A stretch of DNA of 64,000 bases from contig NZ_BMQA01000019.1 in assembly GCF_014647875.1 (NCBI RefSeq), positions 62,001-126,000 on the forward strand, read 5' to 3'. A program made the position numbers and the translations under genes. The DNA comes from Streptomyces brasiliensis (GTDB lineage: Bacteria > Actinomycetota > Actinomycetes > Streptomycetales > Streptomycetaceae). Below, piece by piece: positions 1 through 64,000 of this stretch. The notes under the pieces were generated by a model that saw only the letters and a program-made list of their open reading frames with translations, was not told where the DNA came from and ran no database searches. Within the stretch, counting starts at the first letter, position 1. Each line of letters begins with the position of its first letter.

Positions 1-1
1 C

Positions 2-286
2 AAGCAGATGAAGGTGATCGCCGGTCTCGGACTGCCCGACGAGTTCAATCTGATCAAGGCCGGGCGGGGACTGAACGCCACGACCGCCTGGCCGCAGCAG
101 TGGATCGGGTACGCCGCGATGGACTCGATCAACAGCATCCTGGCCGGACGGCCCCGGCGGGACGAGGGGATCGGCTGGCAGATCATCGACAACTCCAATC
201 CCGACCAGATGCCGAAGGGCAAAACCATCTGGCAGGGCAATGACGACTTCCGGTCCGTCTACCGCAAGTCCTGGGGCGTGTCATGA
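2..286 (+). CDS. Sugar ABC transporter substrate-binding protein, C-terminal part (truncated by window edge)
   Basis: Open from the window edge to a TGA at 284-286, so only about the last 94 residues are visible. The fragment includes a segment about alternation of ligand binding typical of RbsB-like type I periplasmic sugar-binding proteins (TTAWPQQWIGYAAMDSI, then ILAGRP). The stop overlaps the ATG of the following ATPase by 4 bp, so it is the first visible gene of an RbsB-RbsA-RbsC importer operon. It would deliver a sugar or sugar-like ligand to the membrane permease from outside the cell. The assignment rests mainly on context and this C-terminal pattern; the ligand is unknown and the start lies outside the window. 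Confidence 0.75.
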   Translation, partial: KQMKVIAGLGLPDEFNLIKAGRGLNATTAWPQQWIGYAAMDSINSILAGRPRRDEGIGWQIIDNSNPDQMPKGKTIWQGNDDFRSVYRKSWGVS

Positions 287-1827
287 GTGCGGCAACACCA
301 GCCGACGATCCCCCGATCGCGCTCGCAGTGGCCGGGGTCTCCAAGAACTTCGGTGCGACGCAGGCCCTGCGTTCGGTACAGCTCGAACTGCGGGCCGGCG
401 AGGTGCACGCCCTGATCGGGGGCAACGGCTGCGGCAAGTCGACGCTCATCAAGTGTCTCGCGGGCGTGCACCAGGCCGATGCGGGCACGCTGACGGTCAA
501 CGGCGCCGAGTACGACCTGGCCGATCAGAGCCCGGACCGGGCCCGTGACGCCGGTCTGCGCTTCGTGCACCAGGATCCAGGCATCTTCCCGGCGCTGTCA
601 CTGACCGAGAACCTCTCGCTCGGCCGGCGCTTCGAAGGCAGCTCACGGCGCATCAATTGGCGGGCGGCGCATCAGCGGGCCCGTGAGGTGCTGCGCCGGT
701 TCGGCATCGAGCACGATCCGCGTACGCCGGCGGCGGCGCTGTCGGTACCGCAGCGGGCCATGCTCGCCATCGCCCGGGCGTTGCAGGACCAGGAGTCCGA
801 GCACGGCGGCGTCCTCATCCTGGACGAGCCGACAGCCGCGCTGCCGGCGCCCGAAGTCCAGGTGCTGCTCGGCTGGATCCGCAGGCTGGCCCAGGAGGGA
901 CACGCCATCCTCATCGTGACCCACCGTCTCGACGAGGTGCGCGAAGTCGCGGACCGGGTCACCGCGTTCCGTGACGGGCGCTATGTCAACACGATCGACG
1001 GCGCAGGCCTGACCGAGAGCATGCTCGTCGAGCTGATCCTGGGCCGTAAGCTGGACCAGGCGGCCAGCGTCGCCTCGCCGACGACATCGACCGCCGATCA
1101 TGTGGTCGAGGTGCGCGACCTCAGCGGCGGACCGCTGGCGGAGGTCAGTTTCGATGTGGCGGCGGGTGAGGTCCTCGGCATCGCGGGCCTGCTCGGTTCC
1201 GGTCGTACGGAGTTGCTTCAGCTGATCTACGGCCTGCTGCCCAGGCGGACCGGCACGGTGACCTATCTCGGGAAATCCGCCCACGCGCTCAATCCCAGCA
1301 AGGCGTGCCGCAAAGGCATGGCGTTCGTTCCCGAGGACCGTGCCGCCGAGGCGGTCTTCCCCGCCAGCACCGTCCTGGAGAACCTCGTTCAGGGACACGA
1401 GCACCAGTATTTCAGGCGGCTGTGGCTGCGTGACCGCGTGGAACGCGAGGACGCGCTGCGGGACATCCAGCGGTTCAACATCCGGACATCGGGCCCCACG
1501 GCCTATATCGAGAGCCTCTCGGGCGGAAATCAGCAGAAGGTGATCCTCGCCCGGTGGCTTCGGCAACAGCCCCGGCTGCTCCTGCTGGACGAACCCACCC
1601 AGGGCGTCGACGTGGGAGCCCGCGACGAGATCTACAAGCTCATCGCGCTGGCGGCCGATCAGGGCTGCGCCATCGTCGTGGTCAGTTCGGAATTCGAGGA
1701 ACTGGCCCAGATCTGCGGGCGGGTGCTCGTGCTGTCCCACGGACGGATCGTCACCGAGATGCGGCAGCCCATGAACGCACACGAGATTCTCGAAGCGTCG
1801 ATCGGACCGAGGGAGATCACGGTATGA
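283..1827 (+). CDS. Sugar ABC transporter ATP-binding protein (RbsA/MglA type)
   Basis: A 514-residue cytoplasmic ATPase with two fused ABC domains, the normal length and layout for RbsA-type sugar importers. The first domain has Walker A GGNGCGKST near residue 46 and Walker B ILDEPTA near 182. The second has the degenerate P-loop GLLGSGRTEL near 302, which lacks the Walker lysine as is usual in this family, and a canonical LSGGNQQK signature near 412. The ATG overlaps the upstream binding-protein stop by 4 bp, and its own stop overlaps the permease ATG, so the three are translationally coupled. It should energise uptake of a carbohydrate. Nothing in the sequence fixes the substrate. Confidence 0.93.
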   Translation: MSAATPADDPPIALAVAGVSKNFGATQALRSVQLELRAGEVHALIGGNGCGKSTLIKCLAGVHQADAGTLTVNGAEYDLADQSPDRARDAGLRFVHQDPGIFPALSLTENLSLGRRFEGSSRRINWRAAHQRAREVLRRFGIEHDPRTPAAALSVPQRAMLAIARALQDQESEHGGVLILDEPTAALPAPEVQVLLGWIRRLAQEGHAILIVTHRLDEVREVADRVTAFRDGRYVNTIDGAGLTESMLVELILGRKLDQAASVASPTTSTADHVVEVRDLSGGPLAEVSFDVAAGEVLGIAGLLGSGRTELLQLIYGLLPRRTGTVTYLGKSAHALNPSKACRKGMAFVPEDRAAEAVFPASTVLENLVQGHEHQYFRRLWLRDRVEREDALRDIQRFNIRTSGPTAYIESLSGGNQQKVILARWLRQQPRLLLLDEPTQGVDVGARDEIYKLIALAADQGCAIVVVSSEFEELAQICGRVLVLSHGRIVTEMRQPMNAHEILEASIGPREITV

Positions 1828-2879
1828 AGAGGTTCGGGGACAGCCTCCAACTGCTGGAGAAGTACGGACTCGCGATCCTGCTGGTCGTCGTCATCGCATT
1901 CTTCACGCTCGACCCGGCGACCCCGCAATTCGCCTCGATCGCCAATATCAAGTCGGTGCTGAGCAATGAGACCCTGACCGGCATCATCGCGTTGGCGAGC
2001 ATATTCCCGTTGGTGGGCGGCCAGTTCGATCTTTCGCTCGGCCCCGTCATGGGTCTGAGTTCGCTGATCTGTGCCGGCGTGATGTCGAAGATGGACCTGC
2101 CGCTGTGGGTGGCCGTCATCGCCGCCATCCTGACCGGCATGCTGGTGGGCGCGGTGAACGGCCTGGCCGTCACCAAGATCAAGGTGTCCTCGATCGTGAC
2201 CACGCTGGGCATGACAAGCATCATCGCGGCGTTGGTCACCTGGTACACCGGAGGAAATTCCATCATCGACGGGGTGTCGCCGGCGCTGACCAACCTCGGC
2301 ACGGGTGAATGGCTCGGGATTCCCTGTCCGCTGTACTTCCTCGCGGTGGTCGCGATCATCTCCTGGTACCTGCTCCAGCACACGCCATGGGGACGCTCCC
2401 TGCAGGGTGTCGGTGCCAATCCGCGCGCCGCCGAGATCGTCGGCCTCCCGGTCAACCGTCTCACCCTGCAGAGCTTCATCCTCGGCGGCGCCCTCGCCGG
2501 CATCGGCGGCGTGCTCCTGCTGGCGGTGTCCGGCTCGGGCAACCCGTCCGTCGGACCCGGCTATCTGCTCCCGGCGCTCGCGGCGGCGCTGCTCGGCGCC
2601 ACGACGATCAATCCGGGCCGGTTCAACGTGCCGGGAACCCTCGTCGCCGTCTACTTCCTGGCCGCCACGGTCAGCGGACTGACCTTCCTCGGCGCGAAGC
2701 CCTGGGTGTCGAGCATGTTCAACGGTGTCGCACTCATCGTGGCCGTCGGCATCTCCGTCTGGTCCGGCCTGGGCCGCCAGAACATGGGCAAGGGCGAGGG
2801 CGGCGAAGCGGACGTCGACCCCGCCGCGACCACCGGCAGCGGCCCGAACAGGGGGGCGGTGACCACGTCGGTCAGCTGA
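1824..2879 (+). CDS. Sugar ABC transporter permease (RbsC type)
   Basis: A 351-residue integral membrane protein starting at the ATG that overlaps the ATPase stop; an upstream in-frame start would run back through the ATPase gene and is rejected. Hydrophobic stretches alternate with short loops over the whole length, starting with a strong segment at about residues 15-30 (GLAILLVVVIAFFTL). The cytoplasmic loop with VGANPRAAEIVGLPVNR is typical of RbsC/XylH family permeases, where it contacts the ATPase. The C-terminal tail of about 40 residues is polar and rich in Gly, Ala and Thr. It forms the membrane channel of the importer. The following SDR is 60 bp away and may be co-transcribed. Confidence 0.92.
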   Translation: MKRFGDSLQLLEKYGLAILLVVVIAFFTLDPATPQFASIANIKSVLSNETLTGIIALASIFPLVGGQFDLSLGPVMGLSSLICAGVMSKMDLPLWVAVIAAILTGMLVGAVNGLAVTKIKVSSIVTTLGMTSIIAALVTWYTGGNSIIDGVSPALTNLGTGEWLGIPCPLYFLAVVAIISWYLLQHTPWGRSLQGVGANPRAAEIVGLPVNRLTLQSFILGGALAGIGGVLLLAVSGSGNPSVGPGYLLPALAAALLGATTINPGRFNVPGTLVAVYFLAATVSGLTFLGAKPWVSSMFNGVALIVAVGISVWSGLGRQNMGKGEGGEADVDPAATTGSGPNRGAVTTSVS

Positions 2880-2939
2880 CCGCGATCCCTCCCCCGACGC
2901 ACAAGACGGATCCTTCACTCGACGCAGAAGAGGACTGAC

Positions 2940-3734
2940 ATGGGCGCTTTGGAAGGCAAGGTGGCCGTCATCACCGGCGGCGCCAGTGGAATCGGGCGGG
3001 CGTGTGCCGTGCGCTTCGCCGAGGAGGGGGCCGACATCGTCATCGGCGACCTCGCCGACGGCACGGCCAGTGCCAAGCTGGTCGAGCAGACGGGGCGACG
3101 GGCGGTGTTCGTCCGGACCGACACGACCAGTGAGGCGGACTGCGACGCCCTTGTCCGGCGTGCCGTCGAGGAGTTCGGCCACGTCGACGTCGGCGTGGCG
3201 GCGGCCGGCATCGCCACCGCCGCCGGGCCGAGCAACGTCCAGACACGCCAGACCGAGACCGACGCCGGCTTGGTGGTCGGCTTGTCGGTGGACGACTTCC
3301 GCCGCGTGCTGGAAGTGAATCTCGTCGGAGTGATGATGACCGACCGTGCGCTGGCTCGGCAGATGCTCGCGCAGGGGACGGGCGGTTCGATCATCAACAT
3401 CGCCTCCTCCGCCGCCAGGATCCCGCTGGCCGGCGCGGCGCCGTACTGCACGTCGAAGGCCGGCGTCTGGATGCTGACGAAGGTGATGGGTCTCGAACTG
3501 GCGCAGCGCGGCATCCGGGTCAACGCGGTGGGGCCCGGCTACACCGAGACACCGATGATCGAGGGCCTCGAGGACAACGCCGCAGCGTACGCCTCCGCGA
3601 TGAGCATCACCCCGATGAACCGGCTGGGCAGGCCGTCCGAGATCGCCGAGGCCTGCCTGTTCCTGGCCGGCGAGTCCGCGTCGTTCTTCACCGGCGAGAT
3701 CCTGCACCCGGCCGGCGGTCAGTTCACCGGCTGA
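2940..3734 (+). CDS. SDR family oxidoreductase
   Basis: A 264-residue classical short-chain dehydrogenase. It has the cofactor motif TGGASGIG at residues 12-19, an AAAG replacing the usual NNAG near residue 88, the serine motif INIASSAA, and the catalytic YCTSK with Tyr169 and Lys173. A stretch of about 20 residues between AAAG and the helix with VLEVNLVG is longer than usual. Family knowledge predicts NAD(P)-dependent interconversion of an alcohol and a ketone. It follows the sugar importer by 60 bp in the same direction and is closed by a long hairpin, so it may act on the imported compound; this is inference from position. Confidence 0.88.
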   Translation: MGALEGKVAVITGGASGIGRACAVRFAEEGADIVIGDLADGTASAKLVEQTGRRAVFVRTDTTSEADCDALVRRAVEEFGHVDVGVAAAGIATAAGPSNVQTRQTETDAGLVVGLSVDDFRRVLEVNLVGVMMTDRALARQMLAQGTGGSIINIASSAARIPLAGAAPYCTSKAGVWMLTKVMGLELAQRGIRVNAVGPGYTETPMIEGLEDNAAAYASAMSITPMNRLGRPSEIAEACLFLAGESASFFTGEILHPAGGQFTG

Positions 3735-3754
3735 CCTCCGCGCCGGTCGTACGT

Positions 3755-3792
3755 GCGAGCGCATGCGTGGTCCGGACCACGCATGCGCTCGC
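3755..3792 (+). terminator. Perfect 38-bp palindrome, likely transcription terminator
   Basis: Nineteen bases are followed at once by their exact reverse complement, centred on TCCGGA. This gives a very stable GC-rich hairpin 20 bp after the SDR stop. There is no long T tract, which is common for actinomycete terminators. It separates the importer operon from the acyl-CoA dehydrogenase operon. Confidence 0.6.
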
Positions 3793-3966
3793 CTGCGTGT
3801 CGGCCGTTCGCCGACGCACGAGGACAGGGCTCGCGCAAACGCCTCCAGCTTTTCCACCGGCCCTGCTAGCGGCTGGTAGTGGCCTCGGGTCCGCGATGGC
3901 TGACGGCCTGCCTTGAAGTGTCAACCAGCCCTCGCTTGAGCAGTGCATCTGCTATCCTGCAAGGAG

Positions 3967-3982
3967 ACTAATGAGCATTAGT
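3967..3982. promoter_or_regulatory. TetR-type operator, family ACTAAyGnnCrTTAGT (site 1)
   Basis: ACTAATGAGCATTAGT has perfect 7-bp inverted arms around AG. It lies 31 bp before the GTG of the acyl-CoA dehydrogenase and 8 bp after a possible -10 hexamer TATCCT at 3953-3958; no good -35 box was seen. Related 16-mers at 13064 and 13793 suggest one regulator controls these promoters. Confidence 0.6.
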
Positions 3983-4013
3983 TAGGTTCTGACCTGCCGA
4001 GCGAGGAGGTCCT

Positions 4014-5222
4014 GTGTCCATCGAACTGGCCCCTGATCCCGAGGTCGCCGACCTTGCCGAGCGCACGGCGGCATTCGTCCGAGACGTCGTCATCCCGGTC
4101 GAGGAGGAGTACGCCGGCGTCACCGCGAGGGCGGGCGACGCGGTACGCGTCCGGTTGCAGCAGGCCGCCAAGGACGCCGGGGTGTTCGCTCCGCACGTCT
4201 CCTTGGAGTACGGCGGACTCGGGCTTGACATGCGGGCGCGCGCCGTCGTCTTCGAGGAGGCCGGCCACTCGCTGTTCGGACCGCTGGCGCTGAACTGCGC
4301 CGCCCCGGACGAGGGCAACATGCACCTGCTGGAGCATGTCGCGACGCCGGAGCAGAAGGAGCGGTACCTGCGCCCGCTGGCGGCCGGCACGGTCCGCTCC
4401 TGCTTCGCGATGACGGAGCCGGCACCGGGCGCGGGCTCGGACCCGGCGGCCCTGTCGACGCGGGCGAGGCGCGTACCGGGCGGCTGGCGGATCGACGGCC
4501 GCAAGTGGTTCATCACCGGCGCCGACGGAGCGGCGTACGCGATCTGCATGGCCCGTACCTCCGGCGAACCGGGCGACCGCGGCGGAGCGACGATGTTCCT
4601 GGTCGATGCCTCCGATCCTCGGATGAAGGTGATCCGCCACATCGAGACGCTCGACGAGAGCCTCTTCGGCGGCCACTGCGAGGTCGTGTTCGACGGATGC
4701 GTCGTCCCCGACGATGCTGTGCTCGGCGAGGTCGACAAGGGCTTCGCGTACGCCCAGGTGCGCCTCGGGCCGGCCCGCATGACCCACTGCATGCGCTGGC
4801 TGGGCATCGCCCGCCGCGCCCAGGACATCGCCGTGGCCCGGGCCGCCGACCGCCGGCTGTTCGGCTCTCCACTGGCCGCACTGGGCATGGTCCAGCAGAT
4901 GATCGCCGACAACGAGATCGACATCGCCGCCTCCCGTGGACTGATCCGGCAGGCGTGCTGGGAACTCGACAACGGCCGCTCGGCCGCCCAGGCCGGCGCC
5001 ATGGCCAAGACGTTCACCGCCGAAGCGGTCTGGCGGGTCGTGGATCGCTCGGTGCAGATGTGCGGGGCGCTGGGCATCTCCGGCGATGCGCTGCTGTCCC
5101 GCTTCCTGCGCGAGGTCCGCCCCTTCCGCATCTATGACGGGCCGTCCGAGACCCACCGCTGGGCGATCGCAAGGCGCGTCGTCAGCCGCCACCTCAACGG
5201 CCCCTCCCGGTCCGGCGCATGA
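4014..5222 (+). CDS. Acyl-CoA dehydrogenase family protein
   Basis: A 402-residue FAD-dependent acyl-CoA dehydrogenase fold. The GTG start has GAGGAGGT at 4003-4010 in front. Visible family motifs are CFAMTEPAPGAGSD near residue 125 (FAD and substrate binding), GRKWFITGADGA near 162 and the C-terminal IYDGPSETHRWAIARR. Family members oxidise acyl-CoA to 2-enoyl-CoA, or act as ACAD10/11 and LvaC-like enzymes in the phosphorylation route for 4-hydroxyacyl-CoA. That second role is favoured here because the stop overlaps an APH-fold kinase gene and an SDR follows. Its promoter carries the site 1 operator. Confidence 0.9.
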   Translation: MSIELAPDPEVADLAERTAAFVRDVVIPVEEEYAGVTARAGDAVRVRLQQAAKDAGVFAPHVSLEYGGLGLDMRARAVVFEEAGHSLFGPLALNCAAPDEGNMHLLEHVATPEQKERYLRPLAAGTVRSCFAMTEPAPGAGSDPAALSTRARRVPGGWRIDGRKWFITGADGAAYAICMARTSGEPGDRGGATMFLVDASDPRMKVIRHIETLDESLFGGHCEVVFDGCVVPDDAVLGEVDKGFAYAQVRLGPARMTHCMRWLGIARRAQDIAVARAADRRLFGSPLAALGMVQQMIADNEIDIAASRGLIRQACWELDNGRSAAQAGAMAKTFTAEAVWRVVDRSVQMCGALGISGDALLSRFLREVRPFRIYDGPSETHRWAIARRVVSRHLNGPSRSGA

Positions 5223-6262
5223 GCGCGAGCGAAGCAGGTCCCGAGGGGCTGGACGTCGCCGCCCTGCACAGGTTCTTCGAGAGCGCGGTGAAAGGCACTG
5301 CCGGGCCGCTGCACGCCGAGCTGCTGCACGGCGGACGGTCCAACCTCACCTACCGCGTGACCGACGGCACGTCCACCTGGGTGGTCCGTAGGCCACCGCT
5401 CGGCGGCCTCACCCCCTCGGCCCACGACATCGGCCGCGAGTACCGCGTCGCCGCGGCCCTGTGGGGCAGCGGTGTCCCCGTGGCCCGGACGGTGGCGCTG
5501 TGCGAGGACGCTTCGGTGATCGGCACGCCGTTCTCGGTCGTGGAGCACGTACCCGGCCGGGTCATCCGCACCCAGGCCGAACTCGAGTGCCTGTCCCCGG
5601 CCGAGACGCTGCACTGCGGACACGCGCTGATCGACGTGCTCGCCAGGCTGCACGCGGTATCCCACCGGGCCGTCGGACTCGGTGACTTCGGGCGCCCGGA
5701 GGGCTACCTGGCCCGGCAGGTGAGGAGGTGGTGTGACCAGTGGGAGCGGGTCGGCACCAGACCGCTGGCCGACATCGAGAGGCTGCACGCCCGGCTGGCC
5801 GCCGTGGTGCCGGCCGAGAGCGGCGCCTCGATCGTGCACGGTGACTACCGTATCGACAACGCCATCCTGGACCCCGCCGAGCCGTCCGAGGTCCGCGCGC
5901 TGGTGGACTGGGAGATGGCCACCGTCGGCGATCCGCTCGCCGACCTCGCTCTGCACCTGGTCTACCGGGATCCGGCCTTCGACCCGGTGCTCGGCGGTTC
6001 GGCGGCGTCCACCAGCCACAGGCTGCCGCACGTGCGGGACCTCGCCGAGCACTACGCCCGCGTCACCGGAAGTGACCTCACCCGGCTGGGGTTCTACCTC
6101 GGCCTGGGCTACTTCAAGATCGCCGTGATCGCCGAGGGCATTCACGCCCGCCACCGCCAGGGCCTCACCCTCGGCGACGGCTTCGAGACCGTCGGCCAGG
6201 CGGTTCCGCTGCTGGCGGCCGCCGGACTGCGCGCGCTGAATGGAAAGGAGACCCCGCTGTGA
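5219..6262 (+). CDS. APH-fold phosphotransferase (ACAD10/LvaA-like)
   Basis: A 347-residue aminoglycoside-phosphotransferase/kinase fold. The catalytic loop HGDYRIDN begins at His207 and the metal-binding DWE at Asp230. The N-terminal lobe has the glycine-containing strand LLHGGRSNLTYRV near residue 38. In bacteria and mitochondria such proteins next to acyl-CoA dehydrogenases (ACAD10/11; LvaA of Pseudomonas levulinate catabolism) phosphorylate the hydroxyl of 4-hydroxyacyl-CoA. The gene overlaps both neighbours by 4 bp, so dehydrogenase, kinase and SDR form a tight operon. Antibiotic phosphorylation is a less likely alternative given this context. Confidence 0.87.
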   Translation: MSASEAGPEGLDVAALHRFFESAVKGTAGPLHAELLHGGRSNLTYRVTDGTSTWVVRRPPLGGLTPSAHDIGREYRVAAALWGSGVPVARTVALCEDASVIGTPFSVVEHVPGRVIRTQAELECLSPAETLHCGHALIDVLARLHAVSHRAVGLGDFGRPEGYLARQVRRWCDQWERVGTRPLADIERLHARLAAVVPAESGASIVHGDYRIDNAILDPAEPSEVRALVDWEMATVGDPLADLALHLVYRDPAFDPVLGGSAASTSHRLPHVRDLAEHYARVTGSDLTRLGFYLGLGYFKIAVIAEGIHARHRQGLTLGDGFETVGQAVPLLAAAGLRALNGKETPL

Positions 6263-7011
6263 CCCCCACCCACGTCGGCCGTCGGGCCGCGCTCGTCACC
6301 GGTGCCTCCCGCGGCATCGGCCTGGGCATCGCCCGCGGGCTGGCGGACGCGGGGTACGACCTGACCGTGTCCGCCAGGGACGCGGCACGCCTGGAGAAGT
6401 CCGCGGGCGCACTCGCCGACGCGGGCGGGCGCGTCCACCGGGTACCCGCCGACATGGCCGTCGAGGACGACGTACGACGCCTCGCGGCAGAGCACGCACA
6501 GCACCACGGCAGGCTCGACGTGCTTGTGATAGGAGCGGGCGTGGGGAGCGCCGGGGCGCTCGAACAGACGACGACGAAGCGCTACGACCTGCAGTTCGCG
6601 GTCAATGTGCGGGCGCCCTTCGTGCTGCTGCAGCACAGCCTGCCACTGCTGCGCAAGACCGCGGCGGCGGACCCCGAACGCGGCTCGAAGGTCATCGCCC
6701 TGTCCTCGATCACCGGCGTCGCTGCCGAGCCGGACCTCGCCGCGTACGGCGCCGCCAAGGCCGCGCTCATCTCCTTGTGCCGGTCCGTGAACAGCGAAGC
6801 GTCGGCCCAGGGCGTCTGCGCGACCGCGATCTGCCCGGGATACGTCGACACCGACATGTCCGCGCATGTGCGGGACCGGATCGATCCCTCGCGGATGATC
6901 CGGATCGAGGACGTGGTCGAACTGGCGCTGTCCGTGACCCGGCTCTCGGCCTGCGCCGTGGTCCCGGAGATCGTGGTCACCCGCCCCGGCGACCAGCTCT
7001 GGCGGGCCTGA
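6259..7011 (+). CDS. SDR family oxidoreductase (third gene of kinase module)
   Basis: A 250-residue classical SDR with TGASRGIG from residue 14, VIGAG in place of NNAG, and catalytic YGAAK with Tyr163 and Lys167. Its ATG overlaps the kinase stop, so it belongs to the same transcript. In the lva pathway an SDR (LvaD) oxidises the 3-hydroxyacyl-CoA product after the phosphate shift; an equivalent role fits here but is inference. It converges on the TetR gene at 7078. Confidence 0.87.
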   Translation: MTPTHVGRRAALVTGASRGIGLGIARGLADAGYDLTVSARDAARLEKSAGALADAGGRVHRVPADMAVEDDVRRLAAEHAQHHGRLDVLVIGAGVGSAGALEQTTTKRYDLQFAVNVRAPFVLLQHSLPLLRKTAAADPERGSKVIALSSITGVAAEPDLAAYGAAKAALISLCRSVNSEASAQGVCATAICPGYVDTDMSAHVRDRIDPSRMIRIEDVVELALSVTRLSACAVVPEIVVTRPGDQLWRA

Positions 7012-7077
7012 GCCGACCGGCGCTCCGGCCCGTCGGCGCCTCGGGCTCCACGTGCGGTGACACCTGTGCGGTCGCCC

Positions 7078-7710
7078 TCAGGACGCCTCGGGCTCCACGA
7101 GTGCGAGGACGTTGGCGACCAGCATGCGGCGGAACTCCTCGCTCACGTGGCCGTGCGGCACCCGCAGGATGGCCTCGGCGAAGATGCCGCCGACCATCAT
7201 GCGGGCGACCACTCCGGCGTCGACGCCGGTCCGCGCGTCGCCGCGCTCCTGGGCCTCGCGAATGACCCTCTCCGGGATGGCGTGGGCGGGCTCGATGATG
7301 TTCTGGCGTGCCCAGTCCCACATCTCCGGATCGGTCAGACTGGTCACCGACAACTGGTAGTACGCGCTGAGCGCCCCGTCGGCCGCGAAGGACGCGGCGA
7401 AGATGTCGGCGAGGGTCGCAAGGTCCTTGGGGAGCGTTCCGGTCAGCTTCGGCGCGGCGGGGTTGTGACCGGCCAACAGGGCGGCCTTGATCAGATCCTC
7501 ACGCTTGGCCCAGCGCAGGTACATGGTGTTCCGGGCGACGCCGGCACGCCGGGCCACCGCGTGGAAGCTGAAGCGGGCGATGCCGTTCTCGGCCACCTCG
7601 CGCCGGGCTTCCTCCAGGATGATGTTGTCGATCGCGCGGTCACGCGGCCTTCCCGGGCCACGGGACCCCGCGGCGGCGTTCGTGGCGGAAGGGCGACCCA
7701 TGGGCGCCAT
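7078..7710 (-). CDS. TetR/AcrR family transcriptional regulator
   Basis: A protein of about 210 residues with an N-terminal helix-turn-helix (FSFHAVARRAGVARNTMYLRW) and a helical ligand domain. A basic segment RGPGRPRDR precedes the HTH. A longer reading frame extends to 7803 but would overlap the divergent TetR gene and abolish the intergenic region, so the ATG at 7710 (or 7701) is preferred. The 83 bp between the two regulators carry an inverted repeat suitable for binding one of them. Its target is unknown; the neighbouring catabolic operons are the natural candidates. Confidence 0.82.
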   Translation of the reverse strand: MAPMGRPSATNAAAGSRGPGRPRDRAIDNIILEEARREVAENGIARFSFHAVARRAGVARNTMYLRWAKREDLIKAALLAGHNPAAPKLTGTLPKDLATLADIFAASFAADGALSAYYQLSVTSLTDPEMWDWARQNIIEPAHAIPERVIREAQERGDARTGVDAGVVARMMVGGIFAEAILRVPHGHVSEEFRRMLVANVLALVEPEAS

Positions 7711-7747
7711 GCTACTACCCAGTCGGTCGGCGCCCGACGGGACGTCT

Positions 7748-7759
7748 GAACGGTCGTTC
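7748..7759. promoter_or_regulatory. Inverted repeat between divergent TetR genes
   Basis: GAACGGTCGTTC has 5-bp perfect arms around GT, midway between the starts at 7710 and 7794. Position and size suit a TetR dimer controlling both regulators. The sequence differs from both multi-copy operators in this window. Confidence 0.45.
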
Positions 7760-7793
7760 GCCAAGGGACTCCCTGGTGTACTAGCATGGGTAT

Positions 7794-8417
7794 GTGCCGT
7801 CACAGTCAGCTGCTAACGCTCGCAAGTCGACCCGGCCGGCCCCGGCCGGGCGTGCCGGCGACATCATGGATGCCGCGCTGACGCTGTTCGCCGAGCGCGG
7901 ATACCTCGGGACCAGCATGCGTGACATCGCATCGCAGCTGGGTATGCGGGCGCCCAGCCTGTACAACCACCTGGAGTCCAAGCAGGAGCTGCTCCAGGAC
8001 ATCATGCTGCGCACGATGGAGAACCTGGTCGCCGACCACCAGATGGCGGTTGCCACCACCAACGACGTGGCCGAGCAGCTGCGCCGGGCCATGGAGGCGC
8101 ACGTCCGCTACCACGCGCGCCATCCGCGCGAGGTGCGCATCGGCAACGCCGAGATCTGGAACCTGGAGCAGCCCGCCCAGGACCGGGTCCGCAAGCTGCG
8201 CCGCGACTACGCCCGCTCGTGGCAGGACGTCATCAACCGAGGCGTCGACGAGGGCCGGTTCCAGACGCCGTCGCCGCAGCTGGCCAGCTACGCGATGTTG
8301 GAGATGGGTATCGGCATCTCGCTCTGGTACCACGAGGGCGGTCGGCTCTCCGAGTCCCAACTGGCCTATTACTACGGCGACATGGCGCTGCGCCTGGTGT
8401 CCGCCGAATCCGGCTGA
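7794..8417 (+). CDS. TetR/AcrR family transcriptional regulator
   Basis: A 207-residue TetR protein read from a GTG. The N-terminal HTH is clear (TSMRDIASQLGMRAPSLYNH at about residues 39-58), after a basic tail with several Ala, Arg and Pro. The C-terminal part is helical with HYARHPREVR and resembles KstR2/FadR-type regulators of fatty-acid and steroid genes in layout, though no ligand can be read from sequence. It is divergent from another TetR gene and is closed by a strong hairpin. It is a candidate for the ACTAAyGnnCrTTAGT operators flanking it. Confidence 0.87.
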   Translation: MPSQSAANARKSTRPAPAGRAGDIMDAALTLFAERGYLGTSMRDIASQLGMRAPSLYNHLESKQELLQDIMLRTMENLVADHQMAVATTNDVAEQLRRAMEAHVRYHARHPREVRIGNAEIWNLEQPAQDRVRKLRRDYARSWQDVINRGVDEGRFQTPSPQLASYAMLEMGIGISLWYHEGGRLSESQLAYYYGDMALRLVSAESG

Positions 8418-8424
8418 ACGAAGG

Positions 8425-8465
8425 GCGACGCGGCCGGACCGGTACAGCCGGTCCGGCCGCGTCGC
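8425..8465. terminator. Strong hairpin terminator between convergent genes
   Basis: A perfect 18-bp GC-rich stem with a 5-nt loop (TACAG) lies 8 bp after the TetR stop and 37 bp before the end of the opposing SDR gene. It can serve both strands. Confidence 0.75.
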
Positions 8466-8501
8466 GGTGACGGCCTTCCCCCGAGGGAACCCCCGATCCC
8501 G

Positions 8502-9269
8502 TCAGCCGCCGCTGGAGGTGGTCATGCCGCCGCCGTCGATGCGCAGCGTCTCACCCGTCATGAACGCCGACTCCTCCGACGCCAGGTAGACGACGAGGTT
8601 CGCGATGTCCTCGGGCTCACCGACCCGCGGCGTCGCGATGGACGGCAGTGTCTGCTGCGGCAGGTCCGGCACCGCGTCCAGCAGCTGCTGGGTGCGGATG
8701 ACGCCAGGCGCGATGGCGTTGCAGCGCACTCCGTCCTTGCCGTGCTGCGCCGCGACGTAGCGGGTCAGGCCCACGACGGCGGCCTTGGTCGTGCCGTACG
8801 CGGTCAGTGCCTTGCTGCCGCTCAGGCCGCCGACCGAAGCCATGTTGATGATGGATCCACCACCGCCGGCCACCATGTGCGGCAGGGCGAACTTGCAGGC
8901 GAGGAAGATGCTGCGGACGTTCGTGGCGAACGCGCGGTCCCACATCTCCACGCTCGTGCTCAGCACCGATCCGTCGGTGAACCACGCGTCAGGACCGACG
9001 AGCGCGGCGTTGTTGTGCAGGACGTCGATGCGGCCGTGGCGCCGCATCGTGAAGTCGACCAGTTCTGCGATGGATTCCTGCTTCGTCGCGTCGAACTGGA
9101 AGGGTGTGGCGGCCTCGCCGATCTGCTCGGCGGTCTGCTTCGCGCCGTCGAGATTGAGGTCTGCGATGACGACCTGCGCCCCTTCCCTGGCCAGTGCCTG
9201 TGCGGTGGCGCGGCCGATGCCCGCCGCGCTGCCGGTGACTATGGCGACCTTGCCCGCTACCCGACCCAT
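8502..9269 (-). CDS. SDR family oxidoreductase
   Basis: A 255-residue classical SDR. The start chosen is the ATG at 9269 (MGRVAGK), which has an AGGAGGAT Shine-Dalgarno sequence; a longer frame upstream reads through the neighbouring hydrolase. Motifs are TGSAAGIG for the cofactor, NNAA, and catalytic YGTTK. The C-terminus has TGETLRIDGGG, typical of 3-hydroxyacyl or cyclic-alcohol dehydrogenases. It is the last gene of a five-gene minus-strand operon with a hydrolase, an LLM flavoenzyme and two more SDRs, so a role in oxidising a cyclic alcohol is plausible but unproven. Confidence 0.89.
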   Translation of the reverse strand: MGRVAGKVAIVTGSAAGIGRATAQALAREGAQVVIADLNLDGAKQTAEQIGEAATPFQFDATKQESIAELVDFTMRRHGRIDVLHNNAALVGPDAWFTDGSVLSTSVEMWDRAFATNVRSIFLACKFALPHMVAGGGGSIINMASVGGLSGSKALTAYGTTKAAVVGLTRYVAAQHGKDGVRCNAIAPGVIRTQQLLDAVPDLPQQTLPSIATPRVGEPEDIANLVVYLASEESAFMTGETLRIDGGGMTTSSGG

Positions 9270-9292
9270 GCGATCCTCCTTGTCCGGTGAGC

Positions 9293-10072
9293 TCACGCGC
9301 TCAGGAACTTCTCGACGGTGGCGATGAATTCGTCTTCCTGCTCTATGAACGGGTAGTGGCCGGCGTCGTCGATGACCGCGAGCTCGCACTGCGGGATGAG
9401 CCGGACGAACTCCTTGGCGTAGGCGAGCGGCACCAGCCCGTCCGACGCACCGTTCACGACGAGGGACCGTGCCCGCACGTACGGCAGCCGGCGGCGCAGG
9501 CCCCGGTCGGCGATCGGCCACATGAACTTGGTCGCGGTGGCGAGATTCTGGGCCTGGAAGAAGATCTCACCGTGGGGATCGTCGGGGTCGGGGACGAAGA
9601 TGGTCGGCTCGGGGCTCGGGATGGCGGCCGAGTCGTGCCACTTCGCGCCCTTGACCTCGTCGGCGGCCCCGAACGGGTCCTGAGCCGGCTGGTCGTCCAG
9701 CCACAGTCCGAACGCGTCGACGAGCACCAGTTCGCCCACGATCTCCGGGCTGAGCGCGGCGAGTTCGGCGGCGACCATGCCGCCGGTCGAGTGACCGATG
9801 ACGTCGATGCGTTCGTACCCCAGCGAACGCACCAGCTCCCGGTAGAACAGGACGAGATCGAAGATGTCCTGCACGTGTTCGAACCCGGTCGAGGTGCCGT
9901 AGCCAGGCTGCTCCGGCGCGTAGACGGTGTGGAACTGCGCGAGCCGCTGCAGGAAGGGCGCGCCGCCGGGGTGGCGCTCGTAGCCGTGCAGGAACAGCAC
10001 GGGACTGCCGCTGCCGGCCGTCCACAGATTGACGTCGAACGTTCCGACGTTGGCGATGTCGAGCGTGCGCAT
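9293..10072 (-). CDS. Alpha/beta hydrolase
   Basis: A 259-residue single-domain alpha/beta hydrolase. The oxyanion strand VLFLHGYERHPGG is followed by the nucleophile elbow GHSTGG; a late DAGHY supplies the catalytic His. An acid residue is likely in VVNGASDGLVP. The ATG has AGGAGG four bases upstream. It sits between an LLM monooxygenase and an SDR on the same transcript. In such settings hydrolases open lactones or cleave C-C bonds of ring ketones (established for several Baeyer-Villiger pathways); here that is inference. No signal peptide, so it is cytoplasmic. Confidence 0.88.
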   Translation of the reverse strand: MRTLDIANVGTFDVNLWTAGSGSPVLFLHGYERHPGGAPFLQRLAQFHTVYAPEQPGYGTSTGFEHVQDIFDLVLFYRELVRSLGYERIDVIGHSTGGMVAAELAALSPEIVGELVLVDAFGLWLDDQPAQDPFGAADEVKGAKWHDSAAIPSPEPTIFVPDPDDPHGEIFFQAQNLATATKFMWPIADRGLRRRLPYVRARSLVVNGASDGLVPLAYAKEFVRLIPQCELAVIDDAGHYPFIEQEDEFIATVEKFLSA

Positions 10073-10081
10073 CTGTCCTCC

Positions 10082-11329
10082 TCAGTTCGCGGGAACGGTG
10101 ATCTTGGGCGCGTGTGCTGCGACGCGCTGTCGGCTGACCTCGGGGGTCCAGTGGTCCTCGTGCTCCGAGAACAGATCGCGCAGATGGGGGGCGACCTGGC
10201 GGCCGAACAGCTCGTTGTTCTTGGCCGCGGTCTCCTCGGGCAGGTTGCCCATGTGCATGCAGGTGATGAGCTGGCCGACGTGCAGCTCGGTCGCGAGTGT
10301 CTCGATGCGCTGCCGGACCCGTTCCGGGGTGCCGGCGACGATGAACCCGAGTTCGTCGGCTTCCCAGAAGCTCAGCTCACCGTTGGCGGCCCGCTGCCGT
10401 ACCTCGGGGCCGATACCGCGCTGGCGGCGCAGGCCTTCGCGCTGCGATGCGATGGTCATGTAACCCGGTGGTGTGGCGTAGTGCAGCGGTGCCTTTTGCC
10501 GGGTGAAGAAGTAGTTGACGGCCTCGGCGTACTCCCGCTCGGCCTCCTTGTCGGTGTCGGCGACGCAGATGAGCTGGGTGAAGGCCATGCGGAACGGGTT
10601 GATCTCGAAGCCGCGTTCCTGCACGCGGTCCCAGAAGCCGTGGACGATGGGGCGCGCGTTGTCGAGCCCGAAGAACGACAGGTAGCCGTAGCAGTAGTCC
10701 TCGTCGAGCACCAGGTCCCAGGTTTCCAGACTGCCCGAGCCGGGCACCCAGATCGGCGGCCGCCCCTGGACGGGCCGCGGCAGGACGTTGACGTAACGCA
10801 GTTTGTTGTACTTGCCGTTGAACGTGAACGGCTCGTCCGCGGTCCAGGCGCGGGTGATCAGGTTGCGTGCCTCGTGGAAGCGGTCGCGCAGCTCGGCGGG
10901 GGAGATGCCGTAGGCGAAGGCCGTGTCCATCGGCGTGCCGAAGACGAATCCGGCGATCACCCGGCCGTCGGACAGGCAGTCGAGATAGGCCATCTCCTCG
11001 GCCACCCGGTTGGGCGGGTTGTACAGCGCCAGCGAGTCACCGATGATCAGGATCGCGGCGTTCTCGGTGGTGCCCGCCAGACTGGCAGCCAGCAGGTTCG
11101 GTGACGGTGTCATCGCGAACGTCGTCTGGTGGTGTTCGTTGACGGCCAGGCCGTCCCAGCCGAGCGTGTCGGCCTGTTGCATCAGCCGGATGAACATCTT
11201 GTAGTGCTCGCCGACCTTCCGCGAGTCCACCAGGTTCATGGGCAGGTCGACGGCCGACGAGGGGTGCTTCTGCGGCAACCGCGCGGGCAGGTCGTTGTAG
11301 GTGGCTTCGGCGAACCAATGGAACTTCAT
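10082..11329 (-). CDS. LLM class flavin-dependent oxidoreductase
   Basis: A 415-residue luciferase-like TIM barrel protein. Family features are NEHHQTTFAMTPSPNL, the segment GRVIAGFVFGTPMD and the C-terminal AGTPERVRQRIETL. Members use reduced FMN, supplied by a separate reductase, for monooxygenation including type II Baeyer-Villiger reactions, or F420. A close paralogue lies at 13867 on the other strand, and a flavin reductase-domain protein at 15118 could supply FMNH2 to both. The ATG has GGAG upstream. It is 9 bp from the hydrolase gene, within an operon. Confidence 0.9.
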   Translation of the reverse strand: MKFHWFAEATYNDLPARLPQKHPSSAVDLPMNLVDSRKVGEHYKMFIRLMQQADTLGWDGLAVNEHHQTTFAMTPSPNLLAASLAGTTENAAILIIGDSLALYNPPNRVAEEMAYLDCLSDGRVIAGFVFGTPMDTAFAYGISPAELRDRFHEARNLITRAWTADEPFTFNGKYNKLRYVNVLPRPVQGRPPIWVPGSGSLETWDLVLDEDYCYGYLSFFGLDNARPIVHGFWDRVQERGFEINPFRMAFTQLICVADTDKEAEREYAEAVNYFFTRQKAPLHYATPPGYMTIASQREGLRRQRGIGPEVRQRAANGELSFWEADELGFIVAGTPERVRQRIETLATELHVGQLITCMHMGNLPEETAAKNNELFGRQVAPHLRDLFSEHEDHWTPEVSRQRVAAHAPKITVPAN

Positions 11330-11365
11330 GAGGGCTCCGGTTCAGGCGTGAGGTGGTGGGGCGGG

Positions 11366-12157
11366 TCAGAAATCCGGGCCGAGCCCGCCGATCGGGGGCA
11401 TGCCGGAGTGCGCCCAGAGCCCGCCGTCCGCCACCAGATGGGAGCCGGTGATGAATCCGGCTTCGTCGGAGGCGAGGAACAGCACGGCCGCGGCGATCTC
11501 CTCGGGCTTGCCGTAGCGGCCCATCGGGATCGCGTCGCGGATGTCCTCCCAGATGCCGGGCGCCTGCTCGTGCAGCTGGCCGATGGGCGGTGTGGCGATG
11601 GGGCCGGGGCACACCGCGTTGCAGCGGATGCCCTTGCGGGCGTATTCGATGCCGGTGATCCGGGACAGGTTCACCACGCCCGCCTTGAGCACGTTGTAGG
11701 CGCCGATGCCGTAGTCGGCGGCGACGCCGGACACCGAGGCGGTGTTGATGATGGAGCCCTTGCCCTGGGCGAGCATGGGCTTGAGGGCGAGTTTGATTGC
11801 GTACCAGTAGGCGATGAGGCTGACGTCCAGTGACTTGCGGAAGCCGTCCAGGCTGAGGTCGCCTATACGGCCGGACTCGAACCACACGTGGTTGTTGTGC
11901 AGGATGTCCAGGCGGCCGAACGTGTCGGTGGTGAAGGTGACGACCCGTTCGAGGTCCTCCGGGTTCGACGCGTCGGCGTGCTGGAACTCGACTGTTCCCC
12001 CTGCACGTTCGATGGCGTCGGCCACGTCCTTGCCGGCGTCGGCGTTGATGTCGAGGATGACCACCTTGGCGCCTTCGCGGGCGAACGCCTCGGCCGTCGC
12101 CCGGCCGATGCCCGAGCCGGCGCCGGTGATCAGTGCAACCTTGTCCTGCAGCCGCAT
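11366..12157 (-). CDS. SDR family oxidoreductase
   Basis: A 263-residue classical SDR. TGAGSGIG lies at residues 11-18; NNHVW replaces the normal NNAG segment; catalytic residues lie in YNVLK. The Shine-Dalgarno GGAAGGGAG precedes the ATG. It resembles the SDRs on either side only at family level, so the operon carries three distinct SDRs, perhaps for successive alcohols or stereoisomers. The unusual His after NN is worth noting because that turn lies over the cofactor. The substrate is unknown. Confidence 0.88.
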   Translation of the reverse strand: MRLQDKVALITGAGSGIGRATAEAFAREGAKVVILDINADAGKDVADAIERAGGTVEFQHADASNPEDLERVVTFTTDTFGRLDILHNNHVWFESGRIGDLSLDGFRKSLDVSLIAYWYAIKLALKPMLAQGKGSIINTASVSGVAADYGIGAYNVLKAGVVNLSRITGIEYARKGIRCNAVCPGPIATPPIGQLHEQAPGIWEDIRDAIPMGRYGKPEEIAAAVLFLASDEAGFITGSHLVADGGLWAHSGMPPIGGLGPDF

Positions 12158-12202
12158 GGCCGCTCCCTTCCGGAATCCGATGTGGTGGGGTGTCGTAGAA
12201 GG

Positions 12203-13009
12203 TCAGGCCGGGACGGGACCGCTGCCGGCCTCCGGCGCGGTGTCCAGGGGCGGCGGCGTCCCGGCGGTGCCGCCCCCGTCGACGGTGATGACCTGGCCGT
12301 TGATGTAGGCGGCGTCCTCGCTGGCGAGGAAGGCCACCACGTTGCCGATGTCGGTGCCTTGGCCGGCGCGTGTGTAGGGCAGTTGGGCCACCGCGGCCTC
12401 GGTGACGCCGGGCACGTTCTCCAGCACCTGCTCGGTGAGCACGGCACCCGGCGCGATGCAGTTGGTCCGGACGTTGTGCCGGCCGTACTGCGCGGCCAGG
12501 TACTTAGTCATCGCGGCCACCCCGGCCTTCGAGATGCCGTAGCCGACGAGAGTCGGACCGCCGCTGAACGCCGCGATCGACGCCATATTGACGATCGCGC
12601 CGCCACCGCCGGCGATCATGTGCGGAAGCGCTCGCCTCGCCGCGACGTAGCCGCTGCGCAGATTGACGCGCAACGTCTGGTCGAACCAGTCCAGTTCGGT
12701 GTCGAGCACAGTGGTGTCGCGGGTCCACGCCTGCGCGGTGATCGCCGCGTTGTTGTGCAGAACATCCAGTCGGCCGTGCCGCGCGATCACCTCGTCGACG
12801 AGATGCTCCACGGACGCCGTGTCGGCCGCGTCGTACGTGACGGCGGAGGCGGCGTCGCCGATGCGCTTCGCCGTCTCCTCCACCAGATCGCCGCGGATGT
12901 CGCCGAGCACCACCTGGGCGCCGTGACCGACGAGCACCTCGGCGGTGGCGGCACCGATGCCTGCCGCGGCTCCGGTGACCAGTGCGACCTTGCCGGACAA
13001 CTTTCCCAT
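12203..13009 (-). CDS. SDR family oxidoreductase (first gene of minus operon)
   Basis: A 268-residue classical SDR starting at the ATG (MGKLSGK) at 13009; a longer frame would cross the divergent promoter region. It has TGAAAGIG, NNAA and catalytic YGISK, and is similar to the SDR at 8502 in its SDR core and the C-terminal INGQVITVDGGG. It has a Pro- and Gly-rich tail of about 25 residues. It leads the operon 12203-8502 and is divergent from the EthD gene, with the site 2 operator between them. Confidence 0.89.
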   Translation of the reverse strand: MGKLSGKVALVTGAAAGIGAATAEVLVGHGAQVVLGDIRGDLVEETAKRIGDAASAVTYDAADTASVEHLVDEVIARHGRLDVLHNNAAITAQAWTRDTTVLDTELDWFDQTLRVNLRSGYVAARRALPHMIAGGGGAIVNMASIAAFSGGPTLVGYGISKAGVAAMTKYLAAQYGRHNVRTNCIAPGAVLTEQVLENVPGVTEAAVAQLPYTRAGQGTDIGNVVAFLASEDAAYINGQVITVDGGGTAGTPPPLDTAPEAGSGPVPA

Positions 13010-13063
13010 CGCGAACCTCGCTTCGGGCCGTTCTTCTCTTCGGGGCTTTCGTGTACGGTGAAA

Positions 13064-13079
13064 ACTAACGACTAGTAGT
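13064..13079. promoter_or_regulatory. TetR-type operator, family ACTAAyGnnCrTTAGT (site 2)
   Basis: ACTAACGACTAGTAGT keeps the ACTAA and TAGT outer arms of site 1 with changes in the centre. It lies in the 151-bp divergent region between the SDR start (13009) and the EthD start (13161), so it can control both directions. Confidence 0.5.
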
Positions 13080-13160
13080 TCGTCTGCGCAATAGTTCGGT
13101 CGAGCGACCGCATCCCGTCCCCTGCGGATCGGATCCGCACCGTCCTTCGAGGAGACCTCC

Positions 13161-13463
13161 GTGATCAAGCTGACCGTGCTCTACGCACAGCCCGCCGACG
13201 CCGACGCGTTCGACAAGCACTACCTCCAGACGCACACCCCGCTGGTGCGGGCGCTGCCCGGACTGGACCGTTTCGAGGTGGCGTTCACGCTGCCGGACGC
13301 GGACGGCGCGCCCGCCCTGTACCACCTGATCGCCGAGCTGTACTTCCCCGACGCGCAGGCCATGCAGGCGGCGATGGCCTCCCCGGAGGGAGCCGCACTG
13401 GCAGCCGACGCACCCAACGTCACCAGTACGAAGTCCGTTTCGATGCTGAGTGAGATCAGCTGA
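13161..13463 (+). CDS. EthD family protein
   Basis: A 100-residue protein of the EthD/dimeric ferredoxin-like (alpha-beta barrel) fold. It begins MIKLTVLYAQP, has the typical DAFDKHYLQTHTPLVRALPG with the conserved YxxxHxPL-type His, and ends in a strand. Start is GTG with GAGGAG 7 bp upstream. EthD proteins are required in ether (ETBE) degradation with P450s and occur widely beside oxygenases, but their chemistry is poorly defined. It leads the plus operon of hypothetical gene, LLM enzyme and flavin reductase. Confidence 0.85.
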   Translation: MIKLTVLYAQPADADAFDKHYLQTHTPLVRALPGLDRFEVAFTLPDADGAPALYHLIAELYFPDAQAMQAAMASPEGAALAADAPNVTSTKSVSMLSEIS

Positions 13464-13766
13464 ATGGAACTGCGTCAGTCAGCCGTGCGGGCCGCGCCCG
13501 AGCTGGTCGCGCCCGAGGACTTCACCGCCCTGAAGGTCGTGGTCGACGGCGATCGCGACGAGGCGCTGCGGCGGCTCGGCCGGGCCGGCGTCACGGGCGA
13601 CGGCGAGCATGTGTGGATCCCCGCCGAGCTGCTGCGCACGCTGGCGGGCCGTGCCGTGGACTCGGACTGGGAGGCCTCGCTGTCCGGGATGATCGCCTAC
13701 GCGCTGAGCCGCGGCTGGTACGACGAGCGGCGCGGGGCGGTCAGGGCACATCTCGAGTACCTGTGA
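13464..13766 (+). CDS. Hypothetical protein of 100 residues
   Basis: Not recognised. The ATG abuts the EthD TGA with no gap, which argues for a real, coupled gene. The sequence is soluble, acidic and without cysteine pairs or membrane segments: an N-terminal MELRQSAVRAAPEL, a mixed middle with VTGDGEHVWIPAELLRTLAG, and a Trp/Tyr-rich end ALSRGWYDERR. It could be a small partner of the EthD or LLM proteins that follow. No function is proposed. Confidence 0.7.
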   Translation: MELRQSAVRAAPELVAPEDFTALKVVVDGDRDEALRRLGRAGVTGDGEHVWIPAELLRTLAGRAVDSDWEASLSGMIAYALSRGWYDERRGAVRAHLEYL

Positions 13767-13792
13767 GGCAGACCCGCACGAGCCGAACACAA

Positions 13793-13808
13793 ACTAACGT
13801 TCATATGT
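13793..13808. promoter_or_regulatory. TetR-type operator, family ACTAAyGnnCrTTAGT (site 3)
   Basis: ACTAACGTTCATATGT shares ACTAACG with site 2 and the left arm pattern of site 1; the right arm is degenerate. It lies 58 bp before the LLM start at 13867, after the hypothetical gene, suggesting an internal promoter. Confidence 0.4.
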
Positions 13809-13866
13809 GTCAGCCGCGGCGACCGGGCGGGCCGCGGCGGCACCCAACGCATCGAAGGGGACAGAG

Positions 13867-15108
13867 ATGAAGTTCCACTGGTTCGCGCAGCAGTTCCACA
13901 CCCACCTGCCGGAGGACTACGGCGACACGGTGCGCAGCGCCTGGGTCACCCCACCCGCGTCCTACGCCGACCCGAGTCAGGTCGGCGAGGAATACCACAT
14001 GTACCTGCGCCTGATGCAGCAGGCCGACAAGCTGGGCTGGGACTCGCTGCTGCTGAACGAGCACCACCAGACCTCGCTGGCGATGACACCGTCCCCCAAC
14101 CTGCTCGCCGCCGTGCTGGCCGCCACCACGGAGAACTCCGCGATCGCGCTGTGCGGCAACTCTCTCGCGCTGTACAACCCGCCGATCCGGGTCGCGGAGG
14201 AGATCGCCATGCTCGACTGCCTGTCCGGCGGCCGGGTCATCGCCGGCATCGTCTTCGGCACGCCGATGGACAGCGCGTTCTCCTACGGCGTCCCGCCGAT
14301 CGAGCTGCGCGAGCGCTTCCACGAGGCGCGCGAGCTCGTGCACCGCGCCTGGAAGGCCAAGGAGCCCTTCGCCTTCAACGGCAAGTACAGCCAGCTGCGC
14401 TACGTCAACCCGTGGCCGCGGCCCGTCCAGAGCGAGCTGCCCATATGGATCCCCGGCAGCGGCAGCGTCGAGACCTGGTCGGTCGTCAACGAACTCGACT
14501 ACTGCTACGGCTACTTGTCCTTCTCGGGCAAGCAGAGCGCGACCCCGATCGTCAACGGCTTCTGGGACTACACCGAGTCCACCGGCGGCAACATGAACCC
14601 CAACCGGATGGCCTTCACCCAGGTCATCTGCTGCGCCGACACCGACAGGGAAGCCGAGGAGCAGTACTACGACGCCGTCCGCTACTTCTACCGGCAGAAC
14701 CCCGTCGCGCCGGAGTTCGGCAACCCCCCGGGCTACACCTCCCAGGAGTCCCTGCGCGCCATGCTGAGCCGGGAGAAGACCATCTCCGCCGAGGAACGCG
14801 AGAAGGCGAACAAGGGCGAGCTGAGCTTCTGGGACTACGACCGGCTCGGATACATCATCGCCGGCACGCCGGAGCGGGTCGAACAGCGGGTGCGCGAACT
14901 CGTCACCGACCTGCGCATCGGCCAGCTCATCACCTGCATGCACGTCGGCAACCTGCCCGAGGAGGTTGCGGCGAAGAACAACTACCTCTTCGGTACGCGC
15001 GTCGCCCCGAAACTGCGCGACATCTGGGCGGAGCACGAGGACCGCTGGACGCCCAAGGTGAGCCAGGAGCGGGTGGCGGCACTTCAGCTGACCGACCAGT
15101 CGGCCTGA
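13867..15108 (+). CDS. LLM class flavin-dependent oxidoreductase (paralogue of 10082)
   Basis: A 413-residue luciferase-like flavoenzyme. The start at MKFHWFAQQF matches the N-terminus of the paralogue at 10082; a longer upstream frame would cover the site 3 operator. Shared blocks include NEHHQTSLAMTPSPNL, SGGRVIAGIVFGTPMD, the segment WIPGSGSVETW and GQLITCMHVGNLPEE. It is expected to use FMNH2 and O2 (or F420). The stop is 9 bp before the flavin reductase gene, which is the likely electron supplier. Two LLM copies in one locus may be two subunits or two substrate-specific enzymes. Confidence 0.9.
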   Translation: MKFHWFAQQFHTHLPEDYGDTVRSAWVTPPASYADPSQVGEEYHMYLRLMQQADKLGWDSLLLNEHHQTSLAMTPSPNLLAAVLAATTENSAIALCGNSLALYNPPIRVAEEIAMLDCLSGGRVIAGIVFGTPMDSAFSYGVPPIELRERFHEARELVHRAWKAKEPFAFNGKYSQLRYVNPWPRPVQSELPIWIPGSGSVETWSVVNELDYCYGYLSFSGKQSATPIVNGFWDYTESTGGNMNPNRMAFTQVICCADTDREAEEQYYDAVRYFYRQNPVAPEFGNPPGYTSQESLRAMLSREKTISAEEREKANKGELSFWDYDRLGYIIAGTPERVEQRVRELVTDLRIGQLITCMHVGNLPEEVAAKNNYLFGTRVAPKLRDIWAEHEDRWTPKVSQERVAALQLTDQSA

Positions 15109-15117
15109 GAGACGCCG

Positions 15118-16302
15118 ATGACCACCACGGACAGCACCACAGCCGCCGACCCCCGGTGGTTCCGGCAGGTGCTTGGTACCTATCCGACCGGTGTCTGTGT
15201 GATCAGCGCGATCCACCCGGACGGCACCCCGGTCGGCATGGCGGTCGGGTCGTTCACCTCGGTGTCCCTCGACCCGCCGCTGGTGGGATTCCTGCCGGAC
15301 CACTCGTCGACGTCCTGGCCGAAGATCCGCGCGGCCGGACGGTTCTGCGTCAACATCCTCGGTGCCGACCAGGAACACGTCTGCCGCGCCTTCGCGTCGA
15401 AGGCGCCGAACAAGTTCGCCGGGCTCGGGTGGCGGCCCGGTCCGAGCGGGCTGCCGGTCCTGGACGGCGTCGTCGCCTGGATCGAGTGCGACCTGGACGC
15501 CGTGTACACCGCAGGCGATCACGACATCGTGATCGGGCGCGTCAGGGAGATGAGCCTCGGCAACCCGACCATGCCCCTCGTCTTCTTCGAGGGCGGTTAC
15601 GGTCGCTTCGAGCCGTCGTCCCGGGCAGCCGCCGACGCCGACCTCTTCGACGTGCTGCGCAACGTGGATCCCGGACGGCCGGAGATGGAACGCATCGCAC
15701 GGGAGATGTCCGTCGAGTGCGTTGCCGGCGCGATCGTCGGCGATGAGATCGTGCACGTGGCAAGCGCGGGGACACCGTCCGGCGGCCGGCCTGCCGTCCG
15801 CGTCGGGATGCGCTCCCCGCTCGCGCCCCCGCTGGGCATGAGCTGGCTGCCCTGGGCCGACGAGACGGATGTGCGACGCTGGCTGGCCCAGGCACCGACA
15901 CCACTCAGCCCCGGGCAGGCCGAAGCCTGGCGCGTCGCCCTGGACCGGGTGCGCGACCGCGGCTTCTGGGTCCGGCTCGGCGGCCCGAGCCAGCGCGAGT
16001 TCGACGCCAGGATCAAGAGGCTGTCCACCATCGCCGACGCCCGATGGCGGCGCAGCGTCTTCCACGACCTGTTCGACCCCGAACCGACCGTCGAGTACGG
16101 ACAGCCCGAACTCGGCCCGGACACCGTGTACGAGGTGCGCGCGATGAGCGCGCCGGTGTTCGACCCGGGCGGCCGCGCCCGCTACGCGCTGATCCTGTTC
16201 GGATTCCCGCCCCGGATGTCCGGCGCCGAGATCGCCCACTGCGCGAGACGGTTGCGGGCAGCCTGCGATGCCGCAGGCAAGGGGCTGCGTACCCTGCCGT
16301 GA
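15118..16302 (+). CDS. Flavin reductase domain fused to IclR-like effector domain
   Basis: A 394-residue two-domain protein. Residues about 14-165 are a DIM6/HpaC-type flavin reductase domain (YPTGVCVISAIHPDGTPVG, then SFTSVSLDPPLVGFLPD and FCVNILG). Residues about 190-390 resemble the ligand-binding half of IclR regulators (VRVGMRSPLAPPLGMSWLPW, later VYEVRAMSAPVFDP and IAHCARRLRAACDAAG), without any DNA-binding domain. The reductase should reduce FMN with NAD(P)H for the LLM oxygenases next to it; the second domain may bind a substrate and gate activity. That regulatory idea is inference from architecture. Confidence 0.85.
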   Translation: MTTTDSTTAADPRWFRQVLGTYPTGVCVISAIHPDGTPVGMAVGSFTSVSLDPPLVGFLPDHSSTSWPKIRAAGRFCVNILGADQEHVCRAFASKAPNKFAGLGWRPGPSGLPVLDGVVAWIECDLDAVYTAGDHDIVIGRVREMSLGNPTMPLVFFEGGYGRFEPSSRAAADADLFDVLRNVDPGRPEMERIAREMSVECVAGAIVGDEIVHVASAGTPSGGRPAVRVGMRSPLAPPLGMSWLPWADETDVRRWLAQAPTPLSPGQAEAWRVALDRVRDRGFWVRLGGPSQREFDARIKRLSTIADARWRRSVFHDLFDPEPTVEYGQPELGPDTVYEVRAMSAPVFDPGGRARYALILFGFPPRMSGAEIAHCARRLRAACDAAGKGLRTLP

Positions 16303-16322
16303 TCACCCCATGGAGGACCGTC

Positions 16323-16994
16323 ATGCTGCCACCGACCGGGCAGGCCCTCACCATAATGGAGGCGCTGCACTCCACGCCCGCCCGTCGCTACCTCGACCCC
16401 GATCCGATCCCCGAGGACGTGCTCTGGGCGGTCCTGGACGCGGCCATCCGGGGCCCGTCCGGTGGCAACGCTCAGCAGTGGGGCTGGGTCGTGGTGACCG
16501 ATCAGGACATCAAGAACCGCGTCGCGACCTGGTACCGGGACAACTGGGAGAGGGCCTACGGCCGGCACCGCGAGCGGATCCTCGCTTCCCCGGCCGGTTC
16601 GGACGGGCTGAGCCCGCGGGGCTTCCTCGGCGCGGAGCATCTCGCGCACCACATCGAGGAGGCCCCGGTGTGGGTCTTCCCGGTACTGCGCCATGCGGCG
16701 GATGAACAGGACCCCCGAGTCGGCGCGTCCATCTACGGTGCGGTGCAGCAACTCTGCCTCGCCGCACGCGCCTACGGTATCGGCACTTCGCTCACCACGC
16801 TCTACCGTGGGCACGAGGACGACCTGCGTGACCTGCTCGGCTTGCCGCCCGACGCACTGACCATGGCGCTGATCCCGATGGGCAGCCCCGCCAAGGGACG
16901 GTGGGCGCAACCCAGGCGCAAGCCGGTCGAAGACGTCGTGCACTTCAACCGCTGGGGCGCTACCCGCGCCCGATCGGAGGGCCGGAACCGATGA
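16323..16994 (+). CDS. Nitroreductase family protein
   Basis: A 223-residue flavoprotein of the nitroreductase fold. The ATG at 16323 begins the conserved domain; an upstream in-frame start would overlap the flavin reductase. Motifs are STPARRYLDPDPIPEDVL and RGPSGGNAQQWGWVVV (FMN phosphate binding), and LIPMGSPAKGRWAQPRRKP near the end. Such enzymes reduce nitro groups, quinones, enones or act in dehydrogenation using NAD(P)H and FMN. Here it lies between a flavin reductase and a CoA ligase, so enone reduction in the pathway is one possibility. Its stop overlaps the ligase ATG. Confidence 0.88.
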   Translation: MLPPTGQALTIMEALHSTPARRYLDPDPIPEDVLWAVLDAAIRGPSGGNAQQWGWVVVTDQDIKNRVATWYRDNWERAYGRHRERILASPAGSDGLSPRGFLGAEHLAHHIEEAPVWVFPVLRHAADEQDPRVGASIYGAVQQLCLAARAYGIGTSLTTLYRGHEDDLRDLLGLPPDALTMALIPMGSPAKGRWAQPRRKPVEDVVHFNRWGATRARSEGRNR

Positions 16995-18568
16995 CCGAAC
17001 CACAGTGGAGGTCTGCGTCGACCCTGTCGTTCGAGCCGCTCACCCCCGTGTCGTACCTGGACCGGGCCGCGGCGGCGCACGGAGAGCGGACGGCGGTCGT
17101 GGACGGCGACCGGCGCTGGTCGTACACGGACTTCCACGACCGCTGCCGCCGGCTGGCCGGCGTGCTGGCACCTCTGGCGCAGGGCCGGCCGGTCGCGGTG
17201 CTCGCGCCCAACACACACGTGCTGCTGGAGGCGAGCTTCGGGGTGCCGTGGGCGGGTGTCCCGCTGGTGGCCGTCAACACCCGGCTGTCGGCCCGCGAGA
17301 TCGCCTACATCCTGCGGCACTCCGAGGCGTCGGTGCTGGTGCACGACCCCCTCTTCGACGACTTGGTCGACGCCGCGGTCGCCGACCTGCCCGAGCTCCC
17401 GCACCGGATCCGTGCGGGGGAGCAGTACGAGCGCCTGCTGGCCGACGCGACACCCACCGCGATCCGTCCGGAGGACGAGCGGTCGCTGCTGTCGATCAAC
17501 TACACGTCCGGGACGACCGGACGGCCCAAGGGCGTGATGTACCACCATCGCGGTGCCTACCTGCAGTCGCTGGCGATGGTGGGGCACACCGGGCTGTCGC
17601 CGTCCGCGGTGCACCTGTGGACCCTGCCGATGTTCCACTGCAACGGCTGGTGTTTCCCGTGGGCGGTGACCGCGGCGGCGGCCACGCACGTATGCCTGCC
17701 GAAGGTCGAACCCACCGAGGTGTGGCGGCTGTTGAGTACGGAGGGAGTGACGCATCTGGAGGGTGCTCCGACGGTGCTGTCGATGCTCGCCCACGCGCCG
17801 GACGCGTCGCGGCTGGCGCAGACGGTGAAGGTCGCGACCGGCGGCGCGCCGCCGTCCCCGGCGATCCTGCGACGAATGGGGGAACTGGGGTTCGAGGTCA
17901 CGCATCTGTACGGGCTGACCGAGACGTTCGGCCCGGCCATGATCTGCGACTGGCGCCCGGAGTGGAACGCCCTCGACGACCGGGTCCGGGCCCGTCTCAA
18001 GGCGCGCCAGGGCGTCGGCAACATGATCTCGTGCGCGGTGCGCGTGATAGCCGGGGACGGTTCCGACGTTCCCGCCGACGGGACGTCGGTGGGGGAGATC
18101 TCGTTGCGCGGCAACAACGTCATGCTCGGCTACTACAAGGACGAGGAGGCCACGAAGAAGGCCGCACCGGACGGCTGGTTCCGCACCGGCGACCTCGGCG
18201 TCGTGCATCCGGACGGGTACGTCGAACTGCGCGACCGCAGCAAGGACGTGATCATCTCCGGCGGAGAGAACGTCGCGTCGGTCGAGGTCGAGCAGGTCAT
18301 CGCCGACCATCCGGCCGTCTCGGAGGTCGCGGTCATCGCGGTACCCGACGAGCGCTGGGGGGAGGTGCCTGCCGCGTACGTGAGCCTGCTGGACGGCGCA
18401 GAGGTCACTGAGGTCGAGATCATCGAGTTCGTCCGGGCCCGGCTGGCTCGGTTCAAGGCGCCCAAGCGCGTGGTGTTCGGGGAGCTGCCCAAGACGTCCA
18501 CGGGCAAGATCCAGAAGTTCGTCCTGCGCGATCGGGCCTGGGCCGGGGCGGAACGCAGGATTCAGTAG
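16991..18568 (+). CDS. Acyl-CoA synthetase (AMP-binding)
   Basis: A 525-residue ANL-superfamily ligase. The ATP loop YTSGTTGRPKG begins at Tyr171; the middle has YGLTETFGP; the C-terminal domain has DRSKDVIISGGENVAS and the catalytic lysine segment LPKTSTGKIQK. It resembles fatty-acid or aryl-CoA ligases of the FadD/AlkK type. It should activate a carboxylic acid with ATP and CoA. Being last in the operon after LLM, reductase and nitroreductase genes, it probably activates the ring-opened acid. The ATG overlaps the nitroreductase stop. Confidence 0.92.
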   Translation: MTEPQWRSASTLSFEPLTPVSYLDRAAAAHGERTAVVDGDRRWSYTDFHDRCRRLAGVLAPLAQGRPVAVLAPNTHVLLEASFGVPWAGVPLVAVNTRLSAREIAYILRHSEASVLVHDPLFDDLVDAAVADLPELPHRIRAGEQYERLLADATPTAIRPEDERSLLSINYTSGTTGRPKGVMYHHRGAYLQSLAMVGHTGLSPSAVHLWTLPMFHCNGWCFPWAVTAAAATHVCLPKVEPTEVWRLLSTEGVTHLEGAPTVLSMLAHAPDASRLAQTVKVATGGAPPSPAILRRMGELGFEVTHLYGLTETFGPAMICDWRPEWNALDDRVRARLKARQGVGNMISCAVRVIAGDGSDVPADGTSVGEISLRGNNVMLGYYKDEEATKKAAPDGWFRTGDLGVVHPDGYVELRDRSKDVIISGGENVASVEVEQVIADHPAVSEVAVIAVPDERWGEVPAAYVSLLDGAEVTEVEIIEFVRARLARFKAPKRVVFGELPKTSTGKIQKFVLRDRAWAGAERRIQ

Positions 18569-18590
18569 CGATCCGGCCGGCCGGGCGAGG

Positions 18591-18631
18591 GGCCGGGGCG
18601 CCTCGGTCGTTCTGGCTCGTGTGCCCCGGCC
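18591..18631. terminator. Hairpin between convergent operons
   Basis: A 9-bp perfect GC stem (GGCCGGGGC and GCCCCGGCC) with a 23-nt loop lies 22 bp after the ligase stop and 103 bp before the opposing dehydrogenase end. Moderate stem, so moderate support. Confidence 0.4.
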
Positions 18632-18733
18632 GCACCACGTGAGTGGTCGTCGACACGGTCGTGCGGTCGGGTGATGAGCCTTGCCCGACATCGCACCCGC
18701 CCAGTTCCGGGCCGCGCCGGCGAACTCGGGTAT

Positions 18734-19597
18734 TCAGGCGCCGTAGGAGTAGAAGCCGTGACCGCTCTTGCGGCCCAGGCGGCCGGCGGCCACCATGCGC
18801 CGCAGCAGTGGCGGAGCTGCGTAGAGCGGCTCCTTGAACTCCTCGTACATCGACTCGGCGACGGCTTGTGCGGTGTCCAGGCCGATGAGGTCGAGCAGTC
18901 GCAGCGGTCCCATGGGGTGGGCGCAGCCGAGTTCCATGCCGCTGTCGATGTCCTCAGCGCGCGCCGTTCCTGACTCGAGCATGCGGACGGCCGCGAGGAG
19001 GTAGGGCACCAGCAGGGCGTTGACCACGAAACCGGATCGGTCGGGGGCCTGGACGACCGTCTTGCCGAGTTGCCTGGCGGTGAAGTCGCGGATGCGCGCC
19101 AGGGTGTCGGCACTGGTGGTGAGGGCTGGGATCACCTCGACGAGCTTCTGGACCGGTACAGGGTTGAAGAAGTGCAGTCCCACGACGTGGGAAGCCCGGC
19201 CGGTGGCCACGGCGAGATCGACAATGGGGATGGAGGAGGTGTTCGTGGCGAGGATGGCGTCCGGGGAGACTACGACCTTGTCCAGCCGGCGGAAGACCTC
19301 CGATTTGACCTCGCGGCTCTCGGCGACGGCCTCGATGACGATCTGCCGGTCGGCCAGCTCGCTCAAGTCATCGGTGAAGGAGAGGCGGGCCAGGGCCTGG
19401 TCGCGGTCGGCTGCGGTGAGCTTGCCGTGCCGCAGGCCGCGCTCCAGGGAGGCGGTGATGCGGTCGCGGCCGGCGGCGGCCTGGTCCGGGTTCGACTCGG
19501 CGACGATCACCTCGAGGCCGTGCAGTGCGGCGACTTCGGCGATACCGGAGCCCATGAGGCCGCAGCCGACGACGCCGAGACGGGAGACGGGTTCCAT
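18734..19597 (-). CDS. 3-hydroxyacyl-CoA (3-hydroxybutyryl-CoA) dehydrogenase
   Basis: A 287-residue single-function dehydrogenase, the usual length for the PaaH/Hbd family. The NAD-binding GCGLMGSGI lies at about residues 11-19, the catalytic His is in HFFNPVPVQKLVEVI near 140, and the C-terminal domain has DKGMELG-like GMELGCAHPMGPLRLLDLIG. It oxidises (S)-3-hydroxyacyl-CoA with NAD. It follows icmF by 60 bp on the same strand and so likely shares its transcript, linking the C4 CoA rearrangement to beta-oxidation. Confidence 0.92.
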   Translation of the reverse strand: MEPVSRLGVVGCGLMGSGIAEVAALHGLEVIVAESNPDQAAAGRDRITASLERGLRHGKLTAADRDQALARLSFTDDLSELADRQIVIEAVAESREVKSEVFRRLDKVVVSPDAILATNTSSIPIVDLAVATGRASHVVGLHFFNPVPVQKLVEVIPALTTSADTLARIRDFTARQLGKTVVQAPDRSGFVVNALLVPYLLAAVRMLESGTARAEDIDSGMELGCAHPMGPLRLLDLIGLDTAQAVAESMYEEFKEPLYAAPPLLRRMVAAGRLGRKSGHGFYSYGA

Positions 19598-19657
19598 GCG
19601 GGACCTTTCGTGGTCGGGAGGGTGATGGCGGCCGTATCCACGGCCTCGGCCGGTGAC

Positions 19658-22600
19658 TCAGACGTTGCGTCGGTACTGGCCGCCGACCTCGAAGAACGCC
19701 TCCGTGATCTGTTGCAGAGTGCACACGCGGGCAGCGTCCATCAGTACGGCGAAGACGTTCTCGCCGGAGATCGCGGCCTGCTTCAGACGCTCCAGGTTCG
19801 CCCCGGCCTCCTCCCGGTGCTCGGCCTGGAAGCTCTGGACCCGCTGCAACTGGGAGAGCTTCTCCTCCTCGGTGGCGCGGGCCAGTTCGAGGGTGCCCTG
19901 GCTCGGGCCGGTGTCGGCATGCGGGTTGCGGAAGGTGTTCACGCCGATGATCGGCAGGCTGCCCTCGTGCTTGCGCTGCTCGTACAGCATGGACTCGTCC
20001 TGGATACGACCGCGCTGGTAGCCGGTCTCCATCGCGCCCAGCACACCGCCGCGTTCGTTGATCCGGTCGAACTCGGTCAGCACGGCTTCCTCGACCAGGT
20101 CGGTGAGCTGGTCGATGATGAACGAGCCCTGCAGCGGGTTCTCGTTCATCGCCAGCCCCCACTCGCGGTTGATGATCAGCTGGATGGCCATCGCGCGGCG
20201 CACCGACTCCTCGGACGGGGTGGTGACGGCCTCGTCGTAGGCGTTGGTGTGCAGCGAGTTGGCGTTGTCGTAGATGGCGATCAGCGCCTGCAGGGTGGTG
20301 CGGATGTCGTTGAAGTCCATCTCCTGGGCGTGCAGGGAGCGGCCGGAGGTCTGGACGTGGTACTTCAGCTTCTGGGAGCGTTCGTTGGCGCCGAACTTCT
20401 CCTTCATCGCGACGGCCCAGATCCGGCGGGCGACCCGGCCGAGGACCGAGTACTCGGGGTCCATGCCGTTGGAGAAGAAGAACGACAGGTTGGGGGCGAA
20501 GTCGTCGATGTGCATGCCGCGCGCCAGGTAGGCCTCGACATAGGTGAAGCCGTTGGCGAGGGTGAACGCGAGCTGGCTGATCGGGTTGGCGCCGGCCTCG
20601 GCGATGTGGTAGCCGGAGATGGACACCGAGTAGAAGTTGCGGACCTTGTTGGCGATGAACCACTCCTGGATGTCGGCCATCATCCGCAGCGAGAACTCGG
20701 TGGAGAACAGGCAGGTGTTCTGGCCCTGGTCCTCCTTGAGGATGTCGGCCTGCACGGTGCCGCGCACGTTCGCCAGCGCGTGCGCACGCAGCTCGGCCGC
20801 CTCCTCGGGAGAGGGGTCGCGGCCCTCGGCAGCGCGGAAGGCGTCCGTCTGCTGGTCGATGACGGTGTTGAGGAAGAAGGCCAGCACGGTGGGCGCCGGA
20901 CCGTTGATCGTCATCGACACCGAGGTCGTCGGCGCCACCAGGTCGAAGCCGTCGTAGAGCGCCTTCATGTCCACCAGGGTCGCGACCGAGACGCCGGAGG
21001 TGCCCACCTTGCCGTAGATGTCGGGACGCCGGTCCGGGTCACGACCGTAGAGGGTGACCGAGTCGAACGCCGTGGAGAGCCGGTTGGCCGGCTGGCCCTC
21101 GGAGAGCAGCTTGAACCGTCGGTTGGTGCGGAGCGGATCGCCCTCGCCGGCGAACATCCGCGCCGGGTCCTCGTCGTCGCGCTTGAACGGGAACACCCCG
21201 GCGGTGAACGGGAAGTAGCCGGGCAGGTTCTCGCTGCGCCAGAACCGCAACAGTTCCCCGTGGTCGGTGAACCTCGGCAACGCCACGCGGGGAATCTCGT
21301 TGCCCGACAGGGACTGGCGGGTCAGTCTGGTACGGATCTCCCGGTCCCGGACCGTTACGACCTGCTCGTTTCCGGAGTAGGACGCAACGACGGAAGGCCA
21401 GTTCCTGATCTGCTCCGCGACGTCGTTCGGGAGCTGCTCGCGGGCGAGCTTGAGCAACGACTCCACGTCTGCCGCCTCGGAGCCGGCCTGGACGAGCTCG
21501 TCCCTGACCATCTCCATGCGCTGAACCCGCCGGGCCGCCTCGGCGAGCCGCTCGCTCTCGGTGTGGTACCTGCGGACGGTCTCGGTGATCTCGGCGAGGT
21601 AGCGCACACGGCCGGCAGGCACCACCTGCCGGATGCCGGAGGAGTGGCGCACGTCGACCGCGGGCAGGGCGCCCTCGGACTGCGGCCGCCCCTTCTCGGC
21701 CAGGACGGTCTTCAGGTGTTGGTAGAGCGCGGTGACACCGTCGTCGTTGAACGTCGCCGCGGACGTGCCGAACACCGGCATGTCCTCGGGCTTCATGCCG
21801 AATGCCTCGCGGTTGCGCACCAGTTGGCGGCCCACGTCGCGCAGCGCGTCCTTGGCGCCGCGGCGCTCGAACTTGTTGATCGCCACGACGTCGGCGAAGT
21901 CGAGCATGTCGATCTTCTCCAACTGCGAGGCGGCGCCGAATTCCGGTGTCATCACGTACATGGCGGCGTCCACGAAGGGCACGATCGCCGCATCGCCCTG
22001 GCCGATGCCCGGCGTCTCCACGATCACCAGGTCGAACCCCGCAGCCTTGACCACGTCGATCACATCGGAGAGGTGCTCGGGCAGCTCGTGGCTGCCGCGG
22101 GTGGCGAGGCTCCGGAAGAAGACGCGTTGCCCGTCGAGGGTGTTCATCCGTATCCGGTCACCCAGCAGCGCGCCCCCGCCACGGCGGCGGGTCGGATCGA
22201 CCGCGATCACCGCGATCCGCAGCTTGTCCTGCTGATCGATCCGGAACCGGCGGACCAACTCGTCGGTCAGGGACGACTTTCCGGAGCCGCCGGTGCCGGT
22301 GATGCCGAGCACCGGCGTGACCTGTGCCGCGGCGGTTGCACGCAGTTGTCCCAGCAGATCCGGCGGCAGCTTTCCGAGTTCGGCCCCGGTGACAGCGCGG
22401 GCGATGGCGACTCGATCGCCGGAAAGAATCGCGTCGGCGTCGGCCGGCCTGGCTTCCCAGAGGTCGAAGTCGCATTGCCGCACCACCGAGTTGACCATCC
22501 CCGCCAGGCCCATCCGCTGCCCGTCCTCGGGGGAGAATATGGTAACGCCACTCTTGCGCAGCCGTGTGATCTCGTCGGGCACGATGACGCCGCCACCACC

Positions 22601-22891
22601 GCCCACCACGCGGACGTGCTCGGCTCCCTGCTCGCGCAGCGACTGGACCAGGTACTCGAAGTACTCGACGTGCCCGCCCTGGTAGGACGAGACCGCCACG
22701 CCCTGCACGTCCTCCTCGAGCGCCGCGTCCACAACCTCCTGCACCGATCGGTTGTGTCCGAGGTGAATGACCTCGGCGCCCTGGGACTGGAAGATCCGCC
22801 GCATGATGTTGATCGACGCGTCATGCCCGTCGAACAGGGCCGATGCGGTGACCAGGCGGACAGGGTGCACAGGACGGTGCAGATCGCTCAT
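19658..22891 (-). CDS. icmF: Fused isobutyryl-CoA mutase IcmF
   Basis: A 1,077-residue adenosylcobalamin enzyme with the full IcmF layout. The N-terminal B12-binding domain has DGHDAS with His23 as the cobalt ligand and the VVGGGGG loop. A MeaB-like GTPase chaperone domain has P-loop GTGGSGKSS with Lys205. The C-terminal mutase domain contains FDSVTLYG, TTSVSMTINGPAP and SISGYHIAEAGANP. IcmF interconverts isobutyryl-CoA and butyryl-CoA and some also isovaleryl/pivalyl-CoA. The ATG at 22891 follows GGGAAGG; a longer frame upstream lacks support. A palindrome lies 44 bp upstream. Confidence 0.95.
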   Translation of the reverse strand: MSDLHRPVHPVRLVTASALFDGHDASINIMRRIFQSQGAEVIHLGHNRSVQEVVDAALEEDVQGVAVSSYQGGHVEYFEYLVQSLREQGAEHVRVVGGGGGVIVPDEITRLRKSGVTIFSPEDGQRMGLAGMVNSVVRQCDFDLWEARPADADAILSGDRVAIARAVTGAELGKLPPDLLGQLRATAAAQVTPVLGITGTGGSGKSSLTDELVRRFRIDQQDKLRIAVIAVDPTRRRGGGALLGDRIRMNTLDGQRVFFRSLATRGSHELPEHLSDVIDVVKAAGFDLVIVETPGIGQGDAAIVPFVDAAMYVMTPEFGAASQLEKIDMLDFADVVAINKFERRGAKDALRDVGRQLVRNREAFGMKPEDMPVFGTSAATFNDDGVTALYQHLKTVLAEKGRPQSEGALPAVDVRHSSGIRQVVPAGRVRYLAEITETVRRYHTESERLAEAARRVQRMEMVRDELVQAGSEAADVESLLKLAREQLPNDVAEQIRNWPSVVASYSGNEQVVTVRDREIRTRLTRQSLSGNEIPRVALPRFTDHGELLRFWRSENLPGYFPFTAGVFPFKRDDEDPARMFAGEGDPLRTNRRFKLLSEGQPANRLSTAFDSVTLYGRDPDRRPDIYGKVGTSGVSVATLVDMKALYDGFDLVAPTTSVSMTINGPAPTVLAFFLNTVIDQQTDAFRAAEGRDPSPEEAAELRAHALANVRGTVQADILKEDQGQNTCLFSTEFSLRMMADIQEWFIANKVRNFYSVSISGYHIAEAGANPISQLAFTLANGFTYVEAYLARGMHIDDFAPNLSFFFSNGMDPEYSVLGRVARRIWAVAMKEKFGANERSQKLKYHVQTSGRSLHAQEMDFNDIRTTLQALIAIYDNANSLHTNAYDEAVTTPSEESVRRAMAIQLIINREWGLAMNENPLQGSFIIDQLTDLVEEAVLTEFDRINERGGVLGAMETGYQRGRIQDESMLYEQRKHEGSLPIIGVNTFRNPHADTGPSQGTLELARATEEEKLSQLQRVQSFQAEHREEAGANLERLKQAAISGENVFAVLMDAARVCTLQQITEAFFEVGGQYRRNV

Positions 22892-22935
22892 GGGGGCCTT
22901 CCCGGACAGGTCAACAGGCGCTGACGAAGAGATAG

Positions 22936-22947
22936 TAGGACGTCCTA
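22936..22947. promoter_or_regulatory. Palindromic operator upstream of icmF
   Basis: TAGGACGTCCTA is a perfect 12-bp palindrome 44 bp upstream of the icmF ATG. Its size suits a TetR dimer. It differs from the two multi-copy motifs of the window, so icmF and the 3-hydroxyacyl-CoA dehydrogenase may be under separate control. Confidence 0.5.
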
Positions 22948-23071
22948 GTAAATTGCGGTGGCTGATCGTGGTGTGAACAGAAGCACAGTGTGGAGTGAGC
23001 CGGGGCCTCCATTCCGGGTTACGGGGCCGGACAGGCCTTCGCCCTCGGCTCAACCCCTTCCCGAAGCAGGG

Positions 23072-25018
23072 CTACGCCCTCCTCCGCGTGTGGGATCTCA
23101 CGGCCATGCGAGCCTCCTCGATGGCCTGTCCGAGCCCGCGGGGATCCCGCGCGTCGCCGATCGTGCTCACACCCGTTCCACCCCAGCGGACCCGTCCGCG
23201 GCGCCCGGCGAGTACGACCGCGTCGGCCGGGAGGACGTCACCGTCATCGGCGCGGACCCCGTCGGGTGTCAGGGCCACTGGACGACCCGGACGGACAGCT
23301 ACGCCGGCCCGGTCCAGCCTGGCCCTGAGGGCACGGCGGGCGACGCCACTCATGTCGTCGCCGACGCGTGTGTCGGCGAGAAGAGTCACCGAGGAACCAC
23401 GATCGCTCAGCCAGAGCGCCACACTCAGCGCCTCCGAACCCGATCCCAGCACCACAGGACGGCTGGGCCGCAGTGACGAGCCGTGCGTCGAGGGAAGTCC
23501 CGCCAACAGGTCGTCGACGACCCAGGCCTGCAACTTCTCGTAGCCGTCCAGCGGTGGGATCAGGGTCTCGGCGCCGACCGCGCACAACACCAGGTCCGCG
23601 TCGGCGAGTTCGGTCGCGTCGGGGCGGACCTCCCGCCCGAGCACGACGTCGACCCGGAGGCGTGCGAGTTCGCGTTCGTACCATGCGGCCAACTCGCCGA
23701 AGTGGGCCATGGGAGGCGTCATGCCCGCGAGCGCGGCGGCGCCGCCGAGTCGCTCACGCGCTTCCCACAGTGTCACGTGGTCGCCGGCCTCGGCTGCGAC
23801 CCGGGCCGCCTCCATCCCCGCTGGTCCACCACCCACGACGGCCACCCTCCGCCTGTGCGTGGCAGCCGTCGTGCGCAGTCCCGGCGGACGCCCGATGTCC
23901 GGATTGACCGTGCAGGAGATCTCACCGCCGATCTGGAGCGGTCCCGCGCAACCCTGCAGCGTTCCCACGCACGGCCGAATGGCGGCGTCCTGCCGGGCGC
24001 GCGCTTTCGCGACCCACCTGGGGTCGGCGAGCAACTGGCGCCCCACGCCGACCGCGTCGCAGGAGCCGGCGGAGATTGCGGCCCGGGCTGTCATCGGATC
24101 ACGGAACCCGCCGACGGCGACGACCGGCACGGCCACGGCTCGCTTGACGACCTCCGCTGCGTGGAGGAACGCCGGCTCGGGGTCGTCGAGGACCGGAATG
24201 GTCCACGGGACGGACCCGTACACGCCTCCCGAGACGATCAGTCCGTCGGCCCCGGCCTCGGCGAAGATCTGCCCGATCGCGGCCGCGTCGTCCGGACGCA
24301 TCCCTCCGGGAACCAGGTCGTCACCGTTGATGCGGACCAGAAGGGAGAGTCCCGGTACTCGCTCCTTCACACATGTGATCAGTTCACGGCCGAACGTGGC
24401 GCGTTCGCGCAGGCCGGCCCCGCCGAAGCGATCGGTGCGCTGATTGCTCTGTGCGGACAGGAACTGCTGGATCAGATAGCCGTGTCCGCCGTGCAGTTCC
24501 ACGACGTCGAAGCCCGCGGCCGCAGCCCGTACGGCAGCATCCACGAAGGCTTCGACGATCTCCTCCACCTCGGCGGTCGACAGTTCCCGGGGGGTGTCGG
24601 ACACGTGGACGGGTGGCGCGATCGCCGACGGCCCGACCGGTGCGGTTCGTGTGACCTTGGGGGACACCTGGCGGCCGCCGTGGCCGAGTTGGAGGCTCGC
24701 CAGGGCACCGTGCCGGTGGATGACCTCCGTGACGCGCGCAAGTCGTTCGACCACTCCGGACGCCCACATCCAGGGGATCTTGCGTTCGACGCGCCCCTCC
24801 GGACGGACGGCACCGAACGCGACTGTGGCGAGGCCCACATCCGTTGCGATCATCGAGAAGTGGTCGGCCAGCCGGCCGTCCGGAAGGCCGTCCTCGTATC
24901 CGAAACCGGTCGTCATCGCGGAGAGCATCACTCTGTTCCGCAGGACGACACCGCCGAGCTGCAGAGGCTGAAACAGCACGTCTTCCGGCCGCGAGTCACC
25001 CGCGAAGACCTCGCCCAT
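23072..25018 (-). CDS. NADH:flavin oxidoreductase with FAD/NAD domain (2,4-dienoyl-CoA reductase type)
   Basis: A 648-residue protein with an N-terminal OYE-like FMN barrel (about 1-365) and a C-terminal FAD/NAD(P) domain (GGGPAGMEAARVAAEAGDH near 395), the layout of FadH and related enone reductases. Barrel motifs include QLGHGGR and LHGGHGYLIQQFLS. The iron-sulfur site reads Cys350-x2-Thr353-x3-Cys357-x11-Cys369: the second of the four usual cysteines is Thr. Either the cluster is altered or absent. The ATG at 25018 overlaps the ligase stop (a GTG at 25021 is an alternative). It probably reduces an enone or dienoyl-CoA. Confidence 0.9.
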   Translation of the reverse strand: MGEVFAGDSRPEDVLFQPLQLGGVVLRNRVMLSAMTTGFGYEDGLPDGRLADHFSMIATDVGLATVAFGAVRPEGRVERKIPWMWASGVVERLARVTEVIHRHGALASLQLGHGGRQVSPKVTRTAPVGPSAIAPPVHVSDTPRELSTAEVEEIVEAFVDAAVRAAAAGFDVVELHGGHGYLIQQFLSAQSNQRTDRFGGAGLRERATFGRELITCVKERVPGLSLLVRINGDDLVPGGMRPDDAAAIGQIFAEAGADGLIVSGGVYGSVPWTIPVLDDPEPAFLHAAEVVKRAVAVPVVAVGGFRDPMTARAAISAGSCDAVGVGRQLLADPRWVAKARARQDAAIRPCVGTLQGCAGPLQIGGEISCTVNPDIGRPPGLRTTAATHRRRVAVVGGGPAGMEAARVAAEAGDHVTLWEARERLGGAAALAGMTPPMAHFGELAAWYERELARLRVDVVLGREVRPDATELADADLVLCAVGAETLIPPLDGYEKLQAWVVDDLLAGLPSTHGSSLRPSRPVVLGSGSEALSVALWLSDRGSSVTLLADTRVGDDMSGVARRALRARLDRAGVAVRPGRPVALTPDGVRADDGDVLPADAVVLAGRRGRVRWGGTGVSTIGDARDPRGLGQAIEEARMAVRSHTRRRA

Positions 25019-26703
25019 CACGCGACACCCGCACGGGACGAGAGGCGGGGAGCCTCTGTGATTCCCTTCTCGGACAGCTCCTTCGCCAGTTCCTCACGGA
25101 GACGGAACTTGCGGATCTTCGTACCCGACATGGGCCACTCCGTCACGAATCTCACATACCGCGGGACCTTGAAGGTCGCGATCCTGCCGACGCAGTACTC
25201 GATCAGTTCCTTCTCGGTCACCACTGTGCCGTCGTTGAGCTCGACGAAGGCCGCGGGTACTTCGCCGTAGCGGCGGTCCGGGGCCGCGACCACCTGGACG
25301 AGCCGGACGGCCGGATGCCGGCTGAGGTAGTCCTCGACCTCGGCGGCGGCGACGTTCTCGCCCCCCACCTTGAGCATGTCCTTGATTCGCCCGACGAAGG
25401 TGTAGCGACCCGCCTCGTCGAGCACTCCCATGTCGCCGGTGTGGAACCACCCGTCCTGGTCGATCACCGCCTCCGTCAGCTCCGGGGCGTTGTAGTAGCC
25501 CACGAAGCAGCCCGCCCCCCGCAGCAGCGTCTCACCGTGCGTGCCCGCAGGAGCGTCTTCTCCCGTGGCACGGTCGACCACGCGCACCTCGACCGTGGGC
25601 ATCGGGTAGCCGCCGGTCGTGAGCCGTATCTCCGGCGGATCGGTCGGCCGGTTGAAGGCGAAGTACGACGCCGTCTCCGTCATCCCGCTGGACTGCATGT
25701 TGACCGCGGTCGGCAGTCGCTCCTGCATGATGCGCTGCTTCTCCGGCACACCGGCGGTCTGTACGATCCGCAGTGCCGAGAGGTCGGTGGACGCGAAGTC
25801 GGGGTGGTCGAGGACCGGAAGCCAGAGCGGTTCGAAGACCGGCATGGCGACGGTGACACGCTCTGCCGACAGTTGGTGAAGAGCACGGCCGGCCTCGAAG
25901 GTCCTGGCATGTATGTACGTGGCGCCGGCCGACAGGCAGGCGAGCAACGACATGAGCCCGCCCGTGTGGAACATCGGGAGTGGTGTCCAGAACCTGTCGT
26001 CCGGCGTCAGCCCGTAGCAGTGTGCGCCGACGCAGCGAGCCTGCGCCACTACGGCGCGGTGCGTGAGCACCGCCCCCTTCGGACTCGCCGTGGTCCCGGA
26101 TGTATACATGATCATCGCCGGCTGGTCGGCGTGTATCCGGCCGCGCCGCTCGGTCAGTTCCGCACCGTCGACATGTTCCGCGGCCGCGGCGACCTCGTCG
26201 GGCGGCACCGTTCCGGGCAGGGGCTCTCCGTCCAGCCACAGCACGGCGGTGAGAGACGGCGCCGCGTGCAGCTGCAACGCCCTCGGGTCCTGCTCCGCGA
26301 GGTCGGGGAAGACGGACGGGAAAAGTCCGTGGGCCGCCGACGCGTCGGGGCCGTCCGTCGGACTACCCGCGGTGAGCAGCACTCTGGCGTCGCAGTCCGC
26401 GACGACATGGCCGAGCTCCGTCTCCTTGAACCGCAGGTTGATCGGGACGCTGGTGGCACCGGCCAGGGCGGTGCCGAGGATCGCGACCGCGTAGAGCGCA
26501 CTGTTGGGCAGCATGACGGCGACCTTGTCGCCCTCCTCGACACCAAGTGAGACCAGCGCGCGGCCGAGGCGGTCCGCCCGTTCCGAGAGTTCCCGCCAGG
26601 TCAGCCTGGCCTCGGGAAAGACGAGGCCTTCCGCCCCGGGATCGGCCGCCAGCCGCTCCTCGAGCAGACTGGGCAGGACGTCGGCCCTTGGCAACTCGGT
26701 CAT
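25018..26703 (-). CDS. Acyl-CoA synthetase (AMP-binding)
   Basis: A 561-residue ANL ligase. ATP loop YTSGTTASPKG begins near residue 200; later motifs are SSGMTET, GGYPMPTVEVRVVD, and GRIKDMLKVGGENVAA. The C-terminal lysine segment reads WPMSGTKIRKFRLR, with Thr where many ligases have Gly. The ligases at 57178 and 62660 share the DMLKVGGENVAA block and are closer relatives than the one at 16991. A GTG at 26706 directly before the ATG is an alternative start; AAGGA lies upstream. Likely co-transcribed with the SDR at 26874 from the site A promoter. Confidence 0.92.
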   Translation of the reverse strand: MTELPRADVLPSLLEERLAADPGAEGLVFPEARLTWRELSERADRLGRALVSLGVEEGDKVAVMLPNSALYAVAILGTALAGATSVPINLRFKETELGHVVADCDARVLLTAGSPTDGPDASAAHGLFPSVFPDLAEQDPRALQLHAAPSLTAVLWLDGEPLPGTVPPDEVAAAAEHVDGAELTERRGRIHADQPAMIMYTSGTTASPKGAVLTHRAVVAQARCVGAHCYGLTPDDRFWTPLPMFHTGGLMSLLACLSAGATYIHARTFEAGRALHQLSAERVTVAMPVFEPLWLPVLDHPDFASTDLSALRIVQTAGVPEKQRIMQERLPTAVNMQSSGMTETASYFAFNRPTDPPEIRLTTGGYPMPTVEVRVVDRATGEDAPAGTHGETLLRGAGCFVGYYNAPELTEAVIDQDGWFHTGDMGVLDEAGRYTFVGRIKDMLKVGGENVAAAEVEDYLSRHPAVRLVQVVAAPDRRYGEVPAAFVELNDGTVVTEKELIEYCVGRIATFKVPRYVRFVTEWPMSGTKIRKFRLREELAKELSEKGITEAPRLSSRAGVA

Positions 26704-26873
26704 CACCGTGTTCCTTCCAGCAGTTGAGGTGTCCGGGCGCGCAATGCCGAGTACGTCGCTGATCGTTCCGGTGAGCGGGTACGGCGACGTGCGGCAGGCG
26801 CCAACGTCGGGCCGGGCGGTCAGCCGGCAACCAGGGACGGGAGAGCGTGGGTTTCTCCCTGGACCGCGCGCCG

Positions 26874-27797
26874 CTATTCGCCGACGAGTGCGCGGGTGTT
26901 GCCGAGCTCCGCGAGCCGTTGATTGATCAGGCGGACCTCCTCCTGCATACGCTCCAGTTCGTGGCCGGGGCGGAGGTCTCGGATGGTGTCGAAGCCGGCC
27001 GCGATCTCCTCGACCGTGGGCGGATTCGGACCGGGTGAGATCCAGCCGTCCCCGAGCACCGTGGCCACCCGCGCATAGCGGCCTCCCGCAGCCGAGTAGA
27101 CACCGCCTGTACCCGCCGCGTCGGATCCGGCCAGGAAGACGGCGAACGGGGCCACGTACTCCGCTGCGGCCCGTCGGCCCATGGGGGCGAAGAACTCCTC
27201 GGCGCCCTTGGTGCGCCCCGGATTGGTGTCCGCCATCGGCGCCAGGGCGTTCACCCGGATTCCATGCTCGGCTCCCTCGATGGCGAGCACGTGGGACAGG
27301 CCGAGGATTCCTCCCTTGGCGGCGGCATAGGACGCCATCCCCGCCATCCCGAACAGGCCGATGGTGGAGACGGTGTTGAGGATGCTCCCGCCGCCCTGCT
27401 CGGCCATGCGCCTGAACGCGGCCCGGGAGGTGAGAAACGTGCCCATCAGATGCACGTCCACCATGCGCCGGAAATCCTCGTGGGCCTGCTCGACCAGCGA
27501 ACCTCCGTAGACGATCCCGGCGTTGTTGACGAGCGCGTCCACCCTGCCGAAGTGCGCGACCGCTGTGTCCACGACGGCCTCGGCACCCTCCGGATCGGCC
27601 ACCGAGTACGGCGCGCTCACCGCGGCCGCGCCGGTGCCGCGCAGTTGCTCCGCCACCCGCTCGGCGAGAGGCTCACCGCTCTCGTCGGTGGCGATGTCGT
27701 TGACCACCACGTGGGCACCCTCGCGGGCGAATGCGTCGGCGTAGGCGCGGCCGAGTCCTTTTCCGGCACCGGTGACTATGACGGTCCTGCCCTGCAT
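26874..27797 (-). CDS. SDR family oxidoreductase with C-terminal extension
   Basis: A 307-residue SDR, about 50 residues longer than the classical type. TGAGKGLG and the catalytic YAAAK are present, with NNAG intact. The extension (after about residue 240) includes VATVLGDGWISPGPNPPTVEEIAAG, resembling the tail of peroxisomal multifunctional enzyme type 2-like 3-hydroxyacyl-CoA dehydrogenases. A 3-hydroxyacyl-CoA dehydrogenase role is therefore reasonable. The ATG at 27797 is chosen because a longer frame runs through the site A operator. First gene of the operon 27797-23072. Confidence 0.88.
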   Translation of the reverse strand: MQGRTVIVTGAGKGLGRAYADAFAREGAHVVVNDIATDESGEPLAERVAEQLRGTGAAAVSAPYSVADPEGAEAVVDTAVAHFGRVDALVNNAGIVYGGSLVEQAHEDFRRMVDVHLMGTFLTSRAAFRRMAEQGGGSILNTVSTIGLFGMAGMASYAAAKGGILGLSHVLAIEGAEHGIRVNALAPMADTNPGRTKGAEEFFAPMGRRAAAEYVAPFAVFLAGSDAAGTGGVYSAAGGRYARVATVLGDGWISPGPNPPTVEEIAAGFDTIRDLRPGHELERMQEEVRLINQRLAELGNTRALVGE

Positions 27798-27859
27798 GGG
27801 GAATCCTCTTCCGCCGAGGTTTCTTCGGACGCTGCACGCAGAATCGACGCAATAGTCCG

Positions 27860-27873
27860 ACCAACCGTTTGGT
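27860..27873. promoter_or_regulatory. Operator of the ACCAAnCGnTTGGT family (site A)
   Basis: ACCAACCGTTTGGT matches all 12 fixed consensus positions. It lies 63 bp upstream of the SDR start at 27797 and controls the operon SDR, CoA ligase, flavoprotein reductase. Confidence 0.7.
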
Positions 27874-27966
27874 GTAATGTTTTCTAGGTCCATCCGACAT
27901 CGAATGTCAACAGGGGCGTCGGCCCCGTGGACTCGACACCCGCGGGAACGTCGGCCGGCCCGGGCG

Positions 27967-28737
27967 TCAGACGCTGAAACCACCGTCCACGTCGAGGCAT
28001 TGCCCGGTGATGTACCGGGCGCGCGAGGATGCGAGAAAGACGACCGCCTCCGCCACGTCCCGAGCCTTGCCGAACCGCCGGAGCGGGACGCGCTTGAGTG
28101 CGAACTCCTGCGCCTGCTCGCCGAAGTCGCCGTTGTCGATGATCGCTCCGCCGATGCCCTCTTCGAGGATTCCGGGCCCGACGCAGTTCGCCCGGACGCC
28201 GTAGCGCCCCTCCTCGGCGGCGATGGCCTTGACCAGGGCCTCGACAGCCGCCTTGGGGCTCGCCGACAGGCAGTCGCGCACCGGGTACTGGCGGACCGCC
28301 ACGGTGGTCACCGCGACCAGCGACCCCCGGGAGGCGCGCAGATGGGGCAGGACGGCCTTGGCCAGGTTGAAGAAGGCGACGTACTCGTCGTCGACGTGCC
28401 TGCGGAACAGGTCCGCGTCGATGTCGGTCAGGTAGCGCTGGGGGATCAGCGGTCCGGAGGCGTGCACGACGGCGTCCAGGCCGCCGAGCGCCGTCGCCAG
28501 TTCCGCCACGCATCGCATGGCGGCGTCGGTGTCGGACAGGTCGACCGCGCGGGACTCCACCGGCCGGCCGGTCTCGTCGTGGAGCTGTGCCGCCAGCAGC
28601 TGGGCCGATTCCGCGTTCGAGCGGTAGGTGAAGGCGATGTCGTTGCCGCTCCCGGCGAGGAGCCGGCAGGTCTCGGAACCGATCGCGCCGGTACCGCCGG
28701 TGACGAGGACGCGAGGCCGACGGGGCGGGGTCTCCAT
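27967..28737 (-). CDS. Divergent SDR protein lacking the catalytic tyrosine
   Basis: A 256-residue SDR-fold protein. The cofactor motif TGGTGAIG (from about residue 14) is intact, but the active-site YxxxK is replaced: DCLSASPK puts Ser158 four residues before Lys162, with no Tyr nearby. Its paralogue at 32881 has the same change, DVLSSGPK, so this is a family trait and not a random mutation. Shared tail pattern AAEEGRYGVRAN and GPGILEEG. It may bind NAD(P) and a substrate without normal dehydrogenase chemistry, or use another residue. Neighbour of the site A operon. Confidence 0.85.
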   Translation of the reverse strand: METPPRRPRVLVTGGTGAIGSETCRLLAGSGNDIAFTYRSNAESAQLLAAQLHDETGRPVESRAVDLSDTDAAMRCVAELATALGGLDAVVHASGPLIPQRYLTDIDADLFRRHVDDEYVAFFNLAKAVLPHLRASRGSLVAVTTVAVRQYPVRDCLSASPKAAVEALVKAIAAEEGRYGVRANCVGPGILEEGIGGAIIDNGDFGEQAQEFALKRVPLRRFGKARDVAEAVVFLASSRARYITGQCLDVDGGFSV

Positions 28738-29092
28738 GGCTGGGCCCTTTCGGTGAGGTGGTTCTTCTCTGGACGCGGCGACGCGCGGGGCCGCGGTGAG
28801 CCGTCGGCCGGGGGCGTCTCAGCCGCCCAGGGGCGGGGGAGGGCGGCGACGGTCTTGCCGGGCTGGAGGGAGCCGCGCTTCTGGCTGGTGCTGTCGATGA
28901 GGATCGAGGACCGCAGGCGAAGCGCTTGCCGTGCCGGGCCGGGATCCGGTCCAGCAGGTGATCCAACGCGCCGGCGGCGACGGTCTTACACGTCTGCACC
29001 GCACGTCAGCCGCAGTGGCGGAGAACGTGCTGCGTCCGGCGTGACTGCTTGGCCGGCCCCGTGCGGTCGCTGTCGCGTCGCCGCCCGACACC
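28738..29092. other. Intergenic stretch of about 350 bp without a supported gene
   Basis: Between the SDR at 27967 and the promoter at 29093. Short frames exist on both strands, one minus-strand frame with LLDRIPARHGKRFACGP, but none has a convincing start, Shine-Dalgarno sequence or recognisable family. It may be gene debris. Nothing further can be supported. Confidence 0.4.
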
Positions 29093-29122
29093 TTGTCTCT
29101 CCTCGCGGCCGGACCCTAAGAT
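29093..29122 (+). promoter_or_regulatory. Candidate promoter of the VOC-SDR operon
   Basis: TTGTCT at 29093-29098, an 18-bp spacer and TAAGAT at 29117-29122, followed after 3 bp by the site B operator. The operator would overlap the start of transcription. Confidence 0.45.
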
Positions 29123-29125
29123 ACT

Positions 29126-29139
29126 ATCAAACGGTTGGT
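29126..29139. promoter_or_regulatory. Operator of the ACCAAnCGnTTGGT family (site B)
   Basis: ATCAAACGGTTGGT matches 11 of 12 fixed positions. It lies 32 bp before the GTG of the VOC gene at 29172. Confidence 0.65.
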
Positions 29140-29171
29140 TGGTAATGGTCGGTGCGCCCCGGGAGGCAGCG

Positions 29172-29801
29172 GTGCCGAAGGTTTTGTCTGAGGCAGTTCC
29201 GGACGCGGTTCCGGAAGCAGTTGGGGACGCGGTCGGGGTCCGTCGGCTCGATCATGTCGCTCTCGCCGTCCGGGACCTCGACCGTGCCTGGGCGATGTTC
29301 GGCGAGACTCTCGGCGGTCGGTTCGTCACCGGCGGGGACAACGACGAGACCGGCATCCGGCTGCTGCACCTGCACCTCGGTGGTTTCAAGATCGAGCTCA
29401 TGCAGCCGCTGCGTGCCGACTCGCTCGTGTCCCACACGCTCGATCGGCGCGGCGAGGGAATGCACCATGTGACCTTCGTGGTGGACGACCTCGGTACGAC
29501 CGTCGACGTCCTTCCGGTCGCGGGCTATCCGCTGACCGGCACGGACCTGTCCAACCCGGTCTGGCGAGAGACGTTCGTCAGACCGTCGGCCACCCAGGGC
29601 GCCCTGGTCCAGTTCGTCGACACCACTCGCGACTGGAGCCAGGGCGTCGACGGAGTCGACCTCGACACCGTGCTGCGGGGCGGCGCGGTGTTCCGCGGTG
29701 CCGTTCCCTGTGTGCGCCGCGCCGCCCAGAGGCCTGCCGATGCCGTTCGCGCAGCTTTTGATGACGTCCCGCAGCGCATCGAGGGGGTGTCTCATGACTG
29801 A
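29172..29801 (+). CDS. VOC family protein (methylmalonyl-CoA epimerase-like)
   Basis: A 209-residue vicinal-oxygen-chelate protein. The GTG at 29172 is chosen because GGGAGG lies 5 bp upstream; an ATG at 29145 has none and sits beside the operator. The first half begins RRLDHVALAVRDL with the metal-binding His, and the second MHHVTFVVDDL; GGFKIELMQPL carries the metal-binding Glu. This resembles methylmalonyl-CoA epimerases, but the surrounding pathway suggests an epimerase or isomerase for another CoA ester. Paralogue at 58873. Its stop overlaps the SDR start. Confidence 0.87.
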   Translation: MPKVLSEAVPDAVPEAVGDAVGVRRLDHVALAVRDLDRAWAMFGETLGGRFVTGGDNDETGIRLLHLHLGGFKIELMQPLRADSLVSHTLDRRGEGMHHVTFVVDDLGTTVDVLPVAGYPLTGTDLSNPVWRETFVRPSATQGALVQFVDTTRDWSQGVDGVDLDTVLRGGAVFRGAVPCVRRAAQRPADAVRAAFDDVPQRIEGVSHD

Positions 29802-30543
29802 AGGTGCCACGGAGACTGAGGTGTTCGCCGGACGGACGGTGGTCGTCACCGGCGCCGGTGGAGGCGTCGGTCAGATCCTGGTGCGCGGCTTCGGCGGGCA
29901 GGGAGCGCGTGTCGTGGCCGTCGACCGCGACACCGCGGCGCTGGACCGTCTGAAGGCGGACACAGACGTCGTGTGCGTGCCGGCCGACGTCTCGAAGGCC
30001 GAGGACGTCAGGCGCGTCGTGGGCGAGGCCGGCGAGGTGGACATCCTGGTCAACAACGCCGGTGTCATCGATCGCCTCGGCATGGCGCACGAGGTGGCCG
30101 TGGAGGAGTGGCACAGACTGCTCGACATCAACCTGACCGGGCCCTTCCTCTTCTGCAACACCGTCCTGCCGGGCATGCTGGAGCGCGGGCGCGGCGTCAT
30201 CGTCAACGTCGCCTCGGTCGCCGGGGTACGCGGAGGCCGCGCCGGGGCGGCGTACACCGTCTCCAAGCATGGTCTCGTCGGGCTGACGAAGAACATCGCC
30301 GCGACCCTGGGGGACCGCGGCATCCGGAGCAACGCCGTGTGCCCTGGATCCATCCAGACGGGTATGCAGGACGTCACCGACGCCTTCCCGTCCGCGCTCG
30401 AGGCGCTCTCGCGCGACAGGCGCAAGCCGGCCCCGGCGCTGCCCGAGGAGATCGCCTCGGTTGTCATGTTCCTCGCGTCGGACGCCGCTGCGCGCATCAA
30501 CGGGGTCGCGCTGCCCGTCGACTCGGGGTCGCTGGCGTTCTGA
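29794..30543 (+). CDS. SDR family oxidoreductase
   Basis: A 249-residue classical SDR starting at ATG 29794, overlapping the VOC stop by 8 bp. TGAGGGVG, NNAG and catalytic YTVSK are all present, with INGVALPVDSG at the end. Expected to oxidise or reduce a hydroxyacyl or cyclic alcohol substrate with NAD(P). Together with the VOC gene it forms a two-gene unit under site B; the molybdoenzyme gene starts 91 bp later and may be read from the same promoter. Confidence 0.89.
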   Translation: MTEGATETEVFAGRTVVVTGAGGGVGQILVRGFGGQGARVVAVDRDTAALDRLKADTDVVCVPADVSKAEDVRRVVGEAGEVDILVNNAGVIDRLGMAHEVAVEEWHRLLDINLTGPFLFCNTVLPGMLERGRGVIVNVASVAGVRGGRAGAAYTVSKHGLVGLTKNIAATLGDRGIRSNAVCPGSIQTGMQDVTDAFPSALEALSRDRRKPAPALPEEIASVVMFLASDAAARINGVALPVDSGSLAF

Positions 30544-30634
30544 GCGCTGAGCCCGGTCGGGGTCTTGTTCGCTCCCCGTCGCAGGGCAGGGCCCCCGCCA
30601 GCACGTGTTCGGTTGAATATTAGGGAGCGGAACT

Positions 30635-32884
30635 GTGGCCAAGTTGACCTTTGGCGGAGACGTCAAACGTACCTTCTGCACGCTGTGCCCGCAGCACTGC
30701 GGCATGCTCATCCAGATCGACGAGGACGGCCACCCGATCGCGTTCGACGGTGACCTGCACAACCCCGTCGCCAAGGGGAAGCTGTGCATCAAGGGCACCA
30801 CCGCGATCGAGGTGCACAACCACCCGGACCGGCTCAACCACCCGATGAAGCGGGTCGGCGAACGGGGTGAGGGCAAGTGGGAGCGCATCTCCTGGGAGCA
30901 GGCCCTCGACGAGATCGCCGAGAAGCTCGCCGACATCCGCGACCGTGAGGGACCCGAGGCGCTCGCCACCCTCGGAGGTACGCACAAAACCCCCGGTGAC
31001 TGGGCGAGCTGGCGCTTCGCGTGCGACTTCGGCACCCCGAACTTCGTCAGCCAGGGCCGCAACTGCGGTGTCGGCGAGTACATCGCCGAGGTGTCGGTCT
31101 ACGGCTGGGACACCGTGTACCAGTCGCCGCACCCGGGCGTCACGAAGTGCCTCGTCATCTGGGGCTCCAACCCGGCCGAGTCCTCTCCGCCGTCCTTCGA
31201 GCGGCTCCGGGCGTGCCAGGCGCAGGGTGCCAAGCTGATCGTCGTCGACCCGCGGCGCACCAAGACCGCCGCGCGGGCGGACCTCCACCTCCAGCTGCGT
31301 CCGCGCACGGACGGCGCGCTCGCCCTCGGGTTGATCCATGTCATGATCCGCGACGACATCTACGACAAGGAGTTCGTCGAGCGGTGGTGTCTGGGCTTCG
31401 ACGAGGTGCAGGCCGAGGCCGCGAAGTGGACGCCGGAGCGTACCGAGGAGATCACCGGCGTGCCCGCCGCCGACATCGTCGAGGCCGCGCACATCTATGC
31501 CACGAGCGGTCCGGCCCGCCTCATGTTCGGTGTCGCCGCGACCCAGCTCGGTGAGGGCGCATCCCGTTCCGCCGTCCTCGGCCGGGCCATCCTGCGCGCC
31601 ATCTCGGGCAACCTCGACATCCCCGGTGGTGAGCCACTGGGCAACCCCTACGACAAGACGCACTTCGCCTGGCTCGAGAACATGAACTTCGAGAAGCTGG
31701 TCGACCACCCGCTGCGGACACGTGAGAGCGTCAACGCCCACGAGACCCGGATCACCTCGATCACCGGCTACAAGGCGTTCCGGGAGGCCACTCGGCGGAT
31801 CTACCCCGACGGGCACACCGGCACGGCGTACGTCCTCTTCGCGAGTCAGCCGGCCATCTACCGCGCGGTCGTCGAGCAGGACCCGTACCCGATCCGCGCG
31901 ATCATCGTCCAGTGCGGTGAGCCGTTGCTGTCGATGGGAGCCGGTCAGGCCGCCTACAAGGCCTTCACGAGTCCTGAGCTCGAGCTGCTCGTCGCGATGG
32001 ACATGTGGATGACGCCGACGGCGCAGCTGGCCGACTACGTCCTGCCCGCCGCCGACTTCATGGAGCGGGCGGACCTCAGCGCCCACTGGGGCATCGGCAA
32101 CTTCTTCGTTGTGGGGCAGCAGTCCGCGCAGACGATCGGTGAGCGCCGCAACGACTACGACCTCTGGGCGGGCCTCGGCCGTCGGCTCCTGGACCCCGAC
32201 AACTGGCCCGAGACGGTCGAGGGGATGTTCGACCGGTTCCTCGCTCCGTCGGGCAGGACGTACCGGGAGTGGGCCGACGGTGAGGTCAACCACCACTTCA
32301 CCCGGCCGAAGTGGCGCAAGTACGAGGAGCACGGCTTCGCCACCCCGTCGGGCAAGGTCGAGCTCGTGCCCAGCATGTTCGAGAGGTTCGACATCGATCC
32401 CTCGCCCGTCTACACCGGGCCGCCCTACTCGATCCCGGACGCGCCGGAGGACGAGTACCCGCTCCAGATGATCCCCGGCAGCCGGGTCCGCGAGCTGACC
32501 GCGTCGAACCTGCGGCAGAGCCGACGGCTCAACCGGCTCCACCCCGAGCCGCTCTGTGACATCCACCCGGAGACCGCCGAGCGGTGGGGCATCACCGACG
32601 GCGAGTGGATGGTCATTCAACGGCCGGAGGGCGAGATCCGCCAGCGTGCCCGCTTCGACGCGACGATGCGCAAGGACACCATCAACCCCGACGGGTACTG
32701 GTGGGAGCCGAGCCAGGCGCCCAACGAACCGCACTTGTCGGGTGTCTGGGTCTCGAACGCCAATGCCATCACACCCGGCGACCCGAAGCTCTCGAACTTC
32801 GCGGGGGACCAGCCCCTGCGCGGTGCCCGCTGCCGGATCCGGGCCGCCCAGGCGCCTGTTGCGGTCATGCCGGTGACGCCATGA
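30635..32884 (+). CDS. Molybdopterin oxidoreductase family enzyme, acetylene-hydratase-like
   Basis: A 749-residue DMSO-reductase-superfamily protein with a GTG start after AGGGAGCGG. The N-terminal [4Fe-4S] motif is Cys15-x2-Cys18-x3-Cys22 with Cys51 in LCIKG. NCGVGEY puts Cys144 at the expected metal-ligand position; in acetylene hydratase the tungsten ligand is Cys141. Later motifs: WGSNPAESSP, VVDPRRTKTA (pterin binding) and a C-terminal PGSRVRELTASNLRQS domain. No twin-arginine signal, so it is cytoplasmic. It may hydrate, hydroxylate or oxidise a substrate; redox partners could be FdxA (40913). Its stop overlaps the next SDR. Confidence 0.88.
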   Translation: MAKLTFGGDVKRTFCTLCPQHCGMLIQIDEDGHPIAFDGDLHNPVAKGKLCIKGTTAIEVHNHPDRLNHPMKRVGERGEGKWERISWEQALDEIAEKLADIRDREGPEALATLGGTHKTPGDWASWRFACDFGTPNFVSQGRNCGVGEYIAEVSVYGWDTVYQSPHPGVTKCLVIWGSNPAESSPPSFERLRACQAQGAKLIVVDPRRTKTAARADLHLQLRPRTDGALALGLIHVMIRDDIYDKEFVERWCLGFDEVQAEAAKWTPERTEEITGVPAADIVEAAHIYATSGPARLMFGVAATQLGEGASRSAVLGRAILRAISGNLDIPGGEPLGNPYDKTHFAWLENMNFEKLVDHPLRTRESVNAHETRITSITGYKAFREATRRIYPDGHTGTAYVLFASQPAIYRAVVEQDPYPIRAIIVQCGEPLLSMGAGQAAYKAFTSPELELLVAMDMWMTPTAQLADYVLPAADFMERADLSAHWGIGNFFVVGQQSAQTIGERRNDYDLWAGLGRRLLDPDNWPETVEGMFDRFLAPSGRTYREWADGEVNHHFTRPKWRKYEEHGFATPSGKVELVPSMFERFDIDPSPVYTGPPYSIPDAPEDEYPLQMIPGSRVRELTASNLRQSRRLNRLHPEPLCDIHPETAERWGITDGEWMVIQRPEGEIRQRARFDATMRKDTINPDGYWWEPSQAPNEPHLSGVWVSNANAITPGDPKLSNFAGDQPLRGARCRIRAAQAPVAVMPVTP

Positions 32885-33666
32885 GCGGGTCGGCCGCCGA
32901 GGCGTTCGGCGGGCGTGCGGGCGGGGCTCTGGTCGTCGGGGGCAGCGGTGCCATCGGCGGCGCGGTCGCCGAGCGGCTGGCGGAGATGGGCGCCGACATC
33001 ACCCTCACGTACAGCGGCAGCGCCGAGCGGGCTCACGCCCTCGCGGACCGTCTCGGAGGCCGGGGCCGCGTCGCTCGGGCGGCCAGGATGGACATGGGAG
33101 ACGCCGACCAGGTGCGGGCCGTCGTCGAGGACGCGGTGGACAAGCACGGCGGCCTGCACACCGTGGTCCTGGCCGCGTCGCCGACGAACCACCAGGTCCA
33201 CGTGAGCCGACTCGATCCCGCGCGGTACGCCGAGCAGCTCGCGGTCGACTCGGGCGGCACCTTCCGCGTCGTCTCGGCCGTGCTCCCGACGCTGCGGGAG
33301 CGCCGGGGCTCGGTCGTCGTGGTGAGCACGGTGGCCAACCGCCGGTTCGTCCTGCGGGACGTTCTGTCCTCGGGCCCCAAGGCGGCGAACGAGGCTCTCG
33401 TGCGTGCGGTGGCCGCGGAGGAGGGACGTTTCGGCGTGCGGGCCAACGCGGTCGGTGTGGGCATCCTCGACGAGGGGATGACGCAGGTTCTCGTCGACAG
33501 CGGCGACATCCGACCCGGGGATCTCGAGCACGCACTGACCCGGATACCGCTGCGCAGTTACGGGAAGGCGAGGGACATCGCGGCGGCTGTGGCGTTCCTG
33601 GCCTCCGACGACGCGCGCTACGTCACGGGTCAATGGATCGATGTCGACGGTGGGTACGGATTGTGA
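32881..33666 (+). CDS. Divergent SDR protein lacking the catalytic tyrosine (paralogue of 27967)
   Basis: A 261-residue SDR-fold protein coupled to the molybdoenzyme by a 4-bp overlap. The cofactor loop GGSGAIGG is recognisable. The active-site region DVLSSGPK has Ser163 four residues before Lys167 and no Tyr, as in the paralogue at 27967. Conserved neighbours are AAEEGRFGVRAN and GVGILDEG, plus GKARDIAAAVAFLAS. It is either a non-canonical dehydrogenase or a binding protein. Tight coupling to the molybdoenzyme suggests they act on the same compound. Confidence 0.86.
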   Translation: MSGSAAEAFGGRAGGALVVGGSGAIGGAVAERLAEMGADITLTYSGSAERAHALADRLGGRGRVARAARMDMGDADQVRAVVEDAVDKHGGLHTVVLAASPTNHQVHVSRLDPARYAEQLAVDSGGTFRVVSAVLPTLRERRGSVVVVSTVANRRFVLRDVLSSGPKAANEALVRAVAAEEGRFGVRANAVGVGILDEGMTQVLVDSGDIRPGDLEHALTRIPLRSYGKARDIAAAVAFLASDDARYVTGQWIDVDGGYGL

Positions 33667-33676
33667 CACGCAAGTG

Positions 33677-33712
33677 GGCGGGTGGACACGGCTGCGGCCG
33701 TGTCCACCCGCC
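33677..33712 (+). terminator. Hairpin terminator after SDR
   Basis: A perfect 16-bp GC-rich stem with a TGCG loop begins 10 bp after the SDR stop. No long T tract follows. It ends the operon beginning at site B. Confidence 0.7.
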
Positions 33713-33887
33713 GCTGCGGCGTTCCGGGGGACTCACCCTGGTCGGCGACCGGTGCCGCGGGGCGGGGTGGCCGGCCCCTCGTCGTCGGCGGAGCTCGGTA
33801 GTGAAGGTGATCAACGACCGGGCTCGTCACGCACTGAGCATCGCGGGCCGGCCGTAGTTCTCAGCGGCCGGTCCGGAACTGAGACGG

Positions 33888-33931
33888 GTCAGGTCACGTC
33901 GATCACCGTCTTGGCCACCGACCGGGGCTCG
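33888..33931 (-). pseudogene. Remnant of the 3' end of a zinc alcohol dehydrogenase gene
   Basis: These 44 bp match the end of the dehydrogenase gene at 39729-39772 with three mismatches, and encode the same C-terminus (SVAKTVIDVT then stop against SVVKTVIDVT). No more of the gene is present upstream, so it is a fragment left after deletion or recombination. Confidence 0.75.
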
Positions 33932-34135
33932 CGCTGCGCGCTCGGTCAGCGGGGCGACACCATGGTGGAGTTCGTGCACCATCACATGCTGGAGCACCCG
34001 GGCTTGGTCGACGTGATGCGGCGACCGTCATCGTGTGCACGTGGGCCGGCGGCCAGAGTCCGTAGCTGTCCACGGCCCGCTCGGAGGCGGGGAGCACCCC
34101 CTATGGCGTGCTTCGTCGACGATCGGAGTAGGCGC
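33932..34135 (+). pseudogene. Remnant of a VOC-family gene (relative of 60652)
   Basis: The stretch encodes CALGQRGDTMVEFVHHH, closely matching CALGQWGDIMVEFVHHH of the intact VOC gene at 60652, then VMRR, and after a degenerate part MACFVDD against VACFVDD. The nucleotide match is also clear. It lacks both ends and the frame is broken between the two blocks. It directly abuts the dehydrogenase remnant, which is on the opposite strand. Confidence 0.75.
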
Positions 34136-34405
34136 CGGCCCCGGCGGCGGGTGGCCCGGGGCGGCGGCGCACATCACCCCGGAGGCGCATGCGATCGATG
34201 ACACCAGTACGACCTTGCCATCCACGGCTGCCGTCCGGTGGGTCTTCGGCGACCGGGACCCTGCTGCCTGATCAGGGTGACCCGGGATGTTCGAGGGGCC
34301 ACCTCAACGCTTCGCGCACTGGGCCTGGTGTACGTGCGCCCCGCGCGTGTGGTGAACAGAACGGCAAGAGACGTGTGACCGGGGACTGTTGCCCGAAAGC
34401 ATTAA

Positions 34406-34419
34406 GACAAACGGTTGGT
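34406..34419. promoter_or_regulatory. Operator of the ACCAAnCGnTTGGT family (site C)
   Basis: GACAAACGGTTGGT matches 10 of 12 fixed positions, and nine bases of core are identical to site B. It lies 145 bp before the aldehyde dehydrogenase ATG, further than the other sites. Confidence 0.55.
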
Positions 34420-34563
34420 TGACAGAAGTAGCGGCCGGCTGGAATTCTCGGAGCACCCCATCGATCGATGGGACATCCTTGTCAACGCCAGAGTCGCAGT
34501 GCCCGACCTGTCTCGTGCAGGAGCGTCGGACCGTCTCTGGCAGTGCATGCCGGGAGGAACCAG

Positions 34564-36027
34564 ATGTCCGACCCGATGACTACCACCACGCCCCGGCTCA
34601 AGAGCTACGACAAGCTCTTCATCGGTGGCAAGTGGGTAGAACCCAGCAGCGACAAGAAGATTCAGGTCATCTCGCCGAGCACCGAGGAACTGATCGCTAC
34701 GGTCCCCGAGGCTCGGGAGGCGGACGTCGACGCGGCCGTTGCTGCGGCGCGCAAGGCGTTCGACGAAGGCCCGTGGCCGCGGATGAGCCCGGCCGAGCGC
34801 GCGACGATCCTCGCCAGAGTCGGCGAAGAGGTCGGTAAGCGGCTCGAGGACATGATCACCGCCTTCACGGAGGAGATCGGTGCCCCAACGGGATTGAGCC
34901 GCGGCTTCCTCGGCTTCGCGACTCAGAACTGGCAGGACGGGGCAACCCTGCACGAGCGGTTCTCGTTCGAGGAAGAGCGCACGTGGGACGGTGGGCACGG
35001 CAAGATCGTGCGGGAGCCCGTCGGTGTCGTGGCGACGATCATTCCCTGGAACGGCCCGGTCGGCACTGCCTCGTTGAAGATCGCGCCGGCGCTCGCCGCC
35101 GGATGCACCGTCGTGCTCAAGCCGGCACCCGAGGGACCGATCGGCACCAACCTGCTCGCCGAGGCTCTGGAGGCTGCCGGGCTGCCCGAGGGCGTCATCA
35201 GCGTCCTGCCGGCGGGCCGGGAAGTGGGCGAGTACCTCGTCCGGCATCCGGATGTCGACAAGGTCACCTTCACGGGGAGCACAGCAGCCGGGCGTCGCGT
35301 CATGGCGCTCTGCGCGGACCGCATCGCCCGCGTCACGCTGGAGCTCGGGGGCAAGTCCGCCGGCATCATCGCCGACGACATTCCGCTCGAGGACGTCATG
35401 CCGAGCCTGGGATTCGCGGGCATTCTCAACTCCGGCCAGGTCTGCGCGGCGATCACCCGTATCCTCGTGCCCCGCGAGCGGCAGGACGAGCTGCTCGCCG
35501 CGCTCAAGGCATCCTTCGCACAGGTCAAGGTTGGTGACCCGCACGACCCCGAGACGATGCTCGGCCCCCTCGTTTCCGAGCGGCAGCGCGATCGCGTCGA
35601 GGAGTACATCCGATTGGGGCGGGAGGAGGGGGCCCGTGTCGTGTTCGGCGGAGGCCGTCCCGAGGAGCGCGACAAGGGCTGGTACATCGAGCCGACGATC
35701 TTCGCAGATGTCAGCAACAATATGCGCATCGCGCAGGAGGAGATCTTCGGCCCGGTCGTTTGCGTGATTCCTTTCGACACCATCGACGAAGCGGTGCGGA
35801 TCGCCAACGACTCGATGTACGGCCTGTCCGGAGCCGTATACGCCAAGAACGAGAAGCTCGCCGAGGGCATCGCTCGTCGAATTCGCACGGGGCAGATCTC
35901 CATCAACTCCTGGGGCATGTGTGTAGTCCAGCCCTTCGGCGGCTTCAAGCAGTCAGGTCTTGGCCGTGAAGGTGGCGTGGAGGGCCTCGAGCCATTTCTG
36001 GAGACCAAGCTGATCCAGTACGCCTGA
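34564..36027 (+). CDS. Aldehyde dehydrogenase
   Basis: A 487-residue NAD(P)-dependent aldehyde dehydrogenase. The ATG follows GGGAGGAAC; an upstream in-frame start reads through the leader and is rejected. Catalytic Glu260 is in LELGGKSAG and the nucleophile Cys294 in SGQVCAAITR; TIIPWNGPV and FTGSTAAGRRV bind cofactor. The C-terminus has QPFGGFKQSGLGREGG. Typical length for the betaine-aldehyde/retinal dehydrogenase class. It would convert an aldehyde made by the alcohol dehydrogenases at 38527 and 39731 into an acid for the CoA ligases. Controlled probably through site C. Confidence 0.93.
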   Translation: MSDPMTTTTPRLKSYDKLFIGGKWVEPSSDKKIQVISPSTEELIATVPEAREADVDAAVAAARKAFDEGPWPRMSPAERATILARVGEEVGKRLEDMITAFTEEIGAPTGLSRGFLGFATQNWQDGATLHERFSFEEERTWDGGHGKIVREPVGVVATIIPWNGPVGTASLKIAPALAAGCTVVLKPAPEGPIGTNLLAEALEAAGLPEGVISVLPAGREVGEYLVRHPDVDKVTFTGSTAAGRRVMALCADRIARVTLELGGKSAGIIADDIPLEDVMPSLGFAGILNSGQVCAAITRILVPRERQDELLAALKASFAQVKVGDPHDPETMLGPLVSERQRDRVEEYIRLGREEGARVVFGGGRPEERDKGWYIEPTIFADVSNNMRIAQEEIFGPVVCVIPFDTIDEAVRIANDSMYGLSGAVYAKNEKLAEGIARRIRTGQISINSWGMCVVQPFGGFKQSGLGREGGVEGLEPFLETKLIQYA

Positions 36028-36520
36028 GGCGTGTTATGCAGTGCCTCGGTCGGCCATCCCTGGAGTCAGCAGGGTAGGTGCACAAGGACGCAACGGCGCG
36101 AGGGGAGCAGTTCCCACAAGGGATGCGCGGGGCGGTGGGCCGGCCCCAGTTGGCCGATGACCTCTTTCTCATGCCGGCTGTCCTCAGGGACCCCGATGCT
36201 CACACCGCGCAGGTGCCGGCCAGGATGAGATCGAGGACCGCGGCGTCGCTGCGGGCGGGATCCGGGCCGCGCCGGTATCGGCACCGCACCCTCTTTGAGC
36301 GCTGACTTCGTCACCTCCTCCCGCCTGTGTCGATCCACACAATGCGCCTGAGAATCTCTGGGGACGCGCGAACCGTTGCGTGCGCGCTCCCGGCACTCCG
36401 CCGGCCAGGGCAGCCCCAGGCCACAGCCGATGAACAGTTTCTCTCGGCCGAATCCCGAGGCCCATTCCCAGCAACGGCCGGGCGGCGAGTCTCGGTCATT
36501 TCCCAGACCAGGAGAACGCA
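36028..36520. other. 493-bp intergenic stretch without a supported gene
   Basis: Lies between the aldehyde dehydrogenase and the lipoprotein gene. Several short frames exist on both strands but none has a good start signal, family motif or clear similarity to other genes here. The leader before 36521 ends with an AGGAGAA Shine-Dalgarno sequence. No operator of either family was found. Confidence 0.5.
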
Positions 36521-37741
36521 ATGACGCGTGCTTTGCGGGCCGGCGTGGCCCTTTCACTGACAACGGCCGTGCTGGCCGGCTGCGCTCAAGCGCACGGAGA
36601 GGCCGGCGCCGCCGGATCGATCAAGGTCATGAACATCACGGCCTTCGGCACCGAACTGCAGAACTTCCCCGACGTTCAGGACGGGACGGTAGCGGCCGTC
36701 AAGGCGATCAATGCCCACGGCGGTGTGCACGGGCGTCGACTGGAGCTCATCACCTGCAACACCAACTCGGACCCCAACACCGCGCTCAATTGCGCGCGCA
36801 AGGCCGTGAGGGAGAACGTCGTGGTCGTCCTCGGCTATCTCGACAACTTCACGACACAGACCCTGCCGCTCTTGGAGCAGGCAGGCATCCCGAACATCGG
36901 CCTGGAGTCCCTCGGCAACCCGATCGACTACACCTCGAAGTCGTCCTTCCCCTTCGACGGAGGCACAGCCGCGGCCTCCCACATCGCGCCGTTCGGTCTC
37001 AAGTCCTCCGGCGCCACCACCATCGTGGCGGTCTCGGCTGACGTGCCGTCCGCCATCGAGAACGCCAAGCTCGTCAAGAAGGGCGCGATCAAGTCGGGTC
37101 TGAAGTTCGGCGGGATCGTCAAGGTGCCGACGAGCGGTGTCAGCGAGTACTCCTCCTATGCGCAGCAGATCAAGGAGATGGGCGGGGACGGCGTCTACTT
37201 CAACACCACGGTGGGTCAGTTGCAAGGGGTCATCAAGGCGGCCCGTGCCATGGGCCTGCAGCGGGCCACCTGGTCCTACCAAGCCGATGTGTTCGGCGCG
37301 AACGAGGCAAGTGGGTGCGGAGCCCTGTGCGACGGCCTGCTCCTCGTCAGCCCGACGCCGGCGTACAGTGACGACAAGAGCGACGGCATCAAGAAGTTCA
37401 ACGCCGACATGGACGCCGCTGGTTTCAGCAAGCCCGGTCAGAAGCGGCCCGGCGCGATCAACGCATGGATGTCGGTGTACGCCTTCAAGGATCTGCTGGA
37501 GGGCCAGGGCAGCAATCCCGCGATCACCGGCGCCATCACAGCGAAGAGCGTGACTGAGGCCCTCGATGCCGCACGGAACGTCAGCATCCAAGGCATCACG
37601 GAGTGGAGCCCGGGCTCCAGCGGCCCCGCTGCCTTCCCACGCGTGCGAGCCAACACGATCTATCGATTCCTCGAGGTCAAGGGCGGGGACGTCGCGCCGA
37701 CGAAGCTTCCGGACGTCGAGCTGGTGAAGGTGCTCGGCTGA
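36521..37741 (+). CDS. Solitary ABC-type substrate-binding lipoprotein (branched-chain amino acid type)
   Basis: A 406-residue exported protein. The first 20 residues form a signal peptide (MTRALR, then hydrophobic ALSLTTAVLAG) with lipobox LAGC and lipidated Cys21. The mature part is a type I periplasmic-binding fold of the LivJ kind: NFPDVQDGTVAAVKAINAHG, then ITCNTNSDPN and later RANTIYRFLEVKGGD. No permease or ATPase gene of the Liv system is near, so it must pair with transport proteins encoded elsewhere, or act as a sensor. It may bind the substrate or a breakdown product of the catabolic cluster. Confidence 0.88.
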   Translation: MTRALRAGVALSLTTAVLAGCAQAHGEAGAAGSIKVMNITAFGTELQNFPDVQDGTVAAVKAINAHGGVHGRRLELITCNTNSDPNTALNCARKAVRENVVVVLGYLDNFTTQTLPLLEQAGIPNIGLESLGNPIDYTSKSSFPFDGGTAAASHIAPFGLKSSGATTIVAVSADVPSAIENAKLVKKGAIKSGLKFGGIVKVPTSGVSEYSSYAQQIKEMGGDGVYFNTTVGQLQGVIKAARAMGLQRATWSYQADVFGANEASGCGALCDGLLLVSPTPAYSDDKSDGIKKFNADMDAAGFSKPGQKRPGAINAWMSVYAFKDLLEGQGSNPAITGAITAKSVTEALDAARNVSIQGITEWSPGSSGPAAFPRVRANTIYRFLEVKGGDVAPTKLPDVELVKVLG

Positions 37742-37801
37742 CAGCGGCAACCAGCCCGAGACCGCGGACGTCGGGTGATGGGGTGGCCCGTGACGCACCG
37801 G

Positions 37802-37847
37802 AGCTCCTTGCTCCGCAGGGTGTAACCAACCTGCGGAGCAAGGAGCT
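37802..37847 (+). terminator. Hairpin terminator after lipoprotein gene
   Basis: A perfect 18-bp stem with a 10-nt loop begins 60 bp after the stop and is followed by TTTG. Typical intrinsic terminator for this GC range. Confidence 0.75.
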
Positions 37848-37971
37848 TTGTGGTCAGCTGTCGTGCACTCTCGACGTTCCTGCGGACGCGGATTCCTGCT
37901 GGGGAAACTCATCGCTGTCCGAAGCAGTGAACCAGGCAGCCCTGGAGTGCCGCGGCCTCTTATGACCAACC

Positions 37972-38292
37972 CGCCGTGTTCCTGGTGTGGTTCGCCAAGG
38001 GGGAGGCGTTCACCCAGCTCGGTGCGCACTTCGGAGTGTCTACGACACCGCCTGGCGCTACGTCACCGAGGCGGTGCAGGTGCTGGCCCCGCTCGCGGCC
38101 CCATCCTGGAGCAGGCGGTGGCCGCCGCCGGCGAAGCGCCACTCGGTGCTGCGGCATCCTCATCCCCCGGCACGACGGCTGGGAGAAGGGGCCGATGCCG
38201 CCCTGGCCAAGCTCCGCGCCGCAGTCGAGCGGCCCTTCGCCACCCTGAAGCGCCGACGGGTGCTGGACGTGCTGCGCATAGCGCGCCGCTGA
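37972..38292 (+). pseudogene. Broken IS5-type transposase gene
   Basis: Two short pieces in different frames match transposase patterns common in Streptomyces: the N-terminal HTH region LVWFAKGEAFTQLGAHFGVS with WRYVTEAVQVLAPL in another frame, and a C-terminal piece ALAKLRAAVERPFATLKR. The middle with the catalytic DDE acids is missing and frames are shifted, so it is inactive. IS5-like is my best family guess from these pieces. Confidence 0.65.
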
Positions 38293-38367
38293 TGCATCGG
38301 GGATGGCGGCCGGCGTCGGCCGAGGCACTCGACGGCGTGGCGCGAGACGTCGAGCGTGGCGACAAAG

Positions 38368-38446
38368 CTGACCGACGTGAAGCCCCTGGTTGCTACGGGC
38401 GTGATCTTGGCAGACTCTGTCCTACCAGGGGCTTCACGTCTGTCAG
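38368..38446. repeat. Imperfect 23-bp inverted repeat next to transposase debris
   Basis: Arms at 38368-38390 and 38424-38446 are complementary with one mismatch, including a perfect 17-bp core (38374-38390 and 38424-38440), and are separated by 33 bp. It could be an end of a mobile element, a small non-coding insertion, or a terminator for the minus-strand dehydrogenase ending at 38527. Confidence 0.6.
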
Positions 38447-38526
38447 TGGCCAGGCCCCGCACGTCCGATGCGTACCGATCGGGGCGGTTCAGGCCACTTC
38501 GTGGAGATCGCTGCACGGGGAAAACC

Positions 38527-39645
38527 TCAGTCGTAGACGATGACCCCGCGGATGTTGCTGCCCTCAGCCATGTGCTTGTAGGCCTCGTTGATTTGCTCGA
38601 GCTTGTAGGTTCGGGTGACCATCTCGTCGAGCTTGAGGGCGCCCCGCTTGTACATTCCGAGGAGGCGGGGGACGTCCACGGCCGGCTGGCAGCCGCCGTA
38701 GATCCCGCCCCGGATCTGCTGTTCGAGCAGGACGAAGCCGAGCACGCCGAGCTTGGCGTCGGTCTGGGTCTCCGCCGAGACGCCGCCGATGGCCAGGACG
38801 CCGCCCTTGGAGACGTGATTCAGGATCGGCTGTATGAGGTCGGCGTCGACGACACCCATGGTGAGGATCGCCCGGTCCACGCCGACTCCGCGGGTGAGCT
38901 CCTGCACCAGCGGCTGGGCCTCCTCGAGGTCGGCGGCGACGTGGGTGGCGCCGAACCGCGGGGCCTGTTGCCGCTTGAACTCGGCCGGGTCGACGACGAT
39001 GATCTCGCGTGCGCCGGCCATCCTGGCTCCTTGGACCGCGCTCATCCCGACACCGCCCACACCGATGACCATGACGACGTCATCCGGTTGGACGCCAGCG
39101 ATGTTGACGGCGGTGCCCCAGCCCGTCGGCACCGCGCACGCGGTGATGGCGGCCGCCTCGAACGGGATGTCCTTGTCGATCTTGATGAGCGACTCGACCG
39201 GGCTGACGATGTACTCGCTGAAGGTGCCGAGGAAGGTCATCGGGCCGACCGGGTCGCCGCCGGCGGTGTGGATCCGGTGAGTGCCGTCGAGCATGTACCC
39301 GGACATCAGCTCCGCGCCTCGGTCGCAGAGGTTGCCGCGGCCCTTGACGCACCATGCGCACGTGCCGCACGACGGCATGAACGTCGTCGTGACGTGGTCG
39401 CCGACCGCGAGGCTCGTGACGCCGGGGCCCACCTTCTCTACGATGCCGGCGCCCTCGTGGCCCCCGAGGAAGGGGTAGGACTCCCGGCTCTGGTCACCGA
39501 AGGACAGGTGCGCGTCCGAGTGGCACAGGCCCGCCGCCTTGAGCCGGACGAGCGCCTCGCCCTCCTTGGGGTCGTCGAGGATGAGGTCCTCGACGACCCA
39601 CTCGGTCGGCCCCGGCCCCCAGACCAGTGCTCCGCGTGATTTCAT
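38527..39645 (-). CDS. Zinc alcohol dehydrogenase, NDMA-dependent type
   Basis: A 372-residue medium-chain dehydrogenase. Catalytic zinc ligands are at Cys41 (GLCHSD) and His63-Glu64 (GGHEGAG); the structural zinc site is Cys93, Cys96, Cys99, Cys107. The cofactor loop is GVGGVGMSA. The segment FMPSCGTCAWCVKGRGNLCD and the tail MYKRGALKLDEMVTRTYKLE are close to nicotinoprotein NDMA-dependent alcohol dehydrogenases of actinomycetes, which keep NAD(H) bound. The ATG has AAGGGAG upstream. It likely oxidises a primary alcohol to the aldehyde. Confidence 0.9.
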   Translation of the reverse strand: MKSRGALVWGPGPTEWVVEDLILDDPKEGEALVRLKAAGLCHSDAHLSFGDQSRESYPFLGGHEGAGIVEKVGPGVTSLAVGDHVTTTFMPSCGTCAWCVKGRGNLCDRGAELMSGYMLDGTHRIHTAGGDPVGPMTFLGTFSEYIVSPVESLIKIDKDIPFEAAAITACAVPTGWGTAVNIAGVQPDDVVMVIGVGGVGMSAVQGARMAGAREIIVVDPAEFKRQQAPRFGATHVAADLEEAQPLVQELTRGVGVDRAILTMGVVDADLIQPILNHVSKGGVLAIGGVSAETQTDAKLGVLGFVLLEQQIRGGIYGGCQPAVDVPRLLGMYKRGALKLDEMVTRTYKLEQINEAYKHMAEGSNIRGVIVYD

Positions 39646-39730
39646 GCTTCTCCCTTCTCCCGGGGCGACGTTGCCCCGTGCCTCGCCGTGGTGCGGTCAG
39701 TTGATCTTGAACCTGTACTGCAGGAACCAG

Positions 39731-40741
39731 TCAGGTCACGTCGATGACCGTCTTGACCACCGACTGGGGCTCGTCCAGGGCGTACCGGAGCGCCTGCTGG
39801 GTGTCGGACAGCGCGAACCGGTGGCTGACGAGTCTCATGACCTTCGACTCGTAGCGCCGGCTCAGAGCGATGGCGCCGGGGAAGTCGAGCGTCGCGCGGC
39901 TGCCGTAGACATCGAGCTCCTTGCTGGTGAACAGCCGCATGTTCACGTGCAGTTCCTGCTCCGAGACACCGACGATGGAGATTCGGCCGCCGACGGCGAC
40001 CACCTCGAAGGCCGACCGCGCGACGGTCGGTGCTCCGGTGGCCTCGATCACGACGTCGGCCCCGTCGCCGTCGGTCCAGCGCAGTACGCGCTCCGGGAGC
40101 TCGGCGAGTCCCGGGACGGTCTCCTCGGCGCCGAGTTCCACGGCGAGGTCGAGGCGTGCCTGGTGCTGGTCGACGACGAGTACGCGTGCCCCGCGATCGG
40201 TGGCCGCGAGCACCGCGCCGAGGCCGATCGGGCCGGCGCCGAGGACCACGACCCGGTCCCCTTCGGTGACGGAGGGCCGGGCCACCGCGCGGAGGCTGAC
40301 CGACAGCGTCTCGGCCAGGGCGGTGGCCGTGGGGGACAGCGAGCCTGCGGAGTGGCAGTTGACGGCCGGTAGGACCAGTTCCTCCTGGAATCCTCCCGGA
40401 CGGTGGATCCCGATGGCGATCATGTTCTGGCACGTGTTGCGGCGGCCGTTGCGGCAGGCTCGGCACTGCCCGCAGGACGTGACCGGCTCCACCGCGACCC
40501 GGTCGCCGACGGTCAGGCGGGCAGCCGCGGACGGGGAGACCTCGACGACCCGGGCGCTGATTTCGTGTCCCTGGACCACGGGGTAGTCGACGGGATAGGA
40601 GCCGTCGAAGACATGCAGGTCGGTGCCGCAGACGCCGACGCACTCGACGCGCAGTCTGACGTCTCCGTCGGAGAGCTCAGGGGGCTCGACCGTGCTGAGG
40701 CCGATGGCGAACGGCTCGGTGGTGCGGGCTGCGGAGTGCAT
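39731..40741 (-). CDS. Zinc-binding alcohol dehydrogenase (threonine/sorbitol dehydrogenase-like)
   Basis: A 336-residue medium-chain dehydrogenase. Zinc ligands Cys38 (GVCGTD) and His59-Glu60; structural Cys90, Cys93, Cys96, Cys104 in CGQCRACRNGRRNTC. Cofactor loop GAGPIGLGAV. The ATG at 40741 has AGGAGG very close (3 bp); a GTG at 40765 is an alternative without a Shine-Dalgarno sequence. The last 13 codons are duplicated as a remnant at 33888-33931. It is 85 bp upstream of the NDMA-type dehydrogenase on the same strand. Probably oxidises a secondary or cyclic alcohol. Confidence 0.87.
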   Translation of the reverse strand: MHSAARTTEPFAIGLSTVEPPELSDGDVRLRVECVGVCGTDLHVFDGSYPVDYPVVQGHEISARVVEVSPSAAARLTVGDRVAVEPVTSCGQCRACRNGRRNTCQNMIAIGIHRPGGFQEELVLPAVNCHSAGSLSPTATALAETLSVSLRAVARPSVTEGDRVVVLGAGPIGLGAVLAATDRGARVLVVDQHQARLDLAVELGAEETVPGLAELPERVLRWTDGDGADVVIEATGAPTVARSAFEVVAVGGRISIVGVSEQELHVNMRLFTSKELDVYGSRATLDFPGAIALSRRYESKVMRLVSHRFALSDTQQALRYALDEPQSVVKTVIDVT

Positions 40742-40861
40742 GGTCCTCCTCGGTGCCAGGGTCACGGGTGGTGAGGCGTGCTGTCCGGGTCCGATGGCAG
40801 GCGTGTGGGCGGTCAGGCGATGACGAAGATGCGCGCTGCCCGGTTTCCGGAGTGGCCTCGG

Positions 40862-40899
40862 GGTCCGGCGCTTTGAGGCCGGGGTCTCCGCGCCGGACC
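40862..40899. terminator. Hairpin after ferredoxin gene
   Basis: A perfect 10-bp stem (GGTCCGGCGC and its complement) with an 18-nt loop lies just beyond the end of the minus-strand ferredoxin gene at 40913. It may separate that gene from the dehydrogenase. Confidence 0.4.
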
Positions 40900-40912
40900 G
40901 GTGTGCAGAGTT

Positions 40913-41242
40913 TCAGTCGGTAACGGTCACCGGCGCGGGAAGGGCGGCCACCGCGGGATGGTCCCTTTCGGTGGGGCCGAGGGAGGCCGCGCCGCCCGGA
41001 CTGCCCAGCTCGGCGAAGAACTCGACGTTGATCGAGGCGTAGTGGCTGAAGTCCTCAGGCACGTCGTCCTCGAAGAAGATCGCCTCGACGGGGCACACCG
41101 GCTCGCAGGCGCCGCAGTCGACGCACTCGTCCGGATGGATGTAGAGCATCCGCGGGCCCTCGTAGATGCAGTCAACGGGGCACTCGTCGACGCAAGCTCG
41201 ATCCTTGACGTCGACACACGGTTGGGCGATGACGTAGGTCAT
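40913..41242 (-). CDS. fdxA: Seven-iron ferredoxin (FdxA type)
   Basis: A 109-residue ferredoxin. The cysteine pattern is Cys9, Cys17, Cys21-Pro, then Cys40-x2-Cys43-x2-Cys46-x3-Cys50-Pro, which is the [3Fe-4S][4Fe-4S] arrangement of actinobacterial FdxA, with ECPVDCIYEG and the YIHPDECVDCGACEP block. It should carry low-potential electrons, for example from KorAB (54021-56869) or for the molybdoenzyme at 30635. A site D operator 24 bp upstream places it in the same regulon as those genes. Other ferredoxin in the window: 51936. Confidence 0.93.
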   Translation of the reverse strand: MTYVIAQPCVDVKDRACVDECPVDCIYEGPRMLYIHPDECVDCGACEPVCPVEAIFFEDDVPEDFSHYASINVEFFAELGSPGGAASLGPTERDHPAVAALPAPVTVTD

Positions 41243-41265
41243 TCAGCAGCACCCCTCATATTTCA

Positions 41266-41279
41266 AGCAAACAGTTGGT
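41266..41279. promoter_or_regulatory. Operator of the ACCAAnCGnTTGGT family (site D)
   Basis: AGCAAACAGTTGGT matches 10 of 12 fixed positions. It lies 24 bp upstream of the ferredoxin start on the minus strand, next to a TATATT-like -10 element at 41282-41287 (minus). Confidence 0.55.
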
Positions 41280-41338
41280 TGAATATATTCGACGGCGAGA
41301 CGCTGCGTCCACCCTCGGTCCGGCGTGTCTGTGGCTCC

Positions 41339-42340
41339 TCAGCGCCAGGCGGCGAGGACTCCGCGGACGGCTGCGACGAGGGCGAGCGGCTGGTCGAGCA
41401 GGACGTGGTGCCCGGCTGACGGTACGAGGGCCAGTGGTGTTCTGCCGTGGCGGGAGACGGCGGCCGGCGACCGCGAGGCTGCCCCGAAGACCTCGACGGC
41501 CTGCGGGGTCAGGTAGGAGTCCTCGCCCATGACGACGGCATACGGGCAGGTGCTGTCGCTCAGTGAGCCCTCGAAGCGGGCGATCCGGTTCCCGGCGTCG
41601 GCGCCTCCGTCGTTGCCTGCGAAGATCTGGGGGTCGAAGCGCCAGCGGTACCCCTGCGCGGTCGCCGTGAGGCCGTGCCAGGCGATGTGTCGCATATACC
41701 AGTTGTTGGAGCACTCCTGGCGTGGAATCAGGCGGAAGCGTGAGATGGGGACCTCCGGGTCGGCGTGGTATCGCGTCGGTGCGTTCGCCCGGGCGGCGAT
41801 CTCACCCTCCGGGGCCGGGGCGCTGTCCCACACCGGAGAGTCGACCACGACGAGCCGGCCCATGGTGTCGCCTGCCGTGACGGCGAGGTGGGCCGAGACG
41901 ATGCCCCCCATGGAGTGGGCGATGACGACGGGTGGCGCCGTGGACGTGGCCAGCGCGACGGCGCGAACCTCCCGGGCCCACTGGGCGACGGTGTAGCCGT
42001 CCGGTCGCCAGTCGCTCAGGCCGTGGCCGGACAGGTCCATCGCCACGACCGGCCCCTGGGACCGGAGCAGCGGCGCGAGCGGGCTCCACCAGTGCGCGTG
42101 CGCGCTGCCGCCATGGACGAGGAGCGTGGCCGGTCCCGGCCCGCCGGGCCAGCGCAGGTAGCGGATGCGGGCGCCTTCGTGTTCCACCTCCCCGACCGTC
42201 GGTTCGTCCAGGCCGGCGCGCCGGAACCACTGCGGGGCGTCGGTGGCCTCGTGGCGCAGGGGGTCCGGAAGGTATCGGGCCTCGGTGCCCTCATCGGGTG
42301 CCGGCTGCGTGGGCGGTGAGTGGGTTGCGTGATGCAGCAT
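41339..42340 (-). CDS. Alpha/beta hydrolase
   Basis: A 333-residue alpha/beta hydrolase. Oxyanion strand TLLVHGGSAHAHWW, nucleophile elbow IAHSMGGIVSAH, and a late SAGHHVLLD supplying His. A segment of about 80 residues with SNNWYMRHIAWHGLTATAQG forms the lid. Lactone, ester or C-C bond hydrolysis is expected. Its start is divergent from the VOC-TetR operon, with site E between them, so the regulator may control both. Confidence 0.87.
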   Translation of the reverse strand: MLHHATHSPPTQPAPDEGTEARYLPDPLRHEATDAPQWFRRAGLDEPTVGEVEHEGARIRYLRWPGGPGPATLLVHGGSAHAHWWSPLAPLLRSQGPVVAMDLSGHGLSDWRPDGYTVAQWAREVRAVALATSTAPPVVIAHSMGGIVSAHLAVTAGDTMGRLVVVDSPVWDSAPAPEGEIAARANAPTRYHADPEVPISRFRLIPRQECSNNWYMRHIAWHGLTATAQGYRWRFDPQIFAGNDGGADAGNRIARFEGSLSDSTCPYAVVMGEDSYLTPQAVEVFGAASRSPAAVSRHGRTPLALVPSAGHHVLLDQPLALVAAVRGVLAAWR

Positions 42341-42351
42341 GATGGTAAATT

Positions 42352-42371
42352 ACCAAACAGACGGTCGGTTG
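42352..42371. promoter_or_regulatory. Degenerate operator of the ACCAAnCGnTTGGT family (site E)
   Basis: The stretch holds ACCAA followed by CAGACGGTCGGTTG, which differs from the CAAACGGTTGGTTG of sites B and C at two positions. It lies in the divergent region between the hydrolase (42340) and the operon that contains a TetR gene, the expected place for autoregulation. Confidence 0.5.
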
Positions 42372-42449
42372 TATGGTGGAGCCGTGCGACCCGAGACCGC
42401 GGCCTGGCCCGCCGGATCCTGCCGTGGGCCCCGAGCTGCTTGGAGTGTC

Positions 42450-42947
42450 ATGCTCTCGACGGCGAACATCTACCACGCCGGATTCGTCGTGCCCTCGATC
42501 GAGGGCGCGATGAAGGAGTTCACCGCCGTCTTCGGCGTGACATGGACCGGGGTCGAGGAGCGGGAGATGCCCGTCCTCACCCCCGACGGACCGGTCCTCG
42601 CGCAGATGCGCTTCGCCTACTCCCAGGGCGGAGAGCCTCGCATCGAGCTGCTCGAGCCGGTCGCCGGCACCATCTGGGAGCAGCCGGTCCAACCCGTGGG
42701 CGGCCCGAGTTCCGCGCACCACATCGGCGTGTGGGCCGACGACTTCCAGAAGACCTCGGAGGGACTCGAGGCGGCGGGCTGCCCCCGGGTGCTCACCTAT
42801 GACGACGGCTCGGGCAGGGCGGTGCGCTTCGCCTATCACCGGATGGCCAACGGGACGATCGTCGAGATCGTCGACGCGACCCGGCGCGCCGAGCTCGAGG
42901 CGTGGTTCGAGGGCGCCGTGTACCCGGCGGCCATCGAAGGTGACTGA
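42450..42947 (+). CDS. VOC family protein
   Basis: A 165-residue VOC-fold protein. ATG 42450 (MLSTANIYHAGFVV) is preceded by GGAG at 42442-42445; a longer frame begins at the operator. First half starts IYHAGFVVPS, the second SSAHHIGVWADD, with IELLEPVAGTIW carrying the probable metal-ligand Glu. Similar proteins are often annotated as glyoxalase/bleomycin resistance or epimerase-like without a known reaction. Its stop overlaps the GTG of the SnoaL-like gene, making a three-gene operon with TetR. Confidence 0.84.
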   Translation: MLSTANIYHAGFVVPSIEGAMKEFTAVFGVTWTGVEEREMPVLTPDGPVLAQMRFAYSQGGEPRIELLEPVAGTIWEQPVQPVGGPSSAHHIGVWADDFQKTSEGLEAAGCPRVLTYDDGSGRAVRFAYHRMANGTIVEIVDATRRAELEAWFEGAVYPAAIEGD

Positions 42948-43425
42948 GGTCCCCGCGGCGGCGTCTGCCGCGCCCCAGCTGCTCGCGGCATACGCCTGGC
43001 TCATCGACGACCGTCGTTGGACCGACTTCGGCGAGGTCTTCACCGATGACGTCGTCGCGGACTACGAGGCGTTCACATGCCGTGGCGCCGACGCGCTCGG
43101 CAGTCGGATGGAGTCCATCCATGCCGGCCTCGACGCCACTCAGCACCTCGTCGGTTCGGTGCTCGTCACCGACCGGGCCGGCGGCGTCCGCGTGCGCAGC
43201 CACGTGCAGGCGACCCTCGTCAGGCGCGGTCTTCCGGGGGGCAGCAGCCTCACCGTCGGCGCGCGCTACGACGATCGGATCGTCCGGGTCGCCGGTGGTT
43301 GGCGGATCGCGGAACGGCGCACGCGGGGGCTGTGGACGCGGGGCAACCGGGACATTCTTCCGTGGATGGCCGATCGAGGGCGCTTCGAGCCGTCCGACTC
43401 TCCTCAGAAGGGGCGACACACATGA
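42940..43425 (+). CDS. SnoaL/NTF2-like protein
   Basis: A 161-residue protein of the NTF2-like (SnoaL_4) cone fold. The GTG at 42940 overlaps the VOC stop by 8 bp. Features: QLLAAYAWLIDDRRWTDFGE near the N-terminus, ADYEAFTCRGAD, TQHLVGSVLVTDR (a His often catalytic in this family), and the final strand GGWRIAERRTRGLW. Members include ketosteroid isomerases, dehydratases and small-ring cyclases. Here an isomerase or hydratase role is possible; not determined. The stop overlaps the TetR ATG. Confidence 0.84.
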   Translation: MTEVPAAASAAPQLLAAYAWLIDDRRWTDFGEVFTDDVVADYEAFTCRGADALGSRMESIHAGLDATQHLVGSVLVTDRAGGVRVRSHVQATLVRRGLPGGSSLTVGARYDDRIVRVAGGWRIAERRTRGLWTRGNRDILPWMADRGRFEPSDSPQKGRHT

Positions 43426-44114
43426 CCGCACCCAAGCGAGGACGTCCGCGTCGCGGTCCGGACCCTGAGCGCTTCCACGAGATCGTCGATGCCGCTGCGC
43501 AGATCTTCCATCGGAAGGGCTACAGCGCGACGAGCATCCAGGACATCGCCGAGGCCGTCGGCGTGCTCAAGGGGAGTCTGTACCACTACGTGAAGTCCAA
43601 GGAGGACTTCCTCTACGCGATCATCGACGGTGCGACCCAGGTTGCGCTGCAGGAGATCCAAGCGGTGGCCCGGATGGAGGCCGGCCCGGTCGACAAGCTG
43701 ACTGCCTTCGTCGGCACGCACGTTCGCTTCGCCACCAGTCACCTCACCGCCTACTCGATCCGTCTTCGGGAGATGCGGGAGCTCGGTCAGGAGCGGCGTG
43801 AGAAGATCCAGGCCGACGGAGCCGCTTACAACAAGGTCATGCGGGACGTCCTCGTCCAGGGGCAGGAACAGGGCGTCTTCGACGCGGGCATGGACGTCGA
43901 CCTCATGACCACGATCGCTCTCGGCCAGATGAACGCGCTCACCCGGTGGTACCGGGAGGACGGCCCGTACACGCCCGAGCAGCTGGCCGACGTCTTTGCG
44001 CGCACCGTGGTGAGCGCCGTCATCTCCGATCGGGGCCTTCAAGGCGAGGGTGTCGAGGGGTTGCGGCGCAGCATCCGGGCGGCCCCTCGGGCAGACGTGG
44101 CCGCCCAGGCCTGA
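43422..44114 (+). CDS. TetR family regulator, candidate master regulator of the 27-62 kb operons
   Basis: A 230-residue TetR protein. The N-terminus is basic (MTAPKRGRPRRGPDPER), followed by an HTH with SIQDIAEAVGVLKGSLYHYV. The C-terminal part is all helical with TSHLTAYSIRLREMREL. ATG 43422 overlaps the SnoaL-like stop. It is the only regulator between 18.6 kb and the window end, and is co-transcribed with genes behind site E. It is the leading candidate for the protein that binds ACCAAnCGnTTGGT. The ligand is probably a CoA ester of the pathway (inference from related TetR regulators). Confidence 0.88.
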   Translation: MTAPKRGRPRRGPDPERFHEIVDAAAQIFHRKGYSATSIQDIAEAVGVLKGSLYHYVKSKEDFLYAIIDGATQVALQEIQAVARMEAGPVDKLTAFVGTHVRFATSHLTAYSIRLREMRELGQERREKIQADGAAYNKVMRDVLVQGQEQGVFDAGMDVDLMTTIALGQMNALTRWYREDGPYTPEQLADVFARTVVSAVISDRGLQGEGVEGLRRSIRAAPRADVAAQA

Positions 44115-44170
44115 TCCCGCACTGCGGCCCGGTACCTGTCGAGGGTGCCGGGCCTTCGGCGTATTCGCCC

Positions 44171-44199
44171 TTGGCACCGTGACTGCCGTGGGCTAAATT
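44171..44199 (+). promoter_or_regulatory. Candidate sigma-70-like promoter of the MaoC-thiolase operon
   Basis: TTGGCA at 44171-44176, a 17-bp spacer and TAAATT at 44194-44199. The site F operator begins 6 bp downstream and would cover the transcription start. Confidence 0.6.
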
Positions 44200-44205
44200 T
44201 AACCT

Positions 44206-44219
44206 AACAATCGATTGGT
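44206..44219. promoter_or_regulatory. Operator of the ACCAAnCGnTTGGT family (site F)
   Basis: AACAATCGATTGGT matches 11 of 12 fixed positions. It lies between the promoter and the AAGGAG Shine-Dalgarno sequence (44223-44228) of the MaoC-like gene, a position suited to repression. Confidence 0.68.
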
Positions 44220-44232
44220 TGAAAGGAGCAGC

Positions 44233-44670
44233 ATGACCGAAGAAGAACTCGGCGCCATCGTGGGCCGGCCGCTCCCTGGTGGGGAGTACGTCATCGAGCC
44301 GTACGTGGACTGGCTCCTCAACGACGTCGTCGGCGGAGTGGTCGACGGCCACTGGGCGCACCCCCTCTTCGCCTACATGGCGACGGCGCGGGGCAAGGGA
44401 GTCACCTGGGACGAAGTCTTCGAGATCTGCGGTGCCACCGCGGCGGACGGCCCGATGTTCGGCGAGCACGAGACGGAGCTCCTGCGTCCGCTCGAGGTCG
44501 GCGAGAAGGTGAAGGTCTCGGGCCGGTTCACCTCGGCCGTGCGCAAGGACGGCAGGCGCACCGGCGTCTTCGACGTCATCGGCTTCGAGGTCGAGCTGCG
44601 AGGCGCCGACGGCGCGCTGGCGGCCCGCACGCGTAACTCCATCGTCTTCCCCAGGAGGTCAGCGGCATGA
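44233..44670 (+). CDS. MaoC-like hot-dog protein, non-catalytic half (FAS1-type N-terminal domain)
   Basis: A 145-residue single hot-dog protein starting at the ATG 5 bp after AAGGAG. The blocks HPLFAYMATARGKGVTWDEV and GPMFGEHETELLRPLEVGEK are typical of the N-terminal, non-catalytic half of MaoC/HTD-type enoyl-CoA hydratases; the hydratase D-x4-H motif is missing. It overlaps the gene for the catalytic half by 4 bp, so the two probably form a heteromer, as ChsH1/ChsH2 and HadAB do. Role: hydration of a bulky 2-enoyl-CoA. Confidence 0.85.
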   Translation: MTEEELGAIVGRPLPGGEYVIEPYVDWLLNDVVGGVVDGHWAHPLFAYMATARGKGVTWDEVFEICGATAADGPMFGEHETELLRPLEVGEKVKVSGRFTSAVRKDGRRTGVFDVIGFEVELRGADGALAARTRNSIVFPRRSAA

Positions 44671-45092
44671 CGGTCCGTCCCGGCGACGCGATCCCCTCCT
44701 GGGAGATCGCGGACGTGTCCCGAGAGAAGATGAAGACGATGGCCGCGCTGCTGGCCGACTCGAACCCGATCCACTTCGACCTCGAGTCGGTGCGCAAGCT
44801 CGGCATGGGGAACCGGCCCATCAACCAGGGCCCGAACAACCTCGCCTACCTGATGAACATGCTGGCGGTCTGGACGGGTGGCCACGAACACCTGCGCAAG
44901 ATCACGGTGCGCTTCCGCAGCAACGTGCTCGGCGACGACCACGTCATCGCCCGAGGCACCGTCACCGACGTCCGCGAGAACGACGGCCGTGTCCTCGCCG
45001 ACTGCGAGGTCGAGCTCCTCGTCGAGGGGCGGGACACGGCACTGAGCGGTACGGCCACCGTCGACGTCACGCACATGACCGAACGGCCCTGA
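44667..45092 (+). CDS. MaoC-like enoyl-CoA hydratase, catalytic half
   Basis: A 141-residue hot-dog protein. The hydratase-2 motif LLADSNPIHFDLE supplies Asp31 and His36, with the following GMGNRPINQGPNNLAYL matching the substrate-binding loop of MaoC hydratases. It should add water to a 2-enoyl-CoA giving the 3R-hydroxyacyl-CoA. The partner at 44233 lacks these residues. The thiolase gene begins 48 bp later in the same operon under site F. Confidence 0.88.
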   Translation: MTVRPGDAIPSWEIADVSREKMKTMAALLADSNPIHFDLESVRKLGMGNRPINQGPNNLAYLMNMLAVWTGGHEHLRKITVRFRSNVLGDDHVIARGTVTDVRENDGRVLADCEVELLVEGRDTALSGTATVDVTHMTERP

Positions 45093-45140
45093 GCCCGTGT
45101 CACCGCACGCACACATCCGTACGACACTGGGAGACCCCAT

Positions 45141-46283
45141 ATGACCGAGGCGTACATCGTCGACGCCGTCCGCACCCCCACCGGGCGCAGGGGCGGCGGC
45201 CTCAGTTCCCTGCACCCGACCGACCTGCTCGGCTCCGTGCTGAAGGTGCTCGTCGACCGCTCCGGGATCGACCCCGGAGCGGTCGACGACGTCATCACCG
45301 GTTGCGTCGCGCAAATGGGCGCCCAGGCGTGGAACATCGGTCGCAACGCATGGCTCTCGGCGGGCCTGCCGGAGCACGTGCCCGCGGTGACCATCGACCG
45401 GCAGTGCGGCTCGTCGCAACAGGCGGTGACGTTCGCCTCGTACGGCATCAAGGCAGGCGAGCAGGACCTCGTCATCGCCTGCGGCGTTGAGGCGATGAGC
45501 ACCGTTCCGCTCAACAGCTCGGGCGACCCGGGTCTCGGTTTCGGCTACCCCTTCGGGGGCCAGGGCTGGGCGGACCGGTTCGGGGACCAGGAGATCCACC
45601 AGTTCCGTGGCGGGGACCTCATCGCCGAGAAGTGGGGGATCGGACACGAGGAGATGTTCGACCTCGCCCTGCGCAGCCATGGCAACGCCGCCCGCGCCCA
45701 GGACGAGGGCCGCTTCGACCGCGAGATCATCGAGGTCGGCGGGGTCCGTCGGGACGAAGGCGTCCGGCGTGACTCGACGAAGGAGAAGATGGCCGGGCTC
45801 GCACCGATCCGGCCCGGAGGCATGCACAACGCCGCCCTCGCGAGCCAGATAGCCGACGGAGCCGCGGCGGTGCTGCTCGCCTCCGAACGCGCCGTGGAGA
45901 GGTACGGACTCACGCCGCTGGCACGCGTGCACACGACGACCGTCGTCGGTGCCGATCCGGTGCTCATCCTGACGGGCCCGATCCCCGCGACCGGCAGGGC
46001 GCTCGAGCGCAGTGGGCTGACACCGGACCAGATCGACCTGTTCGAGTGCAACGAGGCCTTCGCTGCCGTCGTCCTCGCCTGGGCCAAGGAGATCGGAGCG
46101 GATCTCTCCCGGGTCAACGTCAACGGCGGCGCCATGGCTCTGGGGCACCCCCTCGGCGCGAGCGGCGCCAGGCTGATGACGACCCTCGTCCACGAACTCG
46201 TCCGGTCCGGCGGCCGGTACGGCCTTCAGACCATGTGCGAAGGCGGCGGGCTCGCGAACGCCACCGTCATCGAGCGGGTGTGA
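45141..46283 (+). CDS. Acetyl-CoA acetyltransferase (thiolase)
   Basis: A 380-residue thiolase with all catalytic parts: nucleophile Cys89 in IDRQCGSSQQA, His in NEAFA/GHPLGASG (near residue 337), and the second Cys in MCEGGGLANA. N-terminus AYIVDAVRTPTGRRGGG is typical. It cleaves 3-ketoacyl-CoA with CoA to release acetyl-CoA or propionyl-CoA. ATG follows GGGAG. It is placed between the hydratase pair and an SDR (possible 3-hydroxyacyl-CoA dehydrogenase), so the operon encodes the later steps of a beta-oxidation cycle. Confidence 0.94.
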   Translation: MTEAYIVDAVRTPTGRRGGGLSSLHPTDLLGSVLKVLVDRSGIDPGAVDDVITGCVAQMGAQAWNIGRNAWLSAGLPEHVPAVTIDRQCGSSQQAVTFASYGIKAGEQDLVIACGVEAMSTVPLNSSGDPGLGFGYPFGGQGWADRFGDQEIHQFRGGDLIAEKWGIGHEEMFDLALRSHGNAARAQDEGRFDREIIEVGGVRRDEGVRRDSTKEKMAGLAPIRPGGMHNAALASQIADGAAAVLLASERAVERYGLTPLARVHTTTVVGADPVLILTGPIPATGRALERSGLTPDQIDLFECNEAFAAVVLAWAKEIGADLSRVNVNGGAMALGHPLGASGARLMTTLVHELVRSGGRYGLQTMCEGGGLANATVIERV

Positions 46284-46285
46284 CC

Positions 46286-47056
46286 ATGGAACTCACCCAC
46301 ACGGTCGCCGTCGTCACCGGCGGCGCGTCGGGGATCGGGGAGGGCGTCGTACGGATGCTCGTCGCCCATGGCGGTTCGGCTGCCATCTTCGACCTGCCCG
46401 GCAGCAAGGGGGCGGAACTCGCCCAGGAGCTCGGGCCGTCGGTCGCGTTCTTCCCCCTCGACATCACGGTCCCGCAGCAGGTGGAGACGGCCGTCTCCGA
46501 GGTCGTCGAGCGCTTCGGGCGGATCGACGTCCTTGTCAACAGCGCCGGTATCAGCCCGGCGAGCCGCGTCGTCGCCAAGGACGGCAGCCTCTTCCCACTC
46601 GACCTCTACCGCAGGGGTATTGAGGTCAACCTCATCGCCGCGTTCGACGTCCTGCGCAATGTCGCCGGTGTGATGGCCCGCAACGAGCCGAGCGACGAGG
46701 GGGAGCGGGGACTCGTCGTCAACATCGGATCCATCGCGGCCTTCGAGGGGCAGGTCGGTCAGGCGTCCTACTCCGCCGGCAAGGGCGGGCTGGTCGCGAT
46801 GACCCTGCCGCTCGCCCGGGACCTCGCGTCCCATGGCGTGCGGGTCATGACCATCTGCCCCGGCACCATCGACACGCCGATGGTCCGGCAGGCCAGCCAG
46901 GAGATCCGCGACTACCTGCGCGACGCCAATGTCTTCCCCAAGCGGCTCGGCGCCGCCGAGGACATCGCGGCGGTGGTCCGCACCTGTATCGAGACGACCT
47001 ACCTCAACGGTGAGGTGATCCGCGTCGACGCGGCCGTCCGGATGGCGCCGCGCTGA
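46286..47056 (+). CDS. SDR family oxidoreductase (3-hydroxyacyl-CoA dehydrogenase-like)
   Basis: A 256-residue classical SDR. TGGASGIG near residue 12, NSAG, and catalytic YSAGK. The segment ASYSAGKGGLVAMTLPLARDL is typical of 17-beta-HSD10-like 3-hydroxyacyl-CoA dehydrogenases, so it may follow the hydratase above. ATG 46286 is 2 bp after the thiolase stop; GTG 46280 is an alternative start that overlaps it. The stop abuts the DUF35 gene. Confidence 0.89.
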   Translation: MELTHTVAVVTGGASGIGEGVVRMLVAHGGSAAIFDLPGSKGAELAQELGPSVAFFPLDITVPQQVETAVSEVVERFGRIDVLVNSAGISPASRVVAKDGSLFPLDLYRRGIEVNLIAAFDVLRNVAGVMARNEPSDEGERGLVVNIGSIAAFEGQVGQASYSAGKGGLVAMTLPLARDLASHGVRVMTICPGTIDTPMVRQASQEIRDYLRDANVFPKRLGAAEDIAAVVRTCIETTYLNGEVIRVDAAVRMAPR

Positions 47057-47085
47057 TGCCCCAACGCGAGAACGAGGTGGAGAGC

Positions 47086-47463
47086 ATGTCTTCGGCCACA
47101 GCCGACCCGCGGCCCCGCGCCGTGGTGTCCGGTGGCGCGGTCACGGTCGCCGGATGGCGGTGCCGCGACTGCGCCCACCCGATGACGCACGAAGTTCTGC
47201 GGTGCCCGGTCTGCCGCGGCGGGACGGGGGCGGCGGCCTTCTCCCCCCAGGGCGAGGTCTTCGCGTCGACGTGCCTGCGCATCCGGGTACCCGGTCATGA
47301 GCCGCCGTTCGCGATGGCCTACCTGCTCCTTGACGACGGACCCCGGGTCCTCGTCCACACCGAGGGCGAACAGCCGCTCCGGGTCGGCAGCCGGGCCGTC
47401 ATCACGTCGATCACTGCCGACGGCGACCTGGTCGCCGCGGGCTGCGAGCAGGAGGAATCATGA
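47086..47463 (+). CDS. Zn-ribbon/OB-fold protein (DUF35 type)
   Basis: About 125 residues. A rubredoxin-like zinc ribbon (WRCRDCAHPM and RCPVCRGG, four Cys) is followed by an OB-fold. ATG 47086 has GGTGGAG upstream; an ATG at 47056, coupled to the SDR stop, is an alternative that adds ten residues. DUF35 proteins partner thiolase-fold enzymes: as ChsH2-DUF35 does with the aldolase Ltp2 in steroid side-chain removal. The 4-bp overlap with the thiolase-fold gene fits such a complex. Confidence 0.87.
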   Translation: MSSATADPRPRAVVSGGAVTVAGWRCRDCAHPMTHEVLRCPVCRGGTGAAAFSPQGEVFASTCLRIRVPGHEPPFAMAYLLLDDGPRVLVHTEGEQPLRVGSRAVITSITADGDLVAAGCEQEES

Positions 47464-48581
47464 GCGCCGTCGTGTACGGGGTCGGCACCACGAAATTCGG
47501 GCGCCAGCCCGGCCGCTCGGGGTCCTCCCTCGGCCAGGAGGCGATTCTGGAGGCCCTGGGGGATGCCGGAGTCGACTCGGTCGACGCCGTGTACGCCGGC
47601 ACCGTCTTCGGTGCCCCGGGCACCGCGCAGCGCGCCCTTCAGGACGCGGGCATCACGGCAGTGCCGGTCCTCACCTTCGAGAATGCGTGCGCCACCTCGT
47701 CGACCGCCTTCCACGAGGCCCGCCACGCCGTCATGTCGGGCCGGTACGAGCGGGTGCTCTGCCTCGGCATCGAGACCATGACGAGCAGCTTCGACGGCCC
47801 CATCACACCTGAGGTCACCGACAGCGAGGGGCGTGCCGGACTCGCTCTGCCGGGTGTGTACGCCCTGGTCGCCAGCCGGTACGCGTATCTCCACGGCCTC
47901 GACACCAAGGCCCTGGCTCAGCTGGCCGTCAAGAACCGGCGGCACGGATCGTTCAATCCCCGCGCCCAGCACGGCAAGGAGGTCACTCTCGAGGAGGTGC
48001 TCGCTTCCCGCATGGTGGCCGATCCGCTGACGTTGTACCAGTGCTGCGACATCTCGGACGCCGCCACCGCGGCGGTCGTGGGGGTGCCCCGCGGCAATGA
48101 CCGAGATGTGCGCATCGCCGGCTCCGCGCTGCGCTCGGGCCGGCTGTGGGACCACCGCAGCACCCAGCCGTGGGGGTACGAGCTGATGGGCGAGGTCGCC
48201 GCGGCGGCTTGGGAGGACGCCGGAATCGGTCCCGAGGAGATCGACCTCTTCGAGGTCCACGACGCCTTCACCATCGGTGAGCTCACGGCCACCGAGGCGC
48301 TCGGGCTGACCGCCCCGGGCGGCGGCGCCGATCTCGTGCTGTCCGGGCACACCGCCCTGGGCGGCAGACAGCCGGTCAACCCCTCCGGGGGACTGCTGAG
48401 CAGGGGACACCCCCTCGGCGCCACCGGTCTCGCGCAGATCGCCGAGGCCGTGTGGCAGTTGCGTGGTGACGCCGGCGGCCGGCAGGTGGAAGGAGCGCGG
48501 GTCGCAGCCGTGGAGACCATGGGCGGCGGCACCGCGGGTATCGACGGAAACGGATGTGTTGTGGTGGTGCTAGGTGGTTGA
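47460..48581 (+). CDS. Thiolase-fold protein (SCP-x/Ltp2-like), partner of DUF35 protein
   Basis: A 373-residue thiolase-superfamily protein of the lipid-transfer (SCP-x) branch. Cys77 lies in ENACATSSTAF; EVHDAFTIGEL and the GHPLGATG loop follow; the last Cys of ordinary thiolases is not evident in AVETMGGGTAGIDG. Members either thiolyse 3-ketoacyl-CoA or, with a DUF35 partner, catalyse retro-aldol cleavage of 3-hydroxyacyl-CoA. The coupled DUF35 gene favours the second option. Which applies here is open. The stop overlaps the P450 GTG by 8 bp. Confidence 0.87.
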   Translation: MSAVVYGVGTTKFGRQPGRSGSSLGQEAILEALGDAGVDSVDAVYAGTVFGAPGTAQRALQDAGITAVPVLTFENACATSSTAFHEARHAVMSGRYERVLCLGIETMTSSFDGPITPEVTDSEGRAGLALPGVYALVASRYAYLHGLDTKALAQLAVKNRRHGSFNPRAQHGKEVTLEEVLASRMVADPLTLYQCCDISDAATAAVVGVPRGNDRDVRIAGSALRSGRLWDHRSTQPWGYELMGEVAAAAWEDAGIGPEEIDLFEVHDAFTIGELTATEALGLTAPGGGADLVLSGHTALGGRQPVNPSGGLLSRGHPLGATGLAQIAEAVWQLRGDAGGRQVEGARVAAVETMGGGTAGIDGNGCVVVVLGG

Positions 48582-49806
48582 GACGACGACGGCGATCGAC
48601 GACGAGGTCCTGCGGGACGACCGTCTTGCGGACCCGTACCCCTATTTCGCCCAGGTGCGGGAAGCCGACCCGGTGCGCTGGAACGAGCGGTATCGGGCCT
48701 GGTTCGTCCACAAGCACGAGGATGTCCTTGCGGCACTGCGCAACCCGGCGTTCTCCTCGGACCGGGTCCGGCCGGTGTACGCCGACCGTCTCACCGACGA
48801 GCAGCGCGCCGCCCGGCAGCCGACCTTCGACGTGCTGTCGCACTGGATGGTCTTCCTCGACCCGCCCGAGCACACGCGGCTGCGCCAACTGGTGCAGCCG
48901 GCCTTCTCGCCGAAGGCCGTGGCCAGGATGCGGCCCAGGGTCGAGGAGGTCGTCCGCGAGACGCTTCAGACGCTCGCGGACCGTGATTCCTTCGACTTCG
49001 TGAAGGACCTCGCCTACCCGATCCCCGCGATCATCGTCGCGGAGCTCATAGGCGTCCCCGCCGGGGAACGCGACCTGTTCAAGAAGTGGTCCGACGACAT
49101 CCTGACCCTGGTGTTCGGTGCCGAGGGGAGTGCCGATCGCCGTGAGCGTGCCCAGCAAGGGCTGGTCGAACTCACCGACTACCTGCGTGACATGATCGCG
49201 AAGGCCCGCAAGCAGCCGGGTGACGACGTCATCTCCTCGCTCGTGTCCGCCCGTGACGTCGAGCCTCCACTCAGCGACGAGGAGATCCTCAGCACCTGCG
49301 CACTGCTCGTGTTCGGCGGGCATGAGACGAGCACCAACCTCATCGCGAACGGTACACGGCAGTTCCTGCTCCATCCGGAGCAGATGGAGCTGTTGAAGGC
49401 CGACCGCGCACTGGTCGGGACCGCTGTCGAGGAGATGCTGCGCTTCGACGGACCCTCCCGCATGGAAGCCCGCCTGCTCGTCGAGGACGTCGAGCTGCGC
49501 GGCAAGCGGTTGCGCGCCGGCGACAACGTCCTGCTCGTGCAGAGCGCGGCCAACCGGGACCCCGATGTCTTCGAGAACCCGGACACCCTTGACATCACCC
49601 GCCACCCCAACCCGCACGTCGGGTTCGGGTTCGGGGTGCACCACTGCCTCGGCAACTTCCTGGCGCGTCTTGAGGCGCAGGTCGCCTATCTCGCGGTCAT
49701 CGACGCGATGCCGGACCTCGCCCTTGCGGGTGGGGAGACCTGGCACCCGACGATGATGAGCCGCGGCATGAAGAGCATGCCTGTCGTGCGGACGGGACGC
49801 CGATGA
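48574..49806 (+). CDS. Cytochrome P450
   Basis: A 410-residue soluble bacterial P450. Heme ligand Cys358 lies in GFGFGVHHCLGNFLA; the I-helix has FGGHETSTNL (oxygen activation Glu-Thr); the K-helix ExxR is in EEMLRFDG. N-terminal LADPYPYFAQVREADPV is typical of CYP107/CYP125-like actinomycete P450s. It needs ferredoxin and reductase; both are encoded at 51936 and 50734. Expected reaction: hydroxylation of the substrate. GTG start overlapping the thiolase-fold gene; its stop overlaps the next SDR. Confidence 0.94.
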   Translation: MVETTTAIDDEVLRDDRLADPYPYFAQVREADPVRWNERYRAWFVHKHEDVLAALRNPAFSSDRVRPVYADRLTDEQRAARQPTFDVLSHWMVFLDPPEHTRLRQLVQPAFSPKAVARMRPRVEEVVRETLQTLADRDSFDFVKDLAYPIPAIIVAELIGVPAGERDLFKKWSDDILTLVFGAEGSADRRERAQQGLVELTDYLRDMIAKARKQPGDDVISSLVSARDVEPPLSDEEILSTCALLVFGGHETSTNLIANGTRQFLLHPEQMELLKADRALVGTAVEEMLRFDGPSRMEARLLVEDVELRGKRLRAGDNVLLVQSAANRDPDVFENPDTLDITRHPNPHVGFGFGVHHCLGNFLARLEAQVAYLAVIDAMPDLALAGGETWHPTMMSRGMKSMPVVRTGRR

Positions 49807-50564
49807 CGGGCGCGGGGGTCCTCGCGGGCCGGGTCGCCATCGTCACCGGCGCAAGCGGGGGGATCGGGCGGGTCATCGCCCGGTCCCTCGCCGAAGCCGG
49901 CGCCGATGTGGGCTTGCTGGCCCGGCGCAAGGACGCCCTGGAGGAGACGGCCGATCTCGTGACCGGCCTCGGCCGACGGGCCTCCGTCGCCCAGTGCGAC
50001 GTGACCGACGAGGACCAGGTCGAGTCGGCCGTCGCCTCCGTCGCGGCGGCGCTGGGCGATCCTGACATCGTCGTCAACAACGCCGGTGGCGCGAGATTCG
50101 TGTCGGATCTGGCACACATGAAACTGCCCGGCTGGGACAAGACCGTGAGTCTCAACCTCAGGGCGCCGCTCGTGCTGGCCAAGGCCGCACTTCCCGGGAT
50201 GATCAGACGCGGCGGGGGATCGGTCATCACCATCGGCTCGATCGTCGGTGAACAGGCTCTCACGGGTCTTTCCCACTATGCGGTGGCGAAGTCGGGCCTG
50301 GAGATGCTCACCAGGAGCATGGCCCGCGAGTGGGGCCACCACGGAGTGCGCTGCAACCTCGTGGTGCCGGGCCTCGTGGACTCCGGAGCCCACGACCACT
50401 ACGCGGACGACCCGGCCATGGCGGCCCTGTACTCCAAGCAGGCCGCTCTGGGACGGTGGGCGCGTCCCGAGGAGATCGCCGCACCCGTGGTGTTCCTGGC
50501 GTCGGATGCCGCGTCGTACATCAGTGGAGCGTCCCTGCTTGTCGACGGTGGCACCGTCGCCTGA
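49803..50564 (+). CDS. SDR family oxidoreductase
   Basis: A 253-residue classical SDR. TGASGGIG near residue 14, NNAG, and catalytic YAVAK. It may oxidise the alcohol formed by the P450 whose gene it overlaps by 4 bp. It is the last gene of the operon starting at 44233 and is closed by a strong terminator. Confidence 0.89.
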   Translation: MTGAGVLAGRVAIVTGASGGIGRVIARSLAEAGADVGLLARRKDALEETADLVTGLGRRASVAQCDVTDEDQVESAVASVAAALGDPDIVVNNAGGARFVSDLAHMKLPGWDKTVSLNLRAPLVLAKAALPGMIRRGGGSVITIGSIVGEQALTGLSHYAVAKSGLEMLTRSMAREWGHHGVRCNLVVPGLVDSGAHDHYADDPAMAALYSKQAALGRWARPEEIAAPVVFLASDAASYISGASLLVDGGTVA

Positions 50565-50574
50565 CGCACGCAGA

Positions 50575-50620
50575 CCGCCCGGCCCCGCACGCCTGACACG
50601 TGCCGGGGCCGGGCGGTTTT
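50575..50620 (+). terminator. Rho-independent terminator of the MaoC-P450 operon
   Basis: A 13-bp GC-rich stem extended by 3 bp after a bulge, with loop around 50591-50599, followed by TTTT. It begins 10 bp after the SDR stop. Confidence 0.8.
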
Positions 50621-50667
50621 GCCGTGATGAGGCAATGACACGCAGTCGGCCGGCACCGGCCCGGAAA

Positions 50668-50709
50668 AGGGGAGATCGCCGGCGCCTTGTGGCGTCGGCG
50701 ATCTCCCCT
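50668..50709 (-). terminator. Rho-independent terminator of the ferredoxin reductase operon (minus strand)
   Basis: A stem of about 18 bp with one G-U pair and a 4-nt loop lies 25 bp beyond the reductase stop; AAAA at 50665-50668 reads as a U tract on the minus strand. Two terminators back to back separate the convergent operons. Confidence 0.78.
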
Positions 50710-50733
50710 GCTGTCGCCGGATGGCCCGCTGTC

Positions 50734-51921
50734 TCAGGCAGGCTCCAGCGTGAGCGAGTCGAGGATCTCCCTGCGAAGACGCGGAGCGGCCTTGGGCATC
50801 CCCAGCAGCACGACACCGACGAGTTGCTTGCCGCGGTAGTAGCCGATTGCAGCTTCGCCGGCGAGGTCGCCCTCGAGCACCTCGATGTGCTCGCCGAGAG
50901 CGGGTGAGCCGAAGGACTGCAACTTCATCTCGAACTGGTCCGACCAGAACCACGGAAGCGGCCGGAACGGCTTGGGCTCGGTGGGTGTGCCGGACAGGTC
51001 GGCGAGCAGTGTTGCCGCAGCGCGAGCGGCGGTCTCCGTGGCCATCTGCCAGTGCTCTACCCTGCGCGGCACGTCGTCGAACAGCGGGTTCGGGAAGCGG
51101 GCGACATCGCCGACGGCGACGGCACCGGACCTGCCGCCCATCCGCATCGAGTTGTCGCACTCGACGCCGTTGGCCAGGTCCAGGCCGTTGCCCTCGAGCC
51201 ACTCGACGCAGGGCTGGGAGCCGATGGCCTCGACGAAGACGTCGCACTCGACCCGGGAGCCGTCGTCGAGCGACAGGACGTGGCCCGAGGGAGAGCTGTC
51301 GACGGCCTGGACGGAGCGGCCGAGGTGGAACCGGATGCCACGTGCCTCGTGGCGCCGTCGAATGGCGGTCCCGACGACCTCACTGAGCGGCAGGACCATC
51401 GGCGTCCTGTCGAGTGCGATGACGTCGACGCTGCACCCGAGGCCCGATGCCGTGGCCGCGATCTCGCAGCCGATGAAGCCGGCACCCACGATCGCCAGGC
51501 GGGTGCCCTGGTTCAGCAACGGCCGCAGTGCCGTGCAGTCGTCGAGCGTGCGCAGCGTGAACCCGTTGTCCGTCAGGTGTTCCGGCAGTCGTCGTGGGCG
51601 AACGCCCGTGGCAGCCACGATGCCGTCATAAGCGATGACGCTCCCGTCGGACAGGGTGAGGCGGCGGGCCTCGAGGTCTGCGTGGACCGCCGATACCCCG
51701 AAGCGCCAGTCCACGGCGCCGGTGTCCGGCCGTCGGCGCAGTTCCACCGCCGCAAGGTCCGGTGCCGCGGCGAGCAGCCCCTTCGACAGCGGCGGCCGTG
51801 TGTAGGGCGGGTGCCGTTCGGCACCGATGACCACGATCCCGCCCTCCCAGCCCTTGGCCAGGAGGGCTTCGGTGGCGCGGAGCCCACCGAGTGATCCACC
51901 GACGATGACGATCCGTGACAT
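50734..51921 (-). CDS. FAD-dependent ferredoxin reductase
   Basis: A 395-residue NAD(P)H:ferredoxin reductase of the rubredoxin/putidaredoxin reductase family. The FAD motif GGSLGGLRATEAL is at about residues 8-20, followed by ERHPPYTRPPLSKGLLA. NAD-binding IVGAGFIGCEIAATASGLG lies near 145 and the second FAD motif with AVGDVARFPNP near 270. It transfers electrons from NADH to the ferredoxin encoded 14 bp upstream and on to the P450 at 48574. Convergent with the P450 operon, and headed by the VOC gene under site G. Confidence 0.92.
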   Translation of the reverse strand: MSRIVIVGGSLGGLRATEALLAKGWEGGIVVIGAERHPPYTRPPLSKGLLAAAPDLAAVELRRRPDTGAVDWRFGVSAVHADLEARRLTLSDGSVIAYDGIVAATGVRPRRLPEHLTDNGFTLRTLDDCTALRPLLNQGTRLAIVGAGFIGCEIAATASGLGCSVDVIALDRTPMVLPLSEVVGTAIRRRHEARGIRFHLGRSVQAVDSSPSGHVLSLDDGSRVECDVFVEAIGSQPCVEWLEGNGLDLANGVECDNSMRMGGRSGAVAVGDVARFPNPLFDDVPRRVEHWQMATETAARAAATLLADLSGTPTEPKPFRPLPWFWSDQFEMKLQSFGSPALGEHIEVLEGDLAGEAAIGYYRGKQLVGVVLLGMPKAAPRLRREILDSLTLEPA

Positions 51922-51935
51922 GCCCGGGCTCCCGT

Positions 51936-52124
51936 CTAGCCGACGATCCTGATGGCTTGGACCGGGCAGGCGGTCACCGCTGCCTCGACCTCACCGCGCG
52001 AGGAGTCCGGTGCCTCGGCCTGGTAGACCAACTCGGCGTTGTCGTCGAGGTCGAAGACCTCAGGAGCGGCGAACACGCACTGGCCATAGTTCTGGCAGAC
52101 GTCCAGGTCGACGGAGACGATCAC
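51936..52124 (-). CDS. P450-associated single-cluster ferredoxin
   Basis: A 62-residue ferredoxin. The cluster motif is Cys10-x2-Tyr13-x2-Cys16 ... Cys53-Pro: three Cys and Tyr in the variable place, the pattern of actinomycete [3Fe-4S] (or labile [4Fe-4S]) P450 ferredoxins. N-terminus MIVSVDLDVCQNYGQC. GTG start overlaps the VOC stop by 4 bp. It should deliver electrons from the reductase to the P450. Confidence 0.93.
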   Translation of the reverse strand: MIVSVDLDVCQNYGQCVFAAPEVFDLDDNAELVYQAEAPDSSRGEVEAAVTACPVQAIRIVG

Positions 52125-52669
52125 TTGTCAGCTCCCGTCGAAAGGTAGAACCGGTCCTTCATCTCCTTGAGCAGTTCGGGCTGCTCGGCATTGCCGGGGT
52201 GAGGCAGCCAGCGGTCGCCGGCGGCCTGATACCGGGTGGCGAGCTCGATGAGGACACCGTGGGCCTTGTCCTCCGGGATGAAGTTCCACTGGAGCCACGG
52301 CATCGTGTCGGGGTGGCTGTCCTCGTCGAGCAGCAGCGGCAGATCGGCAGCCCGGCACTGCTCGACGGTGTGCCCGAAGTTCGAGGACAGGAAGGCGATG
52401 TGGTGGACGAACTCGCCGCGCTTGGCGAGCACCTTGTGCACCCAGCTGTTCTCGGAACCCGGTGCCCACAGCTGGATCGAGACGCCCGTGGGGTCCGGGT
52501 TCTGGAATGTCGCCCACACCATATGGGTGCCGTCGGAGGTGCCCTCTCCGTAGGTGATCTGTTCGTTGTGGCCAGGCGTCAGGACACCGAGGATGTCCTT
52601 CCAGTCCGCGATGGCCGTGTCCAGGTCTTTGACGCACATGGAGATGTGGTCGATGTACACGTGTGTCAT
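52121..52669 (-). CDS. VOC family protein
   Basis: A 182-residue VOC protein. First half begins YIDHISMCVKDLDTA, with HIAFLSSNF in the second and LWAPGSENSWVHKV between. The final strand carries NFIPEDKAHGVLIELA with the metal-binding Glu. ATG 52669 has AAGGGAG upstream. First gene of the operon VOC, ferredoxin, ferredoxin reductase; site G is 31 bp upstream. The reaction is unknown; epimerase or isomerase activity is typical. Confidence 0.87.
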   Translation of the reverse strand: MTHVYIDHISMCVKDLDTAIADWKDILGVLTPGHNEQITYGEGTSDGTHMVWATFQNPDPTGVSIQLWAPGSENSWVHKVLAKRGEFVHHIAFLSSNFGHTVEQCRAADLPLLLDEDSHPDTMPWLQWNFIPEDKAHGVLIELATRYQAAGDRWLPHPGNAEQPELLKEMKDRFYLSTGADK

Positions 52670-52699
52670 GGCGCTCCCTTCGGCGAGTCAGAACTTTAC

Positions 52700-52713
52700 A
52701 CCAAACGTTTGGT
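52700..52713. promoter_or_regulatory. Operator of the ACCAAnCGnTTGGT family (site G)
   Basis: ACCAAACGTTTGGT is a perfect 14-bp palindrome and matches the consensus completely. It serves the minus-strand VOC-ferredoxin operon, 31 bp upstream of its ATG. Confidence 0.8.
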
Positions 52714-52748
52714 CGTTGAAAAGAGTGTAATCCACTGGTGATCGGCTC

Positions 52749-52778
52749 TTGACAGTCCGCGTGGGGTAGGGGTTCGAT
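52749..52778 (+). promoter_or_regulatory. Candidate promoter of the acyl-CoA dehydrogenase-KorAB operon
   Basis: A consensus -35 TTGACA at 52749-52754, an 18-bp spacer and a weak -10 TTCGAT at 52773-52778. Site H begins 6 bp later, the same geometry as at site F. Confidence 0.5.
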
Positions 52779-52784
52779 GACACA

Positions 52785-52798
52785 AACAATCGTTTGGT
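52785..52798. promoter_or_regulatory. Operator of the ACCAAnCGnTTGGT family (site H)
   Basis: AACAATCGTTTGGT matches 11 of 12 fixed positions. It lies 18 bp before the acyl-CoA dehydrogenase ATG, across the divergent region from site G, 71 bp away. Confidence 0.72.
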
Positions 52799-52816
52799 TG
52801 AATCACTGGAGGGTAC

Positions 52817-53980
52817 ATGGATTTCGCGCTCACTCCAGAGCAGGAGGACTTCCGCCGCATGGTGCGGTCCTGGGTGGAGAAGGAGTGCCCGAAGGACGTT
52901 GCGCTCGAGCTGGAGAAGCAGGAGTTCCAGTACCCCCACGATCTGTTCAAGAAGATGGCCGACGCCGGGTTCCACGCGATCGGCGTCGCCGAGGAGTACG
53001 GCGGTGCCGGCGGTACCGAGGTCGACCAGGTCCTCCTCATCCGCGAGCTCTCCCGCTCCCTGGGCGGGCAGGCCTGGATCTGGGGCATCAACGCGTTCGC
53101 GGGTGCCAAGTCCGTCGGCTACTACGGCACGCCGGAGCAGAAGGCGCGCTTTCTCCCCGAGATCGCTGCCGGCACCAAGAAGTTCGCCATCGCGGTGACC
53201 GAGCCGGGAGGTGGCACCGACCTCCTCGGAGCCATGAAGACCACGGCGAAGAAGGTCGACGGCGGCTGGGTGATCAACGGCCAGAAGATCTGGTCGACGC
53301 AGGCACATGTGGCGGACTACCTGCTCCTGCTTGCCCGGTCCGACAAGAACGTCCAGAAGAAGACGCACGGGACGACCCTCTTCCTGGTGCCGACCAACAG
53401 CGAGGGCCTCGAAACCCGGCAGATCCCCAAGCTGGGTATGAAGAATGTCGGGTCCTGCGAGGTCTTCCTCGACGACGTCTTCGTGCCGGACGACCTCGTC
53501 CTCGGTGAGCCGGGCAAGGCCTGGTACATGCTCCTCGCGACGCTCAACAACGAGCGGATCATCATGTCCGCGCTCGCGCTCGGCATCCTCGACGGGGTCA
53601 TCGAGGAGGCGCTGCGCTACCTGAAGGAGCGCGAGGCGTTCGGCAAGCCGCTCGGCCAGTTCCAGACTCTGCAGCACTACATCGCGGACATGGTCATCGC
53701 CCAGAAGTCCGCCGAGCTGCTCGTCCACAACGCTGCCTGGAAGCAGTCGCAGGGTATGGACTGCGGCCTCGAGGCGAACATGGCGAAGATCGTGGCCTCC
53801 GAGGGGGCCTGCACCGCGGCGGACCGCGGAATCCAGATGTTCGGCGGCATGGGCTACTCGCTCGAGACGCAGATGCAGCGGTACTGGCGTGATGCCCGCC
53901 TCTACCGCATCGGCCCGATCGCCAACGAGATGGCCCGCAACTCCATCGCCGAGATGGTCGGTCTTCCCAGGTCCTTCTGA
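52817..53980 (+). CDS. Acyl-CoA dehydrogenase
   Basis: A 387-residue acyl-CoA dehydrogenase of standard length. Motifs: AVTEPGGGTDLLG near residue 130, NGQKIWSTQAHVADY near 160, IQMFGGMGYSLETQMQRYWRDARLYRIG at the C-terminus. ATG has GGAGGG six bases upstream. It should oxidise the activated acid to the 2-enoyl-CoA feeding the MaoC pair (44233-45092), with electrons passing to ETF encoded elsewhere. First gene of the operon with korAB; the gap to korA is 40 bp. Confidence 0.94.
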   Translation: MDFALTPEQEDFRRMVRSWVEKECPKDVALELEKQEFQYPHDLFKKMADAGFHAIGVAEEYGGAGGTEVDQVLLIRELSRSLGGQAWIWGINAFAGAKSVGYYGTPEQKARFLPEIAAGTKKFAIAVTEPGGGTDLLGAMKTTAKKVDGGWVINGQKIWSTQAHVADYLLLLARSDKNVQKKTHGTTLFLVPTNSEGLETRQIPKLGMKNVGSCEVFLDDVFVPDDLVLGEPGKAWYMLLATLNNERIIMSALALGILDGVIEEALRYLKEREAFGKPLGQFQTLQHYIADMVIAQKSAELLVHNAAWKQSQGMDCGLEANMAKIVASEGACTAADRGIQMFGGMGYSLETQMQRYWRDARLYRIGPIANEMARNSIAEMVGLPRSF

Positions 53981-54020
53981 GCAGCGGCTCCAGTGTCCGA
54001 CCGAGCTCAAGGAGGAGCCC

Positions 54021-55888
<1,868 letters not shown>

Positions 55889-55892
<4 letters not shown>

Positions 55893-56869
55893 CCGCGGAA
55901 GCGCTGCCCTTCCCGGGCCTGAGGGGGGTGCCGGTCGCCGAGGTGCCGGCCACCGCCAAGGACTACAGCTCCGACCAGGAGGTGCGCTGGTGCCCGGGCT
56001 GCGGTGACTACGTCATCCTCAAGACGATCCAGGGCTTTCTGCCCGAGCTCGGGCTGCGCCGCGAGAACATCGTGTTCATCTCCGGCATCGGCTGCTCGTC
56101 CCGGTTCCCCTACTACCTCGACACGTACGGCATGCACTCCATCCACGGGCGTGCCCCCGCGATCGCGACCGGCCTGGCGACCACGCGTGGCGACCTGTCC
56201 GTCTGGGTCGTAACAGGTGACGGCGACGCGCTGTCCATCGGCGGCAACCACCTCATCCACGCGATGCGCCGCAACGTCAACCTCAAGATCCTGCTGTTCA
56301 ACAACCGGATCTACGGACTGACCAAGGGTCAGTTCTCGCCCACGAGCGAGGCGGGGAAGGTGACGAAGTCGTCGCCGGACGGATCGGTCGGCGCGCCCTT
56401 CAACCCCGTGGCGCTGGCCCTCGGCGCCGACGCGACGTTCGTCGCCCGCGCGATCGACTCCGATCGCGCCGGGCTGACCGAGGTGCTGCGGGCGGCCGCC
56501 GCGCACCGCGGTACGGCCCTGGTGGAGATCTACCAGAACTGCCCGATCTTCAACGACGGCGCCTTCGAGGTGCTCAAGAACCCCGCGGAGTCGGCGCGGC
56601 GCCTTGTGCGGCTGCGGGACGGGGCGACATACAACATCGACGGGCGCGCGTACGTGCACGACGTGAGGTCCGCGTCCGCCGAGTCGTCGTGGGCGCTGTC
56701 GCGCCTCGACGACGGATCGATGGAGCGGGTGCCCGTCGGGATCTTCCGCTGCGTCGAGCGGCCGACCTTTGATGACCAGGTACGTGAGAACCGTGCACGT
56801 GCCGAGAAGGGCGACGACGCGGCGTTCCTCTCGCTGCTGGCCGGCCCGGACCCCTGGACCGTCGCCTAG
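55889..56869 (+). CDS. 2-oxoacid:acceptor oxidoreductase subunit beta (KorB-like)
   Basis: A 326-residue TPP-binding subunit. Fe-S cysteines Cys35, Cys38 (WCPGCGD), Cys69 (GIGCSS) and one in EIYQNCPIF; TPP motif GDGD at 110-113 ending in NN at 138-139 (LLFNNRIYGLTKGQ). ATG overlaps the korA stop. The TAG stop at 56867-56869 consists of the first bases of an inserted MITE-like element, so the original C-terminus may have been slightly longer; WTVA looks close to a natural end. Electrons likely go to FdxA (40913). Confidence 0.92.
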
Positions 56870-57032
56870 TGCTGTGACCGGAAAGGTTCACCGGCTCGCG
56901 ACCCCCGGCACGGCACCTCTCGGCGTTGTCGCATCACCCGAGTACATCCAGTACGCGGGTGACGCTCCGCCTTGCGATGCACCGCACCGGACGCCGCGAG
57001 CTTCCCGGCAAACCTTCCCGGCCACAGCACTA
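56867..57032. mobile_element. MITE-like element with 22-bp terminal inverted repeats
   Basis: About 166 bp, bounded by inverted repeats at 56867-56888 and 57011-57032 that differ at two positions; both begin with TAGTGCTGTG. It starts and ends with TA, consistent with a TA target duplication. It encodes nothing and contains an inner hairpin (56931-56945 and 56951-56965, two mismatches). Small elements of this form are moved by transposases encoded elsewhere. The left end supplies the korB stop codon. Confidence 0.72.
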
Positions 57033-57177
57033 GCCGCCCCCTGGCCCGGCCGTGGCCCGATTCATGCCGGGTTTGCGCCAGGACAGGGCGCGCCCTCACC
57101 CGCGATGACCGGTGAACACATGGAACCACGTCGTTCAGCCGTCTTCCGAACCGTCGACGAAAGAGCCGAGGCACGAC

Positions 57178-58869
57178 ATGGCAAGCAGATACGTACCACC
57201 CCCCTTCGACGCCGGCACGCGGACCTGGGCGGAGGCCGTTCCCCTCGGGGACGTGCCCCTGCGCGGTGCCGCACTGTGGGGTGACAGCGAGGCGATCGTC
57301 TTCCCCGGGACGCGGTGGACGTATCCCGAGCTGGCCGAGCAGGCGGAGCGCACGGCTCGGTCCCTTCTCGCGCTCGGCGTGCGCCCGGGCGACCACGTCG
57401 CCGTTCTGATGTCCAACTCTCCGGACTTCGTGCGCTGCCTCTTCGGGAGCGCGATGATCGGGGCGGTCGCCGTCCTCATCAACGCCCGGTACCAGGGCCG
57501 TGACCTCACGCACGTGCTCGCCGATTCGGGGGCCAAGGTCCTGCTCTCGGGAGAGCAGTCGGGCCAGCCGTTCAGCATGCGGGAACGGATCGAGTCCGCC
57601 CTCGACGATCTCGATCCCATGGACCCGGCGGGCCTTCCCACCGCATCGGTGCCGCAGCTGCGGCGCATCGTCATGCTCGGCGAGCTGCCCGAGGAGGCGC
57701 CGCCCGTCCATACGACGGCGGACGCCTTCGACGCCCTCGCGGAGACCGTCGACAGCGCCGATGTGCACCTGCTGCGCCGGCGGGTGTCGCTGCGCTCGAT
57801 CGCCGCCATGATGTACACCTCCGGCACGACCTCGGCCCCCAAGGGGTGCCTGCTGTCCCACGAGATGGTGGTCCGGAACGGCATCGCGGTGGGGGAGCGT
57901 CTCGACGTACGCCGGGGGGACCGCTTCTGGGACCCGCTGCCGATGTTCCACATGTCCTCGGTGCTGCCGATGATCGCGTCGCTCTACGTCGGCGGCACAT
58001 TCGTCTCGATGCAGCACTTCGAGGCGGACGCGGCACTGACCCTGATGCACGAGGAGCGTGTGACCCACGCCTTCCCGACGTTCCCGACGGTGACCCAGGC
58101 ACTGGCCCAGCACCCGCGCTTCGCCGAGGTCGACTTCAGCGAGTTGAGACTGGTCAACAACGTTGCGCCGCCCGCGCGTCTGCGGGAACTCCAGAAGCTG
58201 TGGCCCAACGCGACACTCGTGACCGCTTATGGATCGACGGAGACCGGCGGGTGCGTCTCCTTCAGTGAGATCACCGACTCGCTGGAGGACCGGACCAACA
58301 CGTGTGGCCGGCCCTTCCCGGGGATCGAGCTGCGCGTCGTCGACCGGACGACGGGGGAGACGCTCGCACTGGGGGAGCGGGGCGAGATCTGCGTCCGCGG
58401 ATACTCGATGTTCGAGGGCTACCGCGGAGACCCGTCACTGACGACCGACAAGACGGACGACGAGAGGTGGTTCCACACCGGCGACATCGGCTCGCTCGAC
58501 AAGGCGGGCCGGGTCTCGTACCACGGACGGCTCAAGGACATGCTCAAGGTGGGCGGCGAGAACGTCGCCGCCGTCGAGATCGAGGAACTGCTCCAGTCGC
58601 ACCCCGCGGTGAGCATTGCCCAGGTCGTGGGTGTGCCGGATCCGCGCCTGGTCGAGGTGCCGGCCGCGTTCCTCGAGCTGGCTTCGGGACACAGCGTCAC
58701 CGACCGGGAGATCTGGGAATGGCTCCAGGGGCGGGTGGCGACCTTCAAGGTGCCCCACTATCTGCGGTTCGTCGAGGAATGGCCGGTGGCGGCGACGAAG
58801 ATCCAGAAGTTCAGGCTCCGCGAACAGCTCTGCGCGGAACTGGGCCTGGCCGAGTCCGACGAGGTATGA
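57178..58869 (+). CDS. Acyl-CoA synthetase (AMP-binding)
   Basis: A 563-residue ANL ligase. ATP loop YTSGTTSAPKG begins near Tyr213; later YGSTETGG, GRLKDMLKVGGENVAA, and the C-terminal WPVAATKIQKFRLR. ATG 57178 is chosen over a GTG at 57112 because GAGG lies upstream and the paralogue at 62660 starts similarly. Paralogue of 62660 and more distant from 25018. It activates a carboxylic acid to its CoA ester. The MITE lies between this gene and korB, so it may have its own promoter. Confidence 0.92.
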   Translation: MASRYVPPPFDAGTRTWAEAVPLGDVPLRGAALWGDSEAIVFPGTRWTYPELAEQAERTARSLLALGVRPGDHVAVLMSNSPDFVRCLFGSAMIGAVAVLINARYQGRDLTHVLADSGAKVLLSGEQSGQPFSMRERIESALDDLDPMDPAGLPTASVPQLRRIVMLGELPEEAPPVHTTADAFDALAETVDSADVHLLRRRVSLRSIAAMMYTSGTTSAPKGCLLSHEMVVRNGIAVGERLDVRRGDRFWDPLPMFHMSSVLPMIASLYVGGTFVSMQHFEADAALTLMHEERVTHAFPTFPTVTQALAQHPRFAEVDFSELRLVNNVAPPARLRELQKLWPNATLVTAYGSTETGGCVSFSEITDSLEDRTNTCGRPFPGIELRVVDRTTGETLALGERGEICVRGYSMFEGYRGDPSLTTDKTDDERWFHTGDIGSLDKAGRVSYHGRLKDMLKVGGENVAAVEIEELLQSHPAVSIAQVVGVPDPRLVEVPAAFLELASGHSVTDREIWEWLQGRVATFKVPHYLRFVEEWPVAATKIQKFRLREQLCAELGLAESDEV

Positions 58870-58872
58870 GCT

Positions 58873-59394
58873 GTGCCCCAGAACGCGCTTGTACGCCGGC
58901 TCGACCATGTCGCGATCGCCGTCCGGGACCTCGCCGAAGCCGTACCGCTGTTCCACGACCTCCTCGGAGGGAAACTCATCGCGGGCGGCGACGACGAGCG
59001 CCAGGGACTGCGCACGATCCAGCTCCGGTACCCACCGGGGATCAAGATCGAGTTGATTCAGCCCCTCACCCCGGACACCCGTCTGGCGGCGTACCTGGAG
59101 AAGCACGGACCGGGATTCCACCACATGACCGGCTTCGTTTCCGATGTGGAAGAGGCCGTCGGAGCGTTGGAGTCCCGCGGTTTCGAGACCGTCGACACCC
59201 ATACCGACAGCCCCTACTGGCGCGAGACCTACGTTCGTCCGTCGTCGGGGTTCGGCACCCTGATCCAGCTCGCGTCCACGGAGCTGGAGTGGGAGGAGCC
59301 GGTCATGCCCGAGGGTGCCACGGTCGAGGACGTCGTGGCCGGCCGGATCGTCTGGACGGACGCCAAGCCCGCCTGGAAGGAGGAAACCCCGTGA
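58873..59394 (+). CDS. VOC family protein (methylmalonyl-CoA epimerase-like)
   Basis: A 173-residue VOC protein with GTG start 3 bp after the ligase stop. VRRLDHVAIAVRDLAEAV begins the first half and FHHMTGFVSDVEEAV the second; PGIKIELIQPL supplies a metal-binding Glu. Paralogue of the protein at 29172, sharing SPYWRETYVRPSSGFGTL-like PVWRETFVRPS. Its stop overlaps the EthD gene. It may epimerise or isomerise the CoA ester made by the neighbouring ligase. Confidence 0.88.
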   Translation: MPQNALVRRLDHVAIAVRDLAEAVPLFHDLLGGKLIAGGDDERQGLRTIQLRYPPGIKIELIQPLTPDTRLAAYLEKHGPGFHHMTGFVSDVEEAVGALESRGFETVDTHTDSPYWRETYVRPSSGFGTLIQLASTELEWEEPVMPEGATVEDVVAGRIVWTDAKPAWKEETP

Positions 59395-59717
59395 TCAAGC
59401 TTGTGGCCGTGGTGCGGCGCAAGGAGGACATCGGGTTCGAGGAGTTCCAGCACCTGTGGTGCGAAGAGCACCCACAACTGGTGCTGCAGATGCCCGGAGT
59501 CCGCCGGTACAGCCAGAATCTCGCGTTCGAGGGGCGGACACGGACGTGGCCGCTCGACGGCGTGGCCGAAGTGTGGTTCGACGACAAGCGTGCCGTCCGG
59601 GAGGCATTCGCCTCCGAGGCGGGTGCCGCGGCCACGGAGCACGAGAAGACCTTCGCCGGCGAGGTCACATGGTTCCTCGCCGAGGAGATCGCGTACGAGC
59701 GGGGGACGGAACAGTGA
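59391..59717 (+). CDS. EthD family protein
   Basis: A 108-residue dimeric alpha-beta barrel protein. It begins VIKLVAVVRRKEDIGFEEF, with FQHLWCEEHPQLVLQMPG carrying the family His, and ends FLAEEIAYERG. GTG 59391 has AAGGAGGAA upstream and overlaps the VOC stop by 4 bp. Similar in fold to the proteins at 13161 and 62106. Its precise function is unknown, but EthD proteins often accompany oxygenases and ring-cleaving routes. Confidence 0.85.
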   Translation: MIKLVAVVRRKEDIGFEEFQHLWCEEHPQLVLQMPGVRRYSQNLAFEGRTRTWPLDGVAEVWFDDKRAVREAFASEAGAAATEHEKTFAGEVTWFLAEEIAYERGTEQ

Positions 59718-60652
59718 CATCGCCGACGGGGACGCGGCTTCTGATCAGCGATCCCTATGTACTAGGTGGCAATGTCTTCGGGTGGACCGCCGACAAGAGC
59801 GAGTCGATGGCGGTTCTCGACGCGTATGCCGACGCCGGCGGCCAAATGATCGACACCGCTGATGTGTACTCGGAATGGGTGCCGGGCCATGTGGGGGGCG
59901 AGTCGGAACGGATCGTCGGCGCGTGGCTGGCCAAACGCGGGAACCGCGACCGGGTGCGGATCGCGACGAAGGTCGGCCAGCTGAAGAGCGCGCCGGGGCT
60001 GTCCCGAGCGAGTGTCCGGGCCGGTGTGGAGGGCTCCCTGCGGCGACTGGGGACCGACCACATCGACGTGTACTTCGCCCACTTCGACGACCCCGACACG
60101 CCGCTCGAGGAGACGATGTCCGCACTGGACGAGCTGGTGCGTGAGGGCAAGGTCGGGCACCTGGCCGCATCGAACTATGCGCCTGACCGGCTCGCCGAGG
60201 CACTCGACATCGCCGCGGCGAACGGATGGGCGTCCTTCGACGTCTACCAGGCCCACTACAACCTGGTCCGGCGTGCCAGGTTCGAGACGGACTACCGCGA
60301 TCTGCTGCTGACGCGGGGCGTGCCGGTCCTGGCGTACTACTCGCTCGCTCAGGGATTCCTGACCGGTAAGTACCGTGACGGTGCCGATGACAGCGGCACG
60401 GCCCGTACGGCGTCGGCGTTGCGCCACCTCGACGAGCGCGGGCGTGCGGTGCTCGCCGTCCTCGACGACGTGAGCGCCGCCCACCGGGTGAGCCCGGCGG
60501 CCGTGGCGCTCGCCTGGCTGCGCGAGCAACCGTCCGTCGCAGCGCCCGTCGCCAGCGCTCGTACGGTGGCGCAGCTGAAGGAGCTCGAGCAGGTTCGCGG
60601 CCTCCGGCTGGCTGACGACGAGATCAGCGCACTCACCAGGGCATCGGCGTGA
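59714..60652 (+). CDS. Aldo/keto reductase
   Basis: A 312-residue AKR TIM barrel. Asp and Tyr of the tetrad are in MIDTADVYSEW; Lys is in VRIATKVGQL; His is in VYFAHFDDPDTPLEETM. The end of the barrel has AAPVASARTVAQL for cofactor binding. GTG 59714 overlaps the EthD stop by 4 bp. It reduces an aldehyde or ketone with NADPH, or acts in the reverse direction. Its stop is coupled to the next VOC gene. Confidence 0.91.
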   Translation: MTSPTGTRLLISDPYVLGGNVFGWTADKSESMAVLDAYADAGGQMIDTADVYSEWVPGHVGGESERIVGAWLAKRGNRDRVRIATKVGQLKSAPGLSRASVRAGVEGSLRRLGTDHIDVYFAHFDDPDTPLEETMSALDELVREGKVGHLAASNYAPDRLAEALDIAAANGWASFDVYQAHYNLVRRARFETDYRDLLLTRGVPVLAYYSLAQGFLTGKYRDGADDSGTARTASALRHLDERGRAVLAVLDDVSAAHRVSPAAVALAWLREQPSVAAPVASARTVAQLKELEQVRGLRLADDEISALTRASA

Positions 60653-61179
60653 TGGGCCCGGTGAAGGGCCTCGGGCCCGTGGTCCAGGTCGCCTACGCCA
60701 CCACGGATGTGCGCGAGGCCGCGGTGCGATGGCATGAGCTCACCGGCGCCGGCCCGTTCTTCGTCCGGGAGCACGTCCCCACGGTCAGGGTACTCGCGGG
60801 TGGCCGGCCCGCGGTCTTCGACCACAGCTGCGCGCTCGGTCAGTGGGGCGACATCATGGTGGAGTTCGTGCACCACCACACGCTGGAGCCGCAGGGTCTT
60901 GCCGACGTGATGCGGCGTGGCAGCCGGGGAATCCACCATGTGGCGTGCTTCGTCGACGACCTGGAGGAGGCACGGGCCTCGCTCGAGTCCCAGTCGATTC
61001 CGCTGGTCATGGACGCCTGGAGCACGGAGGTGAGGTTCCTCTTCTTCGACCCGGGACCGGAGGTGGGGCACCTCATCGAGTGCTACGAGGCCACCGACTA
61101 CATGAGGTCTCTCTACTCCAAGGTCCGGCAGGCCTCCGTCGGTTGGGACGGTACGAACGTCATCAGGGAGCGCCGTTGA
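60652..61179 (+). CDS. VOC family protein
   Basis: A 175-residue VOC protein; ATG 60652 shares its A with the AKR stop (GTG 60649 is an alternative). The N-terminus GPVVQVAYATTDVREAAVRW is followed by CALGQWGDIMVEFVHHHTLE and IHHVACFVDDLEEA. The fragment at 33932-34135 is a decayed relative. Its partner genes suggest it acts on an intermediate of the same route. Reaction unknown. Confidence 0.87.
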   Translation: MGPVKGLGPVVQVAYATTDVREAAVRWHELTGAGPFFVREHVPTVRVLAGGRPAVFDHSCALGQWGDIMVEFVHHHTLEPQGLADVMRRGSRGIHHVACFVDDLEEARASLESQSIPLVMDAWSTEVRFLFFDPGPEVGHLIECYEATDYMRSLYSKVRQASVGWDGTNVIRERR

Positions 61180-61201
61180 GGCGCCCAGCCGGTGCGGTCC
61201 A

Positions 61202-62044
61202 GTGATCGCCGGACACGAGGTGGCGCTCGGAGTCCTCGATTTTCTGGACATCCCCGCTCCCGAGCTGGTGCGCGTGGCGGCGGACGCCGGATTCGACTCC
61301 ATCTCGGCTCGGGTGACCGGCAGCCGTGGGTCGGTCGCAGCCGATCTGAGGGACGATCCGGCCGCCCTGGCACGCACCCTGCAGGCGCTGGAGGAAACCG
61401 GTGTGACGGTGCTCGACGCCGAGGTTCTCCGGCTGGCCCGTACCACCCCACCCGGTGAGGCCGCTCGGGCGATCGAGTTGGCCGCGGCGCTCGGTGCCCG
61501 CCACCTCCTGGCGGTGAACACGGACTTGAGCGCCGACGAGTGCGTCGAGGAGCTCGCCCGTGTCTGCGACCTGGCGGACGGTTCGGGATTGCGGGTCTGC
61601 CTGGAGTTCATGCGCTTCAGCGCGACACCGGATCTGGAGTCCGCATGCCGGATCGTCGAGACGGTGGGGCATCCGTGCGCCGCGGTGCTGGTGGACGCGC
61701 TCCATCTGCACCGGTCGGGTGGATCGGCGCAGGATGTCGCGAGGCTCGCGGCGCGGCGTCCCGAGCTGTTTCCCTATCTCCAGGTCTGCGGGGTGCCGCC
61801 CGCACCGTCCGGGCCCATCGATTCGGATCTTCTGCTGCGGGAGGCGGTCTCCTCCCGGCTGCTTCCCGGCGATGGCGTCAACGACCTTCGCGCTCTCGTC
61901 GAAGCTCTGGGGCCCGCAGCCCCGCTGTCCGTGGAGGCGCCTGTATCCGGCGATCCGCACCTCAGCCCCGCGCAGCGCGCCCGGGCCGGGGCTCAGGCTC
62001 TGTCGCGAGCACTCGATGCGATGCGCTTTCGACCGAACCGTTGA
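61202..62044 (+). CDS. Sugar phosphate isomerase/epimerase-like TIM barrel protein
   Basis: A 280-residue AP-endonuclease-2/xylose-isomerase-like barrel. It starts at GTG 61202, 22 bp after the VOC gene. Recognisable pieces: FDSISARVTGSRG, LAAALGARHLLAVNTD, GLRVCLEFMRFSATPD with a metal-binding Glu, and VLVDALHLHRSGG with Asp and His. Such proteins carry out isomerisation, epimerisation or dehydration of sugars and also of hydroxy/keto acids. Its presence in a CoA-catabolic operon is unusual; the substrate is unknown. Confidence 0.82.
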   Translation: MIAGHEVALGVLDFLDIPAPELVRVAADAGFDSISARVTGSRGSVAADLRDDPAALARTLQALEETGVTVLDAEVLRLARTTPPGEAARAIELAAALGARHLLAVNTDLSADECVEELARVCDLADGSGLRVCLEFMRFSATPDLESACRIVETVGHPCAAVLVDALHLHRSGGSAQDVARLAARRPELFPYLQVCGVPPAPSGPIDSDLLLREAVSSRLLPGDGVNDLRALVEALGPAAPLSVEAPVSGDPHLSPAQRARAGAQALSRALDAMRFRPNR

Positions 62045-62067
62045 CTGCCCCTGACCGGCGCCATAAT
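62041..62067 (+). promoter_or_regulatory. Candidate promoter of the EthD-ligase operon
   Basis: TTGACT at 62041-62046 and CATAAT at 62062-62067 with a 15-bp spacer. The -35 overlaps the stop of the preceding gene. Site I begins 9 bp downstream of the -10, as in other promoters of this set. Confidence 0.45.
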
Positions 62068-62075
62068 GTGAGGCA

Positions 62076-62089
62076 ACCAACCGATTGGT
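62076..62089. promoter_or_regulatory. Operator of the ACCAAnCGnTTGGT family (site I)
   Basis: ACCAACCGATTGGT matches all 12 fixed positions. It lies 16 bp upstream of the ATG at 62106. Confidence 0.75.
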
Positions 62090-62105
62090 AGGTAAATTGA
62101 ATGTG

Positions 62106-62663
62106 ATGCAGCACCGGATATTTATCGTGCCGCAACGCGCGGACCTCCCTTGGGACGCCGCGCAAAGACACTGGCAGGACCAACACGGCAAGGTCTTCGC
62201 AGCGACTCCTGGGCTGCGGTGCTACGTCCAGAACCGGCCGCTGTACGAGCCGGGCCACGGCCGGGGCGTCGTCTGTTCGGAGACCTGGTACGAGACTCGG
62301 CAAGCCGAGCAGACAGCGTACGCGTCGCGGTACTACCAGGACGTCGTGACCCCCGACGAGGCGCAGTTCCTCGACCGTGAGGGCGTGTGGAGCGCCCGTA
62401 TCACCTCGGGAGGAGCCGCCTCCGAGCCCACCGGCGACTATCGGGTGCTGTGGTTCGGCCAGAGGCCTCCCGAAAGCGCGCAGTGGAGCGTGCTCCAGCT
62501 GTCCCGACCGGTGCCGGGACCTGGGAGCGGCGCCTTTCTGTACTCGACGTGGACGGATGACAGGGGCGTCGCACTCGACATCGCGGCGGGCTCCGACGGA
62601 CTCGCCCTTGCCTGTCAGCCGGTCCAGTTCCCCGTGACTCGCGCAACCGAGGATGCGTCATGA
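62106..62663 (+). CDS. EthD-like protein, two-half type
   Basis: A 185-residue protein. The first half is EthD-like: HRIFIVPQRADLPWDAAQRH with HWQDQHGKVFAATPGLRCYV. The second half (GDYRVLWFGQRPPESAQWS to the end) looks like a second degenerate alpha-beta unit. ATG 62106 is preferred; an ATG at 62085 would place the start inside the operator. Stop overlaps the ligase ATG by 4 bp. Function undetermined. Confidence 0.78.
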   Translation: MQHRIFIVPQRADLPWDAAQRHWQDQHGKVFAATPGLRCYVQNRPLYEPGHGRGVVCSETWYETRQAEQTAYASRYYQDVVTPDEAQFLDREGVWSARITSGGAASEPTGDYRVLWFGQRPPESAQWSVLQLSRPVPGPGSGAFLYSTWTDDRGVALDIAAGSDGLALACQPVQFPVTRATEDAS

Positions 62664-64000
62664 CATTGACCCAGACCGCCCAGTCAACGCAGCTTGAGGT
62701 GCCCACGGTCGGCGATCTGCTGTATCGGGCGGCCGCACACTGGCCCGACCGGGATGCCGTCGTCTTTCCGGATGAGCGGATCACGTTCTCGGGCCTGTTG
62801 GGCGGCGCCGAGCAGGCCGCCCGCTCCCTGCTCTCGTTGGGCATCGGCCGTGGCGACCGCGTCGGAATACTCATGCCGAACCGGATCGCCTTCCTCGAGG
62901 TGTTCTTCGGATGCCATGTCGTCGGTGCGGTGCCGGTCCTGATCAACGCCAGGTACAAGCCCAAGGAACTGCGCCACGTGGCGCACGACGCGGGGTTCTC
63001 GGTCATCGTGACGACGGACGTGAACGCGGAGCACACGCCCTTCGTCGACCTGTTGGCCAGGTCTTTTGCCGACGAGCGGCCGCCGGCGCTGCGTCACCTC
63101 GTCGTCCTGGGCACGTCGAGTCCGCCCGGACACGTGGACCGGGCCGCCTGGGACCGCGGCGCGGCCTTCCACGCCGACACCGACCTCCATGCCCTCCGGT
63201 CCGAGGTGGGCGCACGGGACATCGCCGTCATCATGTACACCTCTGGCACGACGTCCGACCCCAGGGGGTGCCCGCTCAGCCACGAGGCCCTCGCGCGCAC
63301 CGCCATGTGTGTCGCGGACCGCTTCTCCCTGACGGAGGACGAGAGGTTCTGGGATCCGCTGCCGCTGTTCCACATGTCCGGGCTGCTGCCCACCATCGCG
63401 AACATCAGCCGGGGCGGTGCCACGCTCAGCATGTTGCACTTCGACCCGGACGTCGCGCTGCGGCAGCTCGTCGAGGAGCGTGCGACGTTCGCCTACCCGG
63501 CGTTCTCCACGATCACTCAGGCGCTGGTCCACCACCCGGACTTCGCTGCGTCGGACCTCACCCGGATCCGAGGGATCCTCGAGACGGGACCGGCGGACTA
63601 CCTGCGCGGCGTCGAGGCCGCCTTCCCGGGCGCGAAGGTCGTCTCGTCGTACGGGCTCACCGAGGCCGGCGGGGTCATCACCTACAGCCATCTCGAAGAG
63701 TCCTTCGAAGAGAGGATCGGTACGACCGGGCGGCCCTTCACCGGTATGCGGATCCGAATCGTCGATCCCGAGACGGGGCTCGAGTGCCCGGCCGGTGTCC
63801 CCGGGGAGATCAGGGTGGCCGGGCCGGGGATGTTCGAGGGCTACCTCAACGATCCGGGCTACACCGCCGGGCGGACCGACGAACAGGGGTTCCTTCGGAC
63901 GGGAGACCTCGGCTCACTCGACGAGGAGGGCCGCGTGACGTACACCGGGCGGCTCAAGGACATGCTCAAGGTCGGTGGCGAGAACGTCGCAGCCGCCGAG
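62660..64000 (+). CDS. Acyl-CoA synthetase (AMP-binding), truncated by window edge
   Basis: Open to the end of the window, 447 codons visible. ATG 62660 overlaps the EthD-like stop. ATP loop YTSGTTSDPRG begins near Tyr193; YGLTEAGG and GRLKDMLKVGGENVAA are present, so the frame stops just before the C-terminal lysine segment. Paralogue of the ligase at 57178. Controlled by site I. The fourth CoA ligase of the window suggests several acid intermediates or alternative substrates are activated. Confidence 0.92.
   Translation, partial: MTLTQTAQSTQLEVPTVGDLLYRAAAHWPDRDAVVFPDERITFSGLLGGAEQAARSLLSLGIGRGDRVGILMPNRIAFLEVFFGCHVVGAVPVLINARYKPKELRHVAHDAGFSVIVTTDVNAEHTPFVDLLARSFADERPPALRHLVVLGTSSPPGHVDRAAWDRGAAFHADTDLHALRSEVGARDIAVIMYTSGTTSDPRGCPLSHEALARTAMCVADRFSLTEDERFWDPLPLFHMSGLLPTIANISRGGATLSMLHFDPDVALRQLVEERATFAYPAFSTITQALVHHPDFAASDLTRIRGILETGPADYLRGVEAAFPGAKVVSSYGLTEAGGVITYSHLEESFEERIGTTGRPFTGMRIRIVDPETGLECPAGVPGEIRVAGPGMFEGYLNDPGYTAGRTDEQGFLRTGDLGSLDEEGRVTYTGRLKDMLKVGGENVAAAE

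Follow-up and report, generated by a model that had tools for sequence, protein, structure and literature searches.

What reaction would an enzyme resembling acetylene hydratase (AH) catalyze inside the catabolic gene cluster of an aerobic Streptomyces? The question is raised by an open reading frame in a 64,000-nucleotide stretch of the Streptomyces brasiliensis genome, analyzed here as a whole and called the window. This is a real gene: the frame is codon-like (GC3 0.92), and it is not a chance ORF, because its protein is 98% and 84% identical in two named genomes. The three motifs picked out by an earlier sequence-only reading were all present in its product, MopB (C15TLCPQHC22, L50CIKG54 and N143CGVGEY149), and Cys144, which that reading had taken for a metal ligand, did align with Cys141 of our AH reference (2e7z, from Pelobacter/Syntrophotalea acetylenica). 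The gene and its key codons are as follows.

30635..32884, + strand: MopB, a bis-MGD molybdo/tungsto-enzyme of 749 aa with a GTG start, assigned by Pfam, NCBIfam, tree and alignment
30677..30700, + strand: CTLCPQHC codons, the N-terminal [4Fe-4S] Cys motif, with Pro19 at the position of AH Asp13
31064..31066, + strand: Cys144 codon, aligned with the metal-ligand Cys141 of 2e7z

Three Pfam domains (Molybdop_Fe4S4, Molybdopterin and Molydop_binding) each exceeded their cut-offs on MopB, and inspection of the sequence revealed no leader. The best match among solved structures was 2e7z (E 3e-103, residues 11-730), while the next-best structure matched in pieces (E 2.7e-55). Formate dehydrogenase H/FdhF and thiosulfate reductase PhsA share the bis-MGD family and the N-terminal [4Fe-4S] motif with MopB, but they also matched it in pieces (E 6e-46 to 3e-55), and their NCBIfam cut-offs were missed. 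That MopB might be a formate dehydrogenase, a nitrate reductase of the NasC/NasA type or some other ordinary enzyme of assimilation or respiration is suggested by Fdh-alpha being its top NCBIfam name (E 7.8e-78, below cut-off), although the same name was also top, likewise under its cut-off, for the relatives L009, L010 and L020. Among the best 25 of 27 NCBIfam families, all cut-offs were missed by wide margins (Fdh-alpha, 262 against 666 bits; NasC, 228 against 1100 bits; EbdA, 92 against 2000 bits). In both trees, rows that pass formate dehydrogenase cut-offs (L003 and L005) and rows with NasC as best match, below cut-off (L002, L028 and L029), fell outside the MopB grouping, and MopB moreover keeps its position in a catabolic cluster. 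Such an ordinary enzyme is thus very improbable and was rejected on family scores and trees; the phylogenetic comparison that the sequence-only reading had proposed set MopB apart from both types.

Orthologues of MopB were rare, being found in two Streptomyces-type and four Prauserella-family genomes; a single scan of genome contigs gave 2 loci. These six sequences formed their own clade with a long stem (100/100 in two trees), which both trees placed together with the acetylene hydratases in one superclade, whereas the AH clade itself (4 rows, 100/100) excluded them. The first tree placed the orthologue clade as sister to L010+L016 (95/90). In the second tree, its place among the superclade lineages received bootstrap values of 55-79, and its join with L016 may, according to a warning of the tree tool, reflect long-branch attraction. 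Judging from these trees, MopB is a new subfamily in a superclade of AH and dehydroxylase-like relatives. Because the trees were built without named catechol dehydroxylases, the dehydroxylase link draws on the literature and on unnamed relatives.

The sequence-only reading had assigned the gene to a catabolic cluster, and this was borne out in 6/6 genomes. The related clusters in which the orthologues sit have in common FdxA, an additional MoaA, a palindrome and, coupled to MopB, an SDR without its catalytic Tyr. No paper on the cluster was found in the literature searched, which included few subscription papers. In the window, the cluster comprises the following features, with palindrome mismatches counted against ACCAAWCGWTTGGT.

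29126..29139, + strand: palindrome with 2 mismatches to ACCAAWCGWTTGGT, upstream of VOC-SDR-MopB-SDR, with a copy in S. carpinensis
29145..29801, + strand: VOC/Glyoxalase_4 protein resembling methylmalonyl-CoA epimerase, presumed to open the MopB operon, with a putative start (ORF from 29049)
29698..30543, + strand: SDR between the VOC gene and MopB
32881..33666, + strand: SDR overlapping the MopB stop (ATGA); longer ORF from 32584
33941..39729, no strand assigned: segment with ALDH, binding protein and Zn-ADH, missing from the corresponding position in S. carpinensis
40913..41242, - strand: ferredoxin, FdxA-like, matched in five other clusters
41266..41279, + strand: weak palindrome site, 3 mismatches, upstream of FdxA
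43077..44114, + strand: TetR-family regulator, presumed to bind the palindrome
44206..44219, + strand: palindrome, 1 mismatch, preceding the run of MaoC, thiolase and P450 genes
44215..45092, + strand: two small overlapping genes, the second MaoC-type
47056..48581, + strand: OB-fold protein (ChsH2_C match just under cut-off) and SCP2/BbsB-type thiolase
48574..49806, + strand: cytochrome P450, likely second client of the ferredoxin reductase (FdR) and FdxA
50734..51921, - strand: FdR (Pyr_redox_2 + Reductase_C), matched in five other clusters
52700..52713, + strand: exact palindrome, between VOC 52121 (- strand) and the acyl-CoA dehydrogenase (ACAD) 52817 (+ strand)
52785..52798, + strand: palindrome, 1 mismatch, upstream of ACAD-KorAB
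52817..53980, + strand: ACAD, 80-96% identical in five other clusters
53889..56869, + strand: KorA/KorB-type 2-oxoacid:ferredoxin oxidoreductase, with a match in S. carpinensis but none in the four Prauserella-family stretches

In 4/4 Prauserella-family genomes, the exact palindrome preceded the inferred start of MopB by 21-27 bp, and two exact copies per stretch occurred in 5/5 stretches, compared with 0 in 5 composition shuffles of each. These positions suggest an operator, and the cluster is a probable TetR-type regulon for the uptake and degradation of an organic acid. Common regulation of MopB with FdxA and KorAB, as the sequence-only reading had it, agrees with the palindromes upstream of the MopB operon (2 mismatches), FdxA (a weak site, 3 mismatches) and the ACAD-KorAB run (0 and 1). 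As a partner of MopB, however, KorAB is not conserved: a link between the two appeared in the two Streptomyces only, and no match was present in the 100-kb stretch around MopB in 4/4 Prauserella-family genomes, which rules it out as a conserved electron source. The extra MoaA of the cluster region comes in addition to at least one MoaA elsewhere in 6/6 genomes, and lies 34-40 kb from MopB in the Streptomyces clusters. The P450, KorAB, VOC, OYE and SCP2-thiolase genes also prompted us to consider a steroid, estrogen or isoflavone pathway, without yielding support for any substrate.

We then compared the active site with that of AH, using an alignment in which 2e7z gave the expected letter at 11/11 positions checked; pocket residues were read from this alignment only, because a structure model from 3 sequences was poor (mean pLDDT 32.3) and was set aside. 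MopB and AH align over their full length and share the family, the Cys metal ligand and the CxxCxxxC...C Fe-S motif, with Cys9, Cys12, Cys16, Cys46, Lys48, Cys141, Trp472 and Arg606 (2e7z numbering) kept in 6/6 orthologues. MopB is nevertheless only 32.5% identical to 2e7z, compared with 43-51% between 2e7z and three other AH-clade rows. Asp13, present in 4/4 AH-clade rows and in one other row (L014) among 46, was replaced by Pro in 6/6 orthologues, which also all carried Ile14>Gln, Ile113>His, Met140>Asn, Ile142>Gly and Trp293>Phe and a gap at Trp179. Of the hydrophobic pocket of AH, which we take to be Ile14, Ile113, Met140, Ile142, Trp179, Trp293 and Trp472, only Trp472 was thus kept. Because its active site differs, MopB probably catalyzes a reaction other than that of AH in its aerobic host; the resemblance to AH that had been noted holds for the nearest solved structure and is not supported for function. 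A true AH, with the neighboring aldehyde dehydrogenase oxidizing acetaldehyde, would fit the similarity to 2e7z and the ALDH 1.6 kb downstream of MopB, which has relatives (47-48%) in four Prauserella-family stretches, 26-29 kb from MopB. It was ruled out by Asp13 and tree position and is extremely improbable: Trp179 and Trp293 are missing as well, and the ALDH segment, flanked in the window by an 87% repeat (33888-33940 and 39730-39782), has no counterpart at the corresponding position in S. carpinensis, and no ALDH match was obtained in the 110-kb stretch of that genome. ALDH is therefore doubtful as a conserved neighbor for acetaldehyde, being missing from the S. carpinensis stretch and distant in the four Prauserella-family ones.

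A dedicated Fe-S subunit was not found beside MopB: between 20 and 60 kb of the window, the only Cys-motif ORF was the 109-aa FdxA, 8 kb off and on the other strand. With one Cys motif searched, the AH-clade stretches of L011 and L017 likewise gave none, the Rhodococcus AH-clade stretch gave FdxA, and an Fe-S partner appeared in 3/5 stretches of presumed dehydroxylase-like relatives, unlike MopB. The likeness to L011 and L017 would suit a non-redox hydratase whose substrate is larger than acetylene and polar (an alkyne, alkene or enol-type compound), with the metal remaining M(IV) and His117 serving as base instead of Asp13. A hydratase being the nearest solved relative and the retention of Cys141, Lys48, Trp472 and Arg606 would suit it as well. 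We consider such a hydratase unlikely, since most of the hydrophobic pocket is replaced, the residue described as AH-specific and essential for hydration in PMC12096430 is Pro in 6/6 orthologues, and the coupled SDR has Ser instead of the catalytic Tyr at its K-4 position in all six. This Tyr is usually needed to oxidize an alcohol product, which makes an alcohol-dehydrogenase role of the SDR doubtful.

An enzyme that hydroxylates or dehydrogenates a C-H or ring position without O2, working in the same direction as ethylbenzene dehydrogenase or steroid C25 dehydrogenase and passing electrons to FdxA, would match the catabolic setting, the palindrome shared with the ferredoxin and, in Prauserella-family clusters, the presence of uptake genes in one run with MopB. 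Enzymes of that type, however, carry a leader, bind their metal through Asp and come with Fe-S and heme subunits, whereas MopB has Cys144 at the ligand position and falls far below the EbdA cut-off, and the genes scanned included no such subunits. A P450 in the cluster already gives this aerobe O2-dependent hydroxylation, and this alternative appears rather unlikely.

Starting from what can be read directly from the sequences (bis-MGD family, aligned ligand Cys, [4Fe-4S] motif, gene order, shared palindrome and conservation), we propose that MopB is a cytosolic enzyme that carries a single [4Fe-4S] cluster near its N-terminus and a Mo or W center bound by Cys144. It would most likely act early in the processing of an organic acid taken up by the cell, at a guess by a ferredoxin-fed reduction or dehydroxylation. 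Both this function and the explanation as a whole are offered tentatively, as somewhat short of probable. In the Prauserella-family clusters, the genes run MopB-SDR-DctP-DctM and include a TRAP uptake system, which suggests the early position. The substrate would bind in a pocket lined by the polar residues Gln20, His117 and Asn143 in place of AH's hydrophobic ring, His117/Lys118 may act as acid-base, and the metal center would remove or reduce an oxygen function or a conjugated C=C. FdxA and its reductase would restore Mo(IV)/W(IV) by way of the [4Fe-4S] cluster, and the coupled SDR, unlikely to be a normal alcohol dehydrogenase, may handle or bind the product. Low-potential chemistry, which the sequence-only reading had considered, is possible. 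FdxA and FdR had matches in all five other stretches. FdxA also has another plausible client, because it lies between ferredoxin reductase and ADH in one genome (G1055) and the cluster contains a P450; FdxA/FdR may serve only the P450, which, with the missing Fe-S subunit, speaks against a ferredoxin-fed reaction.

The dehydroxylation option comes from relatives of MopB. Its GGTHKT..DW resembles the GGTTRTDDW of L010-type relatives, and GT x (R/K), seen as GTHK in MopB, occurred in 27/46 rows (many of them near-copies) and in 0/4 AH-clade rows. This motif, whose bearing on dehydroxylation is presumed, is common to MopB and the unnamed relatives taken as dehydroxylase-like; at position 13, these relatives mostly have His, whereas MopB has Pro. 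Catechol dehydroxylases (Dadh, Hcdh, Dodh and the Streptomyces CC-1065 enzyme) are described as the most closely related characterized kin of AH (PMC7028382) and as having a partner Fe-S subunit (PMC11887054). The superclade is functionally diverse according to PMC7028382 and PMC9516567, the latter reporting an ergothioneine synthase module 27% identical to AH, and this leaves some room for another bis-MGD reaction near the clade, such as transhydroxylation or C-S bond chemistry. Such a reaction seems improbable, as Pfam found no desulfurase domain in MopB and pyrogallol hydroxytransferase (4v4c) matched it only at 1e-11 over residues 81-290.

A further relative came to light on a megaplasmid of Rhodococcus opacus DSM 44186 (WP_120661552.1). 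Like the window MopB, to which it is 34% identical, it is an AH relative from an aerobic actinomycete, and its gene lies close to fdxA and Mo-cofactor genes; unlike the window MopB, this protein keeps the AH active site, with Asp13 and the three Trp residues, and falls inside the AH clade. It is a concrete candidate for an aerobic AH, and no AH from an aerobe had been characterized according to an mBio 2021 paper (PMC7858054).

MopB may represent a new bis-MGD subfamily, so far known from a few actinomycetes, that carries out, in the aerobic cytosol and independently of O2, a reductive or hydrolytic step fed by ferredoxin, with a polar ring or branched acid as substrate, within an aerobic P450-using pathway, a reaction type not yet described; we put this forward as a possibility that carries more doubt than assurance. 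To our knowledge, few reactions have been characterized in the superclade of AH and catechol dehydroxylases, mostly from anaerobes. If true, a conserved, probably regulated actinomycete member with a nearby extra MoaA would mean that the chemistry of this superclade is at work in aerobic catabolism, and the compact MopB-SDR operon, accompanied in four hosts by its own transporter genes, makes the question testable.

The 749-aa bis-MGD enzyme (MopB) and two SDR genes lie in the window as follows:
30635-32884, + strand: MopB ORF, GC3 0.92, within the range of the adjoining genes
32881-33666: coupled SDR, its start overlapping the MopB stop (ATGA)
27967-28737: paralogous SDR, ~47% identical to the coupled SDR

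The MopB ORF is real: its GC3 resembles that of adjoining genes, and copies 98% and 84% identical occur in Streptomyces carpinensis and Prauserella flavalba, respectively. The motifs CTLCPQHC, LCIKG and NCGVGEY, from which the sequence-only reading had argued a resemblance to acetylene hydratase (AH), are present exactly, and Pfam recognises the domain trio of a DMSO-reductase-family catalytic subunit. With only 14 residues ahead of the first Fe-S cysteine, no leader is seen.

Among solved structures, AH (2e7z) was far ahead (E 3e-103, residues 11-730 of MopB), followed by FdhF of CO2 reductase (3e-55) and thiosulfate reductase (6e-52), both as piecewise matches. In a maximum-likelihood tree of 31 sequences, the window protein and its five orthologues grouped together with 100/100 support and a stem 0.89 changes per column long, distinct from an AH clade (2e7z, a Rhodococcus opacus protein, L011 and L017; 100/100), with the related sequences L010 and L016 as sister to the window clade (95/90). 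Both clades were again recovered at 100/100 in a 36-sequence tree from which ten rows had been excluded beforehand, in which the lineages of the superclade, comprising AH and dehydroxylase-like relatives, had no firm order and a long-branch warning applied, including to L016 with the window clade. NCBIfam ranked Fdh-alpha first for MopB with 262 bits, well short of the 666-bit cut-off, and ranked it first, again below cut-off, for the relatives L009, L010 and L020; for the other models among the best 25 of 27, MopB scored far below every cut-off. Outgroup rows L003 and L005 pass formate dehydrogenase cut-offs, and L002, L028 and L029 are best matched by NasC, below cut-off. The grouping with formate dehydrogenases or nitrate reductases that the sequence-only reading had named as its refutation was thus not found in trees or family scores, and we rejected MopB as a formate dehydrogenase or NasC, given its Fdh-alpha score and the outgroup position of such rows. 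The proposed likeness to AH holds as kinship: from structure matches, tree positions and family scores, MopB is a relative of AH but not a member of its clade.

Active-site residues were compared after aligning all rows to 2e7z, an alignment that returned the right letter wherever it was checked (11 positions). All six orthologues keep the Fe-S cysteines, Lys48, the metal ligand Cys141 (Cys144 in MopB), Trp472 and Arg606, whereas Asp13, Ile14, Ile113, Met140, Ile142 and Trp293 are replaced in all six by Pro, Gln, His, Asn, Gly and Phe, respectively, and Trp179 has no counterpart in any. The AH-clade rows keep Asp13, Trp179 and Trp293 (4/4), with Trp472 being Ser in L017 and Arg606 being Lys in the R. 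opacus protein; outside that clade, Asp occupies position 13 in one of 42 rows (L014). A passage of a 2025 review describes Asp13 as specific to the AH subfamily and its Ala substitution as abolishing activity (PMC12096430). Acetylene hydration by MopB is very unlikely, since position 13 is Pro throughout its orthologues and the protein falls outside the AH clade. The window-clade segment GGTHKTPGDW is similar to GGTTRTDDW of L010-type relatives, and a GT x (R/K) pattern at this place, absent from the four AH-clade rows, is shared by 27 of the 46 rows: six of the window clade and 21 more, of which many are near-copies. On our reading of the alignment, the window-clade pocket would be larger and polar.

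A candidate aerobic acetylene hydratase, judged by its residues, is encoded elsewhere:
L022:14998-17358 (NZ_CP082159.1): AH-clade MopB on the megaplasmid of R. opacus DSM 44186

The strain presumably belongs to the set of acetylene isolates described by Rosner et al. 1997. Its protein is 43% identical to 2e7z (E 5e-173), lies inside the AH clade and keeps Asp13, Ile14, Ile113, Trp179, Trp293 and Trp472; fdxA, moeZ and a molybdenum cofactor guanylyltransferase follow within ~14 kb downstream. According to passages of an mBio 2021 paper (PMC7858054), R. opacus is an acetylenotrophic aerobe whose enzyme depends on Mo, and the acetylene hydratases of that study resemble, by BLAST, molybdopterin proteins from sources that include R. 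opacus.

The MopB gene was found in 1 of 392 genomes in the genus sample (E 1e-80), the window's own. A class-wide sample of 394 genomes (E 1e-60) gave the window's own and two genomes with a different relative (38-39%), and a phylum-wide sample of 296 (E 1e-80) gave eight including the window's own, the remaining seven with relatives of 32-41%. The S. carpinensis and P. flavalba copies came from a scan of named genomes; the P. flavalba family has the gene in 4 of 249 genomes, P. flavalba included, and its order in 3 of 377, all previously found. The Prauserella-family copies are 81-84% identical to the window MopB. Distant relatives (33-41%) are frequent in one family of the phylum (54/119 genomes, E 1e-105), where G054 (locus L065) carries a pair of divergent MopB genes ~5.5 kb apart (968 aa with CYFCHANCG, 770 aa with CHYCGYCC) and similar match pairs turn up in other listed genomes. 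Another distant MopB, on a plasmid of Rhizobium sp. CB3090 (L031:4639-11308), stands in an ALDH-ferredoxin-FAD/NAD(P) protein-MopB-MoaA run, MoaA adjoining.

Each of the five other copies was compared with the window over a stretch of 100-110 kb, which revealed a common set of MopB, coupled SDR, FdxA, ferredoxin reductase (FdR), hydrolase, VOC proteins, TetR regulator, a small gene with a MaoC protein, thiolase, an OB-fold protein with an SCP2/BbsB-type thiolase, P450, SDRs, acyl-CoA dehydrogenase (ACAD) and acyl-CoA ligase, the SDR and ligase matches possibly being paralogues; the SDR at 46046 had no match in the G1173 stretch. In P. flavalba and G1055 the TRAP-transporter genes DctP and DctM come after MopB-SDR, and all four Prauserella-family stretches contain DctP, DctM and a MoaA. 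MoaA lies ~34 kb from MopB in S. carpinensis and ~40 kb away in the window genome (G000:C19:134763-135758, 8.8 kb past the window end); each of the six genomes has at least one additional MoaA elsewhere, so the cluster-region MoaA is an extra copy. Copies 87% identical at 33888-33940 and 39730-39782 flank an ALDH, binding protein and Zn-ADH segment missing from the corresponding site in S. carpinensis, a sign that DNA was inserted or rearranged here. A fused B12-binding, MeaB GTPase and methylmalonyl-CoA-mutase (IcmF-like) protein (19661-23053), adjoining an OYE/dienoyl-CoA-reductase-like protein, is matched in S. carpinensis and in none of the four Prauserella-family stretches.

Reactions known near the MopB clade include hydration (by AH), reductive catechol dehydroxylation, according to section 11 of PMC7028382, which also cites a Streptomyces CC-1065 enzyme knock-out, and sulfur transfer, according to a passage of PMC9516567. 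We tentatively favour, at somewhat below even likelihood, a ferredoxin-fed reduction that MopB would perform, because of the polar pocket, the motif common with dehydroxylase-like relatives and the FdxA/FdR link. Against this reduction counts the lack of a dedicated Fe-S subunit in a Cys-motif search of the cluster ORFs, and FdxA may serve the P450 only. Hydration of a larger substrate is rather unlikely. All six coupled-SDR orthologues and the paralogue carry Ser in place of Tyr at the fourth residue ahead of the catalytic Lys, and Thr in place of the usual catalytic Ser, while all four other window SDRs compared have the Tyr. The coupled SDR is therefore unlikely to work as an ordinary alcohol dehydrogenase, and a simple hydrate-then-oxidise model is weakened. 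That MopB is an oxygen-independent hydroxylase seems unlikely, and other bis-MGD chemistry quite improbable.

A palindrome, ACCAAWCGWTTGGT, occurred eight times in the window at ≤3 mismatches (2.55 expected; eight reached in 1 of 100 shuffles), a count that is not independent because the pattern was picked after palindromes had been noticed there. Its sites include:
29126: upstream of VOC-SDR-MopB-SDR
41266: weak, near FdxA
44206: before the MaoC run
52700, 52785: divergent promoter of VOC and ACAD-KorAB

The five other stretches, related to the window, contributed no copies to the pattern; each holds two exact copies, and five composition shuffles per stretch gave none. An exact copy lies 21-27 bp ahead of the inferred MopB start in all four Prauserella-family clusters, and S. 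carpinensis has a copy with 2 mismatches before the MopB operon. We infer that the TetR protein binds this palindrome. The regulation that MopB was proposed to share with FdxA and KorAB is consistent with the sites near FdxA and before ACAD-KorAB, but KorAB, present in the S. carpinensis stretch (95%), had no match in the four Prauserella-family stretches. The cluster looks like one that imports a branched or cyclic acid, activates it with CoA and degrades it by beta-oxidation, with the P450 helping, and its MopB is real, rare and conserved, and probably regulated.
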